The notes beneath the pieces were generated by a model that ran no database searches, was not told the DNA's origin, and saw only the letters and a list, made by a program, of their open reading frames with translations. Positions 1 to 64,000 of a stretch of 64,000 bases of DNA are shown piece after piece. The translations under genes were made by a program, and so were the position numbers. This DNA comes from Lutispora saccharofermentans (GTDB lineage: Bacteria; Bacillota; Clostridia; Lutisporales; Lutisporaceae), in the NCBI RefSeq assembly GCF_024363565.1, contig NZ_JAJEKE010000004.1, positions 186,001 through 250,000 of the forward strand. Direction: 5' to 3'. Each line of letters starts with the position of its first letter. Positions within the stretch are counted from its first letter, which is position 1.

Positions 1-972
1 TTCACCTCCCAGATTTGTAGCATATACCTGATCAAGGTCTAACGTTTCCTCAGGGGTAGGCATAGGTGCATTTTCAGCATAATCAAAGGCTTCATCTATC
101 CGTTTCTGAACACTCTCGGCAATTTCTTCAAGCTGCATATTTGTGACACCTTGCTCTAACAGGAGCTTTTCCATCCTCTTGATACAATCGCCCTTAAGCG
201 CTTCTTCATACTCCTTATTATCACGATAGAAACAAGGGTCTCCTTCAAAATGCCCTCTAAAGCGATAAGTCTTGGCCTCAACTACGCTGGGTTCGCCTTT
301 CTTAGCTTTAGCTATTGCCTCTTCAACTGTTTCCTTTACCTTGACAACATCATTGCCGTCAATAGTTACCCCGGGCATGCCATAAGCCATGCCGCGTATG
401 GAGAGATCCTTTATCTTGGTCTGCTCGTATATTGGATTGGAAATGGCCCACCCGTTATTTTCTATGTAAAAAACAATAGGAACGTTTAATAAAGCTGCGA
501 TGTTCATGCCTTCATGCACATTTCCTTCACTCGCTGCTCCATCACCCATAACACATACCACAGCCGCATCTTTTTTGTCTTGTTTCAAGGCCCAGGCATA
601 ACCTACGGCTTCCGGTATTCCTGCACCTAGCATACCATTGACCGGCAGTATTTTATCCTTCTTGCTGGATATATGAAAGGTAAATGCTTTGCCCCGATTA
701 TATCCGGTGCTCTTGCCAAACAGCTCCGCAGTCAGCTTTTTTAAATCAAGCTTATTTGCCAGGCCGGGATGAAAACGATGAGTCGGAACCAGATAATCAT
801 CGGGCCCTAGAGCATTAATAACTCCAACCTGTGCAGCTTCCTGTCCAATACCCAGATGAAAAAAACCTTGAAGCTTGCCTTTTGCCAGAAAAGCAATAAT
901 TTTTTCTTCATACTTACGCCCAAGCACTAACTGCTCATAAAACTTAAGCAGTTCACTTTTTGAGTATTTCAT
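1..972 (-). CDS. acoA: 2-oxoacid (acetoin/pyruvate) dehydrogenase E1 component alpha subunit, 3' end cut by window edge
   Basis: Thiamine-diphosphate-dependent E1 alpha subunit, which decarboxylates a 2-oxoacid or cleaves acetoin and passes the acyl/acetyl group to the E2 lipoyl arm. Reading the minus strand from ATG at 972-970 gives 324 codons without a stop to the window edge. The ThDP/Mg motif is visible as GDGAASEGNVHEG followed about 25 residues later by IENNGWA. The stretch RGHFEGDP near residue 260 is typical of acetoin-type E1 alpha. A good ribosome site (GGAGGTGTAAGG) precedes the start. It lies 68 bp downstream of E2 in the same operon. The last bases in the window (GGAGGTGAA on the minus strand) look like the ribosome site of a following gene, probably E1 beta, so only a few residues are likely missing. 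Substrate (acetoin versus pyruvate or branched-chain) is inferred, not shown. Confidence 0.9.
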   Translation of the reverse strand, partial: MKYSKSELLKFYEQLVLGRKYEEKIIAFLAKGKLQGFFHLGIGQEAAQVGVINALGPDDYLVPTHRFHPGLANKLDLKKLTAELFGKSTGYNRGKAFTFHISSKKDKILPVNGMLGAGIPEAVGYAWALKQDKKDAAVVCVMGDGAASEGNVHEGMNIAALLNVPIVFYIENNGWAISNPIYEQTKIKDLSIRGMAYGMPGVTIDGNDVVKVKETVEEAIAKAKKGEPSVVEAKTYRFRGHFEGDPCFYRDNKEYEEALKGDCIKRMEKLLLEQGVTNMQLEEIAESVQKRIDEAFDYAENAPMPTPEETLDLDQVYATNLGGE

Positions 973-1040
973 CCTTACACCTCCATTTTGTTTTTTGCAT
1001 CAGTAAAAATGTCGCGCTGATCCTTCCTTTCACCTCCGAC

Positions 1041-2033
1041 CTAAACCAGATACCCATTTAGGTTTGCCATGATTTCCTTTATAGATGTTAAGAATCTAAC
1101 CGCCGGTAGCCCGTCCATCACAGCATGGTCAGCAGTAAGAGAAAGAGTAGTAATAGGCCGGACAGCCATTGTACCGTCTTCTGATACTACTACTTCCTTA
1201 CGAGTTGTTCCTATCGCCAGTATGGCAGCTTCCGGAGGATTGATTATCGGTGTAACAATGTCAACATCAAACATTCCTAAATTGCTTATAGTAAAAGTCC
1301 CACCCGTCATATCATCAGAGTTTATGCTCTTATCCTTGATTTTTTTTGCTAGAGCTTTCAGTTCCCTTGATATATCCAGTACGCTTTTTGTTTCCACATT
1401 TTTTATTACGGGCACAAATAATCCTTCTTCAGTACCCACTCCCACACCGATATTTACCGACTTGTAAAAAATGAGCTTGTTATCTTCTATGGAAGCATTA
1501 AGAACCGGATTCTTTTCCAAAGCTAACCCCACTATCTTCACAAATATATCGGTGACGGTTACTTTATGGCCTTGTTCTGCATAGTCATTCTTTAAAGCTA
1601 TAATTTGAGTCACATCAGCTCGTGTGGTCATAGTTCCCTGAGGTGAACGCCGCAGACTCTCTGCCATTCTTTCCCCTATCACCTTTCTAAGGCCACTGAG
1701 AGGTTTTTCTTCAAGTATGGTCTTGGGCCCTTTTGCTTCCTGTTGCTCTTTTCCGTTTCCCACTGCTTCCCCCTGTACTGTGCTTCTTTCGCCGGATGAT
1801 TCAGCAATATAAGCTACAACCACACCAACGTCCACCGTTTCATTTTCACCAACCAGGATTTTATCCAGGATACCATCGGAGGGAGCCTCAATCTCATTGG
1901 TTATTTTTTCGGAAGTTATTTCAGCAAGCGATTCTCCCTTTTTTACGTGATCACCTTCCCGTTTCAACCATTTGACAAGTGTACCTTCCTTCATGGTCAT
2001 CCCAAGCCTCGGCATATTTACTTCAACCGCCAT
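1041..2033 (-). CDS. acoC: Dihydrolipoamide acyltransferase (E2) of the 2-oxoacid/acetoin dehydrogenase complex, short form
   Basis: Transfers the acyl group from lipoyl to CoA in the E1-E2-E3 complex. An N-terminal lipoyl domain (residues 1-80) has the lipoylated lysine in SEKIT near residue 43. The C-terminal catalytic CAT domain (about residues 108-330) carries the active-site HAVMDG (the HxxxDG family motif). Only about 25 residues of charged linker separate them, so the usual peripheral-subunit-binding domain, which tethers E1 and E3, is not visible. At 330 residues the protein is shorter than the usual 370-450. It starts at ATG 2033 after a GGGGGA ribosome site and is first in the operon, ahead of E1 alpha. 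A divergent AraC-type regulator starts 243 bp away. Function of the family is secure; substrate is inferred. Confidence 0.9.
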   Translation of the reverse strand: MAVEVNMPRLGMTMKEGTLVKWLKREGDHVKKGESLAEITSEKITNEIEAPSDGILDKILVGENETVDVGVVVAYIAESSGERSTVQGEAVGNGKEQQEAKGPKTILEEKPLSGLRKVIGERMAESLRRSPQGTMTTRADVTQIIALKNDYAEQGHKVTVTDIFVKIVGLALEKNPVLNASIEDNKLIFYKSVNIGVGVGTEEGLFVPVIKNVETKSVLDISRELKALAKKIKDKSINSDDMTGGTFTISNLGMFDVDIVTPIINPPEAAILAIGTTRKEVVVSEDGTMAVRPITTLSLTADHAVMDGLPAVRFLTSIKEIMANLNGYLV

Positions 2034-2117
2034 GATTTTATCCCCCTTTGCAAATGACTATATGCATTTATACTTTCATTCTATCAATATGAAAATTTAA
2101 TCTCATCCTACGAATTG

Positions 2118-2153
2118 CGTAAAAATGCCATCTGAAGTATACGTCATTTTACG
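2118..2153. promoter_or_regulatory. Inverted repeat between aco-type operon and araC-type gene, possible operator
   Basis: CGTAAAAATG (2118-2127) and CATTTTACG (2145-2153) form an inverted repeat with one base unpaired, placed between the divergent E2 and AraC genes. It could be an operator for the AraC protein. No experimental or comparative support is available here. Confidence 0.3.
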
Positions 2154-2179
2154 TATTTCCCGCCCGCTGCTTCTAAAAC

Positions 2180-2208
2180 TTGACCCCGTTATTCTATATT
2201 GATACAAT
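2180..2208 (+). promoter_or_regulatory. Sigma-A type promoter of the AraC-family gene
   Basis: TTGACC at 2180-2185 and TACAAT at 2203-2208 are separated by exactly 17 bases and lie about 70 bp upstream of the start codon at 2277. Confidence 0.55.
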
Positions 2209-2276
2209 TTTACTAGCGGTACTAAATCCATCCCTTTCATAAATATACAAAATAAACTTAATAGCGAGGAGCCGAT

Positions 2277-4262
2277 ATGATGAGAAGGGAGTTTATAGAG
2301 TTTGCGCCTAATTTGCCTGTCAATGTACATTATCATAGCTGTAAGCATTATCCTATTCATTGGCATAAGGCCATGGAGATAATCTATGTAGTAGAAGGTA
2401 AAATCAGCGTCAATATAGAAACGGAAACCCATGTTCTAAAGGAAGGCCAGATAGAAATAATCAATAGTGACGAAGCCCACAGCATATCCGGCAGAAGCGG
2501 CAACAACAAGGCTTTAATATTTAATATCGATACCGGATTTTTAAATAAATATTACGATATAGAGAATATGTTTTTTTATACTGAAACCTCCGATGCGGAT
2601 GTGCAGAAATCCGAAAAATATGAAAAATTGCGGGAGCACCTGGCTATACTGCTGTGCGAGTTGTTCCAGAGAAGCGAGGATTTTGAGGAGTTTATAGAAG
2701 ATACTTTGGTGGAATTGCTGTATCATCTCATCAATAATTTTCATTATCTCATCTACGATGAAGAAAGCCTGAAGGATAATGAGGTTCAATTTGAGAGATA
2801 TGACAGGATAATAAAGTATATATATTCCAACTATCATAACAGGATAAGCCTCCAGGACATTGCCAGAAGAGAATATCTCAGCTCTCATTATCTATCCTAC
2901 GGCATAAAAAATAATGTAGGGTACAGCTTCAATGATTTCCTTAATCTTACCAGAGTAGAAGAAGCCATAAAGCTTCTGCTGGATACCAATAAGACCATAT
3001 CGGAAATATCAGAGGAATTAGGATTCTCACATACAAGATATTTCAATAAGCATTTTAAGAAGCACTATAGATGCACTCCGATGCAATATAGAAAGAAGCA
3101 TGACTTGTCTGCCGAAGAATATGAGGCTATGAAAAAGTATGACACTCTTCCTATTAGTACCGCTCTGGAGCATATTGCAAATTATCTTGAGTATTATCCT
3201 AGATTTCATTCTGAAAACAGGATAATAAAGCTGGATATCGACCTGATCGGCAATACCCATGGGGATTCATGGACAACAGGGATTGAGGCCGTGTATTTAG
3301 GTTGTTGCAAAGAGCTGTATTCCCAAAGGAAAATGGCATATATAGCTCAAGCGAAGAAGGATTTAAACTTCAAATACGGGATAATAAGCGATGTTTTTTT
3401 GAAAAAAACTGATCCCTTTGCCCAGCTGGCATATTGGGAAGAAATGAGAGAGATATTTTCCTCACTGATGAGATTGGATATAATCCCCCAGATCATATTG
3501 GATGATGAGGGTATAGATACAGATCTGTTCATAAAATATTACGAAGGATTTTTCGGTGAAGATGCGATGAAGGATTGGCCCATAGGTGCCTTCAAGGATA
3601 TAAACGGGAAGCCTGACTTAAGCCTTGATCCTCTATATGATACTACTTATATGATACCGCTGATCATCGATGCTTATATAAACCAAAAGGAGGATATGCC
3701 GTGCCCGGCACTCTTTGACGAATTGAGTGATGAGGAAATTGATAATTCCGTTTTCTTCGGCGGAAAGGGTCTCATAAATAAATATGGTATGAAAAAACCT
3801 TCATACTATGCCTACAGCTTTCTATCCCTCCTGGGAGAAAATATGATCGATAAAGGAGACGGATATATAATAACCGAAAGTGATGGAAACTATCAGATAC
3901 TGCTCTACCTCTATGACGATAAGCTGAAAAGCCCTGGGATCAAAGATAGAGCCCTCAAAAAATCTGGAATGAGAACCATGCTGAAGCGAAAATATTCCAT
4001 CAACTTATCTTCCCTTCCCGATGATTTCAGGGTCATATCTTACAATATAAATGAAAAAAACGGATCAACCTACGATAATTGGATTTCCATCGGGGCTCCT
4101 AAAGCTTTGACTGGTGAAGAACTAAAGCTGCTTGACACTGCATCCGGACCTTCTGTAAAATTCTATAATGCAGGCAAGAGCCCTGTCTTTAACATAATAT
4201 CAGCCTTAGAAGGCTATGGAGCCAATTTGATTCAGCTTCAAAAAGTACAAAAGCACCTATAA
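2277..4262 (+). CDS. AraC-family transcriptional regulator with cupin N-terminus and C-terminal GH39-like domain
   Basis: A 661-residue protein, more than twice the usual AraC regulator length. Residues about 15-100 form a cupin-like sensor domain (HYP.HWHKAMEI followed by VVEGKISV). Residues about 177-278 are a double helix-turn-helix of the AraC/XylS type, with the family signature around SEISEELGFSHTRYFNKHFKK. Residues about 310-661 resemble a glycoside hydrolase family 39-like TIM barrel and beta domain, a fusion seen in clostridial regulators. Whether the barrel is catalytic or a sugar sensor cannot be told. It starts at ATG 2277 after a GAGGAG ribosome site, is divergent from the E2/E1 operon and has its own terminator. 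Control of the dehydrogenase operon is plausible from position only. Confidence 0.8.
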   Translation: MMRREFIEFAPNLPVNVHYHSCKHYPIHWHKAMEIIYVVEGKISVNIETETHVLKEGQIEIINSDEAHSISGRSGNNKALIFNIDTGFLNKYYDIENMFFYTETSDADVQKSEKYEKLREHLAILLCELFQRSEDFEEFIEDTLVELLYHLINNFHYLIYDEESLKDNEVQFERYDRIIKYIYSNYHNRISLQDIARREYLSSHYLSYGIKNNVGYSFNDFLNLTRVEEAIKLLLDTNKTISEISEELGFSHTRYFNKHFKKHYRCTPMQYRKKHDLSAEEYEAMKKYDTLPISTALEHIANYLEYYPRFHSENRIIKLDIDLIGNTHGDSWTTGIEAVYLGCCKELYSQRKMAYIAQAKKDLNFKYGIISDVFLKKTDPFAQLAYWEEMREIFSSLMRLDIIPQIILDDEGIDTDLFIKYYEGFFGEDAMKDWPIGAFKDINGKPDLSLDPLYDTTYMIPLIIDAYINQKEDMPCPALFDELSDEEIDNSVFFGGKGLINKYGMKKPSYYAYSFLSLLGENMIDKGDGYIITESDGNYQILLYLYDDKLKSPGIKDRALKKSGMRTMLKRKYSINLSSLPDDFRVISYNINEKNGSTYDNWISIGAPKALTGEELKLLDTASGPSVKFYNAGKSPVFNIISALEGYGANLIQLQKVQKHL

Positions 4263-4280
4263 CATGGTGCTTTTTATTTA
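4249..4280 (+). terminator. Intrinsic terminator of the AraC-GH39 gene
   Basis: AAGCACC (4251-4257) pairs with GGTGCTT (4266-4272), followed by TTTTATTTA. The stop codon sits in the loop. Confidence 0.75.
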
Positions 4281-4419
4281 TTCGACGACTTACGAAAAAC
4301 TTCAGGTGCTTAAACTTATACCTTTTAACGGTTACCTTGGTGAATGAAAAAAATTACAAATATGTATATACTTTTTATTGAGAATGATGTCTGTCCGTTG
4401 ACGAAAGGTTGTGATCGAC

Positions 4420-5763
4420 ATGAAAATCAATAGAAATATATTCAAATCAGAAAACACAGATAAACTTCTCATTAAATTTGCAGTGCCTACCATCATAGCT
4501 CTATTAGTCATAGAGCTATATAACATGGTGGACACCATATATGTAGGCCGGTACCTGGGAAGCACAGCCATAGGAGCATTGGCAATAGCCTTCCCTGTTC
4601 AGCGCCTTATTTCTGCCCTGGGCCTTTTGATAGCTGTGGGTTCCTATACCGCGGCATCAAGATATCTGGGAGAAAAAAATTATGATGATCTAAAAGCTGT
4701 AATAAAAAATTCTTTGGTCCTTACCATACTGATAATGTCTGCAATTACATCTCTCCTGTATTTCCTTTTGGATCCCATAATAATAGGACTGGGTGCAAGC
4801 ATCAATATATTGCCCTATGCCAAGGACTATATAGGTACTGTGATATTCGGAGGCATATTTCAATCTTTAACCATAGTAATGTGCTATATAATAACTGCTT
4901 TGGGAAACCCTAGAATAACTCTTAAGGCCACAGGCTTAGGAGCTATTTTAAATATAATACTGGATTATGTATTGGTGGCCTATTATCCTTTGGGCGTAAA
5001 AGGAGCAGCAATTTCAACAGTTCTATCTCAGTTCATATCCTTCTTATATGCATGGCACAAATTCAGCTATGTAAAAAAGGACTTGAATTTAGGCTGGAAG
5101 CTCAGATTTAATCATGGTATCTCTTCAGAGATCCTCTTGGTAGGCTTTTCGACCTTTGTGATAGAAATATCCGACGCAGTGGTAGCTGTGCTATTGAACA
5201 ACCTTCTCCTGTCCTACGGAGGAGATAAAGCATTGATAATAATAGGTGTTACCACAAGAATCTCAATGTTCCTGTTTATTACCGTGATCGGCATAAGCTC
5301 TTCCATGCAGCCTATAGCGGCGTTTAATTACGGAGCTGATAATTATGATAAGGTAAAAGATGTGGTAAAAAAAGCAATCGATTATGTGACTGTGTCATCA
5401 GCTATTGTGTGGCTGTTGATGATGATCTTCCCCCAATATATCATAGGCTTCTTTATGGCTGATTCCGAACTGCTTATAGATACCATAAGAATCCTGAGAA
5501 CCATAATATCCATTTTTCCCGTTGTAGGCGTATATTATGTTGCAATATACTTTTACCAGGCAATGGGGGAAGGCAGAGGGTCCTTCCTCTTGTCCATTTA
5601 CAGGCAAATTGTAGTGTTCATCCCTCTTATGTTTATAATGGCCAAATCCATGGGCTTAACGGGCATCTGGCTGTCATTTCCCATATCGGACATGATCTCT
5701 TGCTTAACCGGCATCTATTATATAAAGCGTGCTTCCGATATAGTGGAAGAGCCGGAATATTGA
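4420..5763 (+). CDS. MATE family multidrug/organic-cation efflux transporter
   Basis: About 447 residues with roughly twelve hydrophobic segments in two homologous halves, as in MATE exporters, which use Na+ or H+ gradients to expel cationic compounds. Family-typical stretches include FAVPTIIALLVIELYNMVDTIYVGRYLG near the N-terminus (TM1) and SSMQPIAAFNYGA at the start of the second half. A GTG at 4411 is in frame, but the ribosome site GAAAGG (4403-4408) is only 2 bases from it and 11 bases from ATG 4420, so 4420 is preferred. It is a single gene between the AraC-GH39 gene and the redox cluster. Substrate unknown. Confidence 0.85.
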   Translation: MKINRNIFKSENTDKLLIKFAVPTIIALLVIELYNMVDTIYVGRYLGSTAIGALAIAFPVQRLISALGLLIAVGSYTAASRYLGEKNYDDLKAVIKNSLVLTILIMSAITSLLYFLLDPIIIGLGASINILPYAKDYIGTVIFGGIFQSLTIVMCYIITALGNPRITLKATGLGAILNIILDYVLVAYYPLGVKGAAISTVLSQFISFLYAWHKFSYVKKDLNLGWKLRFNHGISSEILLVGFSTFVIEISDAVVAVLLNNLLLSYGGDKALIIIGVTTRISMFLFITVIGISSSMQPIAAFNYGADNYDKVKDVVKKAIDYVTVSSAIVWLLMMIFPQYIIGFFMADSELLIDTIRILRTIISIFPVVGVYYVAIYFYQAMGEGRGSFLLSIYRQIVVFIPLMFIMAKSMGLTGIWLSFPISDMISCLTGIYYIKRASDIVEEPEY

Positions 5764-5787
5764 ACAACAGGGGGATTGGCCTTGCAT

Positions 5788-5821
5788 TGACACTTGTTTA
5801 ACGTTATAATATAGATATAAT
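5788..5821 (+). promoter_or_regulatory. Overlapping sigma-A promoter candidates for the redox cluster leader
   Basis: TTGACA (5788-5793) with TATAGA (5810-5815) at 16 bp spacing, and TTGTTT (5794-5799) with TATAAT (5816-5821), also at 16 bp, overlap here. Either would start the structured leader that follows. Confidence 0.5.
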
Positions 5822-5840
5822 TTCCATAAGCTCAATAAAC

Positions 5841-5950
5841 AGAAATACTCCGATTTTATGCATCTAAACGAATTGTACGCGCAAGATGCATAAAACGAAA
5901 GGGTATTGCAGGAAACTGCAGTGCCTTCCAGTGCGAAAAGGAGTAATAAA
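5841..5950 (+). promoter_or_regulatory. Structured 5' leader, candidate unassigned riboswitch or attenuator aptamer
   Basis: The transcribed leader can fold into a closed multi-branch structure. A closing helix TACTCC (5846-5851) / GGAGTA (5940-5945) encloses a perfect 12-bp hairpin, TTTTATGCATCT (5854-5865) / AGATGCATAAAA (5884-5895). It also encloses a hairpin capped by a GAAA (GNRA) tetraloop at 5912-5915 with stem TTGCAG/CTGCAG. A strong intrinsic terminator follows within 15 bases, and then the ribosome site of a 1690-residue protein gene. Promoter, fold, terminator, gene is classical riboswitch or attenuator architecture. I could not match it to a riboswitch class I know, so the ligand is unknown. 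Confidence 0.5.
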
Positions 5951-5958
5951 CCGACTTT

Positions 5959-5993
5959 TTAAAACTTCTTTTTGCTATAAAAGAAGTTTTTTT
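5959..5993 (+). terminator. Intrinsic terminator in the leader of the redox cluster (conditional terminator candidate)
   Basis: A perfect 12-bp stem AAAACTTCTTTT (5961-5972) / AAAAGAAGTTTT (5979-5990) is followed by a T run to 5993. It lies about 60 bp upstream of the start codon at 6052, so transcription must pass it to reach the gene. Confidence 0.75.
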
Positions 5994-6051
5994 GTTGCTC
6001 ATTTCCATTGCGAGTAAACTGTACCAAAATTTTAAATAGGAGGAGAACATT

Positions 6052-9000
6052 ATGAGCTATTCAAGCACTAAGAAAACCTTGAAGGTATTGGCGCTCTTAA
6101 CGGCCTTTACCCTTATTTTTTCATCTCTTGGCCTTATAGCTCCGGATGTATCAGGAAGTTCTGTATACGCAGAAGCATGGACTCCTGAGACGGAGCAGCC
6201 TATCCTGGTGGTTACGGGCCAGGGCATAGGATTGACCGATGAAAAATCGTATACTCTAAGCGAACTCATGTCAATGCAGCATGTTACAAATCTTTACTCC
6301 ACAATAAACACCACTCCCACCAAGAGCATATATCTTGGGAAGGGAGTAAAAGTCGATGATCTCCTGAGCAAATCAAGCTTTACCAAAGACAAATATGATC
6401 TGTTCAAAATAGCTTTTGCAGCCAAGGATGGTTACAAGGTCACCTTCAACCCTTCTCATAAAGGAGATTCTACTACTTCCAAGGTATTGACCACCCCTTC
6501 CTACGGTATGGAAAGATATTATTTCCCAAAGCTGGGCAGCGGACAAGCCGATGGCAAAATCCCCGTGGATACCATACTAGCCTTCGGAAGAGCCGGCGAT
6601 AGGGGAAAACCTGAGGTAATTCCTCAAAGCAGTTCCTTAGAAGCTTTGACTGATAAGGATGCACCCCTCTTGATGGTAGGCCAGCAGCATGTAGAGGAAC
6701 AGAATAACCCCCTGTTTAATAAGACCATACAAAAAATACTTGTGGGTGATGAGCTTCCTGCTGTACTGAAAATAGGGAACAAGGACTATACAAGAGCTGA
6801 AATACTTCTCATGCCTAAAATAGCGGGCAATTGGACCTACACTAAAAAAACAGGCCCGATGGCGGACTACTGTGTGGGTGTACCCTTGGGCGAATTGCTG
6901 AAGGGTTATGATGATAAGGACAGAGTAGAATTTATATCTGCCGACGGCTATGCAAATGATCCCGTTACCGTAGGAGATATAAAAGATTCCTCCAAGCAGT
7001 ACATACTTGCCTATGAAGCAGGCACCGGCTCCGGTGACTCCAAAGCAGTCTGTGACACTGCAAAGGATAACCCGGCTATAGTCGGTTATTTCAGGATATA
7101 CAGCCAAAATGGCTCCTTAATAAAGCTGGTCAACGAGATCAAGGTCACTCCGTCCAGCGGAACAGACTATTCCAAGAGCTCTTACAAGCACATTACAAAC
7201 GGCGGAGTTGCCGGCGATGCACCTTACAATATAGATGCAATAACAGGAGCAACATTGACCTTTGAAGGTCCCGGCCTTGCGGCCAGCATACCTCTCTCCA
7301 TCAGAGAAATGGAGAACCAAAATGCAGGTGCCTTCCACGGAGATTATAAGGATACTCGAAGCGGGAAAGAGACAGTCCTTAAATATGAAGGAATCCGTCT
7401 TGAATACCTATTGAAGAATATGACCTCCGGCACAACCGGTATAAAGCTCACCGATTCCGCCTATAAGGTGCTCTTAAAAAACAGGGTGAGACAGACAATA
7501 GCAGAATTTACCTTAGAGCAAATTGCCCAGGCTGAAGCACAGGGCAAGCCCATAATCATAGCCTATGGAACCGCAAACCGGGACGGCTCCAATCCAAGGC
7601 CCTTTATCTATGATGCAGGAGCCGGTGCCGATGCGTCCTTGGGCAACGAAGATGGCTGTATAAAGCTTGTTTATGATAAATCAGCCTTCAGCTTTGATCC
7701 GAACCCCAACTATACCAAGTTCGGAAATATTGCCTACATCTATGTGGCAGAGAATGACTCCCCGGGCTATAAGCATGATAAAGCCCCTTACGACAAAGCA
7801 GAGAATTCTCAATACATAATAACCGTTACGGGAGATAAGGTCGGAAGAGAAGTAAATTATACAGTGAAGCAAATAGAAGATATGGTCAAGTACGAAGACG
7901 GCAAGCCCGCTGCCGGCGGCATGGGCTATAGAGCCGAATATAGCCTCTCCAACTCAACCTACTGGTATGTCAATGAATATGAAGGGGTTAAGCTGTGGGA
8001 GCTCCTGAAAAAATCCGGAGTCCCCGAAGCCATGGCCAAGGGCGAAGACTCCAAGACCGTAGTGCAATTTACCGCCACAGACGGCTATAAGGATTTTGAC
8101 AAATTTACTTTGGCTCAGATAGCAAACCCTGCTTTATTCGGATACTATGAAAAGAATCCCGCCGATTTGAATGACGGAAAATACGCTTCCAAGGATGAAG
8201 ATGATTTAAGATCCACCGGTTATCCCGTTTTGGTAGCCTATGGGGTCAACGGGTATCCATATGTCATAAAAAATACTCTGGACGGCTATAAGAGCGGTCT
8301 TGGCAATGACGGCGGACCCCTGCGCATCATATCCGGCAAAACAGAATACCATCATGCCAACGGCTCAAAGCAAGCCAAGCTGCTGGATAAGATAATCGTG
8401 GGCAATGAAGTCAATTACAGCACCCACAGCGGGAATCCGGACGAAAATTATAAATCTCTCGCTTCTCAAAAGATAGATGTAAAAGTGATAGGCATGGATG
8501 GAAGCACTCTCAAGAATCTGAGCTATACAATAGCAGATATAGAAAATATGATTTACGGAGCTGATATCTCCAATACTCAAAAAGTTAAGGCTAGAGTAAA
8601 GGATTTCTACGAGGTCAAAAAAGGCGATAAAGCTTACAGCGATTTGTATGAGGGTATAGATCTGAGCTATTTCCTGAAGGAGAAGGCCCAGATACCCGGG
8701 ATCAAAGGCACAGTGATCTTTACAGGCTCTGAGGGAGAATCCTTGACCGTATCCCTGGATGATATATTCTATAACAGCAAAAAATCCATCCTGGCTTTTG
8801 CTAAAAACGGCGCCCCCATGACATCAGATAAGGATTCTAAGGGTTATGTCAGCTCCTATACGGACGGAACAGGCGAGAAGATCAATGTGAAGAACGACGG
8901 CGGGCCTCTTATGATGATCATGCCCCAAGAAAAATCCATAAATGCGGTTGCTTCAATTGCAATAAATCTTCAGCCCGATAAATATGCCCACATAGAATCA

Positions 9001-11124
9001 CCTTATAACGAACTGAAAAACAGCACCATAACCATTGAAGGCCCGGGAACTAAGCTCAGTGCACCTAAGACCTTCAAGGTTTCGGACATAGAAGACAAGC
9101 AGACCCTCGCGATCACAGCCGATTATAACGTGAAGAAGACTGCTTCGGAACAGCAGATCCGCTACAGAGGGATAGATCTATACAGTTTCTTACGCTCTGC
9201 GGATGTAGGACTCCAATCCAATGCCAGCGAAGCAGTATTTACCTCTGCAGACGGAAAAAGCCTGACCTTCTCATTGTCGGAGGTCATGAAAACTGATTAT
9301 CTCAACGGTGCAACCAAAGCAGCGGATTTGAAGATGATATTGGCCTATGGCTCAAGCCCAATAACCCACAGCAATCTTGAAAACGGCAAGCCGCTTGTAC
9401 CGGATAAGGACTCTAAGGGTTATGACCCCGGCTATAACAATTCGGGAGGCCCTCTGTGCCTAATAGTAGGCCAGAAGTCCGCAGAAGACATCAATTCCTC
9501 CAACATACTAAAAAATGTTGTGGAGATAACCGTCAAAGCTTCTGAAGCCACCAGCTGGAAGCATGACATGAGCCCTGCCTACAGCCAGTATCTGGACAAA
9601 AGCTATCTGGAGCTTACCGGAACTGCTTTGGCAAACCAGAAGAAATATACTCTCCGTGAGCTTGAAGCCATGGATGACATAATACTGAGAGATTCCTATA
9701 CCTATATCGGGGAGCATCAGCATGAAGGCCTTGACCTGTGGAAGCTCATCACCCAAAAGGCAGAGCTCAAGCCCGGAGCAGACATCACCTCTGTGAAGGT
9801 TATCGCATCAGATGGATTCTCAAGAGATGTTCTGTCCGTATTCGGAAGGGATGCTCTGGAAAAAGGAATCGCAGACGGTCTGGACAGAAAGATAATCATG
9901 CTTTCCTATGCTGCAGACGGGAATCCGCTGGTTACGGATACCAACAGCGACGGATACACCAGCGGCAACGAAGGCGGGCCCATAAGGATGATCGCTCACT
10001 TGAACCAGGGAGCATGCCTGAAGAATGTAGTCAAGGTAGTAGTAGACGGAAACATCGGCAGTGTCCCCTCATCAGAGCCTGCCGAAAAAGCATTTACCTC
10101 CTATCTGGGCGGGGATAAGGGCGGATTGCCTGTAGCAGGAGTGAGAGCCGTAGCCCCCGATGATAAAGGCGGCCTTTGGATAGGCACCTATGGAGGCGGA
10201 GCGGCTTATCTGGATGCAGCAGGCAAGATAAATGCCATGACCTTGCCGGGAAGCTATGTAAACGATATAGCCATAGATAAAGCAGGCGGCGTATGGTTTA
10301 CCCTCGGAGGCATGGAGCCTCAAAATCAAAAGGGGGCCGCTTATCTCAAAGACGGAAAAGTGATCCATTATACAAAGGAAAGCACCAAGGGCAATCTAAT
10401 ATCGGATTTTGTGCAGAGCGTGGAAATAGATAGCAGCGGCAAGATATGGTTCGCCACCGCTTCAGGCCTGGTCTGCTTTGACCCGGCCAACAACAGCTGG
10501 AAGAACTGGACCAAGGAAAGCGGGCTGCCCGCCCAATCAGTCGGCACACTGACGGCGGATACCAAAGGCGGCATCTGGATAGGATGCTACCCTGATACAA
10601 CAGATGCGGAAAAGAATATATACAGCGGCGGATATGCCTATATGACCAAGGAAGGAGCTATAAAGGCATATACAGACACCAAAAATACTAAATTTGCCGA
10701 CCAATGGGTAAGAAGCATTTCCATAGACCCCCAGGGCGGAGCATGGGTAGTAAAGTCCGGTTCTTACTCTACCATGGAAAATGCAGGAGGCAGGATTGAT
10801 TATGTAAACCCTAAGGGAGAGATTGAAGCTCAATATACAGGACAGGAACTGCTCCCCGGCGAATTGAAGGATAATGCGGAAATACGAACTATTGCTGTGG
10901 ATTACAAAGGCAGTTTGTGGATCGGAACCAGCTCCAAAGGAATATTCTTCTGCAAGAAGCCAAAAACAGTGAGCAAGAAATTCAGCAGAGCCAACGGAGA
11001 TTGGCAGGACATCAGCAGCTTAGACTCGATATTCTCCATAGCCGTAACAGAAGATACGCTGTGGGCAGGAAGCAATGGCGGCGTAGTCCATGCTTTGACG
11101 GACAATATATTCATGAAAAAATGA
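6052..11124 (+). CDS. Exported 1690-residue protein with about seven sulfite-oxidase-like repeats and a C-terminal beta-propeller
   Basis: A signal peptide (basic start, hydrophobic core, probable cleavage after VYA near residue 40) marks it as exported. The body consists of about seven repeats of a fold resembling the oxidoreductase molybdopterin-binding (sulfite oxidase-like) domain. They start near residues 45, 237, 395, 588, 806, 990 and 1184. Each has the pattern TVTG / YTLxELE / YEGVxLWxLL / DGY / xxAYG / GGPLRxI / LLDKIIVG. The cysteine that ligates molybdenum in true members is not conserved across repeats, so they are probably not molybdoenzymes. Residues 395-401 read DAITGAT, matching the ApbE flavinylation motif DxxTGAT, with T401 the possible acceptor. 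Residues about 1345-1690 carry propeller repeats of the GGLWIGT / GKIWFAT / GSLWIGT type, as in two-component regulator propellers. No cell-wall anchor is seen. AGGAGG ribosome site. It is followed by three related redox genes. Confidence 0.8.
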   Translation: MSYSSTKKTLKVLALLTAFTLIFSSLGLIAPDVSGSSVYAEAWTPETEQPILVVTGQGIGLTDEKSYTLSELMSMQHVTNLYSTINTTPTKSIYLGKGVKVDDLLSKSSFTKDKYDLFKIAFAAKDGYKVTFNPSHKGDSTTSKVLTTPSYGMERYYFPKLGSGQADGKIPVDTILAFGRAGDRGKPEVIPQSSSLEALTDKDAPLLMVGQQHVEEQNNPLFNKTIQKILVGDELPAVLKIGNKDYTRAEILLMPKIAGNWTYTKKTGPMADYCVGVPLGELLKGYDDKDRVEFISADGYANDPVTVGDIKDSSKQYILAYEAGTGSGDSKAVCDTAKDNPAIVGYFRIYSQNGSLIKLVNEIKVTPSSGTDYSKSSYKHITNGGVAGDAPYNIDAITGATLTFEGPGLAASIPLSIREMENQNAGAFHGDYKDTRSGKETVLKYEGIRLEYLLKNMTSGTTGIKLTDSAYKVLLKNRVRQTIAEFTLEQIAQAEAQGKPIIIAYGTANRDGSNPRPFIYDAGAGADASLGNEDGCIKLVYDKSAFSFDPNPNYTKFGNIAYIYVAENDSPGYKHDKAPYDKAENSQYIITVTGDKVGREVNYTVKQIEDMVKYEDGKPAAGGMGYRAEYSLSNSTYWYVNEYEGVKLWELLKKSGVPEAMAKGEDSKTVVQFTATDGYKDFDKFTLAQIANPALFGYYEKNPADLNDGKYASKDEDDLRSTGYPVLVAYGVNGYPYVIKNTLDGYKSGLGNDGGPLRIISGKTEYHHANGSKQAKLLDKIIVGNEVNYSTHSGNPDENYKSLASQKIDVKVIGMDGSTLKNLSYTIADIENMIYGADISNTQKVKARVKDFYEVKKGDKAYSDLYEGIDLSYFLKEKAQIPGIKGTVIFTGSEGESLTVSLDDIFYNSKKSILAFAKNGAPMTSDKDSKGYVSSYTDGTGEKINVKNDGGPLMMIMPQEKSINAVASIAINLQPDKYAHIESPYNELKNSTITIEGPGTKLSAPKTFKVSDIEDKQTLAITADYNVKKTASEQQIRYRGIDLYSFLRSADVGLQSNASEAVFTSADGKSLTFSLSEVMKTDYLNGATKAADLKMILAYGSSPITHSNLENGKPLVPDKDSKGYDPGYNNSGGPLCLIVGQKSAEDINSSNILKNVVEITVKASEATSWKHDMSPAYSQYLDKSYLELTGTALANQKKYTLRELEAMDDIILRDSYTYIGEHQHEGLDLWKLITQKAELKPGADITSVKVIASDGFSRDVLSVFGRDALEKGIADGLDRKIIMLSYAADGNPLVTDTNSDGYTSGNEGGPIRMIAHLNQGACLKNVVKVVVDGNIGSVPSSEPAEKAFTSYLGGDKGGLPVAGVRAVAPDDKGGLWIGTYGGGAAYLDAAGKINAMTLPGSYVNDIAIDKAGGVWFTLGGMEPQNQKGAAYLKDGKVIHYTKESTKGNLISDFVQSVEIDSSGKIWFATASGLVCFDPANNSWKNWTKESGLPAQSVGTLTADTKGGIWIGCYPDTTDAEKNIYSGGYAYMTKEGAIKAYTDTKNTKFADQWVRSISIDPQGGAWVVKSGSYSTMENAGGRIDYVNPKGEIEAQYTGQELLPGELKDNAEIRTIAVDYKGSLWIGTSSKGIFFCKKPKTVSKKFSRANGDWQDISSLDSIFSIAVTEDTLWAGSNGGVVHALTDNIFMKK

Positions 11125-11150
11125 TTTTACTGCAATCACTCTACTTTCAT

Positions 11151-11279
11151 CTGTTGTCCTGACTGATAGCAACTGCAGAGCTCCGAAGCTAAGACTTTGT
11201 AAGCTTGCATAGGGTTGCGTCAAAACTAACAAACTCTAAGCTCCTTCACTATGCACTCTTATATCAGCCAGGACAACAG
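11151..11279. repeat. Palindromic intergenic element (copy A), about 130 bp
   Basis: An 18-base outer stem, 11151-11168 against 11262-11279, matches at 17 of 18 positions. The interior (about 11181-11250) is nearly identical to 26869-26938, near the PatB gene, including the pairing ends AAGCTAAGA and CTCTAAGCTC. The same left arm recurs at 26842-26860. This is a non-coding mobile palindrome (MITE/REP-like) rather than a gene. The rest of the 311-bp gap up to 11435 holds only the ribosome site of the next gene and short repeats of AGTGA. Confidence 0.75.
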
Positions 11280-11435
11280 AGTTTATGCAGTGGAATCAAG
11301 TTTAATGTTATCAAACTTTCAGTGATTTTTTGTGAAGTTTCAGTGACTTTTCGTGTTTGACATTTCCCCTGACCCAGGAGGAATACATTCACCCTGAGTT
11401 CTGAGATCTGAGCTCTATACCTAAGGAGGTGAACT

Positions 11436-12158
11436 ATGAAAGACAGGAATAATGTATTTTCAATTTTATTGATCCTTTTGTTATCCTTATCTCTATTGAC
11501 GGCATGCCAGGCAAAAATCCCTCCTGCTTCGGCTGCAGGCTTGGCAGAAACCGCCGACGAAACGAAAGCCAATGAGCAGCCCGGGGAAGTTCAAAAGGAA
11601 ACCGAAGAAGCAGCCCCCCAGGAGCAGCCTCCGGAAGATGTCCTTAAGGCAACACCTGCAGAAGCTCCGGCAGAGCCGCAAAAAAAGGAATCTTCTAAAT
11701 CGGATGATAAAGCCTGCTTTCAGATAGAAGGTACAGGCGTAGAAAAATCCATTCTGTTTTCTCTGGATGAAATAAAAGCCATGAAGGACGCTTATTTTGA
11801 GGATGATTTCTTTTCATTGAACAGCTACGGCACCAAGGAATATTTTCACTTTAAAGGCGTGAAGGTAAAAGCAGTTTTAGATAAGGCCGGCTTGAATAAA
11901 AATGCCAAAACTATAAGCTTTATCGCTTTCGACGGCTACAAGCAGGAGCTGACCCTGGAGCAAGCCTTAAAAGAGGATTATATCGACGAGCAAGATCCGG
12001 ATAAAAAATATCCTGTCATCATCGCCTGGCATGAAAACGGCAGCGATTATGATCCGCAGAAAGGAGCTCCCTTCCGCCTTGTCATAGGGCAGAAGGAACC
12101 GGGAGATGTGAATAAACCTCAATGGGTGCAAAATATAGCCAAAATAGTAGTGGATTAG
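11436..12158 (+). CDS. Lipoprotein with one sulfite-oxidase-like domain
   Basis: The 240-residue protein starts with a lipoprotein signal whose lipobox is LTAC (C24), so it is expected to be anchored to the outer face of the membrane. Residues about 25-90 are a Glu/Pro/Ala-rich flexible linker. Residues about 95-240 are a single repeat of the same fold as in the upstream 1690-residue protein. They show FSLDEIKAMK, HFKGVKVKAVLDKAG, FDGYKQELTLEQAL, APFRLVIGQ and NIAKIVVD at the expected places. A very strong ribosome site (AAGGAGGTGA) precedes ATG 11436. The next gene starts 11 bp after its stop, so they form an operon. Role inferred: extracytoplasmic redox partner or scaffold. Confidence 0.75.
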   Translation: MKDRNNVFSILLILLLSLSLLTACQAKIPPASAAGLAETADETKANEQPGEVQKETEEAAPQEQPPEDVLKATPAEAPAEPQKKESSKSDDKACFQIEGTGVEKSILFSLDEIKAMKDAYFEDDFFSLNSYGTKEYFHFKGVKVKAVLDKAGLNKNAKTISFIAFDGYKQELTLEQALKEDYIDEQDPDKKYPVIIAWHENGSDYDPQKGAPFRLVIGQKEPGDVNKPQWVQNIAKIVVD

Positions 12159-12169
12159 GAGTGCGGAAT

Positions 12170-13753
12170 ATGAAGAAAAGAAATATTTACATGATCATAC
12201 TCCTCGTGTTTCTTATTGTAGTATCCTCTGCACTATGGTTCATGAATGATACTCGAAAAGAAAAGGTGATGATAAAGGATATCCTGCCTCAGGCCGGAGC
12301 TATAAAGCTCATCGACGGGGCGTCCGGCGATCCCGTTATACAGAAGGATTTCCCGGCCATAGAAAAGATCTACAGCATTGATGATAAGCCGTCAGCTTTT
12401 ATAGCCTCCGGCACAGGCTATGAAGGCACTATAAAGGCTTTGATAGTCATGGATAATGAACAAAGGAAAATCGCAGGGATAAGGATTCTTGAACAAGGGG
12501 ACACCCCTCTTTATGCCGACGGCATAAAGGAAAGCTGGTTTACCGACAGATTCGAGGGTTTGGGCTTACTTGAATATCTTAACAGGGTGGTGTTGGACCC
12601 CCAAAAACCCACGGATATAGTCCAGGTAACGGGAGCCAGCGTATCCAGCCAGGCTGTGCTGAACAATGTGAATTCTGCCATAGGAGCCTGGAATTATCTT
12701 GAGACCAATGTGAAAAAAGATCCGGTGGAAAATTTCATATCGCAGGAAATGTGGGAAAAGGACGAAAACAGCTTTATGATCTCATGGCCTGATGATAATT
12801 CCGTGAGGATCACCACTGAAGATTTGGCTCAATACCCCCAGGTCACCACGGAAACCATACTTCAAAAAACTACAGGGGTAAAGATCGATACCAGGGCTTC
12901 AGGACCGCTTCTGAAGGATATACTGAAGAAGAAGGGCATAGATATTGATTCCTACGAGGCTGTCGGCATCACAGGCCGGGATAATTATTATGCTATGATA
13001 AGCAAGGATATAATTCAAAGCAGAGATATAATTCTCGCCACCATGCTTGACGATAAAGAAATACCCAGGGAAGAAAAGCCTGTAAGGATAGTTGTTCCTG
13101 ATGAGATGGGGGTTTACTGGGTTAAGATGGTGAACAAGATCGAATTATATACTCACATCTCGCCCAAGGATATACAAAGAGTTTACATATTTGATGCATT
13201 GGTGAGAAACATAGAGCCCTATTACTATGAATATTACGGCAGCAAGGACAAGTCCTATCTGGTAGGCAAAATACTATCCAAATTTGACTATGTGGATCAA
13301 AATGGATTCTTCACTATGGCAGGCTCCGACGGACTGATAAAAAATGAAACCATCAGCATGGTCAGGGACAGGTATTATATCAAAACTGAAGGGCAGAATG
13401 CTCCCATGAACATCGGCCCCGCCTTCAAGCTGGGCATGAATGTAAAAGAAATGAGCCACTTCTCCACTACCACAGATGCCGTCATATTCCCTGGGGTAAT
13501 GATGAAGATCATCGACGAAGAGACCATCCCCCAGGGAAAGGCGATGAGGCTCAGAGCAGCTCTCGAGGAAGCAGGCATGGTCTTGGAGAATGGGGATAAG
13601 CTAGTTTTGACAGATATGAACGGGAAAGAGTACCGGATATCATCAAGCGAAGCAAAAAACGCATATTTGCTGCCATCAGGCAATAAAGCGGATGTAATAG
13701 CAGGTGATATGACCATAAAGGATATGCTCAGGATAAGCAAAATTCAGAATTAG
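12170..13753 (+). CDS. Membrane-anchored FMN_bind protein with two sulfite-oxidase-like domains
   Basis: A 527-residue protein. One N-terminal membrane segment (about residues 6-24) is an uncleaved anchor. Residues about 75-180 look like an FMN_bind domain (RnfG/NqrC family), with TGAS at 154-157 followed by VSS. S157 would be the covalent FMN acceptor, although the usual aspartate three residues before the motif is replaced by valine. Residues about 190-340 and 360-527 are two domains with the fold of the repeats in the 1690-residue protein (for example EKPVRIVVPDEMGVYWVKMV). An in-frame GTG at 12122 lies inside the upstream gene. ATG 12170 has an AGGAG site 8 bases upstream and is preferred. 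The next gene begins 1 bp after the stop, indicating translational coupling. Confidence 0.75.
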   Translation: MKKRNIYMIILLVFLIVVSSALWFMNDTRKEKVMIKDILPQAGAIKLIDGASGDPVIQKDFPAIEKIYSIDDKPSAFIASGTGYEGTIKALIVMDNEQRKIAGIRILEQGDTPLYADGIKESWFTDRFEGLGLLEYLNRVVLDPQKPTDIVQVTGASVSSQAVLNNVNSAIGAWNYLETNVKKDPVENFISQEMWEKDENSFMISWPDDNSVRITTEDLAQYPQVTTETILQKTTGVKIDTRASGPLLKDILKKKGIDIDSYEAVGITGRDNYYAMISKDIIQSRDIILATMLDDKEIPREEKPVRIVVPDEMGVYWVKMVNKIELYTHISPKDIQRVYIFDALVRNIEPYYYEYYGSKDKSYLVGKILSKFDYVDQNGFFTMAGSDGLIKNETISMVRDRYYIKTEGQNAPMNIGPAFKLGMNVKEMSHFSTTTDAVIFPGVMMKIIDEETIPQGKAMRLRAALEEAGMVLENGDKLVLTDMNGKEYRISSSEAKNAYLLPSGNKADVIAGDMTIKDMLRISKIQN

Positions 13754-13754
13754 G

Positions 13755-14960
13755 ATGAGATACGCTATGAAGAAAATTAGAACAAGATATGGCCGGGGAC
13801 TTGTGCAGGCTTCCATATTCATCGCGCTTATAATCATTGTTCTCCTTTACGATCTCTATACCGACGGGAAGCTGAGCTTTAAGCTTTTGGGAATAGGAGA
13901 TTTAAATCCATATGGAGGCTGGAGTGCATTGCATCAATTTGCAACGGACAGCAGCTACACCTTTGAAGGGATCAGCAAAAGCGCAGCATTGACCGCAGCT
14001 TTGCTGACCATAGCCGTTATAGGCGGAAGATTCTTTTGCGGGTGGCTCTGCCCCATAGGAGCCATGCAGGACTTTTCTGCCTGGCTCGGAAGCAAAATGA
14101 AGATTCCAAGATTCGACACCAAAGTGAAGAAGGCTTTCAATCCTTTGTTCTTTAAATATCCCATCCTTTTATCCATTTTGCTTATTTCCATACTCGGATA
14201 TGGGGCGATCATAGCAGGTTTATCTCCCTGGAGAGCGCTTCTGAGCCTGCTCAGGCTTCCTTATAACTGGGCTGAAATGAAAACGGGATTTGCCATATTG
14301 ATGGCTGTCTTCCTGGCTTCAATGTTTCTCTCCCGATTCTTCTGCAGGTATTTATGCCCCCTGGGAGCAGCCCAGGCCTTGTTTGGTTCGCTGAGCCTGT
14401 TCTCCTTAAAACATGGAAGCGGCTGCAGCCGATGCGGCATATGCCTGGATGGATGCCCTGTGGGCATAAGGCTTTCTGCCGGCAGCGACACCATATCTCC
14501 GGAATGCATAAGATGCATGGATTGTATAGATGGCTGCAAGTCTCAAGGTATTCAGGGAATCCATCATGCCTTAGGAAAAAAAAGAATATCTTTAAAGGCT
14601 TATGCATCGCTGATGCTGACGCTTTTCATATTTATATGGCTCGGTGTGCCCCATTTGTTTGCCGGAAGCTTACATGGAGCGGATATCCGCCTCGGCAGCT
14701 TAAGGGACGGCACTTATCAGGGGGAAGCCAGGGGCTTCGCCGGTAAAATCCTAACCGAGATAACCATCACAGAGGGCAGGATCGCAGAAATAAAAATTAT
14801 TGAGCATCACGAGAGCAAGGGCTGGTATGAGGAAGTATTCATGATGCTTCCAAAAGAAATCATCAAAAAACAAAGCCTTCAGGTAGACAGCATAAGCGGA
14901 GCCACAAAAACCAGCAAGGGACTCATAAGAAGCGTGGCAAATGCCGTAAATAAAGCTTAG
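13755..14960 (+). CDS. NosR/NapH-like 4Fe-4S membrane protein with C-terminal FMN_bind (flavinylated) domain
   Basis: A 401-residue polytopic protein with about five to six membrane segments (first about residues 17-36). It has the paired NosR/NapH loops CGWLCP (C95, C99) and CRYLCP (C197, C201). Two ferredoxin-type clusters follow: C224, C227, C230, C234 and C251, C254, C257, C261. After another membrane span near 285-305 comes an extracytoplasmic FMN_bind domain (about 315-401) with the canonical motif DSISGAT (378-384), making T384 the probable phosphodiester FMN site added by ApbE. Known family members carry electrons across the membrane to flavinylated or other extracytoplasmic partners. 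Here the partners are presumably the three preceding gene products. ATG 13767 is an alternative start. No apbE is in the window. Confidence 0.85.
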   Translation: MRYAMKKIRTRYGRGLVQASIFIALIIIVLLYDLYTDGKLSFKLLGIGDLNPYGGWSALHQFATDSSYTFEGISKSAALTAALLTIAVIGGRFFCGWLCPIGAMQDFSAWLGSKMKIPRFDTKVKKAFNPLFFKYPILLSILLISILGYGAIIAGLSPWRALLSLLRLPYNWAEMKTGFAILMAVFLASMFLSRFFCRYLCPLGAAQALFGSLSLFSLKHGSGCSRCGICLDGCPVGIRLSAGSDTISPECIRCMDCIDGCKSQGIQGIHHALGKKRISLKAYASLMLTLFIFIWLGVPHLFAGSLHGADIRLGSLRDGTYQGEARGFAGKILTEITITEGRIAEIKIIEHHESKGWYEEVFMMLPKEIIKKQSLQVDSISGATKTSKGLIRSVANAVNKA

Positions 14961-14980
14961 GGCAAATGCCCCAAGCTTTA
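14951..14980. terminator. Bidirectional terminator between the redox cluster and iadA
   Basis: TAAAGCTTAGGGC (14951-14963) and GCCCCAAGCTTTA (14968-14980) pair at 12 of 13 positions. The stem contains the stop codons of both convergent genes. Confidence 0.65.
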
Positions 14981-16144
14981 TTCAAAGGTTCCTTTCACTA
15001 TTGCTCTCCCGCTTCTTACCATTATGCGTCCCTTGCATATTACGGTATCCACTTCCAGACTTTCTTTCTTCAAAATAACTATGTCCGCATCATACCCGGC
15101 TTTTAGCCGCCCTTTGCTCCTGAGCCTGAGTATTTCTGCAGGATTGGAGGTGGCAATCCGTATAGCCTTTTCTATTTCAAGCTTCTCATCAAAATGCAGC
15201 TCTCTTATACATTCAAGGATGGAGGATGATTTGCCGACTTTGAGTTCCTTCAGCTTGCCCGCTTCATCGAATACGGGAAGGCTTCCCTGTCCGTCTGAGG
15301 ACACTGTTATTTGATTCAGATGTACTCCTTCCTCAAGGAGTATTCTTATGGCTTTACTGCTTGATACCTCTCCATCCTCTATAAACTTAGGGACGGTGCT
15401 TGTGGTCAAATCGATATATCCGCCTTTCAGCCCGAATTCAACAGCATCCTTGAATATCCATTTATTCCTGTTCATATGTGTGGGAAGGAATTGGGTTATA
15501 GGTATGCTTGAGTTCTCCAGCAATCTGTACAGTATGTCCAGGGGCCTCCTGTCATCGCCGAGATGCAGGTTTATTATCCCCGCTTTTCCTGACAGCATCC
15601 CGCCTATCCTTGCTTCTGAGGCTATCCTTGACAGCTCCTCTACAGTAGGAACCGATGATCTATGGTCCGATACGGCTATTTCACCCGTGCCGATTATTTT
15701 TTCTATGAGTATCAAATCATCTGTTATGCTGCCGGTCACTGTCCGCACGGGGATCTGGTATGACCCCGTATAGGCATAAGCTGTCACACCCTCTTCATTC
15801 AATGCATAGGTCTTGGCCAGGAGATTGGACATGGTCCTTGTGGTCCCATCTGTTCCAAGGACCCCTACCACCGTGGTCACGCCTGCCATCGTGATATCCG
15901 TCAGCGTGATCTCCGGTGTCCTGGTCTTATATCCTCCTTCACCTCCTCCCCCGCAGATATGGACATGGCTGTCTATAAGTCCGGGAACCACATAACAGTC
16001 TTTGGCATCTATTGTTTCACATTCAATTCCCGATAGCTTAATATTTTCATCTATTGCCTCTATATTGCCGCCCGCAGTCAATACATCCTTTTGCCCTTCA
16101 TGATCGGGGCTTAGTATAACGCCGTTTTTAATCAATAATACCAC
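14978..16144 (-). CDS. iadA: Isoaspartyl dipeptidase (beta-aspartyl peptidase), zinc amidohydrolase
   Basis: Hydrolyses beta-aspartyl dipeptides, including beta-Asp-Arg from cyanophycin. The 388-residue length matches IadA. The amidohydrolase metal site is visible: HVH at residues 60-62, the HLGDD segment, HMNRN, and SSDGQGS near residue 285, which supplies the catalytic aspartate. AVSDHRSS corresponds to the conserved IadA stretch. The start is GTG at 16144, preceded by AGGAGGG. It lies 82 bp downstream of the sigma-54 activator on the same strand and is the last gene of the locus before a bidirectional terminator. The neighbouring cyanophycinase and oligopeptide transporter support a role in beta-aspartyl dipeptide catabolism. 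Confidence 0.9.
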   Translation of the reverse strand: MVLLIKNGVILSPDHEGQKDVLTAGGNIEAIDENIKLSGIECETIDAKDCYVVPGLIDSHVHICGGGGEGGYKTRTPEITLTDITMAGVTTVVGVLGTDGTTRTMSNLLAKTYALNEEGVTAYAYTGSYQIPVRTVTGSITDDLILIEKIIGTGEIAVSDHRSSVPTVEELSRIASEARIGGMLSGKAGIINLHLGDDRRPLDILYRLLENSSIPITQFLPTHMNRNKWIFKDAVEFGLKGGYIDLTTSTVPKFIEDGEVSSSKAIRILLEEGVHLNQITVSSDGQGSLPVFDEAGKLKELKVGKSSSILECIRELHFDEKLEIEKAIRIATSNPAEILRLRSKGRLKAGYDADIVILKKESLEVDTVICKGRIMVRSGRAIVKGTFE

Positions 16145-16226
16145 GATAACCCTCCTGATATAGTCAAACTATTTCTTGGTGACTTCCCTGCTTCCTTTTA
16201 TGAGTCTCCGGCCTTCTTGCATGTAT

Positions 16227-18254
16227 TTATATCCGTTGATGCAAGCATCTTAAGCCTTTTTCTGTAAGAATAGTCCCTTGCTTACCCCGCCTTATGCGGA
16301 TGAAACCCTTTTTCTCAAGCTTTTCCAGCCTTGTTCTTATTTGATATTGGGTTATGTTATGGCCTGCTTCATTGAGCCTTTCGCTTATCTTTTCCCTCCC
16401 TGCTGCAAAGCCTTCATTCTGCAGCGCTTCTATTGCTTCTAAAATAAGCCTGGTCTCATCGTCTATATGGTCATATCCTGCATCATCACTTGCAACCATA
16501 TAGCTCAGATCCTCCACAAAAAACCTCCTGTCGGGAAGGTCAGCCAGCGTCAAGATATTGCTCGTACGAACCGCAAGCATATATTTTATCGTGCTTTCAA
16601 GCTCCCTTATATTGCCCAGCCACTTGTATTTTTTGAACTCATTTAGCACGCTTTGAGATACCCTCACATCTTCAGTGACTTCAGTCTTTATAAAGTATTT
16701 CACAAGCTCCTCTATATCGCTCAAGCGATTCCTCAGGGGCGGTAAATTGATATAGCCTATTTTCAACCTGTAATACAGATCCGATCTGAATTGTTTTTCT
16801 AAAACCATCTTGTAAAGATTTTTATTGGTAGCTGCAATTATCCTCACATCCACTCCCTTTATGACAGTGCCCCCTAAGGGCATGACCTCTTTCTCCTGCA
16901 ATACTCTCAGCAGCTTTGTCTGAACCTTTGGAGAAATATCGCCTATTTCATCCAGAAATATGGTTCCTCCCTCCGCCAATTCAAACAGCCCTATCTTTCC
17001 TCCCTTTTTTGCCCCGGTAAACGCTCCTTCCTCATATCCGAACAACTCGCTTTCTATCAATTCATCCGGCAGAGCGCTGAAGTTTATTGCAAGGAAAGGC
17101 CCGTATTTCCTTTTTGAGTTATTGTGTATGGAGCTTGCAAAAAGCTCTTTGCCCGTACCGCTTTCACCTTCGATGAGAACCGTAAGCTCCGATTTTGACA
17201 ATTTGAGAGCGACGGCCTTTGTATCTTTAATAGGACCACTGCTCCCTATTATGTCGTCAAAATTATACTTGGCCAGATGCCCCCTGAGCAGAAGGTCCTG
17301 ATAGTAGCTCTTCTTCATGCTGTTCTTTTCATCCCTGTTTGTAGTGACCACGATATTAGAGCTGTGAGGAATCCTGAACTTGGACATTTTTACCTGATTG
17401 CCCATTATACTCAGCGACTTATTCTCATATACATCAGTGCCAAGAAAATATTGCAGCATCACCTTGTCAACAATATTCTTCAGATTCTTGTTCTCAATGC
17501 TCTTCTTTTCCAATGAAAATACATTTCCCATTTCCTCATTGGCGTATTTTATGTATCCCTGCTCATCATAAACCAGAATGCCGTTCACCAGATTATCCAC
17601 AATATTGTTGAGGTAGCCGTTCAATGTCTGCACGCTTCTGTTGACGGCGGAAATGCTTTTGGACACATTTATTATCTTCTGCATATATCTCTTTGTAATA
17701 AATCTTGTATCCCGGTTGTCAAGATTAAGCTTATCCATGATGCTGTACAAGGTATTTATATCTATGATGCGGGGCCCCATGTTGATTATCCTTGTAACGC
17801 AGCTTGGTACTTTATCAGGCTCGCCGGGTGTGATAGCGGTATCCAGCTTCTTATAGTTGGGGATCCCCGGATAATAGGGGTAATATTTTATATGGTTCAG
17901 GCCAAGCTCTATCAAGTCATTTATAGCACTCTCCGTTGTTCCCTTTTCATCATTGACCAATAAAACCTCTTCATTCACCGGAAGATCCGCTACCTGATCA
18001 ATAAAGTCAAAATTTATGCTTCTTTCACAGATTATGATATCTTCACAATCATATTGGATGTTCATCTGATCCAGCTCTTCTTTCATTCCGGCGCTTGAAA
18101 CTATCAATAATTCGCATTTCAGCACCGGATCTATGCCATCTTCGCTGGCATAAGCCCCTATGGTCATCGTATCAGGTATAAACTCTCTGAGCTGCCTGTA
18201 TAAAAATTGCTTTGTATTTTTAGACCCTGCTATCAGGATAATCCTATTTTGCAT
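16227..18254 (-). CDS. Sigma-54-dependent transcriptional activator (sensor, PAS, AAA+, winged-helix)
   Basis: A bacterial enhancer-binding protein of about 675 residues. The N-terminal ~200 residues are an unassigned sensor region, followed by a PAS-like segment (about 205-270, LVNGILVYDEQGYIKYANEEM). The AAA+ domain (about 333-570) has Walker A GESGTGKE, the sigma-54 contact loop GAFTGA (near residue 412), Walker B and FRSDLYYRL. The C-terminus is unusual: instead of a Fis-type helix-turn-helix it has a winged-helix-like region (about 600-675, ISERLNEAGHNITQYQIRTRLEKLEKKGFIRIRRGKQG). An upstream ATG at 18281 is in frame, but ATG 18254 has AAAAGGTGA at the right distance. The adjoining peptide/cyanophycinase operon has a matching sigma-54 promoter at 25447-25462, so that operon is the likely target. 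Confidence 0.88.
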   Translation of the reverse strand: MQNRIILIAGSKNTKQFLYRQLREFIPDTMTIGAYASEDGIDPVLKCELLIVSSAGMKEELDQMNIQYDCEDIIICERSINFDFIDQVADLPVNEEVLLVNDEKGTTESAINDLIELGLNHIKYYPYYPGIPNYKKLDTAITPGEPDKVPSCVTRIINMGPRIIDINTLYSIMDKLNLDNRDTRFITKRYMQKIINVSKSISAVNRSVQTLNGYLNNIVDNLVNGILVYDEQGYIKYANEEMGNVFSLEKKSIENKNLKNIVDKVMLQYFLGTDVYENKSLSIMGNQVKMSKFRIPHSSNIVVTTNRDEKNSMKKSYYQDLLLRGHLAKYNFDDIIGSSGPIKDTKAVALKLSKSELTVLIEGESGTGKELFASSIHNNSKRKYGPFLAINFSALPDELIESELFGYEEGAFTGAKKGGKIGLFELAEGGTIFLDEIGDISPKVQTKLLRVLQEKEVMPLGGTVIKGVDVRIIAATNKNLYKMVLEKQFRSDLYYRLKIGYINLPPLRNRLSDIEELVKYFIKTEVTEDVRVSQSVLNEFKKYKWLGNIRELESTIKYMLAVRTSNILTLADLPDRRFFVEDLSYMVASDDAGYDHIDDETRLILEAIEALQNEGFAAGREKISERLNEAGHNITQYQIRTRLEKLEKKGFIRIRRGKQGTILTEKGLRCLHQRI

Positions 18255-18280
18255 ACTATCACCTTTTACATTCTTATTCA

Positions 18281-18309
18281 TTGTCAGCCGCTTTGCATCA
18301 TGCTATAAT
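18281..18309 (+). promoter_or_regulatory. Sigma-A promoter of the small membrane protein gene
   Basis: TTGTCA (18281-18286), a 17-base spacer and TATAAT (18304-18309) lie 30 bp upstream of the start codon at 18339. The promoter is divergent from the sigma-54 activator gene. Confidence 0.7.
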
Positions 18310-18338
18310 ACTGATATCATAGCGTTGGAGATGTTATC

Positions 18339-18719
18339 ATGAGGTTTGTATTTTACAACAAGCTTTTCTCTGGGTTATCAATATCTCTTGCCATTTCATT
18401 CATAATCGGTGAATTGATCCTGAAATCAAATATCTACTTTATATTTTCCGCATCCTGTTTCGGCGCGATCTATCTCCTATTGGGCTGGATATGCTATCTG
18501 AAGCTGGATGGAGTGACATTCTTCAAAAGCAAAGGAGTTTACAACATAGATGAATATGACAGCAGCTTTGAAAACAAGGAGCTCTCTGAAGAGCAGGTCA
18601 CCAAGGCTGCCATGTATGCATATATCCTATGTGGGATAATGCTCCTCCTGGGGGCTCAGCTTATCCCTTCCTTTGAACCAAGCTGGCTGTCCCCAAACAG
18701 GAATATGTTTCCTAGATGA
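18339..18719 (+). CDS. Small membrane protein of unknown function
   Basis: A 126-residue protein with three hydrophobic segments (about residues 9-27, 32-53 and 92-110) and a charged middle loop (about 55-90) rich in Asp/Glu/Lys. I do not recognise a family with certainty; the layout resembles DUF3899-type small membrane proteins. It has its own promoter (TTGTCA-17-TATAAT) and a TTGGAG ribosome site, which supports a real gene although it sits alone on the plus strand. Its last 64 bases overlap the 3' end of the convergent cyanophycinase gene. A role in the adjacent locus is not indicated. Confidence 0.65.
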   Translation: MRFVFYNKLFSGLSISLAISFIIGELILKSNIYFIFSASCFGAIYLLLGWICYLKLDGVTFFKSKGVYNIDEYDSSFENKELSEEQVTKAAMYAYILCGIMLLLGAQLIPSFEPSWLSPNRNMFPR

Positions 18720-19573
18720 TTGTATAAATCGCCTTCTTTGATGACGTTCACGACTACATTTTTTACCGTAACGGAATCAATGTCTCTGGCTTTCTCTGCC
18801 TTGCTGCAGTCTATTATATAAACTCCGCCCCTGCCCAGCACGGTAATGTTCTTTGTTTCCCTGTCATAGACCATGGCAGTATCCTCTGAGACGCCATATC
18901 CCATATGCAGATTGCTGCCGTAGTCCGTCAAGCTTCTGATAAGCCTGAAGAGCCTCGGCCTTTTGTCAAAATGCTGGTCTATTATTCCCTTCGTGAAAAA
19001 GCCAAGACCTTTTACGATCCTCAGATTGGCTTCACCGCTCTCATCGCTGTCATCATAATCCTCATAACCGTATAATATGGGAGAGCTTAGGGCAGTAGCA
19101 TTATCCCCTGAAGCGATCATCACTTCGCTCATTATGGCTGCTCCGGCACTGGTACCTCCTATTACGCCTCCGTTCCGGAACACCTTTTTCAGGTATTCCA
19201 GCGCTTTTGTATCACTGCCGTCCTTCCGGACAAAGGCCTTATGTACATAATATTGATCCCCGCCTGTAAACCAGGCGCCGGTGATCCCTTCAAGCATATT
19301 CAATATGCTTCCTTCATCCCCCAAAGCCGGCTCCCTCCAGCCCTTGCCTTCCTCGCCGTAAACGGGAAGAACGATAATATTTGAAGGGTCCGCGCCAAGC
19401 TTGATCCAGAGCTCCTTCACATATTCGATGGTGCTTGCAGGATCCTGCCCTGATGCTGTCGGTATTATAGCGAGCTTCGCATCCGCTCCTCCCGCATATT
19501 CGATCAAACGCCTGTGTATCATAGCTGCACAATAGCTGAGATTTCCTCCGGCTATTATCAGTTTTCCTCCCAT
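18656..19573 (-). CDS. cphB: Cyanophycinase (peptidase family S51)
   Basis: Serine exopeptidase that releases beta-Asp-Arg dipeptides from cyanophycin. The 305-residue protein has the S51 nucleophile motif GGTSAGAA (serine near residue 142), as in cyanophycinase rather than the GWSAGAN form of peptidase E. It also has FTGGDQ near residue 95 and [13 protein letters not shown], typical of CphB. There is no signal peptide, so action is cytoplasmic. It begins at ATG 19573 with AGGAGG and overlaps the transporter ATPase gene by 16 bases, so it is the last gene of the sigma-54-driven operon. Its 3' end overlaps a convergent small gene. No cyanophycin synthetase is in the window, so the polymer may be made elsewhere or the true substrate may be a related beta-aspartyl peptide. 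Confidence 0.88.
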
Positions 19574-21585
19574 ATTAAGCCTCCTGTCTGCTTATTCAGC
19601 TTTTCCAATTCCTTTAGATATCCTTCAGATTCCCGGCTGTTAGCCCAGATAAAATGGCCTTTTTTAATCTCCGTCCATATTGGTTTATCAACTTTGTAGT
19701 CATGCATCTTAGGATCATACACGATCAAGCTTTTATTCCTTTCAACATCAGGATCAGGCACAGGGACTGCCGACAGGAGAGATTTCGTATAGGGATGCAG
19801 AGGATTCCTGAACAATTCCTCACTGTCTGCAAGCTCCAGTATATGCCCCTTGTATATGACGGCAATCCTGTCAGAGATAAATCTTACAACGCTCAGGTCA
19901 TGAGCAATGAACAGATATGTCAAATCTCTTTCCTTCTTAAGGTTATTCAAAAGATTGATTATCTGGGCCCTGATCGATACATCCAAAGCTGATATAGGCT
20001 CATCCGCTATGACGAATTCCGGGTCCATGATAAGCGCCCTCGCTATTCCCAGGCGCTGCCTCTGGCCTCCTGAAAATTCATGGGGGAACCTGGTCAAGAA
20101 GTCCTTGAGGAGCCCGACCTCTTCCATGGCTGCTTCAACCTTTCTCTTCCTCTCCTCTTCACTTTGGAAAAGCTTAAAGTTGTATAACCCTTCCGAAACT
20201 ATATAGTCAACCTTTGCACGCTCGTTTAAGGATGCCATGGGGTCCTGGAATATCATCTGGACCTTCTGCCTGAAATGCTTGATATCGACCTTGCTAAGCT
20301 TTGTGTCTACCCTTCTGCCTTTATATTCTATTATACCATCCGAGGTGGGATGTATTTTCATTATGGCCCTTCCGATGGTTGTCTTGCCCGAGCCGCTTTC
20401 CCCTACCAAAGAGAATGTCTCACCCCTGTATATATCAAAGCTCACATCCGAAACCGCCTTGAATTCCTTTCCGTTTAGTTTAAACTTTACGCTCACATCT
20501 TTTAATGAGACCAGAATCTCCTTTTTGTCCCTATTGCTCCCGGGATATTTCTTCCCGTCCAGGGCAGCGGAAGCATAGCTCTCCGAGGTCTCAAATCTCT
20601 TATGAGAGACAGCCTTCTCATGGAGCAGCCAGGTCTTGGCATAATGGGTTTCACTGACCTTGAAAAACGGAGGCTCCAAAAGCGCATCGATCTTCATGGC
20701 ATCGGGATTCCTCGGTGCAAATGCATCTCCCTTTATCTCCTTATAAAGATTAGGAGGGGTCCCCTTAATATAATGCAAGCTCTTGCCCTTCACTCCCAAC
20801 TGGGGCAATGACAGCAGCAGGGCTTTGGTATAGGGGTGCCTGGCTTCTTTGAATATCTCATGGCTCAGTCCGTATTCCACGATCTGTCCTGCATACATCA
20901 CCGCAACCCTGTCCGCCACATTGGCGACGACACCCAGATCATGAGTAATATATATGACGCTCATGCCCATCTCTGCCTGAACATCCTTTATCAGCTTCAA
21001 TATCTGTGCCTGGATGGTGACATCCAAAGCTGTGGTAGGCTCATCGCATATCAATATTCTGGGACGGCATGCTATTGCAGTTGCGATAACGACTCTCTGC
21101 CTCATCCCTCCGGAAAACTCATGGGGATACTGCTTATACCTCAGCTCCGCATCCTGTATGCCTACCATCTTCAATATTTCAACGGCCTCTTCCCTTGCTT
21201 TCTCTTTGGTTGTGCCTCTATGCCAGGTTATTACCTCGCTTATTTGCTCCCCTATCGTCTTGAGCGGATTTAATGAGGTCATAGGGTCCTGGAATACCAT
21301 GGCTATTTTCTTGCCTCTTACGGTCAGCCATTCTTTTTCCGTTTTATAACGGGCCAGGTCTTTGCCTTCAAACAGCAGCTCGCCCGAGCTTATCCAGCCG
21401 TTTTTGTCCAGCATGCCTACAAAGGATTTTGTGAATACGCTCTTCCCCGAGCCGCTCTCCCCCACTATAGCCAGGGTCTCTCCGTCATACAGGTCCAGGG
21501 ATGAATTGCGCACCGCAGTGAGAACCTTGCCCCGCAGATTAAATTTTATCTCAATATTTTTGGCTTCAAAAATTTTTGTTTGCAT
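19558..21585 (-). CDS. Fused double ATPase subunit of an oligopeptide/dipeptide ABC transporter (DppD-DppF type)
   Basis: A 675-residue protein with two complete nucleotide-binding domains. The first (about residues 5-260) has Walker [10 protein letters not shown], signature FSGGMRQR and Walker [12 protein letters not shown]. The second (about 360-610) has Walker [10 protein letters not shown], signature FSGGQRQR and [12 protein letters not shown]. Each is followed by the oligopeptide-type C-terminal extension ([16 protein letters not shown]). Separate DppD and DppF genes are the commoner form, so this is a fusion. It starts at ATG 21585 with AGGAGG, 8 bp after the permease gene, and overlaps the cyanophycinase gene by 16 bases. 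It energises import of peptides bound by the lipoprotein encoded at 23485-25392. Confidence 0.92.
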
Positions 21586-21593
21586 TTTTCCTC

Positions 21594-22532
21594 CTACAAA
21601 TGGTTTTTAGGATCTGATGCATCTGCAAATCTATTACCCACCAGATAAAATGACATGGTTATCAAACACAATACGGAGGTAGGATAAAGCATCTGGTATG
21701 GATACAGCATGAAGTTGGCTCTGCCCTGATTCACCATATTTCCCAGGGTCACCATGTCCAGAGGCAGCCCCAGCCCTATAAAGCCAAGGAAAACTTCCGA
21801 TCCTATGGAGTAGGGTATAGTCAATGCGGCTTCCATTATGATGAGACTTACCAAGTGAGGTATTATATTTTTGCTTACAATTCTTACAAGAGGGGTGCCC
21901 AGGCACTGGGATGCCACATTATACTCGCTTTCCCTGAGAGTGAGGATCTTGTTCCTCATAAACTTTGCCTCGCTTATCCAGCCTCTTGAAGCCAGTGCAA
22001 TAACTATGGTGGTAAAGCTGGGCTTCATGATATAGGATAGAAGCACCAAATAAACGGTAGACGGAACATTTGTGATTATATTATAGAGCTCTATCATAAT
22101 GGCGTCCATCTTCCTCACGTATCCCCAAAAAGCTCCCACTATGCTGCCTACGCCCACTTCCACCAGCGCTATGGTCAAAGCCAGGAGCAGCGAATTCCTG
22201 GTGCCGTACCAGGTCCTGGCCCAGATGTCCCGCCCCAGCCCATCAGTGCCGAACCAATGCTCCGGACTTGACTTGGCATTCCAATCTTCCATGTCCAGCG
22301 TCACCTGATTAGGATCGGTTTTGGAGACCAAGGGATAGACAAAGCTGAATGACACCAGCAGCAATATAAGCAGCATCAGGAATATGGAAAGCCTGCTCTT
22401 AAAAAATGTTCTGAAGGTGGATTTCCAATAAGAATAATTGGTATAGCCGCCCTCTTCGGACAGCCTTTCATCATAATCAAGGCTTTCAAACATTTCTTCC
22501 GTTATTTCTATTCCATCATATAATTCTCTCAT
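21594..22532 (-). CDS. Oligopeptide/dipeptide ABC transporter permease (DppC/OppC type)
   Basis: About 312 residues with an N-terminal cytoplasmic extension, a first membrane span near residues 48-68, and the periplasmic-side OppC-type segment [20 protein letters not shown]. The EAA loop that docks on the ATPase is near [17 protein letters not shown]. An in-frame GTG at 22547 would overlap the preceding permease gene. ATG 22532 is preferred, with AAGG 8 bases upstream. It forms the heterodimeric channel with the DppB-type permease encoded just before it. Confidence 0.9.
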
Positions 22533-22536
22533 AACC

Positions 22537-23478
22537 CTAGCCTTCACTTTCCGACAGTCTTATTCTGGGGTCTACAAGAACGACCAGCAAGTCCCCTAAA
22601 AACACACCTATGACAGATAAAGATGCATATATCAGAACCAAAATCTGAACCAGGTTATTGTCCATTTGTTTTATTGAGTTTATCAAAAGGCCCCCCATTC
22701 CCGGTATTGAATAAAGATTTTCTATAATAAGGGAGCCCGATATGATCAAAAGAAAATCAGAAGGAATTCCTATGGCTATAGGAACCAAGGCATTTCTCAG
22801 GACATGCTTTCTCATGATGTATTTCTTAGAGAAGCCCTTTACCTTCGCAAATTTGATATATTCCCGATTTTCCTCATCAACCATAAAGCGCCTCAGCCAT
22901 ATGGCATACCATGCTATGCTTGATATGGAGAGTGAAATGGCCGGCAATATCCAGGATTCGGGCCTGTCCTTATAAAACAGCATTGGAAGTCCAAAGATCT
23001 TGGATACCCAAACCTGAAACAGGAATAAATATATCAAGCTGGGAATTGCTCGGACGATAACGGCATACCCCGTTCCGAGATGGTCCGGAAGCTTATCCTT
23101 ATACCTTGCCATCAGCATGCCCATAGGCATTCCTATGCCTATGCTGAGCACCATGCTGGCAAACCCAAAGGCAGCCGAGTAGCCGACCTTCTCCTTCAAT
23201 ATAGTAGTTATGCTAAGCTTGGGGTAAACGGTTATAGATCTCCCAAGGTCTCCTTGGGCCAGCTTCACCACAAAATTTTTGAATTGAGTGAGGGGCGGGT
23301 CAAGTACCCCCAAATTTTTGAGATACACCATCCTCATCTCTTCCGTCATGTTCAGATAATCTTCTCTGGTGAAATACCCCGAGGTAGGCATCATCCTAAG
23401 CATCATAAATACGACAAATATCACAAGGCAGATCGTTGCAAGGGACTGCAGCGACCTCCTCAATATATATCTTTTCAT
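22537..23478 (-). CDS. Oligopeptide/dipeptide ABC transporter permease (DppB/OppB type)
   Basis: A 313-residue integral membrane protein with about six spans. The first span directly follows MKRYILRRSLQS, as usual for OppB proteins. The C-terminal half contains the EAA-like docking region (REYIKFAKVKGFSKKYIMRKHVLRNALVPI) and the OppB ending with IENLYSIPGMGGLL. The gene starts 6 bp after the binding-protein gene, and its stop is next to the next permease start. The ribosome site is weak, so translation probably depends on coupling. Confidence 0.9.
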   Translation of the reverse strand: MKRYILRRSLQSLATICLVIFVVFMMLRMMPTSGYFTREDYLNMTEEMRMVYLKNLGVLDPPLTQFKNFVVKLAQGDLGRSITVYPKLSITTILKEKVGYSAAFGFASMVLSIGIGMPMGMLMARYKDKLPDHLGTGYAVIVRAIPSLIYLFLFQVWVSKIFGLPMLFYKDRPESWILPAISLSISSIAWYAIWLRRFMVDEENREYIKFAKVKGFSKKYIMRKHVLRNALVPIAIGIPSDFLLIISGSLIIENLYSIPGMGGLLINSIKQMDNNLVQILVLIYASLSVIGVFLGDLLVVLVDPRIRLSESEG

Positions 23479-23484
23479 AGAACT

Positions 23485-25392
23485 CTAATTCCCCTTTGAA
23501 AATTTTTCTGCCATTTCTTTTTCATGCTGCACCTTCAGCTCATTATACTGCTCGATGGTTACAGGTTTATCCTGTATTTTGGCGCCCTTCATCTTGAATC
23601 TGGTAAGGCCGAAGCCGCCCATAGGAGTCTGGTACGGCAGCTCTTTGCTCATCCTGTATGAGCCTCCTCCCGTCATATAAGGCATCAGATATACATTGTC
23701 CAACATATATTTCTCAGCCTCCGAAAACAGCTTATATCTTTCCGCTATGTTGTTTTCCAAAGATGCCTTTCCCACAAGCTGATCATACTCAGGTATGTCA
23801 TATCCGCCTTCATTCAAGCTTCCATCCGTGGTAAGCCTTGCCAGGTTTGCCGAAGGATCTGCGAAGCGGAAGCTGTAGGAATCGTCAACCAGATCAAAAT
23901 TCATGGGTGAAAATACTTCGTCCTGGAAGCTTGTTGCGGAATAACCGACGATGACCTTTATATTCTCTTCTCCAAGATTCTGCTTAAGCATTTCAGCTAT
24001 GAGCAAAGCTTTTTTAGTCTCCAGCGGATCTGTGGTCGTTGCAAGAACAAGCTCCACGGGAAGCTTTGCATCGGATTGAAACTCCGCTATATTCCCCATA
24101 TCAACCTTTGCAGGTGACAATCCTTTTATGGTCCCATCCGGATTGCACAGCTCAGCTGCGGCTTTTTGCATATATTCCTTGGCCTTGGCAGGATCGTATG
24201 GGATATTTTCTTTGATCGGTTTCAGATCGGGATAATCCGTATAATCCACACCATTGGGATCTATCAGCGTATCTTCGGGAATAATAGTGTTTCTGACGAA
24301 AAATTCCGGGTTGTCAGGCTCGTAAAGAGCAGATATCTTCACCCTGTCTATACCATAAAGCAGCGCTTTTCTGAAATTAACATTGTTTATAAAGGTTCTG
24401 AATTCCTGATTTTTTGATATGAAGTTCATCGTGAACCAAAATGTGACCGTATTCTTATCCTTCAGATAGATATACTTTTCCCATTCGCTGCCCTTTAAGG
24501 CCTTCAGCTGATCCGCCGTTATGGAGCATCCAGTGAGCTCGCCTCTCTGGAACATCTCAAGACCTGTTATCTCATCTCCGACCCTCTGGAAATTCAATTC
24601 TTTGACAAAAATATTGTCTTTATCCCAATAATGCTCATTCTTTGTGAGCACTACCAGCTTATCTCTCTCCCATGTGGATATATAGTAACCACCATTATAA
24701 AGCATCTTGTCCATTGACGTGCCGAAGTCTTCCCCAACCTTGTCCAGAAATGCTTTCTCTACGGGATAGAACAATTCGATGACCAGGTATGAATTGAAAA
24801 AAGGAGTAGACGAATCAAGGCTGTATTCCACCGTATATTTATCCAACGCCTTGACCCCCACTTTTTCATCAAAGGATTTCAAAACATCTTCGCGGGTCTT
24901 GCCTATATCTTCTCCGTCGTCAATATCCGCAAGATCCCAATAATAATCATACAATCCGCTTATGACCTTGCTTATAGTGCTGATATTCTTGGCTCCGTTT
25001 TTGGGATCTGCAATATATCTTATACCCTCGACAAAGTCATCGGCCGTTACTTCATACTCGGTCTTGGCACCGGTGTGATCCACCCAGAATATACCTTCTC
25101 TGAGCTTATATGTCCAGACTGTGTAATCATCATTCGATTTCCAGCTTTCCGCCAATGAAGGTACGATCATTCCGTATTTATCGTTTTCAACCAGCCCGTC
25201 GATAGAATTGGCAACCATAGTATAGGCTGAAGTGGATGACAAGTTGTAAGGATTTAATGTCTTGTATTCAGTGGAAAAAGTTGTGCGGTAAACATCTTCG
25301 TATTTCACTTCAGAGCTTGTTTGGCTTGAACATCCTGTAAAAGCTAAAGCCGCCATGCTGATAATGACCATCCATACTGCCAGTCTTTTCAT
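23485..25392 (-). CDS. Oligopeptide-binding lipoprotein of ABC transporter (SBP family 5)
   Basis: A 635-residue extracellular solute-binding protein. The lipoprotein signal ends in FTGC (C21). Family 5 hallmarks are visible: YKTLNPY near residue 43, LAESWKSNDDYTVWTYKLREGIFW near 80-105, the TADDFVEGIRY segment, and NVNFRKALLYGIDR near 345. It is the first gene of the sigma-54-controlled operon, 55 bp downstream of the -24/-12 element, with an AAGGGGGAAGG ribosome site. Together with permeases, ATPase and cyanophycinase it suggests uptake of peptides feeding beta-aspartyl catabolism; specificity is inferred. Confidence 0.92.
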   Translation of the reverse strand: MKRLAVWMVIISMAALAFTGCSSQTSSEVKYEDVYRTTFSTEYKTLNPYNLSSTSAYTMVANSIDGLVENDKYGMIVPSLAESWKSNDDYTVWTYKLREGIFWVDHTGAKTEYEVTADDFVEGIRYIADPKNGAKNISTISKVISGLYDYYWDLADIDDGEDIGKTREDVLKSFDEKVGVKALDKYTVEYSLDSSTPFFNSYLVIELFYPVEKAFLDKVGEDFGTSMDKMLYNGGYYISTWERDKLVVLTKNEHYWDKDNIFVKELNFQRVGDEITGLEMFQRGELTGCSITADQLKALKGSEWEKYIYLKDKNTVTFWFTMNFISKNQEFRTFINNVNFRKALLYGIDRVKISALYEPDNPEFFVRNTIIPEDTLIDPNGVDYTDYPDLKPIKENIPYDPAKAKEYMQKAAAELCNPDGTIKGLSPAKVDMGNIAEFQSDAKLPVELVLATTTDPLETKKALLIAEMLKQNLGEENIKVIVGYSATSFQDEVFSPMNFDLVDDSYSFRFADPSANLARLTTDGSLNEGGYDIPEYDQLVGKASLENNIAERYKLFSEAEKYMLDNVYLMPYMTGGGSYRMSKELPYQTPMGGFGLTRFKMKGAKIQDKPVTIEQYNELKVQHEKEMAEKFSKGN

Positions 25393-25446
25393 AGTTCCTT
25401 CCCCCTTTTTGTTTTTAGATACTCCTTGAACTTATTAATAATTATA

Positions 25447-25462
25447 AGCAATATCTATGCCA
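25447..25462 (-). promoter_or_regulatory. Sigma-54 (-24/-12) promoter of the peptide transport/cyanophycinase operon
   Basis: Read on the minus strand the sequence is TGGCATAGATATTGCT. GG and GC are separated by the required 10 bases, matching consensus TGGCAC-N5-TTGCW at almost every position. It lies 55 bp upstream of the binding-protein gene. A sigma-54 activator is encoded in the same locus (16227-18254). Confidence 0.85.
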
Positions 25463-25519
25463 TAACGGGAAGCCTTGAAACATAAGGGCTCTGCAAAAGC
25501 ATTTTTATAATGGTGCCTA

Positions 25520-25552
25520 TTTGGCGGACATTTTCTACCAATAAGCGCCAAA
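25520..25552. promoter_or_regulatory. Inverted repeat upstream of the sigma-54 promoter, candidate enhancer (UAS)
   Basis: TTTGGCG (25520-25526) and CGCCAAA (25546-25552) form a perfect 7-base inverted repeat with a 19-base gap, 58-90 bp upstream of the -24 element. This is the usual place for an enhancer bound by a sigma-54 activator. Binding is inferred. Confidence 0.5.
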
Positions 25553-25577
25553 AGAACTCCGGCTATGTACATCGAAA

Positions 25578-25613
25578 GCAGTGAGCACAGCCGAATAGCT
25601 GCATTCACTGCTT
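25578..25613 (-). terminator. Hairpin downstream of the PatB gene, probable terminator
   Basis: AGCAGTGA (25578-25585) pairs with TCACTGCT (25605-25612), with an inner GCAGC..GCTG helix. It is immediately downstream of the stop of the minus-strand gene ending at 25621. The T run is short. Confidence 0.45.
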
Positions 25614-25620
25614 CTTCAAA

Positions 25621-26787
25621 TCATATTGCCAGCGCACCTTTGATCCTGTTGAGCGCCTCAATGAGTACAAACCTTGGGCAGCCTAAATTTATTCTGACAA
25701 AGCCTTCTCCGTTTTTGCCGAAGGTTATACCGCTGTTTAACGCTACTTTGGCCTTGTTTATTAAAAAGTCATCTAAATCTTTCTGCTTTGAGAAAATCTT
25801 TCTAAAGTCCAGCCAGCCTAAATATGTAGCCTCCGGCTTTCTATATTTGACTTCGGGCATGTTTTCTTTTATAAAGCCTTCCATATAGTCGGAATTCTTC
25901 TCTATGTACTTTAAAACTTCCTCCAGCCACTCTTCTCCATATTTATAAGCTGCTTCCATGGCAGTGAGCCCGAATATGTTAAGCCCTCCTATTGCAACAC
26001 CTTCACTGATTTTTTCATACCTCTTCCTCATATCCCCACCGGGTATCAGCACTATGGAGGATGAAAGCCCCGCTATGTTGAAGGTTTTGCTCGGTGCCAT
26101 GGCCGCCGCTGTTATGCTTCTGTATTTTTCATCCAATGATAATATAGAGGTAAATTTATTTCCCGGAAATATTAAGTCTGAATGGATCTCATCGGAAAAT
26201 ATTTTCACATCATGCTTCAAACAGATGTCTGCCATTTTTCCCAGTTCTTCCTTACTCCAGACTCTGCCTATGGGGTTATGAGGGTTGCATAGTATGAAGA
26301 GCTTGACATTGTTATCCTTTATCTTTTTTTCGAAGCTTTCAAAATCTATGGTATAGTATCCATCCTTTTCTATGAGCTCATTTTCTATCAGCACCCTGCC
26401 ATTGTCCTTTACGCCGGAATGGAATGGAGGATACACTGGAGTTTGTATCATCACCTTTTCTCCTTCTTTTGTATAGGCAAGTATTCCAAGGCAAAATGCT
26501 GTCACTATCCCCGGGCATGTCAATATCCACTCCGCATCTATATAAAGGCTGTTTCTTTTGCTGTTCCATTCTATAAAGGACTGGAAAGTCTTCATAGAGT
26601 CCAGGGGATACCCAAAGACTCCATGCTTTGCTCTTTCTATTATTGCTTCAATTATCTTCGGGCTTGATTTGAAATCCATGTCGGCAATCCACAGGGGCAA
26701 GACATCATCCCGCCCATAAATGTCTTTCAGTCCATCCCATTTGACACAATCGGTATTCCTTCTATCCACCAAAACATCAAAATCCAT
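25621..26787 (-). CDS. patB: PatB/MalY-type pyridoxal-phosphate C-S lyase / aminotransferase
   Basis: A 388-residue fold-type I PLP enzyme. The N-terminal signature with WIADMDF near residue 34 and the region CNPHNPIGRVW near 166 place it in the MalY/PatB cystathionine beta-lyase-like group. DEIHSDLIF near 198 supplies the aspartate that contacts the pyridine nitrogen. SKTFNIAGL near 230 supplies the PLP lysine. Members cleave C-S bonds of cystathionine or cysteine conjugates, or act as aminotransferases. It starts at ATG 26787 with AAGGAGGAG. It is transcribed toward the sigma-54 promoter region and ends in a hairpin, so it appears independent of the peptide operon. Confidence 0.85.
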   Translation of the reverse strand: MDFDVLVDRRNTDCVKWDGLKDIYGRDDVLPLWIADMDFKSSPKIIEAIIERAKHGVFGYPLDSMKTFQSFIEWNSKRNSLYIDAEWILTCPGIVTAFCLGILAYTKEGEKVMIQTPVYPPFHSGVKDNGRVLIENELIEKDGYYTIDFESFEKKIKDNNVKLFILCNPHNPIGRVWSKEELGKMADICLKHDVKIFSDEIHSDLIFPGNKFTSILSLDEKYRSITAAAMAPSKTFNIAGLSSSIVLIPGGDMRKRYEKISEGVAIGGLNIFGLTAMEAAYKYGEEWLEEVLKYIEKNSDYMEGFIKENMPEVKYRKPEATYLGWLDFRKIFSKQKDLDDFLINKAKVALNSGITFGKNGEGFVRINLGCPRFVLIEALNRIKGALAI

Positions 26788-26833
26788 TAGTTCTCCTCCT
26801 TATTCTTTTTAAGCATATTTAAATTTTCTTATG

Positions 26834-27101
26834 ATTTAACTCGTTGTGCTGGCTGATAACAAGTATAAAGCTTCGAGGCTAAGACTTTGTAAGCTTGTAT
26901 AGGGCTGCGTCAAAACTAACAAACTCTAAGCCTCTTCACATTGAACGAGACTTCATTCAGTGGGGTTTCAACTCCACTGAATGTTAGTCGAGTCCATGCT
27001 GGACTTAGCCGTCCTTAGTATTAGCCTCCTATAGAGGCGGGTTCTTAGGGCGGGTTAGTTCAGTGAAATACTCTTTTATCATCTACCATAACGAGTTAAA
27101 T
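26834..27101. repeat. Composite palindromic element (copy B) interrupted by a cloverleaf repeat
   Basis: Outer arms ATTTAACTCGTT (26834-26845) and AACGAGTTAAAT (27090-27101) are perfect inverted repeats. The left half to about 26941 matches copy A at 11151-11250, and a decayed right arm lies at 27068-27093. Between them sits a cloverleaf repeat (26943-27065) absent from copy A. The right end touches the stop codon of the EamA gene. This element fills the gap between PatB and EamA. Confidence 0.7.
26943..27065 (-). repeat. Cloverleaf-like intergenic repeat, copy 1
   Basis: It begins GAACGAGACTTCATTCAGTG and ends GGCGGGTTAGTTCAGTG, as in the copies at 28451, 33008 and 63420 (this copy and 63420 are in one orientation, the other two reversed). 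It has a CATTCAGTGGGG/CCACTGAATG hairpin, an AGTCCA/TGGACT hairpin and a G+C-rich arm. It is non-coding. Confidence 0.8.
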
Positions 27102-27994
27102 TATAAAAATAATAGGATCACTCCTGCTATGGAAATAAAGGCTCCTGCTATCTCTTTCGGGAGTATCTTTTCTTTAAATATCATGATTGAAATCGGTATT
27201 ATGAGCACCGGCGATACGGATGTTATGGATGAAACAATGCCTGTCGCAGTATATTGAACTGCCAAAAGAGAGAATGTGACTCCGATGAAGGGCCCGAATA
27301 CGGCTCCTATGGCTATCTGGCCTATTGCCTTCCTGTCTTCAAAAGCAGCCCTTATCTCCAGCCATTTATTTTTCATTGTTATGATAACGGTAAAGCCTAT
27401 GAAGGCAGCGATCAGCCTGATCTGTGTCGCCGCAAAAGGATTGTATGAGCCCATTCCAAGCTTGCTGAAAATAAGCCCGAAGGCTTGTCCTAAGGCCCCT
27501 ATGCAGGCATATGCAATGCCTTTCACCGGACGATTGAACCGGATTTTTTTCTCCGCAGGGTTTCTGCTAAGTATTACAAGGCATATGCCTCCCATGGTGA
27601 TAAACATCCCTGCCAGACCGAGGATAGAAATCTTTTCTCCCATGATCAAAAATCCTGCTAATGCGGTTATAGGAGGTGCTGCGGACATGATGAGCAGCGA
27701 TATTCTTGACCCTATTTCCACATATGCTTGAAAGAGGAACAGATCACCTAGCACAAAGCCTATCAAGCCCGATATCAAAAGCCAAAACCATGTGTGTGCA
27801 TTTGCATCAACAGGAAGGGCAACGCCTCGGGAAATAAACGAACAAATTCCAAGCAAAAAGAAGGCAATGAATAGTCTTATATAATTTACCGACATAGAGC
27901 CTACTTTTTTACCTGCAGACTCAAAAGCGATCGCATTGATTGTCCAGCATATGGCCGTAGCCAAAGCTGCCATTTCTCCAATATGTGACTGCAT
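27101..27994 (-). CDS. EamA-family (DMT superfamily) transporter
   Basis: A 297-residue membrane protein with about ten hydrophobic segments in two repeated halves, each an EamA domain, as in drug/metabolite exporters of the RhaT/YdcZ-like group. The N-terminal half contains LATAICWTINAIAFESAGKK. The second half begins near RPVKGIAYACIGALGQAFG. The C-terminus has the family-typical FKEKILPKEIAGAFISIAGV. It starts at ATG 27994 with AGGAGG. The substrate is unknown, probably amino acids or metabolites. The stop codon abuts the composite palindrome. Confidence 0.85.
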   Translation of the reverse strand: MQSHIGEMAALATAICWTINAIAFESAGKKVGSMSVNYIRLFIAFFLLGICSFISRGVALPVDANAHTWFWLLISGLIGFVLGDLFLFQAYVEIGSRISLLIMSAAPPITALAGFLIMGEKISILGLAGMFITMGGICLVILSRNPAEKKIRFNRPVKGIAYACIGALGQAFGLIFSKLGMGSYNPFAATQIRLIAAFIGFTVIITMKNKWLEIRAAFEDRKAIGQIAIGAVFGPFIGVTFSLLAVQYTATGIVSSITSVSPVLIIPISIMIFKEKILPKEIAGAFISIAGVILLFL

Positions 27995-28029
27995 ACTTTC
28001 CTCCTCTGATGCCGATTCGGCATATAAAC

Positions 28030-28413
28030 CTATTTCTTCTTTTCCAATTTCTCCTCTGCTGATTTTTTGTTCTCGGCAGCTCTGAATTTAACTATATTGC
28101 TTATCAATTCAAAGGGCAGGGGCTTTGCTATGGGGAACTGCACCGCTCCTTTAGAGCTTTTATATTCCGCTAATTCATCCTTAAATGCCTCGATTCCGCT
28201 GGGAGCAGGATAAAATCCTATATGATTTTTATGCACGGCAAAATGCACCAAGTTTCCATGCAGTACAAAAGTAGGCATTCCCCAGCTAATCTTTTCCCCC
28301 GCATCCGGTGCCGCTTCTTTTATAACTTTTCTTAGCTTTTCAAGCCTTTCATGAAGCTCAGGAGGGCTATTCATGATATATTCATCTACCGAATCAATCT
28401 TATTTTCTTCCAT
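28030..28413 (-). CDS. DUF1801 (YdhG/frataxin-like) domain protein
   Basis: A 127-residue protein with the DUF1801 pattern: DEYIMNSPPELHERLEKLRKVI, then PDAGEKISWGMPTF, then HKNHIGFYP and KGAVQFPIAKPLP. The fold is related to YdhG/Fra, for which an iron-chaperone role has been proposed in Bacillus; no function is proven here. A longer in-frame start at 28446 exists, but ATG 28413 has a GAGGGGG ribosome site at good spacing. It lies 35 bp downstream of the EamA gene's start and could be read from a shared or separate promoter. Confidence 0.8.
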   Translation of the reverse strand: MEENKIDSVDEYIMNSPPELHERLEKLRKVIKEAAPDAGEKISWGMPTFVLHGNLVHFAVHKNHIGFYPAPSGIEAFKDELAEYKSSKGAVQFPIAKPLPFELISNIVKFRAAENKKSAEEKLEKKK

Positions 28414-28450
28414 GCTTTGATTCCCCCTCTTTGTAAATTCATTCATTGAT

Positions 28451-28576
28451 CACTGAACTAACCCGCTCTAAGACCCCCGCCTCTATAGGCGGCGGGTGCC
28501 AAGAGCGGCTAAGTCCAGTATGGACTCGACTAACATTCAGTGGGGGTTGAATCCCCCTCTGAATGAAGTCTCGTTC
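28451..28576 (+). repeat. Cloverleaf-like intergenic repeat, copy 2 (126 bp)
   Basis: It starts CACTGAACTAACCCGC and ends GAATGAAGTCTCGTTC. Foldable parts are an outer TGAAC/GTTCA helix, a CCGCTCT/AGAGCGG arm enclosing a G+C hairpin, an AGTCCA/TGGACT hairpin and a long CATTCAG..CTGAATG hairpin with a CCCCC/GGGGG stem. Confidence 0.8.
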
Positions 28577-28680
28577 AATATAACATTAGCCTCGTTATAT
28601 TTAGCATAAAGTGTTTTTCCTGTTTTGGCAATAAAAAAAGGGCTTCCAGGTTGATTTCATGCATAAAAGCCCCATAGTCA

Positions 28681-28890
28681 ATAGCATCCATGTATAGTCA
28701 CGTATAGTATATAAAAATTGATGACACTAATTCACTGAGCCTAAGAAAATCCTACGCTTCCCAAAGGTCATCCGTGACCTGGAAAGCTTGCTCGGCGTCC
28801 GTGCCTCGCTTACGGCTTTTCTAAGGCTCAGCTCATAAGGGTCATTGGCAATTTTTATATAAGCATACTTAGTCTATACATGGATGCTAT
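28681..28890. repeat. 210-bp three-tier palindrome in a gene-free stretch
   Basis: Three nested inverted repeats share one centre: 17/17 bases (28681-28697 with 28874-28890), 13/13 bases (28708-28720 with 28849-28861) and 14/15 bases (28735-28749 with 28817-28831). The core holds a further GGTCA/TGACC hairpin. No gene is visible from 28414 to 29056. The element could be a MITE, a structured RNA or a bidirectional terminator. Confidence 0.75.
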
Positions 28891-28961
28891 TTTACTGTAG
28901 TGTGATATGGGATTAGTTAAACATTTCTGTGTCTTTCAGTGGTTTCCGTCCCCCGGCCTGT

Positions 28962-28987
28962 TCAGATATACATACCATTCTGCTTAT
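28962..28987. repeat. Short direct repeat shared with 36843-36868
   Basis: The 26 bases here (starting TCAGATATACATACC) are identical to 36843-36868. Both lie shortly downstream of the 3' end of a minus-strand gene. At the other site the sequence is one arm of a hairpin; here the other arm is missing. Confidence 0.6.
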
Positions 28988-29007
28988 CGGTGCTGTATCA
29001 ACAAGTT

Positions 29008-29031
29008 AAGGACGCTTTTTTAAGCGTCCTT
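29008..29031 (-). terminator. Hairpin downstream of the anti-sigma-like gene, possible terminator
   Basis: AAGGACGCTT (29008-29017) and AAGCGTCCTT (29022-29031) form a perfect 10-bp stem with a 4-base loop. It lies 26 bp after the stop of the minus-strand gene ending at 29057. No good T run follows. Confidence 0.5.
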
Positions 29032-29056
29032 GTATGCTTTCTTGTTGCCGCAGTGA

Positions 29057-30184
29057 TCACCTCTTTGCATCCTCATTATTCTTCCTATATGTCATGCCTT
29101 TGATGACCCCATCAGCATCTCTTGAAAAAACAATAATGTTTTTTGTATGTTCATCGCCGCCCATATAGATATTGTTGGAGAAGCCAACCTGACCTTCATC
29201 AAATAAGATCTCCAAAGGAGTTCTGGTTTCATGCCCATCGAAGCTATAAGCGATGATGCCTTCCTTGTCCGGAGCAATTTCTTGCACGGATTCCGGAATA
29301 ATCGCAGCTCCTATCAATAAAGTTTCCAAATCTACCGGTTCCTCATCTATATCCTTCTGATCCGATGACTGCTCATCGGATAATGTCTGAATATATTTTT
29401 CGGCCTTTTCGTAGTCTCCTTTTGATGGATCAATGGGCAAATCAAACAAGAGATTGACTCCTTTATAATCAGCATTAGGGCTGATCTCTCCTGTTTCCGA
29501 GTCAAAATTAAAGGCATTGATATCATAAAAGGTATTGGAAATAACACCAAGATACAAACCCCTGTCTGCAAAAATTTCTATACCGTCGCATTCCACGATT
29601 CGATACATTATCCCGTCTCTTATAAAGGCGCTGTATCCGCCATTCATTGTAAAGATATTAATGTCTTTAGGATTTTGGCCTTTTATGAAAGGTGAAACGA
29701 GAAAGGATACTTCGTCATATTCCGGATCGTCCATTCCCGGCATCGGCGCACCATTTGCTTTAGCAATAGCAACTACCGCATAGGTTCTATCCGGATAGAT
29801 GTCTTCCGCTGAATGTTTAAAATCGCTGAGCTCTTTGCCGGATACAATCCCAAGCAAGCTCACTTTATAATCACCGCTGACTTGAGTCTGATTTATAGCT
29901 AAAGCATCTTTCCCTTCAAATGCGATGGCAAGACTTTTATCTCCTAAATTCTCCGCAACCTGTTTCGGTGTGAGCAGCTGCCATGCGGCAAATGCCGAAA
30001 CAGACGTTACTATGACAAGTATCGCAAATATTATCGCAGCGGGCATTTTCTTCCTATTTCCCCGTTTCATCCGATTTTTCTCTCTCACCTGACGGATAAT
30101 CAGCTGGTTCAAACTGTCATCCGGTTCATCGTTTGAAGAAATAGCCTGTCTGAGCAATTGGTCTAACTTTTCAAAATCCTTCAT
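29057..30184 (-). CDS. Membrane anti-sigma factor-like protein (DUF4179-like), partner of the ECF sigma factor
   Basis: About 375 residues. A cytoplasmic N-terminal region (about 1-47, basic at its end: RQVREKNRMKRGNRKK) precedes one membrane span (about residues 48-67), followed by a large extracytoplasmic domain. This layout, and the 14-base overlap with the preceding sigma factor gene, indicate an anti-sigma factor that holds the sigma factor at the membrane until a signal is sensed outside. The extracellular part resembles DUF4179-type proteins but is not assigned with confidence. Two in-frame ATGs lie close together (30190 and 30184). GGAGG is 3 bases from the first and 9 from the second, so 30184 is preferred. 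Confidence 0.7.
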   Translation of the reverse strand: MKDFEKLDQLLRQAISSNDEPDDSLNQLIIRQVREKNRMKRGNRKKMPAAIIFAILVIVTSVSAFAAWQLLTPKQVAENLGDKSLAIAFEGKDALAINQTQVSGDYKVSLLGIVSGKELSDFKHSAEDIYPDRTYAVVAIAKANGAPMPGMDDPEYDEVSFLVSPFIKGQNPKDINIFTMNGGYSAFIRDGIMYRIVECDGIEIFADRGLYLGVISNTFYDINAFNFDSETGEISPNADYKGVNLLFDLPIDPSKGDYEKAEKYIQTLSDEQSSDQKDIDEEPVDLETLLIGAAIIPESVQEIAPDKEGIIAYSFDGHETRTPLEILFDEGQVGFSNNIYMGGDEHTKNIIVFSRDADGVIKGMTYRKNNEDAKR

Positions 30185-30704
30185 AGCCATTGACCTCCAT
30201 ATATTCTTTAATCATTTTTCTGGCCTTGTAAAGCCTGCTCTTTACAGTACCTGCAGGTATCTTGAGCGCAGAAGCGATATCCTCAACCGGCAGCCCGGCA
30301 GTGTAATACATATACAGCGGTATTTTAAATTTGTCATTCAATGATGCCGAAGCCATATCGAGCATTGCATGAAGTTCATTGTTCAGCGCAACATGCTCCG
30401 GTGTGGCTCCATCGATCATATCAGGTGCATTATCAAGATCATCATGAAATGCCACCATCTTTGCGATCCTCTGCCGCCAGCCGAATTTTCGCCGCTGATT
30501 CTTCCATGTATTTGCTGCTATAGATATAAGGAATATCTTTGGATTCTGGGTATCATCTATTCTATGGCACAGTTCCGTGGCTTTTAAAAAAGCCTCCTGA
30601 TAGAGATCATCTGCTTGGTGCTTATCTCTTGTCAGTTTGCAGCAAAATCCATAGACATCCTTGCCGTAGTTCTCAATTAAATGACTCAATTCCTCTACAT
30701 CCAA
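30171..30704 (-). CDS. ECF-type RNA polymerase sigma factor (sigma-70 family)
   Basis: A 177-residue protein with only regions 2 and 4 of sigma-70. Region 2 is near residues 10-80 (DVYGFCCKLTRDKHQADDLYQEAFLKA and the NPKIFLISIAANTWKNQRRK segment). Region 4 is near 115-168 (LNDKFKIPLYMYYTAGLPVEDIASALKIPAGTVKSRLYKARK). The start is TTG at 30704 with AAGGAGG 10 bases upstream; no better in-frame ATG exists. Its end overlaps the anti-sigma gene, so the pair is translationally coupled. Such pairs usually autoregulate, but no clear ECF-type promoter could be assigned in the 140-bp upstream gap. Confidence 0.88.
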   Translation of the reverse strand: MDVEELSHLIENYGKDVYGFCCKLTRDKHQADDLYQEAFLKATELCHRIDDTQNPKIFLISIAANTWKNQRRKFGWRQRIAKMVAFHDDLDNAPDMIDGATPEHVALNNELHAMLDMASASLNDKFKIPLYMYYTAGLPVEDIASALKIPAGTVKSRLYKARKMIKEYMEVNGYEGF

Positions 30705-30844
30705 TCTGCTGTTTCCTCCTTTAGCTCAGTTTGACGGCGCCTTCAAACTTTAATGGGTCATATATTGATTAACTCCTCACCTGTATATTGTAATAACTTC
30801 TGATTTGGTTCAAAAATTTTATATTTCTTCCCTTATATCATAAC

Positions 30845-32614
30845 TTATCCGATGGTTGCTTTGATCCTCCTTACTCCTGAGGATGAGCTTTCTTCCTTCT
30901 GAATCTTAAACCTCTTGAGCTCTCCCGTATTCATAGCATGGGGGCCTCCGCATATCTCCTTTGAATAGCCGGGAATGGTATATACCTTTACAGCTTCTCC
31001 ATACTTGCTGTCAAAAATACCGATGGCACCCTCCGCCTTGGCTTCTTCTACAGTCCGCTCTTTGCATTCAACATCAATTTCTTTTAATATTGCCTCATTG
31101 ACTATTCTTTCGACTTCTTCCAATTCTTCCTTCGTCATCTTACGATGAAAAGAAAAATCAAACCTCAGCCTTTCTGCATTGATATTACTGCCTCTTTGGT
31201 AAACGCTGCCCCCTAATACAGCTCTGAGAGCTCCGTTCAGCAGGTGTGTAGCTGTATGCAGTTTTGTCGTCTGTTCACTATTATCTGCCAGGCCTCCTTT
31301 AAATTTTTCACCTGCACCTATCCGGGATTTTTCCTGATGCTCTCTATATTTTTGTTCAAACTCCGATATGTCTACATTTATTTTTCTTTCTGAAGCAAGC
31401 TCAACAGTAAATTCAACCGGGAACCCGAATGTATCATATAACTTAAATGCTAACTCGCCGCTTAGATTGCTTCCCTCATCCAGATTGGAAAAATACCTCT
31501 CTGCCATTTTCAGACCGCTGTCCAAAGTCTTTGAGAACAAATTGTATTCCTTTTCAAGCTGTTCTAAAATATAGGCTTTATTTCTTACCAATTCAGCGTA
31601 AATTCCTCCATATTCTTCAATGACTGCTTCCGCGATATTGCATAGGATATTTTCGTTTATGCCCAGTTTTTTTATCATACGAATGGCGCGCCTTATCAAT
31701 CTTCTCAGGATATACCCCTGCTCAGAATTTGACGGTGCGATCGCTTTCGGATCTCCTAAAATAAAAGCCGCAGCTCTCATATGCTCGCTGATTATCCTGA
31801 ACATTCTTGTATTGCCTTCATCGCAATCCAAATCGGTCAGGCATTCAATTTTTTTCATGATAGGCCGAAACAATTCCGTCTCATATACATTTTGAAATCC
31901 ATTCATGATCGTAAGCACGCGTTCCAGACCCATTCCTGTGTCAACATTTTTCTGTGAAAGCTCTGAATATCCTCCAGCCTCATTTTTGTTGTATTCCATG
32001 AAAACATTGTTCCATATCTCCACATATTTTCCGCATTTGCATGCCGGACCGCAATTATCCCCGCATTTCGCTTTCCCCATATCATAAAAGATTTCTGTAT
32101 CAGGTCCGCATGGCCCTGTTCTCCCGGCAGGTCCCCACCAGTTCTCTTCTCTTCCATAGAAAAAAATCTGCTCTTCCTTCAGCCCATTTTTCATCCATAG
32201 CTCTGCTGCTTCCGTATCTCTCGGAACTGCTTCGTCCCCCTCAAATACTGTCACTGCAAGCTTCTCAACAGGTATTCTTAAATATTCAGTAAGGAATTCA
32301 TAACTCATCACGATAGATTCTTCCTTGAAATAGTCCCCAAGAGACCAGTTCCCGAGCATTTCAAAAAATGTCACATGAGTATCGTCTCCAACATCATCTA
32401 TATCGCCTGTCCTGACGCATTTCTGAATATCAACCAGCCTATTCCCCTGAGGGTGTTTTTCTCCCAATAGATAAGGAACTAAAGGATGCATCCCTGCCGT
32501 CGTGAACAATACGCTTGGGTCATTATCAGGAAATAAAGAAGCTGAGCCTATCTCTTTATGGCCCCTTTCTTCAAAAAATTCCACATACATTCTTCTCAAT
32601 TCATTTGCTTTCAT
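30845..32614 (-). CDS. Short alanyl-tRNA synthetase (catalytic plus editing domains, no C-Ala domain)
   Basis: About 589 residues, against about 870 for full-length AlaRS. The class II catalytic core is present: [14 protein letters not shown] (motif 1 region), [24 protein letters not shown] (motif 2 region) and GMGLERV (motif 3). A tRNA-recognition middle region follows, then the editing domain with its zinc ligands HTATH (near residue 450) and CGGPH (near residue 552). It ends with [10 protein letters not shown], where AlaRS normally continues into the DHHA1/C-Ala domain, which is absent. A longer start at 32665 would run through the leader terminator. ATG 32614 has AAAGGGGA six bases upstream. 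An alanine T-box leader precedes it, so expression should respond to uncharged tRNA-Ala. Confidence 0.85.
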
Positions 32615-32640
32615 AGCCATTCCCCTTTCTTTTTTCAATA

Positions 32641-32935
32641 AAAAAGCCCCAAGCTGATATTTCATTCAGCTTAGGGCGAACTATACGGTCCGTGTTACCA
32701 CCTAAATTCAGAGATCATCTCTGCACTCTGCCGGTACGAGGCCATTTATACTATCATAACCCGATACCGTGTTCCTTTTAACGGCGGAAGCTCCGACGAA
32801 GCCTACTAAGATCACTCTTTTCGGTTCATAGTTCCGAGACTGCTTCAATATAACCTTTGTGAAGATTCGCACCTTCCATCTTCTCTCTGCGACTCCGGCC
32901 AATATCTACTCTCTCTCTTCATAACCTTTGCATTT
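32641..32935 (-). promoter_or_regulatory. T-box leader with alanine (GCA) specifier and intrinsic terminator
   Basis: On the minus strand the stem I region carries AGTAGATAT opposite GAAGCAGTCTC. The specifier codon GCA (alanine) lies at 32843-32841, flanked by GAGA/TCTC pairing. The T-box itself, TTAGGTGGTAACACGG, lies at 32691-32706. The terminator is CCCTAAGCTGA / TCAGCTTGGGG followed by a T run (32641-32678). An uncharged tRNA-Ala would favour the antiterminator and expression of the short AlaRS gene. Confidence 0.88.
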
Positions 32936-32938
32936 TAA

Positions 32939-32969
32939 GTTGTATAAAAGTTAACACAAACATTGACAT
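32939..32969 (-). promoter_or_regulatory. Possible promoter of the T-box transcript, overlapping a 14-bp palindrome
   Basis: TATACA (32946-32941 on the minus strand) would be the -10, 17 bases from ATGTCA. A perfect palindrome TTGACATATGTCAA occupies 32963-32976. Weak evidence. Confidence 0.35.
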
Positions 32970-33007
32970 ATGTCAAGATTATCTTTGACACTTTTAAATG
33001 CTTTTAT

Positions 33008-33196
33008 CACTGAACTAACCCGCTCTATACCCACAGGGCACAGGCGACCCCCGCCTCTATAGGCGGCGGGTGCCAAGAGCGGCTAAGTCCAGTGCCCCAG
33101 GGCACCTTCTCTTGCCCTTGCGGGGCAATTCACCTTGTATGGACTCGACTAACATTCAATGGGGGCTCCCATCCCCCTCTGAATGAAGTCTCGTTC
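33008..33196 (+). repeat. Cloverleaf-like intergenic repeat, copy 3 (189 bp, longest form)
   Basis: It has the same ends as copy 2 (CACTGAAC ... TCTCGTTC) and the same arms, but with extra G+C-rich insertions in arm 1 (33031-33046) and in the AGTCC arm (about 33093-33137). The second insertion is closely matched, reversed, in copy 4 at 63474-63524. It fills most of the gap between the T-box and the B3/4 gene. Confidence 0.8.
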
Positions 33197-33259
33197 AAAA
33201 ATCCCAATCCATCTTCCGATATATGAGATATTTTCAATTTAAAGTTCAAAAAGTGTCAT

Positions 33260-33288
33260 TTTACTTAATACAATTTTCATTATATACT
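33260..33288 (+). promoter_or_regulatory. Sigma-A promoter of the B3/4 - DUF3841 genes
   Basis: TTTACT (33260-33265), a 17-base spacer and TATACT (33283-33288) lie about 80 bp upstream of the start at 33370. A small GCAGG/CCTGC hairpin lies in the leader. Confidence 0.55.
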
Positions 33289-33369
33289 AAAACTATAAAA
33301 GGATAATGGAAAAAAAGCAGGCGCAAAACCTGCAGGAGCCTGATTCACTATAACAAAAGGAGAAATAAA

Positions 33370-34029
33370 ATGGACGTCAAAATCTCAAAAGAATTGTCTG
33401 AGTTACGTCCGGGAGCAGCTTTGATGGTGCTGAGCTACGAGGCCGAGGTTAAAGAAAGCTCTGCTGAACTGCTTGCTTTATTGGATAAAACAATAGACAA
33501 TATCCACAGCCGCTATACAATGACGGATTTGGCCGAGCTTATACATATCAAAGATACCCGTACTGCCTATCGCAACCTTGGCAAATCTCCCACAGCATAC
33601 CGCAATGCGGCGGAAGCAATGCTCCGGCGTATCGTAAAAGGGAACGGTTTATATCATATCAACAATGTGGTGGAAATAAATAATTTGATTTCTATCACAA
33701 CGGGATATTCGGTAGGATCTTACGATACGGATTGTTTATCCGGCACAGTAGAATGGAAGCGTGCTCCCGACGGTGAGAGCTATCTGGGAATCGGCAAGGA
33801 CATTTTGAATATTGAGCATCTCCCCACCTTATATGACGAAAAAGGAGCTTTTGGGAATCCGACCAGTGATAGCCGCAGAGCAATGATTTCTCCGGGTATA
33901 CATCGGATTTCAAGCGTAGTTTATTCCTTTTCGGGCAACCATGAATTGGATTTAATTGCATCTCAGTATCAAGAATTGCTTATTGCTCATTGCAGGGCAA
34001 AGGAAATTGATGTTAAGATTATAAGTTAA
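33370..34029 (+). CDS. B3/B4 tRNA-binding domain protein (COG3382, PheT-like editing fold)
   Basis: A 219-residue protein resembling the stand-alone B3/B4 domain of phenylalanyl-tRNA synthetase beta chains. The family-typical core is visible: RNLGKSPTAYRNAAEAMLRRIVKG near residues 68-92, NNVVEINNLISITTGYSVGSYD near 98-120, and DSRRAMISPGIHRISSVVYS near 172-192. In PheT this fold removes mischarged tyrosine; free-standing members are of uncertain function. It starts at ATG 33370 with AAAGGAG. Two DUF3841 genes follow in the same direction. Confidence 0.85.
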   Translation: MDVKISKELSELRPGAALMVLSYEAEVKESSAELLALLDKTIDNIHSRYTMTDLAELIHIKDTRTAYRNLGKSPTAYRNAAEAMLRRIVKGNGLYHINNVVEINNLISITTGYSVGSYDTDCLSGTVEWKRAPDGESYLGIGKDILNIEHLPTLYDEKGAFGNPTSDSRRAMISPGIHRISSVVYSFSGNHELDLIASQYQELLIAHCRAKEIDVKIIS

Positions 34030-34086
34030 TGATATAGACATATTGCCTTGCAGGCCTCTATACTAAAGGAGAGGAGGTTAAAACCG

Positions 34087-34644
34087 ATGAACAGCATTAC
34101 AGTCTGGACGAAGCAAAATGAAAATGTCGCCAAAGAACTTGACGAAACCGGCAGGTATATAGCTAAAAAAGAATATATTTTCAAGGATTTGGATGAGCAC
34201 GCATATTTGGTGTTAGAGGCTTATAATTGGCTGGTAAAAAATACTCCCGGCACCGCCCAAAAGCCGGATGATGCAGAATTCCCCATATGGGTATCTTTCA
34301 CAAGGGAGGCAACCATGCTTCCCAGTACGGGAACCATAATACTGGAGCTTACATTGGATCCCTCCTTGATCACGAGAGTGAATATCGACAAGTGGGGGAC
34401 AATCCTCAATTATTCCTATATTCCGGCAGATGAGCAAGATGCCAAACACCACCGGCAACTTCTGGAGCAATATGGGATAAGCGATGCCAAAGCCTATATG
34501 TCCCAGTTTTATCCTCAGATAAAAAGGAAAATCATTGACAGTTGGAGCCGATTGTTCGATGAATCTATCGTTATTGGCAGCAATAAAAATTATGGTAACA
34601 TATGGGAGGTAAAAAAGGAATGGGTGACAAAGATAATACGGTAA
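34087..34644 (+). CDS. DUF3841 family protein, first of a tandem pair
   Basis: A 185-residue soluble protein of the DUF3841 type (function unknown). It has the N-terminal VWTKQNENVAKELDETGRY, a central EFPIWVSF near residue 70, an acidic-aromatic middle and the C-terminal WSRLFDE..WEVKKEWV. It starts at ATG 34087 behind AGGAGAGGAGG. Its final 25 bases overlap the start of a homologous gene. The pair shares the layout YQSWFxxxxxxxxxPxxAEYPxW and QVWxxLKKEWI-like ends, indicating a recent or maintained duplication. No catalytic motif is recognised. Confidence 0.75.
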   Translation: MNSITVWTKQNENVAKELDETGRYIAKKEYIFKDLDEHAYLVLEAYNWLVKNTPGTAQKPDDAEFPIWVSFTREATMLPSTGTIILELTLDPSLITRVNIDKWGTILNYSYIPADEQDAKHHRQLLEQYGISDAKAYMSQFYPQIKRKIIDSWSRLFDESIVIGSNKNYGNIWEVKKEWVTKIIR

Positions 34645-35195
34645 TGCTTTATTCCTCGCAATCAGAGGTTGTAGTGAGCATTCTTGAACGGGATGGTATT
34701 TGCTTTTCCAAGCAGCAATATGTGGTAAAAAAATATGAAGAAAGCGCTCCGATTTTTGTAGCGGCATACAGTTGGTTTGCCATGGAAGCAGAAGAGTATC
34801 TTCCAAAGCCGGAAGGAGCTGAATACCCTTACTGGGCTTTTAGAGATTTATATAGTATTGAACAATCAACAAACAGCAGGATTTTGCAGCTGTGTATTCC
34901 AGCAGATGAAGCGATATTTTTCGATATGTATGACTGGAACAAGATACTTTGCCTTCAATATATCGGCGAGACCAAGGCTGATGAGGCACGGTTCAGTCAA
35001 ATGCTTGCCGACTATGGAATTCGGAATGAAAGCGATGTAATCCTCACAAATTTTTACCCCGACATGAAGCGTCAGGTGCAGGATAGCTGGAAAAGGCTAT
35101 TTCGCCATCATGAAAAGATAAAGTCAGGAAATACCGACGGTGTAGGAAGTGTGCAGGCCGGATTATGGCAGCTAAAAAAAGAGTGGATTGTGTGA
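34620..35195 (+). CDS. DUF3841 family protein, second of a tandem pair
   Basis: A 191-residue paralogue of the preceding protein. EYPYWAF near residue 73, FYPDMKRQVQDSWKRLF near 145 and a terminal WQLKKEWIV align with the first copy. An in-frame ATG at 34602 exists, but ATG 34620 has GGGAGGT at good spacing. The coding sequence overlaps the upstream gene by 25 bases, implying translational coupling. Function is unknown. The 250 bp after it holds only the terminator of the convergent rtcB gene. Confidence 0.75.
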   Translation: MGDKDNTVMLYSSQSEVVVSILERDGICFSKQQYVVKKYEESAPIFVAAYSWFAMEAEEYLPKPEGAEYPYWAFRDLYSIEQSTNSRILQLCIPADEAIFFDMYDWNKILCLQYIGETKADEARFSQMLADYGIRNESDVILTNFYPDMKRQVQDSWKRLFRHHEKIKSGNTDGVGSVQAGLWQLKKEWIV

Positions 35196-35365
35196 TCTGC
35201 TTTAAATACTATCTAATTTGCCTTCAAGTATCCAATAAAAAGGAAATGAAAAATGTATATTTTGAAAAACAGTTCCTCCCATTTGGTTTATGACAACTGC
35301 CGTAAGTCTAATAGGACAGGTATAATCTTGAATTTCAAGAACTTTTCTTCCGATGTTCCTTTTAT

Positions 35366-35430
35366 TCAAAAAAATACAGCCCTACAAATTAATATTTAAT
35401 GAATATTTACTTACAGGGCTGTATTTATGA
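35366..35430 (-). terminator. Intrinsic terminator of rtcB
   Basis: AAATACAGCCCT (35372-35383) and AGGGCTGTATTT (35415-35426) form a perfect 12-bp stem. Read on the minus strand it is followed by TTTTTTT. It could also stop plus-strand transcription. Confidence 0.75.
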
Positions 35431-35445
35431 CCAATCAACAATATC

Positions 35446-36648
35446 CTATTCCGCTGCTTTAAAATTATATATGGGTATTATGTTATCTATAATTTTCACA
35501 GTATCGCCTATATTTCTTACTATATCATCCATAGGCTTATACGCAAGAGGGCATTCATCCAAAGTTTCTTTATTTACAGAGGTTGTATAAATTCCTTCCA
35601 TGGTTTCTTTAAATTGGCTAAGTGTAAATGAGCTCCTGGCCTGTGTTCTGCTCATAATCCGCCCGGCACCGTGAGGAGCCGAGAAATTCCAATCGGCATT
35701 CCCTTTACCTATGCAGATCAGACTGCCGTCACGCATATTTATGGGGATTAAAAGAATCTCGCCCTTTTGAGCTGAAACAGCACCTTTCCTTAATATCATA
35801 TTTTCTGTATCAATGTAATTATGAACAGTGGTAAACTGTGAAGCAGCCTTAAGCTTCATACCCTTTACAATTTCCTGTATCATAGCCTTGCGGTTAAGAT
35901 CTGCAAACCTCTGTACAATTTTCATATCATGGATATAATCCTTAAAAAGCTCTCCTGAAGCATAAGCCAAGGCCTTGGGTATATCGGTGAGAATCTCTGC
36001 CTTTTTCCTTTTCAGCTCCTTCTGTATTTCTTTTTCACGTCCGGAAGCTTTTAATTCGGCAATCAAGCCTTCAAGGTCAGCCTTGGTATTCTTATTAAGG
36101 GATTTAAAGGCTTCTTCCTGATAAAGGCTCGCAACCTCGTGCCCCAAATGGCGGCTTCCGGAATGGATGACGATATATAAGCTGCCCTCGCTGTCCCTGT
36201 CGGCTTCAATAAAGTGATTGCCTCCACCAAGTGTGCCTATGCTGCGCCTCGCCCTTATCAGATTTACCTCGCCTTTGCATTTCAATTGGCTCAGATCTAT
36301 TTCATCATTGAAGCTGTGCTCCTTATCCCGTATATTAAATCCGCTGGGAATCTTCTCATAGATCAGCTTATCCAGCTTCTGGAGTTCTATGTGACGGTCT
36401 TCAAGCTTTATGACCTCCATGCCGCAGCCGATGTCAACGCCCACAAGATTTGGCACGACTTTGTCCTCAATGGTCATTGTGGTCCCTATTGTGCAGCCAG
36501 CGCCGCTGTGGACATCGGGCATGATGCGGATAACGCTGCCTTTTGCAAACTCCTGACTGCATAGGGTTTCAATCTGACCCACGGCACCGGGTTCTATATT
36601 TTCCGTATATACAATAGCGCTATTGTATTTTCCTTTTATCTCAAACAT
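35446..36648 (-). CDS. rtcB: RtcB-type 3'-phosphate RNA ligase
   Basis: A 400-residue RtcB family protein that joins RNA 2',3'-cyclic phosphate or 3'-phosphate ends to 5'-OH ends using GTP and Mn2+. Metal and catalytic motifs are present: DVHSGAGCTIG near residue 45, GVDIGCGM near 70, GTLGGGNHFIE near 138, VIHSGSRHLG near 163, and the guanylylated histidine in FSAPHGAGRIMSR near 325. Length agrees with the short bacterial RtcB group. No archease or RtcR regulator lies nearby, so it appears as a single gene with its own terminator. A role in RNA or tRNA repair is inferred. Confidence 0.92.
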   Translation of the reverse strand: MFEIKGKYNSAIVYTENIEPGAVGQIETLCSQEFAKGSVIRIMPDVHSGAGCTIGTTMTIEDKVVPNLVGVDIGCGMEVIKLEDRHIELQKLDKLIYEKIPSGFNIRDKEHSFNDEIDLSQLKCKGEVNLIRARRSIGTLGGGNHFIEADRDSEGSLYIVIHSGSRHLGHEVASLYQEEAFKSLNKNTKADLEGLIAELKASGREKEIQKELKRKKAEILTDIPKALAYASGELFKDYIHDMKIVQRFADLNRKAMIQEIVKGMKLKAASQFTTVHNYIDTENMILRKGAVSAQKGEILLIPINMRDGSLICIGKGNADWNFSAPHGAGRIMSRTQARSSFTLSQFKETMEGIYTTSVNKETLDECPLAYKPMDDIVRNIGDTVKIIDNIIPIYNFKAAE

Positions 36649-36815
36649 AGGGGATTTCCTTTCATTACATTCAAATATCTGTCGCCGTTCTATGCAACTT
36701 GACAGCCATTGCTTCTATTCTATGAAAACTAAGAATATAAGTCAATATTCGATGATATTTGTCGGTACGCCAAGCTCTATCCCTACAGTACATGAATGCT
36801 ATTTCACATATGGGA

Positions 36816-36868
36816 ATAAGTAAATGGTATGTATAACCGTGCTCAGATATACATACCATTCTGCTTAT
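36816..36868 (-). repeat. Hairpin downstream of the SLH operon containing the short direct repeat
   Basis: AATGGTATGTATA (about 36823-36835) pairs with TATACATACCATT (36848-36860). The right arm plus flank (36843-36868) is identical to 28962-28987. It may act as a 3'-end hairpin for the giant SLH gene, although a T run is lacking. Confidence 0.55.
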
Positions 36869-36913
36869 ATACCCCAATAGATTTCTTTTACTTTGTTGCC
36901 GTCCATCCCGGCT

Positions 36914-39900
36914 TCAGCTTCGCACCATGCCCTCACCGATGACAAGCTCCACAAACCGGCGCAGGATGGTCGAAGCCTCCCCACGGGTAGCATTTCCGGC
37001 AGGATCAAAGCGATTGTTATTTTTACCTATGATAACGCCGCTTTGCTGTATGGCTTTTACCGCTTCTTTTGCCCATGAACTGATTTTCGCATCATCCGCA
37101 AAGGTGACGGCCTGAAGTGACACAGGCAGCTTATAGCCTGCGTATTCAGCATAATTTACCATCATAACCGCCATCTGCTCACGGTTGATCACGCTGTCCG
37201 GGCCGAATTTCCCGCCGCCAATGCCCTGCACTATCCCATTTTTCACCGCCCATTGGATATAGGGCATAGCGGGATTTGCGCCTGAAACATCGGAGAAGCT
37301 GCTTTCCTTGTAACCGCTTATGTCTGCGCCGGACAATTTACCCAATGCCATAAGGAAGTCCTGGCGGGTAATGTCCATATTGGGAGAAAAAGTGGTCGCA
37401 CTCGTGCCTGAGATAAGCCCGCGACCGGCAGCAAAGTCAATGTCATCCTTTGCCCAGTGTTTTGCAGTATCGGTAAATACAGGAGGCGGAGTTTTGTAGC
37501 CTACGCCGTAGGCTGCCATCTTATTACAAGAAAAGATAAGGCGTTTATTATCATAGCCGGAGTTCGTGAGCAGGGTTTGCTTGCCGTTTTTATCCACATG
37601 CACGCCGTAGAGATTGCCGCTCTTCTCCATGCTTGTGAGGGTATAGGCTATACCCAGCGTAATCATACCCTTTTTGAGGTCGGAGACATATGCTCTTTTG
37701 CCGTCCTTCTGATAGCTGACGGTGACGTCAAACACCGGCCGGCTTCCGATGAGGCCCTTCGCCGCATCAGAGAGCTTTGTTATGGGTGAAGCGTTAAAGC
37801 TCACATTGCCGGCTGACCGCTTGTTGACTTCCTTGATCGCCTCCGCATCCAGTGTAAAGCTCACAAGGGGGTTGTTCATGCCAAACAGCTTCGCACCCTC
37901 CCGCTCCAGCCTGTCAATGGCAGCGGCTTCAACCGTAATGGTGATGCTTCCCAAACTCTTGCCGAACAGGATATTGAGCGCAACGCCGATACCGTCCGCA
38001 GTTTCACCGCCTGCCTTTGCCTTGGCCTGTGCTCTCTCAATCAATGCCTTGGTCATTGCGTCGGTTATGGCGATGGCAGCGTTCCCGTTCGTGCCGATTG
38101 CGGCATTTATGTCCATTGATGCTATCGTCGGCTGATTGGGCTTTTTGTCGGTGGTGATGTTCCAGCCGGCTGGAGGGGTGTAGCCGCTGCCGGAGCCGGA
38201 ACCGCCGCTGGAGTTTCCTCCGCCGCCGTTATAGCTCCAATTGGCCGTGACGGTCACGTTTTTGGCAGGCATGGCAAAGGTGGTTGTGGCACTGCTTGCA
38301 TTAGCAAAGGCAACACCATCAGGAGAAATCCAGCCTGTAAAGCTGTAACCACTTCGGCTGCCAGCATGGATGGTAACAGACGCACCTTGTACATAGCTTC
38401 CTGCACCGCTGGCTGCCGCATAGCTGCCGTTTACAACCACTTTGTAAGATGCTGGGGGAATCGGCTCGAAAACTGCCTTTATAGTTACATTTTCTGCGGG
38501 CATGGTGAACTTGTTTTCCGTGATGCTCACGCTGCCGCCGATAACTTCCCATGTCTTGAATTTATAACCGCTGTTTGCTGTGGCTGCAAGTGTGATCTCT
38601 GTGCCTGGGGCTGCCGAGCTGACATTACCTGAATTGACCATGGCCCTTGCTATACCGTTGCCGTCATTTTGCACAGTGATGGAGTAAATAGCGGGCGGCA
38701 GAGGTTCATAGGTTGCCGTCAGTGTAACCGCTTGGGCAGGCATGGTAAATTGTGCCGTAGTATCTTTTACTCCCGTACCGTTTACAAAGAAAATACCGGG
38801 AGAGTATATCCATCCCTCGAAACGCTTGCCGGATTCCGGAGTATTTGCTGTAATCGTAACAACCGTACCCGCTGCCGCCGTTGACATATTTGATGCACCA
38901 TTGTTGATGGTTATTGAGTAGGTTGGTGCGCTCACCGTCACGGGGAAATCAGCGGCGTAATCTGCGCCATGGGAGCCGCCTCCTGCAACAGTAGCGCGTA
39001 TTACTGCCGTTCCGGCTGCTGTTGTGCGAAGCGTATCGCCGTCGATAGCTGCCCCTGTGCCGCCGGCATCCCTTACGCTCCAGGTGATGACCTGTATCGT
39101 AGCGTTCGCCGGAACGACTGTAGCCATCAGGGTAAGCGGCGCTCCCGCCGTTGCACTTGACGGTCCGTTTGTGATAGCTGTCACAGGCACATGAGAGGCT
39201 GGTATTGCCTTGACCGTCAGATTAAAGTTCTTTGTGCGGGTTACGCTGCCCTTGGTGAGGGTTGCAGTCAGCATAACGGTCACATCACCCATTGATTGCC
39301 CGGGACGGAGCACTCTGCCATCGGTTGAAATCAAGTTGCTGTCGCTTGCCCAGCTTATGCTTACTCCATTGCCCGGGGCATAGCTCAAATCCAAGTCGGA
39401 TATGATATTATCAAAGGCTGTATTAGCATTTTTTATTTTATCAAAGGTAAGTGCATTCAGAGCGTTTTGCACATCCTCAATATCTTGATTTTCGTAGGCA
39501 AGCACACACACTATAAAGGTTTTCCTGTCGACAGCCGCATTCTTTGTAAATGTTGCAGTCAGATAGACCACCTGATCGCCGTCTGCCAAGGCAGGGCGGG
39601 TGACTGTGCCGTTACTGGCGATATACTGAGGCTTGCTGCTCTGCCAGCTTATATTTACTTCACTCGATGCAGATAATTCTGTCATCAGATGCATATTCAT
39701 TGTGATGCTTCCCAGACTATTGTCTGCATTATGTTTTATGCTGTTAGCCCAGAGAGCAGCCTTGGCTACAGCCACATCATGGGCATCGGTATCTGACGAG
39801 ACTGCGCTCATATCGGACTGAAGCACCAAGCCACGCTCACCCACTGCTAGGAAGCAATTGGGGCCTGCCGTGACGCCGTTTAGGTTGGTGTACATATCAT

Positions 39901-42900
39901 TATCTGAAGACTGGGAGTTTAATTCTAAGCCGGAGGGCTGGCTATACCAAGTGATGCCGCCATCCGCCGAAGCTATAATGTTTCCCAACTCTCCAACGGC
40001 TATGAAGTTGCCATTAGAGTAAGCGATGCCCCTATTGTATCGGTCAAAAGCGATCTCGGCTATCGTCCAACTATCACCCTTATCGGAGGATAAATAGACC
40101 TCTCCCGAGCCGCCCACCGCAACGAATTTCCCGGCTGCGTAGATCATGTCAGTGGGGTATTTTGCGAATCTGTGTAGATCTGTGGCTTGGGTCCAATTCG
40201 TGCCATCTGTTGATCTATATGCCGCACCGTTTTTGGTCAGCGCTATAAACGTACCATCCCCGTATGCCACGGCGTCAAAGCGTACCAGGCTGCCGCTGGC
40301 TGCGGATATCCAGCTTGCGCCATCAGCCGACACAAGCACCACCGAACCAAGGGAGCTGTCTCCCCCGATTACAACATACTGGCCCCCGCTGTAGGCGATT
40401 CCCTTTAGCTCATTCGTCGTTCCCGAGGTTCTAACCGTCCAGTCTTTACCGTTTACTGAGGTGAGAATAGTTCCATTCTTCCCTACTGCGATGAACTGGC
40501 CGCCCAGATATTCCACCCTATTCAGATCTTTCGTAGTCTTTGAAATCTGGAGGGTCCAGTTAGTTCCATTAGTTGAAGTCTGGATGACTCCCTTAACTCC
40601 CACCGCTACAAAGAGGCTATTGTTATAAGCCACGTCATTCAGCGTCCAGGTGCTGCCATTGTTGCGGTATTCCCAGCCAATGCCCGTGACAGCAGAGCTA
40701 TAGATGCTCCCATAGCCATCCATGGCTACAAGCTTAGTGCCATTGGAGGCGGCCGCATTAAAGCCATCTTTCCCGCCATCTGTATTTTCGGTCCAAGTAG
40801 CACCGTCTGTTGAAATTGTGATAAAGGCGTTGTTACCGGAATTAGTGCGACCCGCTGCAATAAATCGGGTTCCATCAAATTCTACAGAGAAAAGAGATGA
40901 ATAAGTTTTAATTGAAGTATTGAGTACTGTCCATATTTCCGCGTTCGAGGAGGTGCAGATGAGCGAGGGGCCACTGTCCTTACCGCCCACGGCCACTAAG
41001 GTCCCATTGCCATAAGTGATATCCCATATGGTGTTATTGACGTCTCCATGGGCCCAGGTCCAGGTTTCACCGTCAGCAGAGGTTAAAATGCTGCCTTTGT
41101 ACTGCTGGCCGGTGTCTGATCGCCCTCCCACGGCCACGAACTTGGTTCCTGTATAAGTGATGGACAAGAGATTCGTTATCTTGCCTCTTTCTTGGTTCAG
41201 CTTCCTGCTTTGCCATGTTTCGCCATTGTCAGTGGAGATTAAAACATTGCTGTCTCCGCCTACGGCCACAAATTTTCCGCTTCCAAAGGCGACATCATTA
41301 AGCTGCTGTGGGGCCGCTGCTTTTTCTGTCCAGGCATCTCCGTCACCGGAGGTATAGATTCGGCTGGAGTAGTCGCCTGACGTGCCCACTAAGACATAGG
41401 TTCCATTCCCATAGGCAACGCCCTTTAATCGGTCAAACTCGCTTCCCACATCCACCTTAGTCCAGGTTTCGCCATCAGCGGATTTCAGCAGCGTGCTGTT
41501 GTAGCCTACAGCCCAGAATGTGCTGTTAAGATACTTCATATCCTCTATGGGACTGCTGGACGGCAGTGAGGCTTTTTTCTCCCAAGCCGGATTGCCTGTT
41601 GTACCTGCCGGTACTGTGTTATCCTTCACCCAGACGGTGCTGGTGCCGTTACCTGAGCCGTAAGTGAGATAACCTTGTTTACCAGTAGGCGTTGTTATAT
41701 CGCCGGAGGTATAATCATGTCCTGAAATGCGGATATACTTATCGATGCCATTCAGCGAACCCTCTATGGTGATATTGCCTCCGCCACTGATTTCACAGCC
41801 CGTGGTTCCCGATACATTTCCTTTAACCCATGCTGCTCCCAAATCACACACATATACCCCGGTGCTGTTGTTGGAGGTTGCGTTGCCATCAACCTGTACG
41901 ATGCTGTCTTCATCAGTGGCATAAACCGCATAATTCTTGGCAGCGGCATCAGTTTTGACTGTGATTCGTGACTTGGTGCGGGCATCGGCGGCACTGCCGT
42001 AGTCAGCACTCTGCTGTGTACTGGTTACAGTTACATTGGAATTCGACCATGCCTGTACTCCGTTAACATTACCATTTACATGCAGTTCTGCTGCACCGTC
42101 AAGAGTGATAGTGCTATTGTCAACATACAGCCCGTATTCTCGGTAGTTCTCCACATTGCAGATACCAGGTCCTGAAAAGGTGATGGTACTGTTTTGAACT
42201 TTGAGGGCTTGCTGAACCCAGGCATTAGAAGAGTTCATGATAGTCAAGGTATGGTTATTTAAATCAAAGCTGATCTGCTTATTGGCAATGCCCAATACCG
42301 GAATTGCTGTCCCAACAGCATCACGGGTCACGGTAATATCCTGCAGCAGCCGGATGGTGGTAGGGGTTGCATCCTCTACCGCAGCCAGGGCTGCATCCAA
42401 AGTGGGATAAACGGTTGTGCCGATGGCGCAGACACCGCTCGGCGGAGCCGCCGATTCGACTGTGACCGGCAAAGTCAGCTTAAATTTCTGACCACCGACT
42501 TCTGAGTTCAGCACCAGACTGTAGTTTCCCGCAGCCGTGGGCATCATGCTTACCGCGGCTGTGCCGCCTAAACCGCTTGAGATTGCCTCTAACTCAGCGC
42601 TGGTAGCCGCATCAACCGCAAAGGTCACCCCGTTATAGGCTCCCGTCAGCGATACAGTGGACTGCTGTCCCTGGATTGCGGCGAGCGGAACGCCGGGGAG
42701 TGCCGTGAGAAATGCCCTATAATAGCCAATAGTATCATAATAGTACACTCCCGGAGTGGAACCGCTAAAAGTTACATTTCCAGCAGTAATGTTAATGGCA
42801 GCGCCATTAGCGCCTGCTGAAACCTTGCCGAAGAAATTGCCGCCGGTCAGATATGTGTCTTTGCTCAGGGCATACAAAGCGTGAGCGCTCCCAGTAATAT

Positions 42901-43600
42901 CACCGCCGGAAATATTGATCCAATCCTTGGAACCAATATGAACAGCATATGTCCCGCTCATCGTCCCGCCGCTGATACTCGCTTGACAATCGGTTCCCCC
43001 AAGGCGGATCGCATTTTCCGTCCCGTTGATTTGCCCGCCGCTGACAGTAACGCTGGCAGACTTTCCGTCTATGCCTATCCCCCGCGCTCCTGTTATAGTA
43101 CCGCCCTTAATATTTATCTGTCCGCCCTTGCCAGCCGGTACATAAACAGTTTTGGCACTTGCTCCCGTTCCTGCCAAGGATGCTGTGCCCTCCAAGGTAA
43201 ATTCTCCTTCCTCTACCTGGACTACAGAATTGCCGCTGCCCGTGATCCGAAGATCCCCGTTGAATGTTACCTCCGCATCATTGATAATGGCAATGTTGTT
43301 TGCTCCTGCAGTCAATGTTGAGCCATTATCCGAAGTAAGGGCAATGTTTTGGCCAATAGTCAGCGGACTGATTAGATTGATGTTATCATCAATGTTAATT
43401 GTATAGTCTTTATAAACTGCATTAGCGACAGTGTCCCTTAGCTCAGCCTCAGTTGTAACGCTAACGGTACCCGCAGCCAGTGGGGCTGCATTTCCCAAGG
43501 GCATTCCTTCTGCACTCGCCGTCACGGGCGATAGAGGCAACATGAGGCATACCGCCAGCAAGGCGGATAATATTCGGTTTCTTATAAAGCAAAATCGCAT
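36914..43600 (-). CDS. Giant (2228-residue) S-layer-homology surface protein with beta-helix, BNR-like, Ig-like and InlB-type repeats
   Basis: A signal peptide (cleavage near ASAEG, residue 30) is followed by two beta-helix-like regions (about 45-300 and 390-670) rich in GGxITG / ITGNVT turns. A long series of BNR/photosynthesis-stability-like propeller repeats (about 680-1290) repeats TSADGETWT / VAYGNGTYVLVG. Two atrophied bacterial Ig domains (about 1300-1480) and a BIG2-like domain (about 1485-1575) follow. Three divergent InlB B-type repeats (about 1577-1790) contain GYKFKTWEV and MPAENVTIKA. Then come a Gly/Ser linker (1790-1812), an unassigned domain, and three SLH domains (about 2043-2228) that bind pyruvylated wall polysaccharide. 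It is the last gene of a four-gene surface operon. The many repeats suggest adhesion or carbohydrate contact. Confidence 0.88.
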   Translation of the reverse strand: MRFCFIRNRILSALLAVCLMLPLSPVTASAEGMPLGNAAPLAAGTVSVTTEAELRDTVANAVYKDYTINIDDNINLISPLTIGQNIALTSDNGSTLTAGANNIAIINDAEVTFNGDLRITGSGNSVVQVEEGEFTLEGTASLAGTGASAKTVYVPAGKGGQINIKGGTITGARGIGIDGKSASVTVSGGQINGTENAIRLGGTDCQASISGGTMSGTYAVHIGSKDWINISGGDITGSAHALYALSKDTYLTGGNFFGKVSAGANGAAINITAGNVTFSGSTPGVYYYDTIGYYRAFLTALPGVPLAAIQGQQSTVSLTGAYNGVTFAVDAATSAELEAISSGLGGTAAVSMMPTAAGNYSLVLNSEVGGQKFKLTLPVTVESAAPPSGVCAIGTTVYPTLDAALAAVEDATPTTIRLLQDITVTRDAVGTAIPVLGIANKQISFDLNNHTLTIMNSSNAWVQQALKVQNSTITFSGPGICNVENYREYGLYVDNSTITLDGAAELHVNGNVNGVQAWSNSNVTVTSTQQSADYGSAADARTKSRITVKTDAAAKNYAVYATDEDSIVQVDGNATSNNSTGVYVCDLGAAWVKGNVSGTTGCEISGGGNITIEGSLNGIDKYIRISGHDYTSGDITTPTGKQGYLTYGSGNGTSTVWVKDNTVPAGTTGNPAWEKKASLPSSSPIEDMKYLNSTFWAVGYNSTLLKSADGETWTKVDVGSEFDRLKGVAYGNGTYVLVGTSGDYSSRIYTSGDGDAWTEKAAAPQQLNDVAFGSGKFVAVGGDSNVLISTDNGETWQSRKLNQERGKITNLLSITYTGTKFVAVGGRSDTGQQYKGSILTSADGETWTWAHGDVNNTIWDITYGNGTLVAVGGKDSGPSLICTSSNAEIWTVLNTSIKTYSSLFSVEFDGTRFIAAGRTNSGNNAFITISTDGATWTENTDGGKDGFNAAASNGTKLVAMDGYGSIYSSAVTGIGWEYRNNGSTWTLNDVAYNNSLFVAVGVKGVIQTSTNGTNWTLQISKTTKDLNRVEYLGGQFIAVGKNGTILTSVNGKDWTVRTSGTTNELKGIAYSGGQYVVIGGDSSLGSVVLVSADGASWISAASGSLVRFDAVAYGDGTFIALTKNGAAYRSTDGTNWTQATDLHRFAKYPTDMIYAAGKFVAVGGSGEVYLSSDKGDSWTIAEIAFDRYNRGIAYSNGNFIAVGELGNIIASADGGITWYSQPSGLELNSQSSDNDMYTNLNGVTAGPNCFLAVGERGLVLQSDMSAVSSDTDAHDVAVAKAALWANSIKHNADNSLGSITMNMHLMTELSASSEVNISWQSSKPQYIASNGTVTRPALADGDQVVYLTATFTKNAAVDRKTFIVCVLAYENQDIEDVQNALNALTFDKIKNANTAFDNIISDLDLSYAPGNGVSISWASDSNLISTDGRVLRPGQSMGDVTVMLTATLTKGSVTRTKNFNLTVKAIPASHVPVTAITNGPSSATAGAPLTLMATVVPANATIQVITWSVRDAGGTGAAIDGDTLRTTAAGTAVIRATVAGGGSHGADYAADFPVTVSAPTYSITINNGASNMSTAAAGTVVTITANTPESGKRFEGWIYSPGIFFVNGTGVKDTTAQFTMPAQAVTLTATYEPLPPAIYSITVQNDGNGIARAMVNSGNVSSAAPGTEITLAATANSGYKFKTWEVIGGSVSITENKFTMPAENVTIKAVFEPIPPASYKVVVNGSYAAASGAGSYVQGASVTIHAGSRSGYSFTGWISPDGVAFANASSATTTFAMPAKNVTVTANWSYNGGGGNSSGGSGSGSGYTPPAGWNITTDKKPNQPTIASMDINAAIGTNGNAAIAITDAMTKALIERAQAKAKAGGETADGIGVALNILFGKSLGSITITVEAAAIDRLEREGAKLFGMNNPLVSFTLDAEAIKEVNKRSAGNVSFNASPITKLSDAAKGLIGSRPVFDVTVSYQKDGKRAYVSDLKKGMITLGIAYTLTSMEKSGNLYGVHVDKNGKQTLLTNSGYDNKRLIFSCNKMAAYGVGYKTPPPVFTDTAKHWAKDDIDFAAGRGLISGTSATTFSPNMDITRQDFLMALGKLSGADISGYKESSFSDVSGANPAMPYIQWAVKNGIVQGIGGGKFGPDSVINREQMAVMMVNYAEYAGYKLPVSLQAVTFADDAKISSWAKEAVKAIQQSGVIIGKNNNRFDPAGNATRGEASTILRRFVELVIGEGMVRS

Positions 43601-43731
43601 AACTTATTCTCCTTTCATACCTTATAAATTTAGATATAACTTTATCCTTATCATTGCAAAAAGAGCTTTTTATTTTAAAATGCCAGATCTTATCAAAACA
43701 GCTTCTTACAATACCCGGAGCCGAAAAATAT

Positions 43732-45702
43732 TTATTCTTTAAGCTTATATTTTAAGGCGTTTGCCTTATCAACGAGGGGGGGTGCTGCACCTTCCTGTCC
43801 AATCAGAAGATACTTCTCCGATCCCTCTATTATGCTATTGAAATATGCCCAGCTGTCAGGCAACTTTTCCTCGGCGCTCCAGCTCTTGCCGTCATCATCG
43901 CTTTCCTCGGCAACCCTGTCGGTAAGTGTGAGAACTCCGTCCTTTACGCTGTAGCTTCCTGTTAAATACATTGCGTTTGACCAGATCACCAATGCTGTAT
44001 AGGTTCCGTCCCCCTTGAAAGTATATATTTGTCCCAGGCCTGAGGCTCCGCCTTCATATTTCCCTGAAACCGCATTGAATGTTCCCCCGGACAGGGTACC
44101 GAGGACCCATGTCCCTGCAACCGAATTGGTGCTGCTTCCTGATGGAGCGGCGGTGCTTATATCCTTGAACTGCTCATAGGAGCGCACGCTCATGGCAATA
44201 GCCTGCTCTCTTGTGGTGGTGGCATAGCCTGCTGCTGTTTGTGCCGTGGTGATAGCCTTGGGCATAAACTTGCCGTCCGCGCCTTTTATGATCCCGTTCT
44301 TGCTCATAAATTTCACATGCTCCGATGCCCAGGGGGATATGTCCTTCTCATCCGTAAAGCTGGGAGCTCCCGCAGCGGAGAAATCTTCACCGGGTGCCAT
44401 AACCCTTATGGCGCGGCTCAGCATTGTGGCAACCTGCTCCCGGTTGGTCAGCGCTTTAGGTGCAAAGGTGGTTGCAGATGTACCGGTAGTTATACCAAGC
44501 TTAAATGCTTTTAATATCTCGGCATTAGCCGTATCTGTAAAAGGATTTGGTGAAGCAGCCACTGCTGTCATATTAGTTGTCTTTTCATACAGCTTTACTG
44601 CCAGTTCTGCAAATTCCTCTCTGGTTATAGGCTTTGTCATGTCGGCCCCTTTCAGAGAATCGGGTATCAGTCCGTATTCATCCGCTTTTTTCAGTTCTGC
44701 CGCTGCCCAGGTCGAAGCCTCGCTCCATGCAGGCATATTGTGGGATATCACATTGGAGAAGGGGCCGTATATATCCACAGAAGTAGTGCTGTCAATGCCT
44801 GCCGGCTTGTATCTCCTCAGATCCAATGCATAGCATACCTTTATTTCATACCCCTCATCCTCATAGCTTTGCTTTGAGTTATCAACAGAAAAATAATCGC
44901 TTGCCTCCACATGCAAAAGCTCTGAATTGACCCATTCATAGCGTATAAATTTAAAATCCTTATCTCCTGCTCTTCTCATCCATATTTCGGCTCTTACAGA
45001 GCTTCCGGACATGGAATGCAAGTCCTGTACGTCTCCGGGATGCTTTTCAAGCTTGATATCAAAATACGGTTCTCCGCTTGCCGTAGCCTTCAGATCTGCA
45101 TACAGCAAAGTCGGCGCATGATTTATGAGCTTATTGTAATCTGCTTTTATATTTGCAGATAGGATAAATTCTTTGGACCAGGGAGATAGAGTATAGGTTT
45201 CTCCATAATCAAAGGATTCTGCAAAACGCACCCGGAAGGTTATGAAGTGGCTTTTCAGATAATCCCAACCCTGCTCTTCAAATTGCTTAAAGCTTTCTTC
45301 CTCTTCAAATATTCCGGTCATGCTCCATCTGTCGCTGTCCACGTATCTCTTCCCGTTGGCAAAGGTAAAATAGTTACTATTTCTGCTATTGGGCATGGTT
45401 TTCGGCGAATCCCAACCGGGTATATGATGCCAGCTTCCATTATCTATTTTGTAATCTATCTGGAAGTGGGGTGAAAAGCTTTGTTTGTTATCCGGATCAT
45501 CTGCCGCACGCCTTTCTATATAGTCGCGCATATCCTCCGGTACGCTGAAGGTAAAATACAAACTGTCACTTATATAATAACCAACCCCGAAATGCTCCGG
45601 CGCACCGAATGAGACCGGAGGCTCTATATCCGCTCTTAAAGTAACAGCCATTGCGCAAATCATTATCATAGCTAATAATATTGTTGATATTTTACGGTGC
45701 AT
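43732..45702 (-). CDS. SLH-domain surface protein with C-terminal lipocalin-like domain
   Basis: A 656-residue exported protein; the signal peptide ends near LRADIEP. Residues about 30-320 form a beta-rich, aromatic-rich domain without a recognised family. SLH domains occupy the middle (about 345-510: STWAAAELKKADEYGLI, ITREEFAELAVKLYEK, NREQVATMLSRAI, ISPWASEHVKFMSKNGII), which is unusual because SLH repeats are normally terminal. The C-terminal ~120 residues (from AGTWVLGTLSGG) look like a small lipocalin-like or DUF-type beta-barrel. It lies 131 bp upstream of the giant SLH gene on the same strand and probably shares its transcript. It starts at ATG 45702 with GGAGG. Confidence 0.82.
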   Translation of the reverse strand: MHRKISTILLAMIMICAMAVTLRADIEPPVSFGAPEHFGVGYYISDSLYFTFSVPEDMRDYIERRAADDPDNKQSFSPHFQIDYKIDNGSWHHIPGWDSPKTMPNSRNSNYFTFANGKRYVDSDRWSMTGIFEEEESFKQFEEQGWDYLKSHFITFRVRFAESFDYGETYTLSPWSKEFILSANIKADYNKLINHAPTLLYADLKATASGEPYFDIKLEKHPGDVQDLHSMSGSSVRAEIWMRRAGDKDFKFIRYEWVNSELLHVEASDYFSVDNSKQSYEDEGYEIKVCYALDLRRYKPAGIDSTTSVDIYGPFSNVISHNMPAWSEASTWAAAELKKADEYGLIPDSLKGADMTKPITREEFAELAVKLYEKTTNMTAVAASPNPFTDTANAEILKAFKLGITTGTSATTFAPKALTNREQVATMLSRAIRVMAPGEDFSAAGAPSFTDEKDISPWASEHVKFMSKNGIIKGADGKFMPKAITTAQTAAGYATTTREQAIAMSVRSYEQFKDISTAAPSGSSTNSVAGTWVLGTLSGGTFNAVSGKYEGGASGLGQIYTFKGDGTYTALVIWSNAMYLTGSYSVKDGVLTLTDRVAEESDDDGKSWSAEEKLPDSWAYFNSIIEGSEKYLLIGQEGAAPPLVDKANALKYKLKE

Positions 45703-45744
45703 ACATATTCCTCCCTTATAATTTGGAATACTTTATTTGCAGTT

Positions 45745-46503
45745 TTAGTTCAAAAGCATTAAATTTAATGTAAAAGTAGCAGAGATATTATTGATTTCAT
45801 ATACTTCTATGCTTGCTTCATACTTTTTGCCTTTCCATTCAACAGTCTTGGTGATCATAGAAGCATCCCCGCTCCAGCCGTCTTTAATTAGAGTGTCAAT
45901 GTAAGCATTGGCTTTTTCCTCATTTATACCTTCACATTCATAATTCATATACCATACCTGTCCTGTCACAGTCTCAAGCAACTCCATCTCTCCTATGAAT
46001 GTACAGTCTGGAGGAGGTATTATACCCGGAGGCAGCTGATCCTTGGGCCATGCGCCTTCTTCTGCCGTATAAAGAACCATTTGCAGATGTTCATCTCCTT
46101 GCCAGGAAAATCTTATGCTGTAGATCCCTTTTCGTGCTTCAGGCTGTTTGCCGCTCTCGACATTCCACCCTAAGCTCTTGAGATTATCTAGATACTTGTT
46201 CAAAGCATCTTCGTTTGTCTTGTCTATCTTGATATAAAAGTCCTCACCGTCTCCTCCTGAATTGACTATCTCTCCCTCTTCATATTCCGGAAGTTCGGCA
46301 GGGACTTTATCTTTTGGCCATTCTTTGTTCATCAGGGTTTCCATAGTTTCCATGGCATTTTTCACAGCTTTTTCAGTATCCTCCGCTGCCTTGGTTTCAG
46401 CCGTCCCACCGCTGCTTTGTTCTGCAGCCGGTTTGCTGCCGCAGCCGGAAATCATGGTTATAAGCAAAATTGATATGAACATGATAGAAATTAACCTCTT
46501 CAT
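45745..46503 (-). CDS. Lipoprotein of unknown function (DUF6591-like)
   Basis: A 252-residue protein with a lipoprotein signal (lipobox ISGC, C21) and a low-complexity Ala/Glu/Thr linker. Two similar modules follow, each with the pattern PKDxxPxxxPxxxxG.I and an alpha-beta segment ending in W (LDNLKSLGWNVESG; IDTLIKDGWSGDAS). The arrangement resembles DUF6591-type lipoproteins; function unknown. It starts at ATG 46503 with AGGAGGATG and lies between another lipoprotein and an SLH protein, all on the minus strand, so it belongs to the cell-surface operon. Confidence 0.75.
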   Translation of the reverse strand: MKRLISIMFISILLITMISGCGSKPAAEQSSGGTAETKAAEDTEKAVKNAMETMETLMNKEWPKDKVPAELPEYEEGEIVNSGGDGEDFYIKIDKTNEDALNKYLDNLKSLGWNVESGKQPEARKGIYSIRFSWQGDEHLQMVLYTAEEGAWPKDQLPPGIIPPPDCTFIGEMELLETVTGQVWYMNYECEGINEEKANAYIDTLIKDGWSGDASMITKTVEWKGKKYEASIEVYEINNISATFTLNLMLLN

Positions 46504-46542
46504 AATATGATCATCCTCCTATTATAGATTTACAGTCTTTCA

Positions 46543-47223
46543 TTATTTAATCGGCTCGCCTGTCAGCTGGCCTCTGAAATATCCGCTAAGCCTCAATGCC
46601 GGCACCTCTACAAATACATCCAGATCGCTCACCAATATGCGCATAGGGATAGCTTCTATCCCTGCCGCGGATTCATTCTTCTCTGCTTTTTCCCCTTGTA
46701 TGCCATGAGCTTGTATATTAAGCAGTCCGGTTCCTTTCATATCAGGAGATATCAATGCCATGCCGTTATAGTCCCTTACCGGCTTTAGTGGGGGAAGAAA
46801 GCCCTCCATATGTTCATAAGTGTAGTACTCTTGAAAGGTCTCAGCATCATGGGGAACTACATCAAATTTCATAGCCTCGGCATAGGCCTCCATCTTAAAG
46901 CCTCCTAGCATTTTTATCACCTCATTGGAAAGCTTGGATGCATCCATTTCCACTTTGATATTGGCATTGCCCAGGTATGTCCCGCAGATATCAGTACCCC
47001 CCTGCTTATCAGCGGCTAGCACCAATGTATAATTGACCGTCATTCCGTCCTTCTCTACAGGAATAGTATGATCAACATGCAGCGTCCACTTGGCTTCTAC
47101 AGGTGCCGACGGAGCAGTACTTGGTTCACCATTGCCACCGGAATGGGGTGCATCCGCCGTACACCCTGCCAGCATGCACGCAACAAGCAGCACAGATATC
47201 AATTCCATAATTTTTAATTTCAC
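46543..47223 (-). CDS. Lipoprotein of unknown function, first gene of the surface operon
   Basis: A 226-residue protein with lipobox LAGC (C21) and a Gly/Ser/Pro-rich linker to about residue 42. A beta-rich domain follows with KWTLHVDHTIPVEKDGMTVNYTLVLAADK and later YNGMALISPDMKGTGLLNIQ. No family is recognised. The start is GTG 47223 with GGGGCGTGG upstream. The end of a cloverleaf repeat (47244-47262) lies in its 5' leader, so that fragment may be part of the transcript. It is the first of four co-directional surface genes reaching to 36914. Confidence 0.7.
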   Translation of the reverse strand: MKLKIMELISVLLVACMLAGCTADAPHSGGNGEPSTAPSAPVEAKWTLHVDHTIPVEKDGMTVNYTLVLAADKQGGTDICGTYLGNANIKVEMDASKLSNEVIKMLGGFKMEAYAEAMKFDVVPHDAETFQEYYTYEHMEGFLPPLKPVRDYNGMALISPDMKGTGLLNIQAHGIQGEKAEKNESAAGIEAIPMRILVSDLDVFVEVPALRLSGYFRGQLTGEPIK

Positions 47224-47243
47224 TGTCCACGCCCCTTTCTTTT

Positions 47244-47262
47244 AACGAGACTTCATTCAGTG
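47244..47262 (-). repeat. Solo end of the cloverleaf repeat
   Basis: AACGAGACTTCATTCAGTG is identical to the outer end of the copies at 26943 and 63420, but the rest of the element is missing. It lies just upstream of the surface operon. Confidence 0.65.
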
Positions 47263-47351
47263 TTAAGATATAAAATTAGCTTCAAAACACCAAAATAAAT
47301 TTGATGCGGGTCTGCTTTTATTTTACAAAACAGACATCAAAAAAATATAAA

Positions 47352-47386
47352 ATGAAAAATAGGGCTGGTATGCCTACCAGCCCTTT
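47352..47386 (-). terminator. Intrinsic terminator downstream of the YcaQ-like gene
   Basis: AGGGCTGGTA (47361-47370) and TACCAGCCCT (47375-47384) form a perfect 10-bp stem. On the minus strand it is followed by ATTTTTC. It separates the defence-like cluster from the surface operon. The rest of the 47224-47544 gap holds a weaker GAGCCGTAT/ATACGGCTC hairpin and the solo repeat end. Confidence 0.7.
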
Positions 47387-47544
47387 AAAATCAATATGTA
47401 AGCCGTTTCAAGCTTATTTTTTCATAGTGAAATTGAGTAAAATATTTTAAAATTGATAATAGCGGTCAGATTACAGCCAGATAGATAAGAGCCGTATATA
47501 TGATGATTTTCAAAATACGGCTCAAATTGAAAATATATAAAGCC

Positions 47545-48726
47545 TTATTGCATCAGATTTTTTATTTCTTCGCAATCATTAAATGATGCAAATTTCTCAA
47601 GACATATATTGATCTGCTTTATCAGCTTTTTTGTCTGTCTAACTCCGGCTTCAAACCATATATTTTTAACGATCAGGCATTTGGCTTTCCTGTCATTTAC
47701 AGCCTCGATCCTGCCGACAAACCTGTCCCCATAAAGCACCGGCAATACATAATAGCCGTACTTTCGCTGAGGCTCCGGCGTGTAAATCTCCCATTTGTAC
47801 TCGAAGCCGAACAGCAGCTTTATCAGCTTCCTGTCCCACAGCATATTGTCCAGAGGAGCTAAAAGCTCACATCGTTCCTTGATCTTTGGGTTTTGCAATA
47901 CTTTTTCAAGAAGGCCCCTGTCGCCTTCAACACAGTAAAGCCTTTCTTTTATGTTCTCTACGCCGATCTCTATGATTTTATTTTCTTCCAGCAGCTGTTT
48001 AAAAATTTCACTGCGATCATCTGCTTTTAATTCCCAAATATTAAGCCAGGCATCGGACGGCTTGTTCCATAAAAGGCCTATGGCAGCAATCCTCCGCAGC
48101 ACACGCCACTTCATATGCTCAAATTCGTCCGGATAAGGGTCCGGCTCCTTCAGAATTTCCACAGGAATACAATTTTCGGCAAGGTCGTAATATTTTCTTG
48201 TCCCTATTTTATGATGAACAACAAGCTCCCCGCGGAAATACAGACTTTCAAGGGCTGCTCTGGACAGCTTTGTGTCGCTCCAATACCATTTTACAGTATC
48301 TTTAAAGTCTAAATCAGAAGAGGATACCGCCCCCTTCTCCCCGATGATCTCCTTTATGTCTTCGCATACGGCATTGACCTCAGCATGGCTGCGCCCGCTG
48401 CTCCTATATGCTTCACGGTACCGGGAAAAATATTTCCAATCAGATAAGCTCATGATGGCAAGGTTCTTATCGAAGTAGTCGATCAGCTTTCTGTCCTCAT
48501 ACAAAAGCTCATAAAGCATTTGCTTTGTAAAGCCTTTGACCCTGGACTGCAAAACCAGTTCGGCATTTTTACCGCATACGTCTATAGGGTCAAACTGAAT
48601 ACAGCCCGCTTGATCCACATAGTCAAGTATACCCTGCTTGCCGGTAAATTTATATTCGCCCATCAGCCCATGCTTTAGCAGCATAAAACGGCGGGCCTGC
48701 TCATTTGTGAGGGTGAATTTGCTCAT
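47545..48726 (-). CDS. Winged-helix DNA glycosylase of the AlkX/YcaQ (HTH_42) family
   Basis: A 393-residue protein of the YcaQ/AlkZ superfamily, whose studied members excise bulky or crosslinked bases. The catalytic QxD motif is present as QFD (Q44-F45-D46) in GCIQFDPIDVCGKNAEL. Other family marks are YFDKNLAIMSLSDWKYF near residue 83, LLAPLDNMLWDRKLIKLLFGFEYKWEIYTPEPQRKYGYYVLPVLYGDRFVGRIE near 288-340 and a C-terminal tail. The YcaQ branch (crosslink unhooking) is more likely than the AlkZ self-protection type, because no biosynthetic cluster is nearby. It lies 51 bp downstream of mcrC on the same strand and may be part of that defence-like transcript. Confidence 0.8.
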   Translation of the reverse strand: MSKFTLTNEQARRFMLLKHGLMGEYKFTGKQGILDYVDQAGCIQFDPIDVCGKNAELVLQSRVKGFTKQMLYELLYEDRKLIDYFDKNLAIMSLSDWKYFSRYREAYRSSGRSHAEVNAVCEDIKEIIGEKGAVSSSDLDFKDTVKWYWSDTKLSRAALESLYFRGELVVHHKIGTRKYYDLAENCIPVEILKEPDPYPDEFEHMKWRVLRRIAAIGLLWNKPSDAWLNIWELKADDRSEIFKQLLEENKIIEIGVENIKERLYCVEGDRGLLEKVLQNPKIKERCELLAPLDNMLWDRKLIKLLFGFEYKWEIYTPEPQRKYGYYVLPVLYGDRFVGRIEAVNDRKAKCLIVKNIWFEAGVRQTKKLIKQINICLEKFASFNDCEEIKNLMQ

Positions 48727-48777
48727 AAAAATTGCCCTTTCCCACTCTTATTATTCTTTATATAATAATGTCCCCTG

Positions 48778-50043
48778 CTAAATTCTACAATAAGATGCTT
48801 CTATTTGTTCTTTTAACTTCTGTCTTACATCTTCTACGTCAGGATTCTTAATGTCCACGCAAATAATATGAAGATGCATTTCTCCATAGCTGTCTTTGAT
48901 TATCACAGTCTTGCTTTCAATAGGAAGTTTACAAAACAGCGGATAAATCAATGCTACGGTCTTAACGCCATAAGCTTTTCCATAAGCAAACACTTGATAA
49001 ATATCATCTCTGCTAATGTTATTAAACATCCCATTCCCATAACCAGGGTTTTTGTATTTAGCATCTACAACAAGTATCAATCGCTCCCCCTTATAAACCA
49101 ATATGTCAGGTTTTATAGTCAGAATATTTCTTTTATCCTCTGTCTTTGCAAAATGTAAAGTAGATTCGTGTTTAGCCCCATAACCCTCCATCCCATCTAT
49201 TAGCTTAAACAAGTAATATTCATATAAATCATTAACCGGAATCAAAAAAGAAAAAACAGTTTCATCTCCAATGTAATTTTCAGGTTGCAGGTTTTGATAA
49301 AACATTCTTGCCATATCAAAAACAGGTTTGAAATCCATATTTAGACGTGAAAATTTAACTGATTCTAGCAGAGGCATGGATAGCTCAATCTCCCTTGCAT
49401 CATCCAAAAACATTAAAGCTCTTTTAAGATTCTTCTTATTGTCCGCACTTTGTGTGCATTCTAACAGTTTGACGACCACTGTTTTTACAGCATTATTTAT
49501 AAGATTATCGTGCTCAAAGCTCTGATACGATATATAGTGCAAATCTTTCCTTAAAAAATTATTTTTTATAGTTTTAACAAAGTCAATCCTTCCTTTGACA
49601 AATTGGCTATTCCCCTCAATTTCAATATACTCTCTATTCATTCTTTTTGAATAAGTGTGAAAAACATGATCTGCAAATATAGAAATAAAAATTTCTAATA
49701 ATTCTGCTTCCATAAGGCTATTATTTTGAGCATTGGGTAAATGAAGCACCTTATTAAATTCCGATACTTTCAATAGATTAAATAGAACCCCCATAGATTC
49801 ACGAATTTCTTTTTCGCTGTCTAAATCTATATCATCGTATATTTTGGGTAATATTTGTAATCGTGTTTTGCCTTTTGCAATAAATCCAACATAATGCATT
49901 ATTTGTAATATCCCATCATAGTCTAGTCGTATATACTGATTTCCTATAATAGAACGAAAGGTCAGTATATCATTAATTTGAGTCTGAGATAATGTAACTT
50001 TTTGCTTTCTATCTTCAAATACTGTTATAACCTTATGAGACAT
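48778..50043 (-). CDS. mcrC: McrC-like nuclease subunit of an McrBC restriction system
   Basis: A 421-residue McrC family protein, the nuclease partner of the McrB motor, expected to cut modified DNA after GTP-driven translocation. The N-terminal wrapping domain precedes a PD-(D/E)xK nuclease. Its catalytic residues are visible in LTIKPDILVYKGERLILVVDAKYKN (D in KPD, D and K in DAK, about residues 330-355). An in-frame ATG at 50061 overlaps mcrB by 17 bases, but ATG 50043 is two bases after the mcrB stop and has AGCAGGT at suitable distance. Base composition of the cluster looks more A+T-rich than that of its neighbours, consistent with horizontal transfer. Confidence 0.85.
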   Translation of the reverse strand: MSHKVITVFEDRKQKVTLSQTQINDILTFRSIIGNQYIRLDYDGILQIMHYVGFIAKGKTRLQILPKIYDDIDLDSEKEIRESMGVLFNLLKVSEFNKVLHLPNAQNNSLMEAELLEIFISIFADHVFHTYSKRMNREYIEIEGNSQFVKGRIDFVKTIKNNFLRKDLHYISYQSFEHDNLINNAVKTVVVKLLECTQSADNKKNLKRALMFLDDAREIELSMPLLESVKFSRLNMDFKPVFDMARMFYQNLQPENYIGDETVFSFLIPVNDLYEYYLFKLIDGMEGYGAKHESTLHFAKTEDKRNILTIKPDILVYKGERLILVVDAKYKNPGYGNGMFNNISRDDIYQVFAYGKAYGVKTVALIYPLFCKLPIESKTVIIKDSYGEMHLHIICVDIKNPDVEDVRQKLKEQIEASYCRI

Positions 50044-50044
50044 A

Positions 50045-52300
50045 CTAATACCTGCTTTCATATATCTTCATCAGTGCACTTTCAAAGTCAGATATACCAT
50101 TCTCATTTGGCTTGGTGCTCAACATAACAATTTCCTTTGTTCTTTGATCAAAAAATTTGTCTCCTACAATTTCTCGAACTTTGTTTATATCGTTATAAAA
50201 ATATTCCATAAGAAGGGGGAGAATCTTATAATACCAAACATTAAACAAGTCCATTTTACTGTTAAAATCATCACCAAGGAAATAGCTATGCCCAATTCTA
50301 TGGTCACGATCTATTTTTTCTGTAATTTTTTCATTTATCGCTGATAATAGCTTCCCATGAGATACATAGCCTCCTATCGTCGTTTTGTTGCTCTCAATAA
50401 CGCTGACATCAGGGTTTATCTCTATAAATGCAAATCTTCGTCTTAAAGCAGTATCGAGTAAAGCAATAGAACGATCGCTTGTATTCATTGTTCCAATAAT
50501 ATATAAGTTTTTGGGCAAAGTGAACTTTTGACCGGAATATGGCAACAAGCAATGCAGGTTTTCCCGTTTGTCCTTTTCAATCAGAGTAATTAACTCGCCA
50601 AATATTTTAGAAATATTACCTCTGTTAATCTCATCAATAATCAAGTAATAAGGCCTTGATGCAATACTTTTATCATCTTTTACACCAATATACTGCAATG
50701 CATCAGCAGAACTGATTTTTAATTCATATAAAGATGACAGGGTTAGCTGTTTTTCTTGATTAAGGCGGAAGATGTCAATCGGCTCTTTTTCACAATCCTT
50801 TATCCATTTTACTTCGCGTCTATGACCATATCCAAATGAATCTTTATCAGTATAATAATAGTCTGAAGTAACAACTCCTATCAAACGAATGGTTCTGATG
50901 CTGTCAAATATAAATACAATATCACCTATTTGCATCTTGCTGCGAAGTGCTTTGAGCATACCTGTTTTGTCCGCTTTGTCAATTTGCTCATCGCTCCAAT
51001 CTAAAACACTCTCTTCCGGTCCATATCCAATCGCTATCTCTTCACTCTTCTTTAGAGATTTATAAATATGTTCCTCTAAGTTTCTCCTACCAAGAGAGAC
51101 TTTCCATACCTTGCTGCTACCAGTTGTATTAGAAATTACTTTTTCTTTTATGTTCTTTTTTGTCTCTTGAATTCTGCATTCTTCCGCAATTCTCTTTAAA
51201 ATTCCAGGTTTAACCTCATACTTAATGTTCCCGTTTTCGTCAGTTTCCGGTCGCAATCCCTCAACAAATTCTTCATATGAATAAGCTTGATGAAATGTAA
51301 TGAACTTAGCTCGGCCTTCATCATTCAAAGCTTTAAAAGAAGTACTATTCCCCTTCAAGGCTTCAAAAGCTTCAATAATACGCTCTGCTCCATAAGTTTT
51401 ACCTGTCCCGGGAGGGCCATATAGAATGAGATTAGGATTGAATTCCATAAGTTTTGCATACTGCTCATACTTTGTTAAATCTTCATCTTCATTATCATCT
51501 TCTTCTCCATCGCTTCCTTGAGATGCAGCATTCTTATCGGACTTACTATATTGTTTTCTCCCTACTAATATATTGTCATAGAGGGCTACAGCATTATCTG
51601 CTATAAAGTATTTATCATCTGCCAAAGAGCTTAAAACTGATTTTAGATATTTTTCTTTTTTGGGAGCTGCATCATACCTATCATCGGCAAACTCAAGAAG
51701 TTTTTGCAATGAGTACTTCTTAGCGCCATTTTCAACTTTCTCTTGATATAAATTCCATAATGCTTCGTACTTATTGAACTTCTGCCCATTGAACTCTACT
51801 ATATCCTGTATATCAGTATTATTCAGGTTATCAATAACAATACAAATATCGGAAGGTTTAAAAATATTTGTATTTGATAATATCTCTTTTAAGACTACAA
51901 GAAATCTTCTTTGGGATTTATAAAAATCTATTATTTCAAAATTAGGGCAGTTTTCTTCCAAGGATATTTCATGGAAACCATATCCCTTTGTCGACTTAAC
52001 AATTTTGTTAAGCAGGTTCATATCAGGCTTAAAATATTTGCAGCAAACAATATTACCGCTTAAAGTTAATTCGGGTGAAAAGCTTTTAATAACTTCAAAA
52101 ATAGCAGCAATTCCACCATCTTTTTTCTCAAAGCGATTACACAGGAGTAGTTTGCCAAAATAACCACCATGACTTGGCAGTACATAATCTCCTTCTTTTA
52201 ATCCATTGAACCGAGAAATCTCATTTTCGAGTTTAATGTGATAGTAATTGCCTTCATATTGCTCCTTTATTGTAAACTTCCCGATAAATAATCTATCCAT
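50045..52300 (-). CDS. mcrB: McrB-like GTPase/AAA+ motor with an EVE/PUA-like domain inserted in the motor
   Basis: A 751-residue protein. Residues 1-270 are an N-terminal specificity region without a recognised family. The AAA+ motor has Walker A GPPGTGKT (near 295-302), FITFHQAYSYEEFVEGLRP (near 335), Walker B LIIDEINRG (near 552) and the McrB-type MNTSDRSIALLDTALRRRF (near 603), which is close to E. coli McrB. Between Walker A and Walker B, residues about 395-505 form an insertion resembling an EVE/PUA-like modified-base reader (VWKVSLGRR, IAIGYG, MQIGDIVFIFDS, GVVTSDYYY). It starts at ATG 52300 with GAGGGGTG. mcrC follows two bases later. Confidence 0.87.
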   Translation of the reverse strand: MDRLFIGKFTIKEQYEGNYYHIKLENEISRFNGLKEGDYVLPSHGGYFGKLLLCNRFEKKDGGIAAIFEVIKSFSPELTLSGNIVCCKYFKPDMNLLNKIVKSTKGYGFHEISLEENCPNFEIIDFYKSQRRFLVVLKEILSNTNIFKPSDICIVIDNLNNTDIQDIVEFNGQKFNKYEALWNLYQEKVENGAKKYSLQKLLEFADDRYDAAPKKEKYLKSVLSSLADDKYFIADNAVALYDNILVGRKQYSKSDKNAASQGSDGEEDDNEDEDLTKYEQYAKLMEFNPNLILYGPPGTGKTYGAERIIEAFEALKGNSTSFKALNDEGRAKFITFHQAYSYEEFVEGLRPETDENGNIKYEVKPGILKRIAEECRIQETKKNIKEKVISNTTGSSKVWKVSLGRRNLEEHIYKSLKKSEEIAIGYGPEESVLDWSDEQIDKADKTGMLKALRSKMQIGDIVFIFDSIRTIRLIGVVTSDYYYTDKDSFGYGHRREVKWIKDCEKEPIDIFRLNQEKQLTLSSLYELKISSADALQYIGVKDDKSIASRPYYLIIDEINRGNISKIFGELITLIEKDKRENLHCLLPYSGQKFTLPKNLYIIGTMNTSDRSIALLDTALRRRFAFIEINPDVSVIESNKTTIGGYVSHGKLLSAINEKITEKIDRDHRIGHSYFLGDDFNSKMDLFNVWYYKILPLLMEYFYNDINKVREIVGDKFFDQRTKEIVMLSTKPNENGISDFESALMKIYESRY

Positions 52301-52347
52301 ATTATTACACCCCTCAGTTTAATATTTAATCTAAAATCCTTTTTCAG

Positions 52348-53697
52348 TTAAGAATTATTAAACTGCTGCAGTCTTTGCAATATTTTTAAAAACACCTTGT
52401 CTTCGATTGCTGATACCCACAACCCATCGCAAAAATGTTCCTGACGAACAAATCCTGTGAGAATAGCCTTTAAAAGCCCAAACTCAGCAGTATCAATCGC
52501 CGCGGCTATTTCCTGTGTGCTGCATAGTCCATGTTCATTAATAATATCCATATAATTATAGCAAATAAGATTGGTATTATAGAATGCTTGAATAAACTCA
52601 TTAAGTTTATCTTCATATACTGGATAAGTCATAGTATATGTTTTTTCTCCAATCTTTTCGCCTGCATTCCAATAGCATACACTTTCTTTTTTTGCCGATT
52701 TAAAATACGGAATATAAGAGGTAAGTTTCTTAACGCTTGTATCAGTAAGAGCTTTATAAAGCTGATTGCACAAGTCCGCAATATACTCCCGCTTCGCTAT
52801 AACGGATAACCATTCACCAGGTATGCTATCATAGCCGTAATATAACCCTGCAAGCCCACCAGCTACAGCTGCTACTGTATCAGTGTCTTGTCCAAGATTA
52901 ACGGCCATAAGAACACAATCCTTATAGCTGTTTGTATTAAGCAAGCACCAAATCGCCGCCTCCAAAGTATCTACCACATATCCACTGCTCTTAATAAACT
53001 CAAGTGGAGTATTAGCAAAAGTTTCTCTACCATAGATTCTCTCATAATGAGTCAATTCATGGGCGAACTCATTATTTTTTTTATAATACTCTACTGCCCT
53101 ATAAACACCAAGTTGGACTGCTGTCATAAGGTCATAACTTCCTAATATCATTGATGCAATAGATATATATATACCACAGGCAATTAAGCTGCGTTTATGT
53201 GCATGTGTAAGCGATGATACATTATGAATTATGGTCACAGCCTCATCTTTATCATAGATTTCTGTCCCATAGTTCGCTTGAAGGTAAAAAGCTACAGGAA
53301 GGATTCTCATCAAAGAGCCATTGCCATTATCATATTCACTCTCTCCGCCACATTTCAAGGGCTCCTCACCATGAGCAAATTTCATCAAGGCTTTCATTGT
53401 AGCGCTGCCTATATCAAAGACCTCATCATAAGGAGTATATTTTGCTTCATTTGCCCAAAAGAGAAATTTCTCCATAATATCTTTATAATCCAGCCCATTG
53501 TTCAAACTGTCAACAAGGCAGAGAGCCATGCTGGTGTCATCAGACCAAGTACCTGGAGGCAGGTTATAAGTACCATACCCACGCATGTTAGTTACTGGAT
53601 TACACTGTAGTGATTCTCTACTGCTAAATTCAACTGGCACGCCAAGAGCATCAGCAACACACAAGCCCATAATACCATCTAAAATTTTATTTGACAT
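52348..53697 (-). CDS. ADP-ribosylglycohydrolase (DraG/ARH family) with C-terminal extension
   Basis: A 449-residue protein. Residues about 1-335 form the ARH fold, with two metal-binding motifs: WSDDTSMAL near 52-60 and LGQDTDTVAAVAGGLAGLYYG near 262-285. The N-terminal ILDGIMGLCVADALGVPVEF is typical. Family members remove ADP-ribose from proteins or nucleic acids. The C-terminal ~110 residues form an extra domain resembling DUF6508. In-frame GTG at 53706 is inside the GCAGGTGG ribosome site, so ATG 53697 is chosen. It lies 47 bp upstream of mcrB on the same strand and shares the A+T-rich composition, so it probably belongs to the McrBC locus. Confidence 0.85.
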   Translation of the reverse strand: MSNKILDGIMGLCVADALGVPVEFSSRESLQCNPVTNMRGYGTYNLPPGTWSDDTSMALCLVDSLNNGLDYKDIMEKFLFWANEAKYTPYDEVFDIGSATMKALMKFAHGEEPLKCGGESEYDNGNGSLMRILPVAFYLQANYGTEIYDKDEAVTIIHNVSSLTHAHKRSLIACGIYISIASMILGSYDLMTAVQLGVYRAVEYYKKNNEFAHELTHYERIYGRETFANTPLEFIKSSGYVVDTLEAAIWCLLNTNSYKDCVLMAVNLGQDTDTVAAVAGGLAGLYYGYDSIPGEWLSVIAKREYIADLCNQLYKALTDTSVKKLTSYIPYFKSAKKESVCYWNAGEKIGEKTYTMTYPVYEDKLNEFIQAFYNTNLICYNYMDIINEHGLCSTQEIAAAIDTAEFGLLKAILTGFVRQEHFCDGLWVSAIEDKVFLKILQRLQQFNNS

Positions 53698-53852
53698 ATC
53701 TACCACCTGCTTTAGATATATTTTATAACGCTCATCATATATTTTATCATATTGTACAGCCAGATCATGGCTCTTGCGATACTGTTAAATTTTATTTTAC
53801 CTGACTTACAGCTATTTTCGTATAGCATAAAAATTTATGCTTTCTTATACAA

Positions 53853-53884
53853 TAAAAAAACAGCTCTCAAAGAGCTGTTTTTAT
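53853..53884. terminator. Intrinsic terminator upstream of the ADP-ribosylglycohydrolase gene
   Basis: AAAACAGCTCT (53857-53867) and AGAGCTGTTTT (53871-53881) pair around a 3-base loop and are flanked by A and T runs. It is functional in both directions and ends the minus-strand membrane protein gene starting at 54256. A small AGCATAAA/TTTATGCT hairpin lies just before it at 53824-53841. Confidence 0.75.
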
Positions 53885-53890
53885 AAAGCT

Positions 53891-54256
53891 TTATTTGTTA
53901 TTGAATATGATATGGAAAAACCATCTATCCAATAATATCAATATTAATGCTGCTGCAAGCCAAGCCAACAAGCCAAGGGATAGCGATTTCCAGGCCGGCA
54001 TTCTGGCAATAGTAAAATAAACCGTTGTCAAAAAAGCTATCGTCGTAGGTACGGCGAACAAACTGACCAAAACTACTCTTTGCAATGCCTGCCCGGTGAC
54101 TGAAAGTGACAGAAAATAATAGCCTACAAGCGTTACTACAGGAAATAGAACCACCAATCCCGAAATATAAGGATTTTTCAATTTCCCGAGCAAGCTCACT
54201 ATTAAAACAAGGCTTCCGCCTACTATAAATCTGTAAATTGCTTCTGTAAAACTCAT
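53891..54256 (-). CDS. Small four-span membrane protein, GlpM/DUF3147-like
   Basis: A 121-residue very hydrophobic protein with four membrane segments (about residues 8-26, 35-55, 63-85 and 95-115). The pattern IVGGSLVLIVSLLGKLKNPYISGLVVLFPVVTLVGYYF resembles the GlpM/DUF3147 group, whose function is poorly known. A longer in-frame start at 54343 runs back into the pflA gene. ATG 54256 has GGGAG seven bases upstream. It follows pflA on the same strand by 75 bp. Confidence 0.65.
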   Translation of the reverse strand: MSFTEAIYRFIVGGSLVLIVSLLGKLKNPYISGLVVLFPVVTLVGYYFLSLSVTGQALQRVVLVSLFAVPTTIAFLTTVYFTIARMPAWKSLSLGLLAWLAAALILILLDRWFFHIIFNNK

Positions 54257-54330
54257 GTCTACGCTCCCATCATAATGTTTTGATAAAGCAATATATATTA
54301 TAGGGTATTTTAATACCAATTTCAACCATT

Positions 54331-55080
54331 CTAATGATAGCAATGGGACAAAGTACCTGTCTCATTGTCACTTTCCTTTTGTCCCTTTAATATATTTTCA
54401 AGCTCTTTTGTTCTATCCTTGCACATAGGTGCAACTCCTTTTAATTTATATGGGATTCCCATAGCTTCATATTTATTAGCGCCAAGGATATGATATGGGA
54501 GCAGCTCTATATTTCCGACATTATCAAATTCCATCATGACTTTTTTCATGCTGCGGATATGCTCTTCACTATCCGTTATCCCCGGAATGACCACATGCCT
54601 CAGCCAAAGCTTTGTACCCGATTTTTTCAAACACATGGCAAAGCTTTCGAGCTCTCCCATATCTCTTCCTGTCAGTTCCCTATATCCTGCTGAATTTATA
54701 TGCTTGATATCCAGAATAACTAAGTCTGTATATTTTAAAATACTGTCATAGCTTCCTTTTCCAAACCCTGCAGTATCTATAGCCGTGTGAATCCCGTTTT
54801 CTTTGCAGAGCCTTAGGAACTCGGCTAAGAACTCAGGCTGCAAGAGAGGCTCCCCTCCCGAGCATGTGACGCCTCCGCCTGATCTTTGAAAATAAGCTTT
54901 ATACCTGACCGCCTTTTTGAGCAATTCTTCGGCAGTGATCTCCATTCCTTTATTGATATCCCATGTATCAGGGTTATGGCAATAGGAGCATCTAAGGCCG
55001 CAGCCCTGAAAAAATGCCACAAAACGGATTCCGGGCCCGTCTACCAATCCTAATGTTTCTATGGAATGTATTCTTCCCAT
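54331..55080 (-). CDS. pflA: Pyruvate formate-lyase activating enzyme (radical SAM)
   Basis: A 249-residue radical SAM enzyme that installs the glycyl radical on PflB using S-adenosylmethionine and a 4Fe-4S cluster. The cluster motif is CGLRCSYC (CxxxCxxC), about residues 27-34, followed by HNPDTW. SGGEPLLQPEF (about 75-85) is the SAM-binding GGE motif. WLRHVVIPGITDSE is typical of PflA. An upstream in-frame start at 55134 overlaps pflB. ATG 55080 is preceded by GGGGGAGAG, 16 bp after the pflB stop. Cotranscription with pflB is evident. Confidence 0.93.
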   Translation of the reverse strand: MGRIHSIETLGLVDGPGIRFVAFFQGCGLRCSYCHNPDTWDINKGMEITAEELLKKAVRYKAYFQRSGGGVTCSGGEPLLQPEFLAEFLRLCKENGIHTAIDTAGFGKGSYDSILKYTDLVILDIKHINSAGYRELTGRDMGELESFAMCLKKSGTKLWLRHVVIPGITDSEEHIRSMKKVMMEFDNVGNIELLPYHILGANKYEAMGIPYKLKGVAPMCKDRTKELENILKGQKESDNETGTLSHCYH

Positions 55081-55096
55081 TTGCTCTCCCCCCGAA

Positions 55097-57325
55097 TCAC
55101 ATGGACTGGTGAAATGTCCTTTTGATAACTTCAAGCTGCTGTTCCCTGGTCAGACGGTTGAAGTTGACCGCATAGCCCGAAACTCTGATAGTCAAAGTCG
55201 GATATTTCTCAGGATGCTCCATAGCATCGATCAGCATTTCCCTTCTCATCACGTTTACATTCAAGTGATGAGCATTTTGTGCAAAGTATCCGTCCAGTAT
55301 TGAGACAAGATTGTTGATTCTCTCTTCACTGCCCTTTCCCAATGCTTCCGGCACGATTGAAAACGTATTGGAAATGCCATCCTGGCATACAGATTTATAG
55401 GGGATCTTGGCAACCGAATTTAATGATGCCAATGCCCCGCTCTCATCTCTTCCATGCATAGGATTGGCGCCGGGGGCAAAAGCTTCCCCGGCCTTTCTCC
55501 CATCAGGAGTAGCTCCGGTTTTCTTTCCATACACCACATTTGAAGTTATAGTCAGTACAGATAAGGTATGTTCAGCATTTCTGTAAAGCTCATGTTTTTT
55601 CAATTCTTCTATGAACTTTTTCAGTATTTCTACTGCAATGCCATCTACCCTGTCGTCATCATTTCCATACTTGGGGAAGCTTCCGTCAATTTTGAAATCT
55701 ACCGCTATGCCGTTTTCCCTTATGGGCTTTACATCAGCATATTTTATAGCGCTCAGAGAATCAGCGGCCACGGAAAGCCCTGCTACTCCAAAAGCCATCA
55801 GCCTCCCGACTTCCGTATCATGCAGCGCCATAAGCCCTGCCTCATAAGCATATTTATCATGCATATAATGAATGATATCCACCGTGTTCGCATAAAGCTC
55901 AGCTACATATTTCAACACTTTTTCATAATTGGCCTTGACCTTTTCATAATCGAGCACCTCATCTTCTATTCTGTCAATACCGGGAACCACCGGCACTCCT
56001 TTTTTCTCATCAATCCCTCCATTTATTGCATAAAGGAGGGATTTTGCCAGATTGCATCTTGCGCCGAAAAACTGCATCTGCTTGCCTATTTTCATTGCAG
56101 AAACACAGCAGGCTATTCCATAATCATCTCCATAGGTATCCCTCATCAGGTCATCATTCTCATATTGTATAGCGCCGCTTTCCATGGACATCCTGACGCA
56201 ATACTTTTTAAAATCCTCCGGAAGGTTTTCTGACCATAGGACTGTCATATTAGGCTCCGGAGCGGGTCCAAGATTGGTCAATGTATGCAGGAATCTGAAT
56301 GAAGTCCTGGTAACAAGGGTTCTGCCGTCCAAGCCCATTCCGCCGATGGATTCCGTAACCCAGTTGGGATCGCCTGCAAAAAGCTCGTTGTATTCCGGAG
56401 TCCTCAAATGCCTTTCCATCCTGAGCTTTATAACAAATTGATCAACTATTTCCTGTGCTTCTTTTTCTGTAAGAATTCCCTGGCGGATATCTCTTTCAAT
56501 ATATATATCTATAAAAGAGCTCACTCTTCCAAGTGACATAGCCGCTCCGTTATTTTCCTTTATTCCTGCCAAATAACCAAAATATAAAAATTGTACTGCT
56601 TCCGCAGCATTTTGGGCAGGCTTTGATATATCAAAGCCATAGGAGGCCGCCATCTTCTTTATTTTATCCAGAGCACGTATTTGTTCAGAAGTTTCTTCTC
56701 TCTTGCGGATCAATTCCTCATCCATAGTACCCTTTAAATCATGAAAATCCTTTTCCTTCTGCTCAATCAAAAAATCAATGCCATATAGGGGAACCCTTCT
56801 ATAATCCCCAATAATCCTTCCCCTGCCATATGCATCAGGCAAGCCTGTCAAAAGCCCTACCGACCTTGCAGTTCTCATTTCCTCCGTATATACGTCAAAT
56901 ACCCCTTGATTGTGGGTTTTGCGATACTTATTGAAGATCATGTCCATTTCGGGATCCGGCTCATATCCATAAGCCCTAAGCGCTTCCTCAGCCATTCTTA
57001 TACCGCCGAAAGGATTGACCATTCTCTTCAGCGGTGCATCAGTTTGGAGGCCTACGATCACTTCATTTTCCTTATCTATATAGCCGGGTTCAAAGCTGTC
57101 TATTCCGGAAACCCGTTTTGTATCCACATCGAGGATGCCCTTCTCCAGCTCTTTTTGGCATAGTTCTTTGCATACCTTCCAAACCCTTTCGGTTTTTTCG
57201 GTCGTATCCTCTAAAAAGCTTTCACCACCTGTGTACGGAGTATAGTTGCTTTGAATAAAATTTCTTACGTCCACCTCCTGAGTCCAATTCCCTCCGGCAA
57301 ATTCTTTCCATTCCTTTTCTTTCAT
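55097..57325 (-). CDS. pflB: Formate C-acetyltransferase (pyruvate formate-lyase)
   Basis: A 742-residue glycyl-radical enzyme converting pyruvate and CoA to acetyl-CoA and formate under anaerobic conditions. The paired active-site cysteines are in [21 protein letters not shown] (near residue 405). The glycyl-radical loop [10 protein letters not shown] is near residue 716, 25 residues from the C-terminus, as expected. Length matches the E. coli type (about 760). It starts at ATG 57325 with AGGAGGG. The leader carries a ZTP riboswitch, as known for pfl genes of several Bacillota. pflA follows. Confidence 0.95.
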
Positions 57326-57350
57326 TCAAATCCCTCCTAGACTTATTAAG

Positions 57351-57399
57351 CCAAAGTCCGGGATTTAACATAATAAAAAACCGGCCTCCCGGACTTTGG
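57351..57399 (-). repeat. 13-bp inverted repeat straddling the ZTP riboswitch terminator
   Basis: TCCCGGACTTTGG (57387-57399) and CCAAAGTCCGGGA (57351-57363) are perfectly complementary. The stem would form only after read-through, across the U run. Confidence 0.6.
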
Positions 57400-57472
57400 T
57401 GCCCAGGCGGTCGGCATATCAAGATTCACACTCCCTATGGTCTATTCCATTTCCGCCAGTAATGTGATCCTC
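57375..57472 (-). promoter_or_regulatory. ZTP (pfl-motif) riboswitch with overlapping terminator
   Basis: On the minus strand the leader has GGATCACATTACTGGCGGAA, then CCATAGGGAGTG, then after a short linker GCCGACCGCCTGGGCACC. These are the two conserved halves of the ZTP/ZMP-binding aptamer. ACCGCCT of the second half can instead pair with AGGCCGGT (57380-57387), which is followed by TTTTTT, making a terminator. Ligand binding should therefore keep transcription on. ZTP accumulates when 10-formyl-THF is short, and PflB supplies formate for its synthesis. Confidence 0.92.
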
Positions 57473-57510
57473 AATTATTCATTTATGTATTTGGTTCTGA
57501 TTGTACTAAT

Positions 57511-57539
57511 ATTATACAAACATACATATGTTTTGTCAA
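57511..57539 (-). promoter_or_regulatory. Sigma-A promoter of the pflBA operon
   Basis: Perfect TTGACA (57539-57534) and TATAAT (57516-57511) with a 17-base spacer on the minus strand, about 35 bp before the riboswitch aptamer. Confidence 0.88.
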
Positions 57540-57631
57540 TGTTATTATATTATGTTCGTATGATCAGCTATAATATCTATAAATCAATGATTAATATTCG
57601 TATTTATTTTGCCAAATATTATTGAATAATA

Positions 57632-58690
57632 TTACTGTACAATTATCTTGATATTTATATTAAAATTAGGCAATAAAGACTCATCAGTCTCTGTGATGGT
57701 TATTTCCACAGGTACTACTGTTTCTCCATTGTCCTGCACAGCCATATTCGATATCCTTGATATGGTTCCCTCATATTCCTTTTCCGGATTTGCCAAAGGA
57801 TTGATGACGGCTTTGCTTCCCACCTTGATATCCTTGATGAAGTCTTCGGCCACATTAGCCTGCACTATCAGTGTATCCAAGTCCAAAATGCTCATGATCT
57901 GCTTTTCGGCATTTAAACGGTCACCGGCTGAATTATTGATTTTTTCAATAACTCCGTTGGGGATATCGCATATGATTTCATTCCCTTTTATACCGCTTTG
58001 AGCAATCTTATCCTTTAATGTCTGAAGCTGCGATTTCAGTGATACAATATTTTGTTCTTTTATTTTTATATCCAATGCACTCTTATTATTGGATATTCGC
58101 TGCTTGTTTTTTAAGTCTTCCAGCCTTATCTTATCATTCTCAATTTCCTTTTGTTTCTGTTCCAATATTACCTTAGATTCATCAAACTCATTCTGAGGTA
58201 TTCCGCCTTTTGCCAGCATAGCTTCTTTATTCTTTAAATCCTTCTCCAGCTTATCATACTCTATTTGAACTTTTTCCAGATTATTTTTAGCCTGAATGAT
58301 TTCCGGCTCATAATCGATATTCTCGTTATTCCTATCGCCCACATCTTCCAAAAGCTTTTCCAGCTCTAATTTGGCAATCTTCAAAGAATCTTCCTTCTCT
58401 TTGATCTGCTCTTCAATTTCTTTTAAGCTCAGTGTGATCAGCACATCTCCTTTTTTGACGCTCTGCCCCTCCTGTACATGTACTTTTTCAATGGTAGCAG
58501 GCAAATCTACCATAATGCCTTTTACTTGTTTTGTCTTGACCACTCCAAAAGCCTGGATAGTCTGCTGGACTGGAGCCTGGGGCTGTTCTTGCTCCTGCTG
58601 TGCCATTGCATTCTCCCCATCTTTTTTTTGACATCCTGCTGTAAATAGGATTATTGCTGTCAAGCAAACAGTTATTAGTATTCTTCTCAT
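57632..58690 (-). CDS. Membrane fusion/adaptor lipoprotein of a MacB-type ABC export system
   Basis: A 352-residue HlyD/RND-type periplasmic-adaptor family protein on the outer face of the membrane. The lipobox is FTAGC near residue 20. Residues about 60-95 form the first half of a biotinyl-lipoyl-like hammerhead (VHVQEGQSVKKGDVLITL). Residues about 95-225 form a long antiparallel coiled coil rich in Lys/Glu. The second lipoyl half and beta-barrel follow (IISMSILDLDTLIVQANVAEDFIKDIKVGSKAVI). It starts at ATG 58690, overlapping the ATPase stop by one base (TAATG). It is the last gene of a permease-ATPase-adaptor operon. Confidence 0.85.
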   Translation of the reverse strand: MRRILITVCLTAIILFTAGCQKKDGENAMAQQEQEQPQAPVQQTIQAFGVVKTKQVKGIMVDLPATIEKVHVQEGQSVKKGDVLITLSLKEIEEQIKEKEDSLKIAKLELEKLLEDVGDRNNENIDYEPEIIQAKNNLEKVQIEYDKLEKDLKNKEAMLAKGGIPQNEFDESKVILEQKQKEIENDKIRLEDLKNKQRISNNKSALDIKIKEQNIVSLKSQLQTLKDKIAQSGIKGNEIICDIPNGVIEKINNSAGDRLNAEKQIMSILDLDTLIVQANVAEDFIKDIKVGSKAVINPLANPEKEYEGTISRISNMAVQDNGETVVPVEITITETDESLLPNFNINIKIIVQ

Positions 58691-59364
58691 TATTCCCACA
58701 CCCTTCCGTCTTTTACGTTTATCAATCGTGTGCCGTACTGCGCCGCTTCATGTGAATGCGTGACCTGCACTATGGTTTTATTTTTTTCTTTATTTATTTT
58801 TTTAAATAATTCCAATATCTCCGTTCCTGCTTTGCTGTCAAGATTTCCCGTAGGTTCGTCTGCCAGGATGATATCCGGCTCATTTACCAATGCCCTGGCA
58901 ATGGCTACCCTCTGCTGCTGCCCTCCGGACAATTCCCTGGGGGTATGCTTTCTCCTATCCGCAAGGCCTACAAGCTCTAGAATCTCATCCAACCTGCTCT
59001 TATACTTCTTCAGGTTCTTCCCATCCAATAATATGGGAAGCATTATATTTTCCTCCAGATTTAGGTTGGGAACCAGATTATAAAACTGAAATACAAAGCC
59101 TATTTCCCTTCTCCTCATCTCACTTTCTTCCTTGTCCTTCATCACCGACAATTCCCTTCCCTTAACGGTGATACTCCCTGAAGTAGGTTTATCCAATCCG
59201 CCGAGCAAGTACAAAAGAGTGCTCTTCCCCGAACCTGAGGGCCCCATAAGAGAAACAAACTCCCCTTGATTTATTGCAATGTTGACATCCTTCAATACCG
59301 CTATGCTCACTTCGCCTAATTTGTATGTCTTACATAAGTCTAATGCCTGAATGATATTTTCCAT
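58690..59364 (-). CDS. ABC transporter ATPase, LolD/MacB type
   Basis: A 224-residue nucleotide-binding subunit. Walker A GPSGSGKST is near residue 41, the signature LSGGQQQRVAIARAL near 144 and Walker B IILADEPTGNLDSKAG near 165. The short C-terminus and the sequence around the Q-loop fit the LolD/MacB/FtsE subfamily that energises FtsX-type permeases. It starts at ATG 59364 with GGAAGTGAG, 11 bp after the permease gene. Its stop overlaps the adaptor start. Confidence 0.92.
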   Translation of the reverse strand: MENIIQALDLCKTYKLGEVSIAVLKDVNIAINQGEFVSLMGPSGSGKSTLLYLLGGLDKPTSGSITVKGRELSVMKDKEESEMRRREIGFVFQFYNLVPNLNLEENIMLPILLDGKNLKKYKSRLDEILELVGLADRRKHTPRELSGGQQQRVAIARALVNEPDIILADEPTGNLDSKAGTEILELFKKINKEKNKTIVQVTHSHEAAQYGTRLINVKDGRVWE

Positions 59365-59375
59365 GCTCTCACTTC

Positions 59376-61874
59376 CTATTCATATTTGATAGCATCTATT
59401 ATATTAAATTTCGAAGATCTCAAGGCAGGCCCCACAGATGCCGCTATGGTGATGATAACTCCTCCGGCCATAGCTGCGGCCAAAGAAGTCCAAGAAATCT
59501 GTATGAAATCCTTCATAGAGCCTCCCAATGCTTCTATGACCTTTTCCACATTCATCAAAAGAAGCAAGCCGATTATAATGCCTGTCAAGCCGCCTATCAA
59601 GCCGCCTGTAAAAGCCTCTATAAAAATCATCTTTACAGTTTGCTTTTTGTTCATCCCTACTGAACGCATAATAGCGAGTGAACGCTTTCGATCTATAAAG
59701 CTTATTATCAAATTATTGAAAACCCCAAATATGCAGATGACCAGCGACATTATACCGAAGCCTTTAAATATTCCCAGTATCTTGCTGTTGCTCTCCATGT
59801 TTTCTTCCAGCATCTCTTTCACCGATCTAACCCAGGGGTACCTATTTTTAAATTTTTCTTGAATGCTTCTTACTACCTCTTCAGGATCTTTATTTGTTTT
59901 TATTAGTATATCGCTATATTGCTTCTCCCCCATATCAGATTTTAAATAACGCTCACCTATAAGCGCATATTTGCCGTCATAACTATTTGTTTCAATAAAT
60001 CCTATTACTTTATAGTCCAATGTGCCCCTTTCTGTCTTTAGCTTTAAATAATCCCCTTTTTTAATTCCATATTCATCTTTAAATATATTTGTAACAATGA
60101 TATTCCTTCCTTCATCCAATTCCTCAATCAGCTTTTCTGCTTCGCCCTCAATATCCAAAACCATATAGTCAAGGGTCTTAGCCTTATTTACACCAAGTAT
60201 GCATCTCATTTCAGTGTTTTTTCCTACAACTTCATGATTGCCGTACTTTTCATATTTCCCATATGTATCTGAAACTCCATCCACCGAAAGAAGCCTGCTC
60301 TCTACGGAGCGGTCCGCGGGCCAGCACCAAAAGGATATATCATATTTATGATCCTTGAAGTAATCTACCGTATCATTGATTATGCTTTGACTCAAGGTAG
60401 TGATCATGAGCAGCACCGAAATGGACATTCCTAATAAAATGATATTGTTTAAACTGTTTTTATTATCCCTCAGGTTCTGCGCAGCCAATATTCCTTCATT
60501 TCCAAAGATACGTTCATATATGGCTTTAAATACCTTCAGAAAACCATTGGTGATATAGGGCACAAGCATTACAACAGCAGGCACCAGCAAAAACATGCAT
60601 ATGATATCCACTGTTAACGCCATACTCTCAGGCACAATCAAGGGACCTGCAACAGCTATGGTTAAAAATAATATGCCCAATATGGCTTTCCATCGCTTCT
60701 TTTTAACTTTTTTCTCTATGGAATTCAATACAATATCTCTTATGGGAATCTTGGCTACCCTTCTGATGGGCAAAAAGGAGCTGATCATTGCTAAAATCAA
60801 ACCTACGCCGAATCCCATGATCAATTGGCCTGAAGTATAATAAGCCTTGATATCAACGCCTGTCATCCAGGAAGGTGTAATTTGATTTATCATAAGCTTT
60901 AAAATGCTTATCCCCAAGACATCTCCCAATATGCCTCCTAAAATTCCATATATCATGCTTTCAATCATCAAAACCCGATTGGTCATTTTTCTTGTCGCGC
61001 CAATGCTGCGGAATGTTCCTATCATAGGGAGGCGTTCAGCCATAATGACTTTGAAGGAAGTATATATTATAAACATGCTTAAAATCAAAACAAATGCTAC
61101 AATGACTAAAAACATTGCAGATATCTGCTGAGTCTCACTCTTTATCATGGCCTTTGATATGGTAGGCTCAACCCTGCACATGGGATAAGCCTTTGAAAGC
61201 TCCTCCACCATCATATCCTGCTTGGAAGGATCGTCAAGACCCACATACAATGAATGTACTTTACCCTTTTGACCATAAAGGCTCGCCATTGTCTCTCTCG
61301 GAACAACGATATATGTACTTTCCCCGTCTTCTGCAAAAGGCCCCACGGGCTGTGAAATCGCGGAAACTATGAACCACTTTTTAAAGCCGTACATATTGAT
61401 TCCCAAGGGATCGCCAGGCTTTAAGCTGTATTTTTCCGCCATTTTCTTCCCTATTATGACCTTATCCCCTTTGAAAGGCCTTAGGTCCTGCTGACGGTCC
61501 AGTATTATAGGATTCATCTCATCCAAGTCTTCCAGGTCAATGCCTTGTATTTCTAATTGGATGGTTTCGCCCCTTGCCTTATATTCTCCGCTTCCCCATA
61601 CCATACCGGCGGTATATTTCACCCCTCCCTTATAATCATCCAATAAATTGGGAGAGATGTAACCTGTTTTTGACTGTTCACCTGCGCCTATCATAATATC
61701 TGCATTGCCTATATATTTTCGCATTTGCTCCATGATCATCATCTCTACTGTCGTAGAAATAGCCGTTGATGCGAAAAATAAGGCTGAGGACAATATGATA
61801 GACAGCAGGATTAAAAATGTCCTGAGCTTCTTCTCTCTGATATTCCTGAGTGTGAATTTCACAATAATAGACAC
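59376..61874 (-). CDS. FtsX-family ABC permease (double FtsX/MacB_PCD)
   Basis: An 832-residue permease with two FtsX-type halves. After the first span (about 17-38) comes a large extracytoplasmic MacB_PCD-like domain (about 40-235), a three-span FtsX core (about 255-390), further spans near 400-460, a second MacB_PCD-like region (about 500-690) and a final FtsX core (about 705-830, ending IIDAIKYE). It starts at GTG 61874 with GAAGGTGG. It works with the adjacent ATPase and adaptor as an exporter or extractor of lipids, peptides or lipoproteins; cargo unknown. First gene of the operon. Confidence 0.88.
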   Translation of the reverse strand: MSIIVKFTLRNIREKKLRTFLILLSIILSSALFFASTAISTTVEMMIMEQMRKYIGNADIMIGAGEQSKTGYISPNLLDDYKGGVKYTAGMVWGSGEYKARGETIQLEIQGIDLEDLDEMNPIILDRQQDLRPFKGDKVIIGKKMAEKYSLKPGDPLGINMYGFKKWFIVSAISQPVGPFAEDGESTYIVVPRETMASLYGQKGKVHSLYVGLDDPSKQDMMVEELSKAYPMCRVEPTISKAMIKSETQQISAMFLVIVAFVLILSMFIIYTSFKVIMAERLPMIGTFRSIGATRKMTNRVLMIESMIYGILGGILGDVLGISILKLMINQITPSWMTGVDIKAYYTSGQLIMGFGVGLILAMISSFLPIRRVAKIPIRDIVLNSIEKKVKKKRWKAILGILFLTIAVAGPLIVPESMALTVDIICMFLLVPAVVMLVPYITNGFLKVFKAIYERIFGNEGILAAQNLRDNKNSLNNIILLGMSISVLLMITTLSQSIINDTVDYFKDHKYDISFWCWPADRSVESRLLSVDGVSDTYGKYEKYGNHEVVGKNTEMRCILGVNKAKTLDYMVLDIEGEAEKLIEELDEGRNIIVTNIFKDEYGIKKGDYLKLKTERGTLDYKVIGFIETNSYDGKYALIGERYLKSDMGEKQYSDILIKTNKDPEEVVRSIQEKFKNRYPWVRSVKEMLEENMESNSKILGIFKGFGIMSLVICIFGVFNNLIISFIDRKRSLAIMRSVGMNKKQTVKMIFIEAFTGGLIGGLTGIIIGLLLLMNVEKVIEALGGSMKDFIQISWTSLAAAMAGGVIITIAASVGPALRSSKFNIIDAIKYE

Positions 61875-62049
61875 TTATCCACCTTCTGTTCATTAAATAG
61901 TTCCTTTGTTTATACGTATAATTTTGGAAAATTACTTCCTTTTTTTACTTTTAATATTTTTATATAAATATTTAATACTTAATGAGGTCTCATTCAATCG
62001 AGAAATCTTGATGAGAAAATAAAAAAGCTTCTAAAAAAGCTTCTAAATG

Positions 62050-62080
62050 CACAAAAAAAGAATCTGCTCCCACAGATTCC
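62050..62080 (-). terminator. Intrinsic terminator of the M20 amidohydrolase gene
   Basis: GAATCTG (62060-62066) pairs with CAGATTC (62073-62079); on the minus strand it is followed by TTTTTTT. The adjacent gap (61875-62107) also holds a tandem AAAAAAGCTTCT repeat (about 62021-62044) and a partial cloverleaf end near 61981. Confidence 0.7.
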
Positions 62081-62107
62081 CATCAATTTTATAGCATAAA
62101 TTTAACA

Positions 62108-63265
62108 TCAGCCGTTTCTAAATTCTTCTTTTATTTTTTTAAGCAAATCTGTATCTGTGATAACATCGTATCCTGTTAAGGCCAAGGCAGCAGCGCCCTG
62201 CAGCAATCTTTCGCGGCCCACGGCTCCTACCGTCATGTCCGCCATTTCTTTAGTATGGCCGTTTATCCCGGGACAGTCCAATCCAATGTAAGGATGGATT
62301 GCCGGCACCACCTGGCTCACATTTCCCATATCAATAGATCCGTAGCTATCCCTCTGGCTATATATCTCAGTTATTCCCACGCTTTTCAAGTTATCCGTAA
62401 AAGCCTTTGACAGGGCTTGATTGGTCCTTAGGTTATCATAGCTTATTTCATAATTGCTTATTTCCAGAGAAGCACCCGTCATCAGAGCAGCCCCTGAAGC
62501 GATGTTTTTCACCTTTTCCGTCACTTTGTCCAGATATTGCCTATCCATGGCCCTTATATAAAATTGGGCTACCGCTCTATCAGGCACGATATTGGCTGCA
62601 ACTCCGCCTTCTTTAATGATGCCGTGAATTCTTACATCGGCTTTCACATGCTGTCTTATGGCGTTTATCCCATTAAAGGTTTGTATCGCTGCATCAAGGG
62701 CATTGATGCCTTCCTCCGGCTGTGCCGCTGCATGACTGGCCTTACCCTTGAATACAAATTGTACCGCATCAATAGCCAATGACTCTCCGCTTTCATAGGA
62801 TCGCTCGGCAGGATGCAAGATCATAGCTGCGTCTACATCATCAAATATCCCGCTTTGAACCATATGCACCTTCCCGCCATCAGTTTCCTCGGCAGGGGTT
62901 CCTAATACCACTACTTTACCTCCTGTCTGGCCGATGACTTTGCTCAATGCCGCTCCGGCACCGGCGCTCATGGTGCCGATCATATTATGCCCGCACCCGT
63001 GCCCTATCTCAGGCAAGGCGTCATATTCACACAAATAGGCTATGCAGGGGCCCGGTGCTTTGCTGTCGTAAACCGCCCTAAAGGCAGTCTCTCTGTCTGC
63101 TATGCCATATTCAACCTCAAAGCTATGCAGCTTCAGAAAAGAAGTCAGCTTCTCCACTGCTTTGTATTCCTCATTGCCCAGTTCCGGATTTTTATATATA
63201 AAGTCGTTTATATCGAACAGCATTTCCTTTATTCTCTGGATTTCCGCAGTAATTTGTTCTTTCAC
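62108..63265 (-). CDS. M20-family amidohydrolase/peptidase (AbgB/IAL-like)
   Basis: A 385-residue metalloamidase of peptidase family M20D. The metal-binding motif is HGCGHN near residue 88. GTPAEETDGGK near 122 supplies the catalytic glutamates. The dimerisation domain (about 170-285) contains KGKASHAAAQPEEGINALDA, typical of the AbgB/HipO branch. Substrates of the group are N-acylated or p-aminobenzoyl-glutamate-like compounds; the exact one is unknown. The start is GTG 63265, with AAGGAGG eight bases upstream. It has its own terminator and no partner genes. Confidence 0.88.
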   Translation of the reverse strand: MKEQITAEIQRIKEMLFDINDFIYKNPELGNEEYKAVEKLTSFLKLHSFEVEYGIADRETAFRAVYDSKAPGPCIAYLCEYDALPEIGHGCGHNMIGTMSAGAGAALSKVIGQTGGKVVVLGTPAEETDGGKVHMVQSGIFDDVDAAMILHPAERSYESGESLAIDAVQFVFKGKASHAAAQPEEGINALDAAIQTFNGINAIRQHVKADVRIHGIIKEGGVAANIVPDRAVAQFYIRAMDRQYLDKVTEKVKNIASGAALMTGASLEISNYEISYDNLRTNQALSKAFTDNLKSVGITEIYSQRDSYGSIDMGNVSQVVPAIHPYIGLDCPGINGHTKEMADMTVGAVGRERLLQGAAALALTGYDVITDTDLLKKIKEEFRNG

Positions 63266-63419
63266 TTCGGCTTCCTCCTTTTGTTATGTACTTTCTATTT
63301 TGACGTGCCGGTGAAATAAAAATCTTCATAACATTTTCATATCGTTTATATGCGTAACACATTTGCTAAGGTCTTCATATATTAGCTATAGATAAAATAT
63401 TTTCCCTTGACTAACTTTT

Positions 63420-63549
63420 GAACGAGACTTCATTCAGTGGGAGATTCAGCCCCCGCTGAATGTTAGCCGAGTCCATAGAAGGTGAATTGCCCCACAGGGG
63501 CAAGAGAGGCTGCCCTGGGGCACTGGACTTAGGGCGGGTTAGTTCAGTG
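63420..63549 (-). repeat. Cloverleaf-like intergenic repeat, copy 4 (130 bp)
   Basis: It starts GAACGAGACTTCATTCAGTG and ends GGGCGGGTTAGTTCAGTG. The AGTCC arm carries the same G+C-rich extension as copy 3 (GGTGAATTGCCCC ... GCCCTGGGGCACTGGAC), but the CCGCTC arm is reduced. It ends 30 bp before feoA. Confidence 0.8.
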
Positions 63550-63578
63550 TTAAATATATCTTTATTGGAGGAGTATTG

Positions 63579-63818
63579 ATGAATAATAATATAATTCCGC
63601 TTCATATGGTGCCTATCGGAAGCTTCGCTCTGGTAAGAGGGCTTATCGCTGACGGAAGCTCAAGGAGAAGAATGCTTGATCTGGGATTGATCCGGGATAC
63701 TGAGGTCAAATCATTGAGAAGGAGCCCCTCCGGAGATCCGGTAGCCTATCAGATCCGGGGCGCAGTCATAGCCCTTCGCTCCGAAGAAGCCTCAAAGATA
63801 TTGGTGGAAGTGATATAG
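63579..63818 (+). CDS. feoA: Ferrous iron transport accessory protein FeoA
   Basis: A 79-residue SH3-like FeoA domain. It shows [54 protein letters not shown], where the LxxLGLxxG-like pattern and the final RGxxIALR strand are family marks. It assists FeoB in Fe2+ import. The TTG three bases upstream is inside the spacer; ATG 63579 follows TGGAGGAG. feoB begins 22 bp after its stop. Confidence 0.92.
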
Positions 63819-63840
63819 AAAGTTAGAGGTGTTTTTTAGA

Positions 63841-64000
63841 ATGGGTCTTACAAGTCAATCGACAGGCCTTTCGGCATTAAGAGAAGCTTCGGATATACAA
63901 AAGTTCTCCCCCGGTGACATAGTGATTGCATTGGCCGGGAATCCGAATACAGGGAAGAGCACGGTTTTTAACAGCCTTACCGGGTTGAATCAGCATACCG
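63841..64000 (+). CDS. feoB: Ferrous iron transporter FeoB, 5' part only (runs off window)
   Basis: The first 53 codons are present. A short N-terminal extension is followed by [20 protein letters not shown], the G1 loop of the FeoB GTPase domain (GNPNTGKST, about residues 33-41). The start ATG 63841 follows an AGAGGTG site. The gene continues past the window edge. FeoB is the polytopic G-protein-linked Fe2+ channel and should be cotranscribed with feoA. Confidence 0.93.

Follow-up and report, generated by a model that had tools for sequence, protein, structure and literature searches.

Several described systems share features with the locus presented here. PruR of Agrobacterium, Vibrio and Klebsiella (PDB 7KOM, 7KP2, 7KOS, 7RKB) is an exported single domain of ~170 aa with a SUOX-type fold and without the Mo-ligand Cys, and it signals to the c-di-GMP enzyme DcpA. 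It is Moco-free and binds pterins (PMC13259868); in PruR-type pterin binders, Trp occupies the former Cys position. NapH-like flavinylated systems, in which a PF12801 Fe-S membrane protein is combined with a covalent-FMN domain, are widespread and modular (Meheust et al. 2021, PMC8238504). In the Moco/Tuco regulon, P3-less RF01055 riboswitches, an architecture associated with the tungsten cofactor, are found in the 5' leaders of hosts with tungsten-enzyme genes, and control has been described for cofactor synthesis, for metal transport and for enzymes (Regulski et al. 2008, PMC2408646). ECF micronutrient transporters, too, have S, A, A' and T genes together with a salvage-type kinase. In NEAT/Isd haem capture, surface-anchored repeat-domain binders deliver to a lipoprotein and this to an importer; the likeness to the present locus is in logic only, as fold, cargo and transporter class are unrelated. 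Because of its lability, the Mo/W cofactor is usually regarded as made inside the cell only.

The window (the whole stretch of 64,000 nucleotides of Lutispora DNA that was analysed) contains four genes, P0001 to P0004 (Table 1), which we propose, with about an even chance of being right, to be the extracytoplasmic half of a system acquiring a molybdopterin-type, probably tungsten, cofactor or its pterin. All four ORFs are open where an initial annotation had placed them; the start of P0003, whose ORF spans 12122-13753 (543 aa), was set at M17 (12170) by comparison with relatives. The genes had been described as tightly packed, which needs correction for P0001 and P0002: these are 311 bp apart, with a 131-bp palindromic insertion in the gap. 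Pfam matches to Oxidored_molyb in P0001, P0002 and P0003 and to FMN_bind in P0003 and P0004, together with HMM searches, bear out the description of the products as an exported multi-repeat protein, a lipoprotein, an anchored FMN_bind protein and a NapH-like protein.

Table 1. Features of the four-gene locus and its leader, in window coordinates
Feature	Position	Strand	Remarks
Moco/Tuco riboswitch aptamer RF01055, P3-less	5836..5959	+	cmscan 68.0 bits, E 3e-14, full-length
Riboswitch intrinsic terminator	5961..5995	+	hairpin -10.1 kcal/mol, then T-rich tail
P0001	6052..11124	+	exported, 1690 aa; seven SO-like (PruR-like) repeats and C-terminal propeller
P0001 SO-like repeat 1 (aa 58-231)	6223..6744	+	HMM i-E 3.7e-13
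P0001 SO-like repeat 2 (aa 245-334)	6784..7053	+	HMM i-E 3.5e-15
P0001 DAITGAT candidate flavinylation motif (aa 395-401, T401)	7234..7254	+	linker between repeats 2 and 3
P0001 SO-like repeat 3 (aa 402-507)	7255..7572	+	HMM i-E 3.4e-05
P0001 SO-like repeat 4 (aa 582-783), most conserved	7795..8400	+	HMM i-E 3.1e-24; Oxidored_molyb 582-678 (Pfam)
P0001 SO-like repeat 5 (aa 845-964)	8584..8943	+	HMM i-E 4.4e-18
P0001 SO-like repeat 6 (aa 991-1162)	9022..9537	+	HMM i-E 1e-26
P0001 SO-like repeat 7 (aa 1182-1331)	9595..10044	+	HMM i-E 2.1e-28
P0001 Reg_prop beta-propeller (about aa 1350-1685)	10099..11106	+	Pfam 7.8e-20
P0002	11436..12158	+	lipoprotein, 240 aa; single SO-like domain
P0003	12170..13753	+	membrane-anchored; RnfG-like FMN_bind (aa 99-187) and SO-like domain (aa 212-342)
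P0004	13755..14960	+	401 aa; NapH-like Fe-S membrane protein, C-terminal FMN_bind, DSISGAT (T384)

The repeats of P0001 were identified with an HMM built solely from other proteins, with the reversed P0001 sequence as a control. Seven were detected, and none in the reversed sequence, in agreement with the earlier count of about seven. Structure comparison predicts the sulfite oxidase fold that had been suggested for them (SUOX fold; Foldseek 7kom, TMt 0.69-0.74, prob 1.00). PruR is the best structural match of P0001, the best non-FMN match of P0003 and the best PDB sequence match of a 173-aa relative. The Mo-ligand Cys of Moco-containing sulfite oxidase/MsrP enzymes is not conserved in the P0002 family or in the 173-aa family; the sole invariant Cys is that of the lipobox in the former and lies near the C-terminus in the latter. 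Asn129 and Ser130 are invariant around the former Mo-ligand Cys region of the P0002 family, as judged by eye. In contrast to PruR, seven tandem repeats are found here along with lipo-, SLH- and FMN-linked forms, in an ECF and Moco-regulon context; no DcpA-type gene was recognised in the clusters by a Pfam scan covering part of the related-cluster genes. Among proteins of known structure, those closest to the repeats are the pterin binders of the PruR type, and we therefore favour cofactor capture over respiration, although the PruR pocket is considered too short to take up Moco in full (PMC13259868), which counts against our reading.

P0004 matches Fer4_5 of the NapH type (1.3e-19) and FMN_bind (1.5e-13) in Pfam, as well as the napH subfamily (3.8e-27). 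Its designation as a membrane Fe-S protein of the NapH/NosR kind that carries a domain for covalent FMN, linked to exported Moco-free SO-like proteins, is upheld. Its FMN domain, unlike those of the described systems (PMC8238504), is C-terminal, and the cluster adds pterin-binder-like proteins and an importer; no known oxidoreductase partner was found in the window, just SO-like domains without the Mo ligand. A PHROGs scan gave a single match, on P0004, with function unknown. Two SO-like domains had been claimed for P0003: one is clear, but the second, C-terminal one is merely partial (HHalign prob. 75-85%). The FMN motif of P0003, VQVTGAS, is missing the usual Asp at -3. For P0001, the motif ending at T401 is conserved, D-x-[IL]-[ST]-[GS]-A-T being present in every relative that spans the site; an FMN_bind domain around it was dropped, since the motif stands alone in an inter-domain linker where the Pfam match is weak (E 0.019). 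The genome also contains apbE, as had been supposed (G000:C17:56459-57298, 315 bits), on a different contig outside the cluster.

The riboswitch and its terminator (5836-5995) lie directly upstream of P0001, and the aptamer score compares with a gathering cut-off of 36 bits for RF01055. The P3 positions are deleted in the window and likewise missing in the aligned relatives. The 5' arm of the terminator (5965-5975) can alternatively pair with the 3' end of the aptamer (5933-5943), in a duplex of -15.6 kcal/mol as against -9.0 +/- 2.0 for shuffles. From this overlap of terminator and antiterminator the leader is predicted to be an OFF switch, which would permit transcription when Tuco/Moco is scarce. 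In more than 20 related loci, covering nearly all relatives, RF01055 likewise stands before the opening gene of the cluster, always P3-less and nearly always with a terminator; this placement argues for cofactor acquisition. Riboswitches precede the ECF operon as well in G004 and G005; that none was detected upstream of the window genome's own ECF operon, even at a relaxed threshold, argues against it. In the literature searched we found no description of SO-repeat/FMN/ECF genes as Moco/Tuco riboswitch targets.

The four-gene set, whose absence from relatives would have spoken against the initial annotation, is conserved across several families, with about 20 genomes having it. The cluster is linked to genes for ECF S, A, A' and T, MobB, an exported nucleotide-pyrophosphatase (NPP)-like protein and a small kinase. 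This module is 10 kb upstream in the window genome, G000 (ECF S, A, A' and T genes at G000:C29, about 176.1-181.5 kb, and also in relatives), and contiguous with the cluster elsewhere. Its MobB is the sole one above cut-off in G000, in G005 and in all six named relatives tested. Both the kept linkage and the single MobB favour cofactor acquisition. The transporter differs from other ECF micronutrient systems by its predicted pterin/Moco-type cargo, the surface capture proteins and the redox branch. A point on the other side is that the S component belongs to PF09819, the family of YkoE, which handles a thiamine precursor.

Tungsten aldehyde oxidoreductases (AOR) occur in 18 of 19 genomes with the ECF-S orthologue/module, as compared with 33 of 372 without it (Fisher 1e-16; p 2e-4 within MoaC+ genomes). 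Weak S-component matches in G050 and G130, both without AOR and most of the module, were not counted. In G061 the cluster is physically linked to moaA, moaC, moeA, AOR and tungstate-transporter-like genes; in G190 such a link exists with AOR. These associations also support the acquisition of cofactor. MoaC is present in 16 of the 19 module-bearing genomes of the sample, so uptake is not essential there, which weighs against our reading, and salvage is not arguable from absence alone. MoaA, MoaC and MoeA were not found in the AOR+ cluster genomes G190, G250, G400 and G402, a point in favour that is tempered by the incompleteness of these assemblies and by G255, which has AOR and neither moa genes nor the module. 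An argument from strict cofactor auxotrophy was dropped on these grounds.

What the analysis shows is the riboswitch match, the gene linkage, the predicted folds and the AOR co-occurrence; the cargo, the flavinylation, and the electron flow and its purpose we infer. Under Tuco/Moco scarcity the leader would let transcription of the cluster proceed, and P0001 at the surface, together with the lipoprotein P0002, would bind pterin through their Moco-free PruR-like folds. P0004 may pass electrons from quinol or a cytosolic donor via its Fe-S centres to FMN on T384, and the FMN domain of P0003, perhaps with FMN on T401 of P0001, would hand them to the bound cofactor. Reduction of the pterin, dithiolene or metal could lead to release or hand-over of the cofactor. 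The exported NPP-like lipoprotein would trim dinucleotide forms, the ECF transporter would bring the pterin into the cell, and the kinase and MobB would rebuild usable cofactor for AOR and related enzymes.

The same regulon and capture proteins could instead serve a metal cargo, with tungstate, molybdate or a chelate bound, flavin electrons reducing W/Mo(VI), and import by the ECF transporter or an adjacent FecCD. Tungsten is indeed indicated by the P3-less riboswitch (PMC2408646) and the AOR link; the S component also matches Pfam ABC_cobalt, and clusters of family f22 additionally hold FecCD, FecE, a binding protein and DUF364 (Pfam: putative heavy-metal chelation). A separate tungstate-transporter-like system, however, adjoins the module in G005 and G061, an oxyanion needs no NPP-like enzyme, kinase or MobB, and the repeats look like pterin binders. 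We regard a metal cargo as unlikely, the least so of the alternatives.

In a reading that follows the initial annotation, the locus would be a flavinylated NapH-type chain to an extracellular acceptor, for respiration or extracellular electron transfer, with the SO-like repeats as scaffold or reductase. The common and modular nature of such systems (PMC8238504), the occurrence of the cluster in Geosporobacter ferrireducens and the fumarate-reductase-like FMN_bind proteins that come after it in L060 and L065 would all fit. The redox proteins were correctly recognised, but the riboswitch, the ECF module with its AOR association and the kinship with PruR were missed; a stand-alone relay does not accord with a cluster in the Moco/Tuco riboswitch regulon that is tied to ECF, MobB, pyrophosphatase and kinase genes. 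NapH is missing both in the cluster of G010 and in those of f22; clusters that retain SO/FMN proteins without NapH are not accounted for by an electron chain. The electron supply is thus not obligatory, a difficulty for cofactor acquisition also, and an extracellular acceptor appears rather improbable.

Riboswitches can control cofactor-independent substitutes, and with this precedent a predicted OFF switch would suit a backup pathway, in which a flavin redox chain is induced to replace tungsten enzymes once Tuco runs out. Acquisition, though, better explains why the cluster holds an ECF importer along with MobB, a pyrophosphatase and a kinase, and why a riboswitch stands before the ECF operon in G004 and G005; we give such a bypass little credence. 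It is most improbable that the ECF transporter is there to provide the flavin which ApbE attaches to the NapH/FMN proteins, with the SO domains otherwise employed: an ECF transporter serves flavin trafficking to ApbE in Listeria (PMC9973259), and the NPP-like enzyme could cleave FAD, but the riboswitch is of the Moco/Tuco and not the FMN type, apbE is on another contig, and MobB and the AOR association would be unexplained.

Returning to cofactor acquisition, we suggest, more tentatively than for the role of the four genes, that this may be the first bacterial uptake of a molybdopterin-type (W/Mo) cofactor, in which wall-anchored strings of Moco-free SO folds, reduced by flavin and switched by the cofactor, feed an ECF importer; some hosts may scavenge without synthesis. 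Our literature search found no earlier description of Moco uptake, pterin ECF transport or GEGP motif proteins. If true, cofactor sharing in anaerobic communities (C. ultunense, Sedimentibacter, tungsten-enzyme users) would be directly testable, and a function would be gained for Moco-free SO-fold repeats and, among the orphan NapH/FMN_bind clusters that number in the thousands, for one branch.

Low-ranking structural matches of P0001 to superantigen-like and cytokine-receptor proteins had low probability and were set aside as noise. The beta-propeller noted initially is confirmed by the Reg_prop match, and was dropped as a key part of the system. It is replaced by SLH anchor repeats in 4 of 5 full-length P0001 relatives within the family, and Tissierellales proteins of this type combine propeller and SLH; the propeller is an exchangeable module.

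The most likely reading of this system, to which we give about an even chance, is that it takes up a cofactor of the molybdopterin type, or its pterin; its parts fit a salvage route. A scarcity signal and surface pterin-binder folds would start the route, a nucleotide-pyrophosphatase-like (NPP-like) enzyme would trim the cargo, and an ECF importer, a kinase and MobB would complete it. Once captured, the cofactor would be reduced by the flavin chain; its likely users are aldehyde ferredoxin oxidoreductases (AORs). The identity of the cargo is the weakest link, followed by the purpose of the electrons. The components are of known kinds; no description of their combination was found in the literature searched.

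The four ORFs, P0001 to P0004, lie where the initial annotation placed them, and its count of about seven sulfite-oxidase-like (SO-like) repeats in P0001, together with a propeller, is borne out. A first-round HMM, built solely from other proteins (the 173-aa, 160-aa, lipoprotein and SLH forms), detected exactly seven repeats. The second-round profile, which adds repeats from P0001 relatives and is the source of the per-repeat i-E values, detected the identical seven and no repeats in the reversed P0001 sequence. P0002 is indeed a lipoprotein carrying one SO-like domain, the lipobox Cys being the sole Cys common to its relatives, and P0004 resembles NapH and carries an FMN_bind domain at its C-terminus. 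P0003 had been assigned two SO-like domains beside its FMN_bind domain: the latter (RnfG-like) and one clear SO-like domain stand, but the second, C-terminal one is only partial. The 173-aa SO family has an invariant FSxRxCK close to its C-terminal end. In four of five full-length relatives within the family, the big protein ends in SLH repeats, not in a propeller. A 2361-aa P0001 relative in genome G061 (L070:1-7084, minus strand) has SLH, propeller and SO-like domains, with its own molybdenum/tungsten cofactor (Moco/Tuco) riboswitch upstream.

Features of the window and their coordinates
Feature	Position	Strand	Remarks
Moco/Tuco riboswitch	5836-5959		Rfam, 68 bits (gathering 36); 93 nt from its end to the P0001 start codon
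Terminator hairpin	5961-5990		downstream of aptamer
P0001	6052-11124		seven SO-like repeats and a Reg_prop propeller; export signal (by eye)
MITE-like insertion	11150-11280		131 bp, palindromic, with inverted ends of 19 bp; in the P0001-P0002 gap
Beta-aspartyl-peptidase beside PrdR-like sigma-54 activator	14978-18281	-	convergent with the P0001-P0004 system
Copy of MITE-like insertion	26843-26939		97 bp, 87%
T-box leader	32669-32931	-	110.5 bits; upstream of 606-aa ORF 30845-32665 (-)
2228-aa SLH-anchored protein	36914-43600	-	aBig_2 and InlB-type repeats
McrBC-type restriction pair	48778-52300	-	
ADP-ribosylglycohydrolase/DUF6508 protein	52348-53706		next after McrBC-type pair
ZMP/ZTP riboswitch	57394-57473	-	RF01750, 61.5 bits

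Predicted models favour the SO-like assignment of the repeats. The P0001 model (aa 41-1200, pLDDT 76) best matches PruR (TMt 0.69, prob 1.00); the hits of the P0003 model (pLDDT 83) are FMN subunits of Rnf/Nqr and, for its SO part, again PruR first (7kom, TMt 0.74), with sulfite oxidases next. PruR is the best PDB relative of the 173-aa SO family by sequence as well (E 0.0028). PruR proteins are exported pterin binders without the Mo-ligand Cys, and their pocket is considered too short to take whole Moco (PMC13259868).

The leader region supplies the putative scarcity signal. A Moco/Tuco riboswitch precedes the first cluster gene in nearly all related loci examined; G004 and G005 have one ahead of their ECF operon as well. 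The aptamers of the window and its aligned relatives lack stem P3; such RNAs accompany tungsten-cofactor organisms in 17 of 19 cases (Regulski et al., PMC2408646). The leader is predicted to be an OFF switch, since the 5' arm of the terminator can pair with the 3' end of the aptamer (-15.6 kcal/mol, against -9.0 +/- 2.0 for shuffles); most relatives show a similar pairing.

The four-gene set is conserved in relatives, as the initial annotation would expect. It is kept in sister genomes G003, G004, G005, G011, G013 and G016, some copies being cut by contig ends, and is seen in part in G002. A scan of genome contigs found 18 loci with unchanged gene order, in hosts that include [Clostridium] ultunense, Geosporobacter ferrireducens, Sedimentibacter and Gudongella. 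Downstream of the four genes, and reading the same way, genomes of the Tissierellales type encode a 160-aa SO lipoprotein, the S component of an ECF transporter (PF09819), an exported protein that resembles type I phosphodiesterases/NPPs and has, by eye, the motifs usual in that family, the 173-aa SO protein, the ECF components A, A' and T, MobB and a kinase of APH type. This ECF block directly adjoins the four genes in G003, G005 and G013; in the window's own genome (G000) it lacks the 160-aa protein and sits upstream, beyond the window, about 10.6 kb from P0001 (contig C29, about 176.1-181.5 kb). No NapH gene occurs in the G010 cluster or in the clusters of family f22, whose genomes group FMN_bind and SO lipoproteins with DUF364, FecCD/FecE/binding protein and the ECF block. 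Above the cut-off, G000, G005 and the six named relatives tested each have just one MobB, that of the cluster; in G010 there are two, both of them in the cluster, and G001 and G007, which do not have the cluster, have none. Five f22 loci (L071-L074, L083) have DUF364/DUF4213, a FecCD transporter and a TiaS-like protein beside the ECF block. Two loci (L060:18652-20541 and L065:19331-21217) end in a fumarate-reductase-like flavoprotein with FMN_bind, checked against Pfam for L065 alone.

The proposed users are strongly associated with the ECF S component. An even sample of the class (391 members) contains 19 genomes, from six families, with a clear S-component orthologue; AOR is found in 18 of these against 33 of the 372 others (Fisher 1e-16, kinship ignored), the exception being G016, where AOR is a contig-end fragment. 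Among MoaC-positive genomes only, the counts are 15/16 with and 30/69 without the S component (p 2e-4, kinship ignored), and within the family 8/8 versus 6/14 (p 0.009, G016 fragment included, kinship ignored). In G061 the ECF block has moaA, moaC and moeA next to it, together with AOR and a set that resembles a tungstate transporter, and in G190 an AOR gene lies 8 kb from the S component. MoaA, MoaC and MoeA were not found in the incomplete assemblies of G190, G250, G400 and G402, which hints that these organisms depend on scavenging; however, G255 has AOR and lacks both moa genes and the module.

The genome does carry apbE, as the redox-system reading of the initial annotation supposed: a single gene, on a contig other than the cluster's, adjoining a pyridine-nucleotide oxidoreductase gene. 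T384 of P0004 lies within a canonical DSISGAT. The P0003 motif is VQVTGAS in the window's family and VQVTGAT or similar in relatives outside it; flavinylation of P0003 is uncertain, because the motif lacks Asp at -3. P0001 contains DAITGAT in a linker of a kind that elsewhere joins plain repeats, and D-x-[IL]-[ST]-[GS]-A-T is kept in every relative covering the site. This is a possible ApbE target outside any FMN_bind domain. The MITE-like insertion downstream of P0001 is absent from the same site in sister genome G002, where the gap between P0001 and P0002 is 57 bp.
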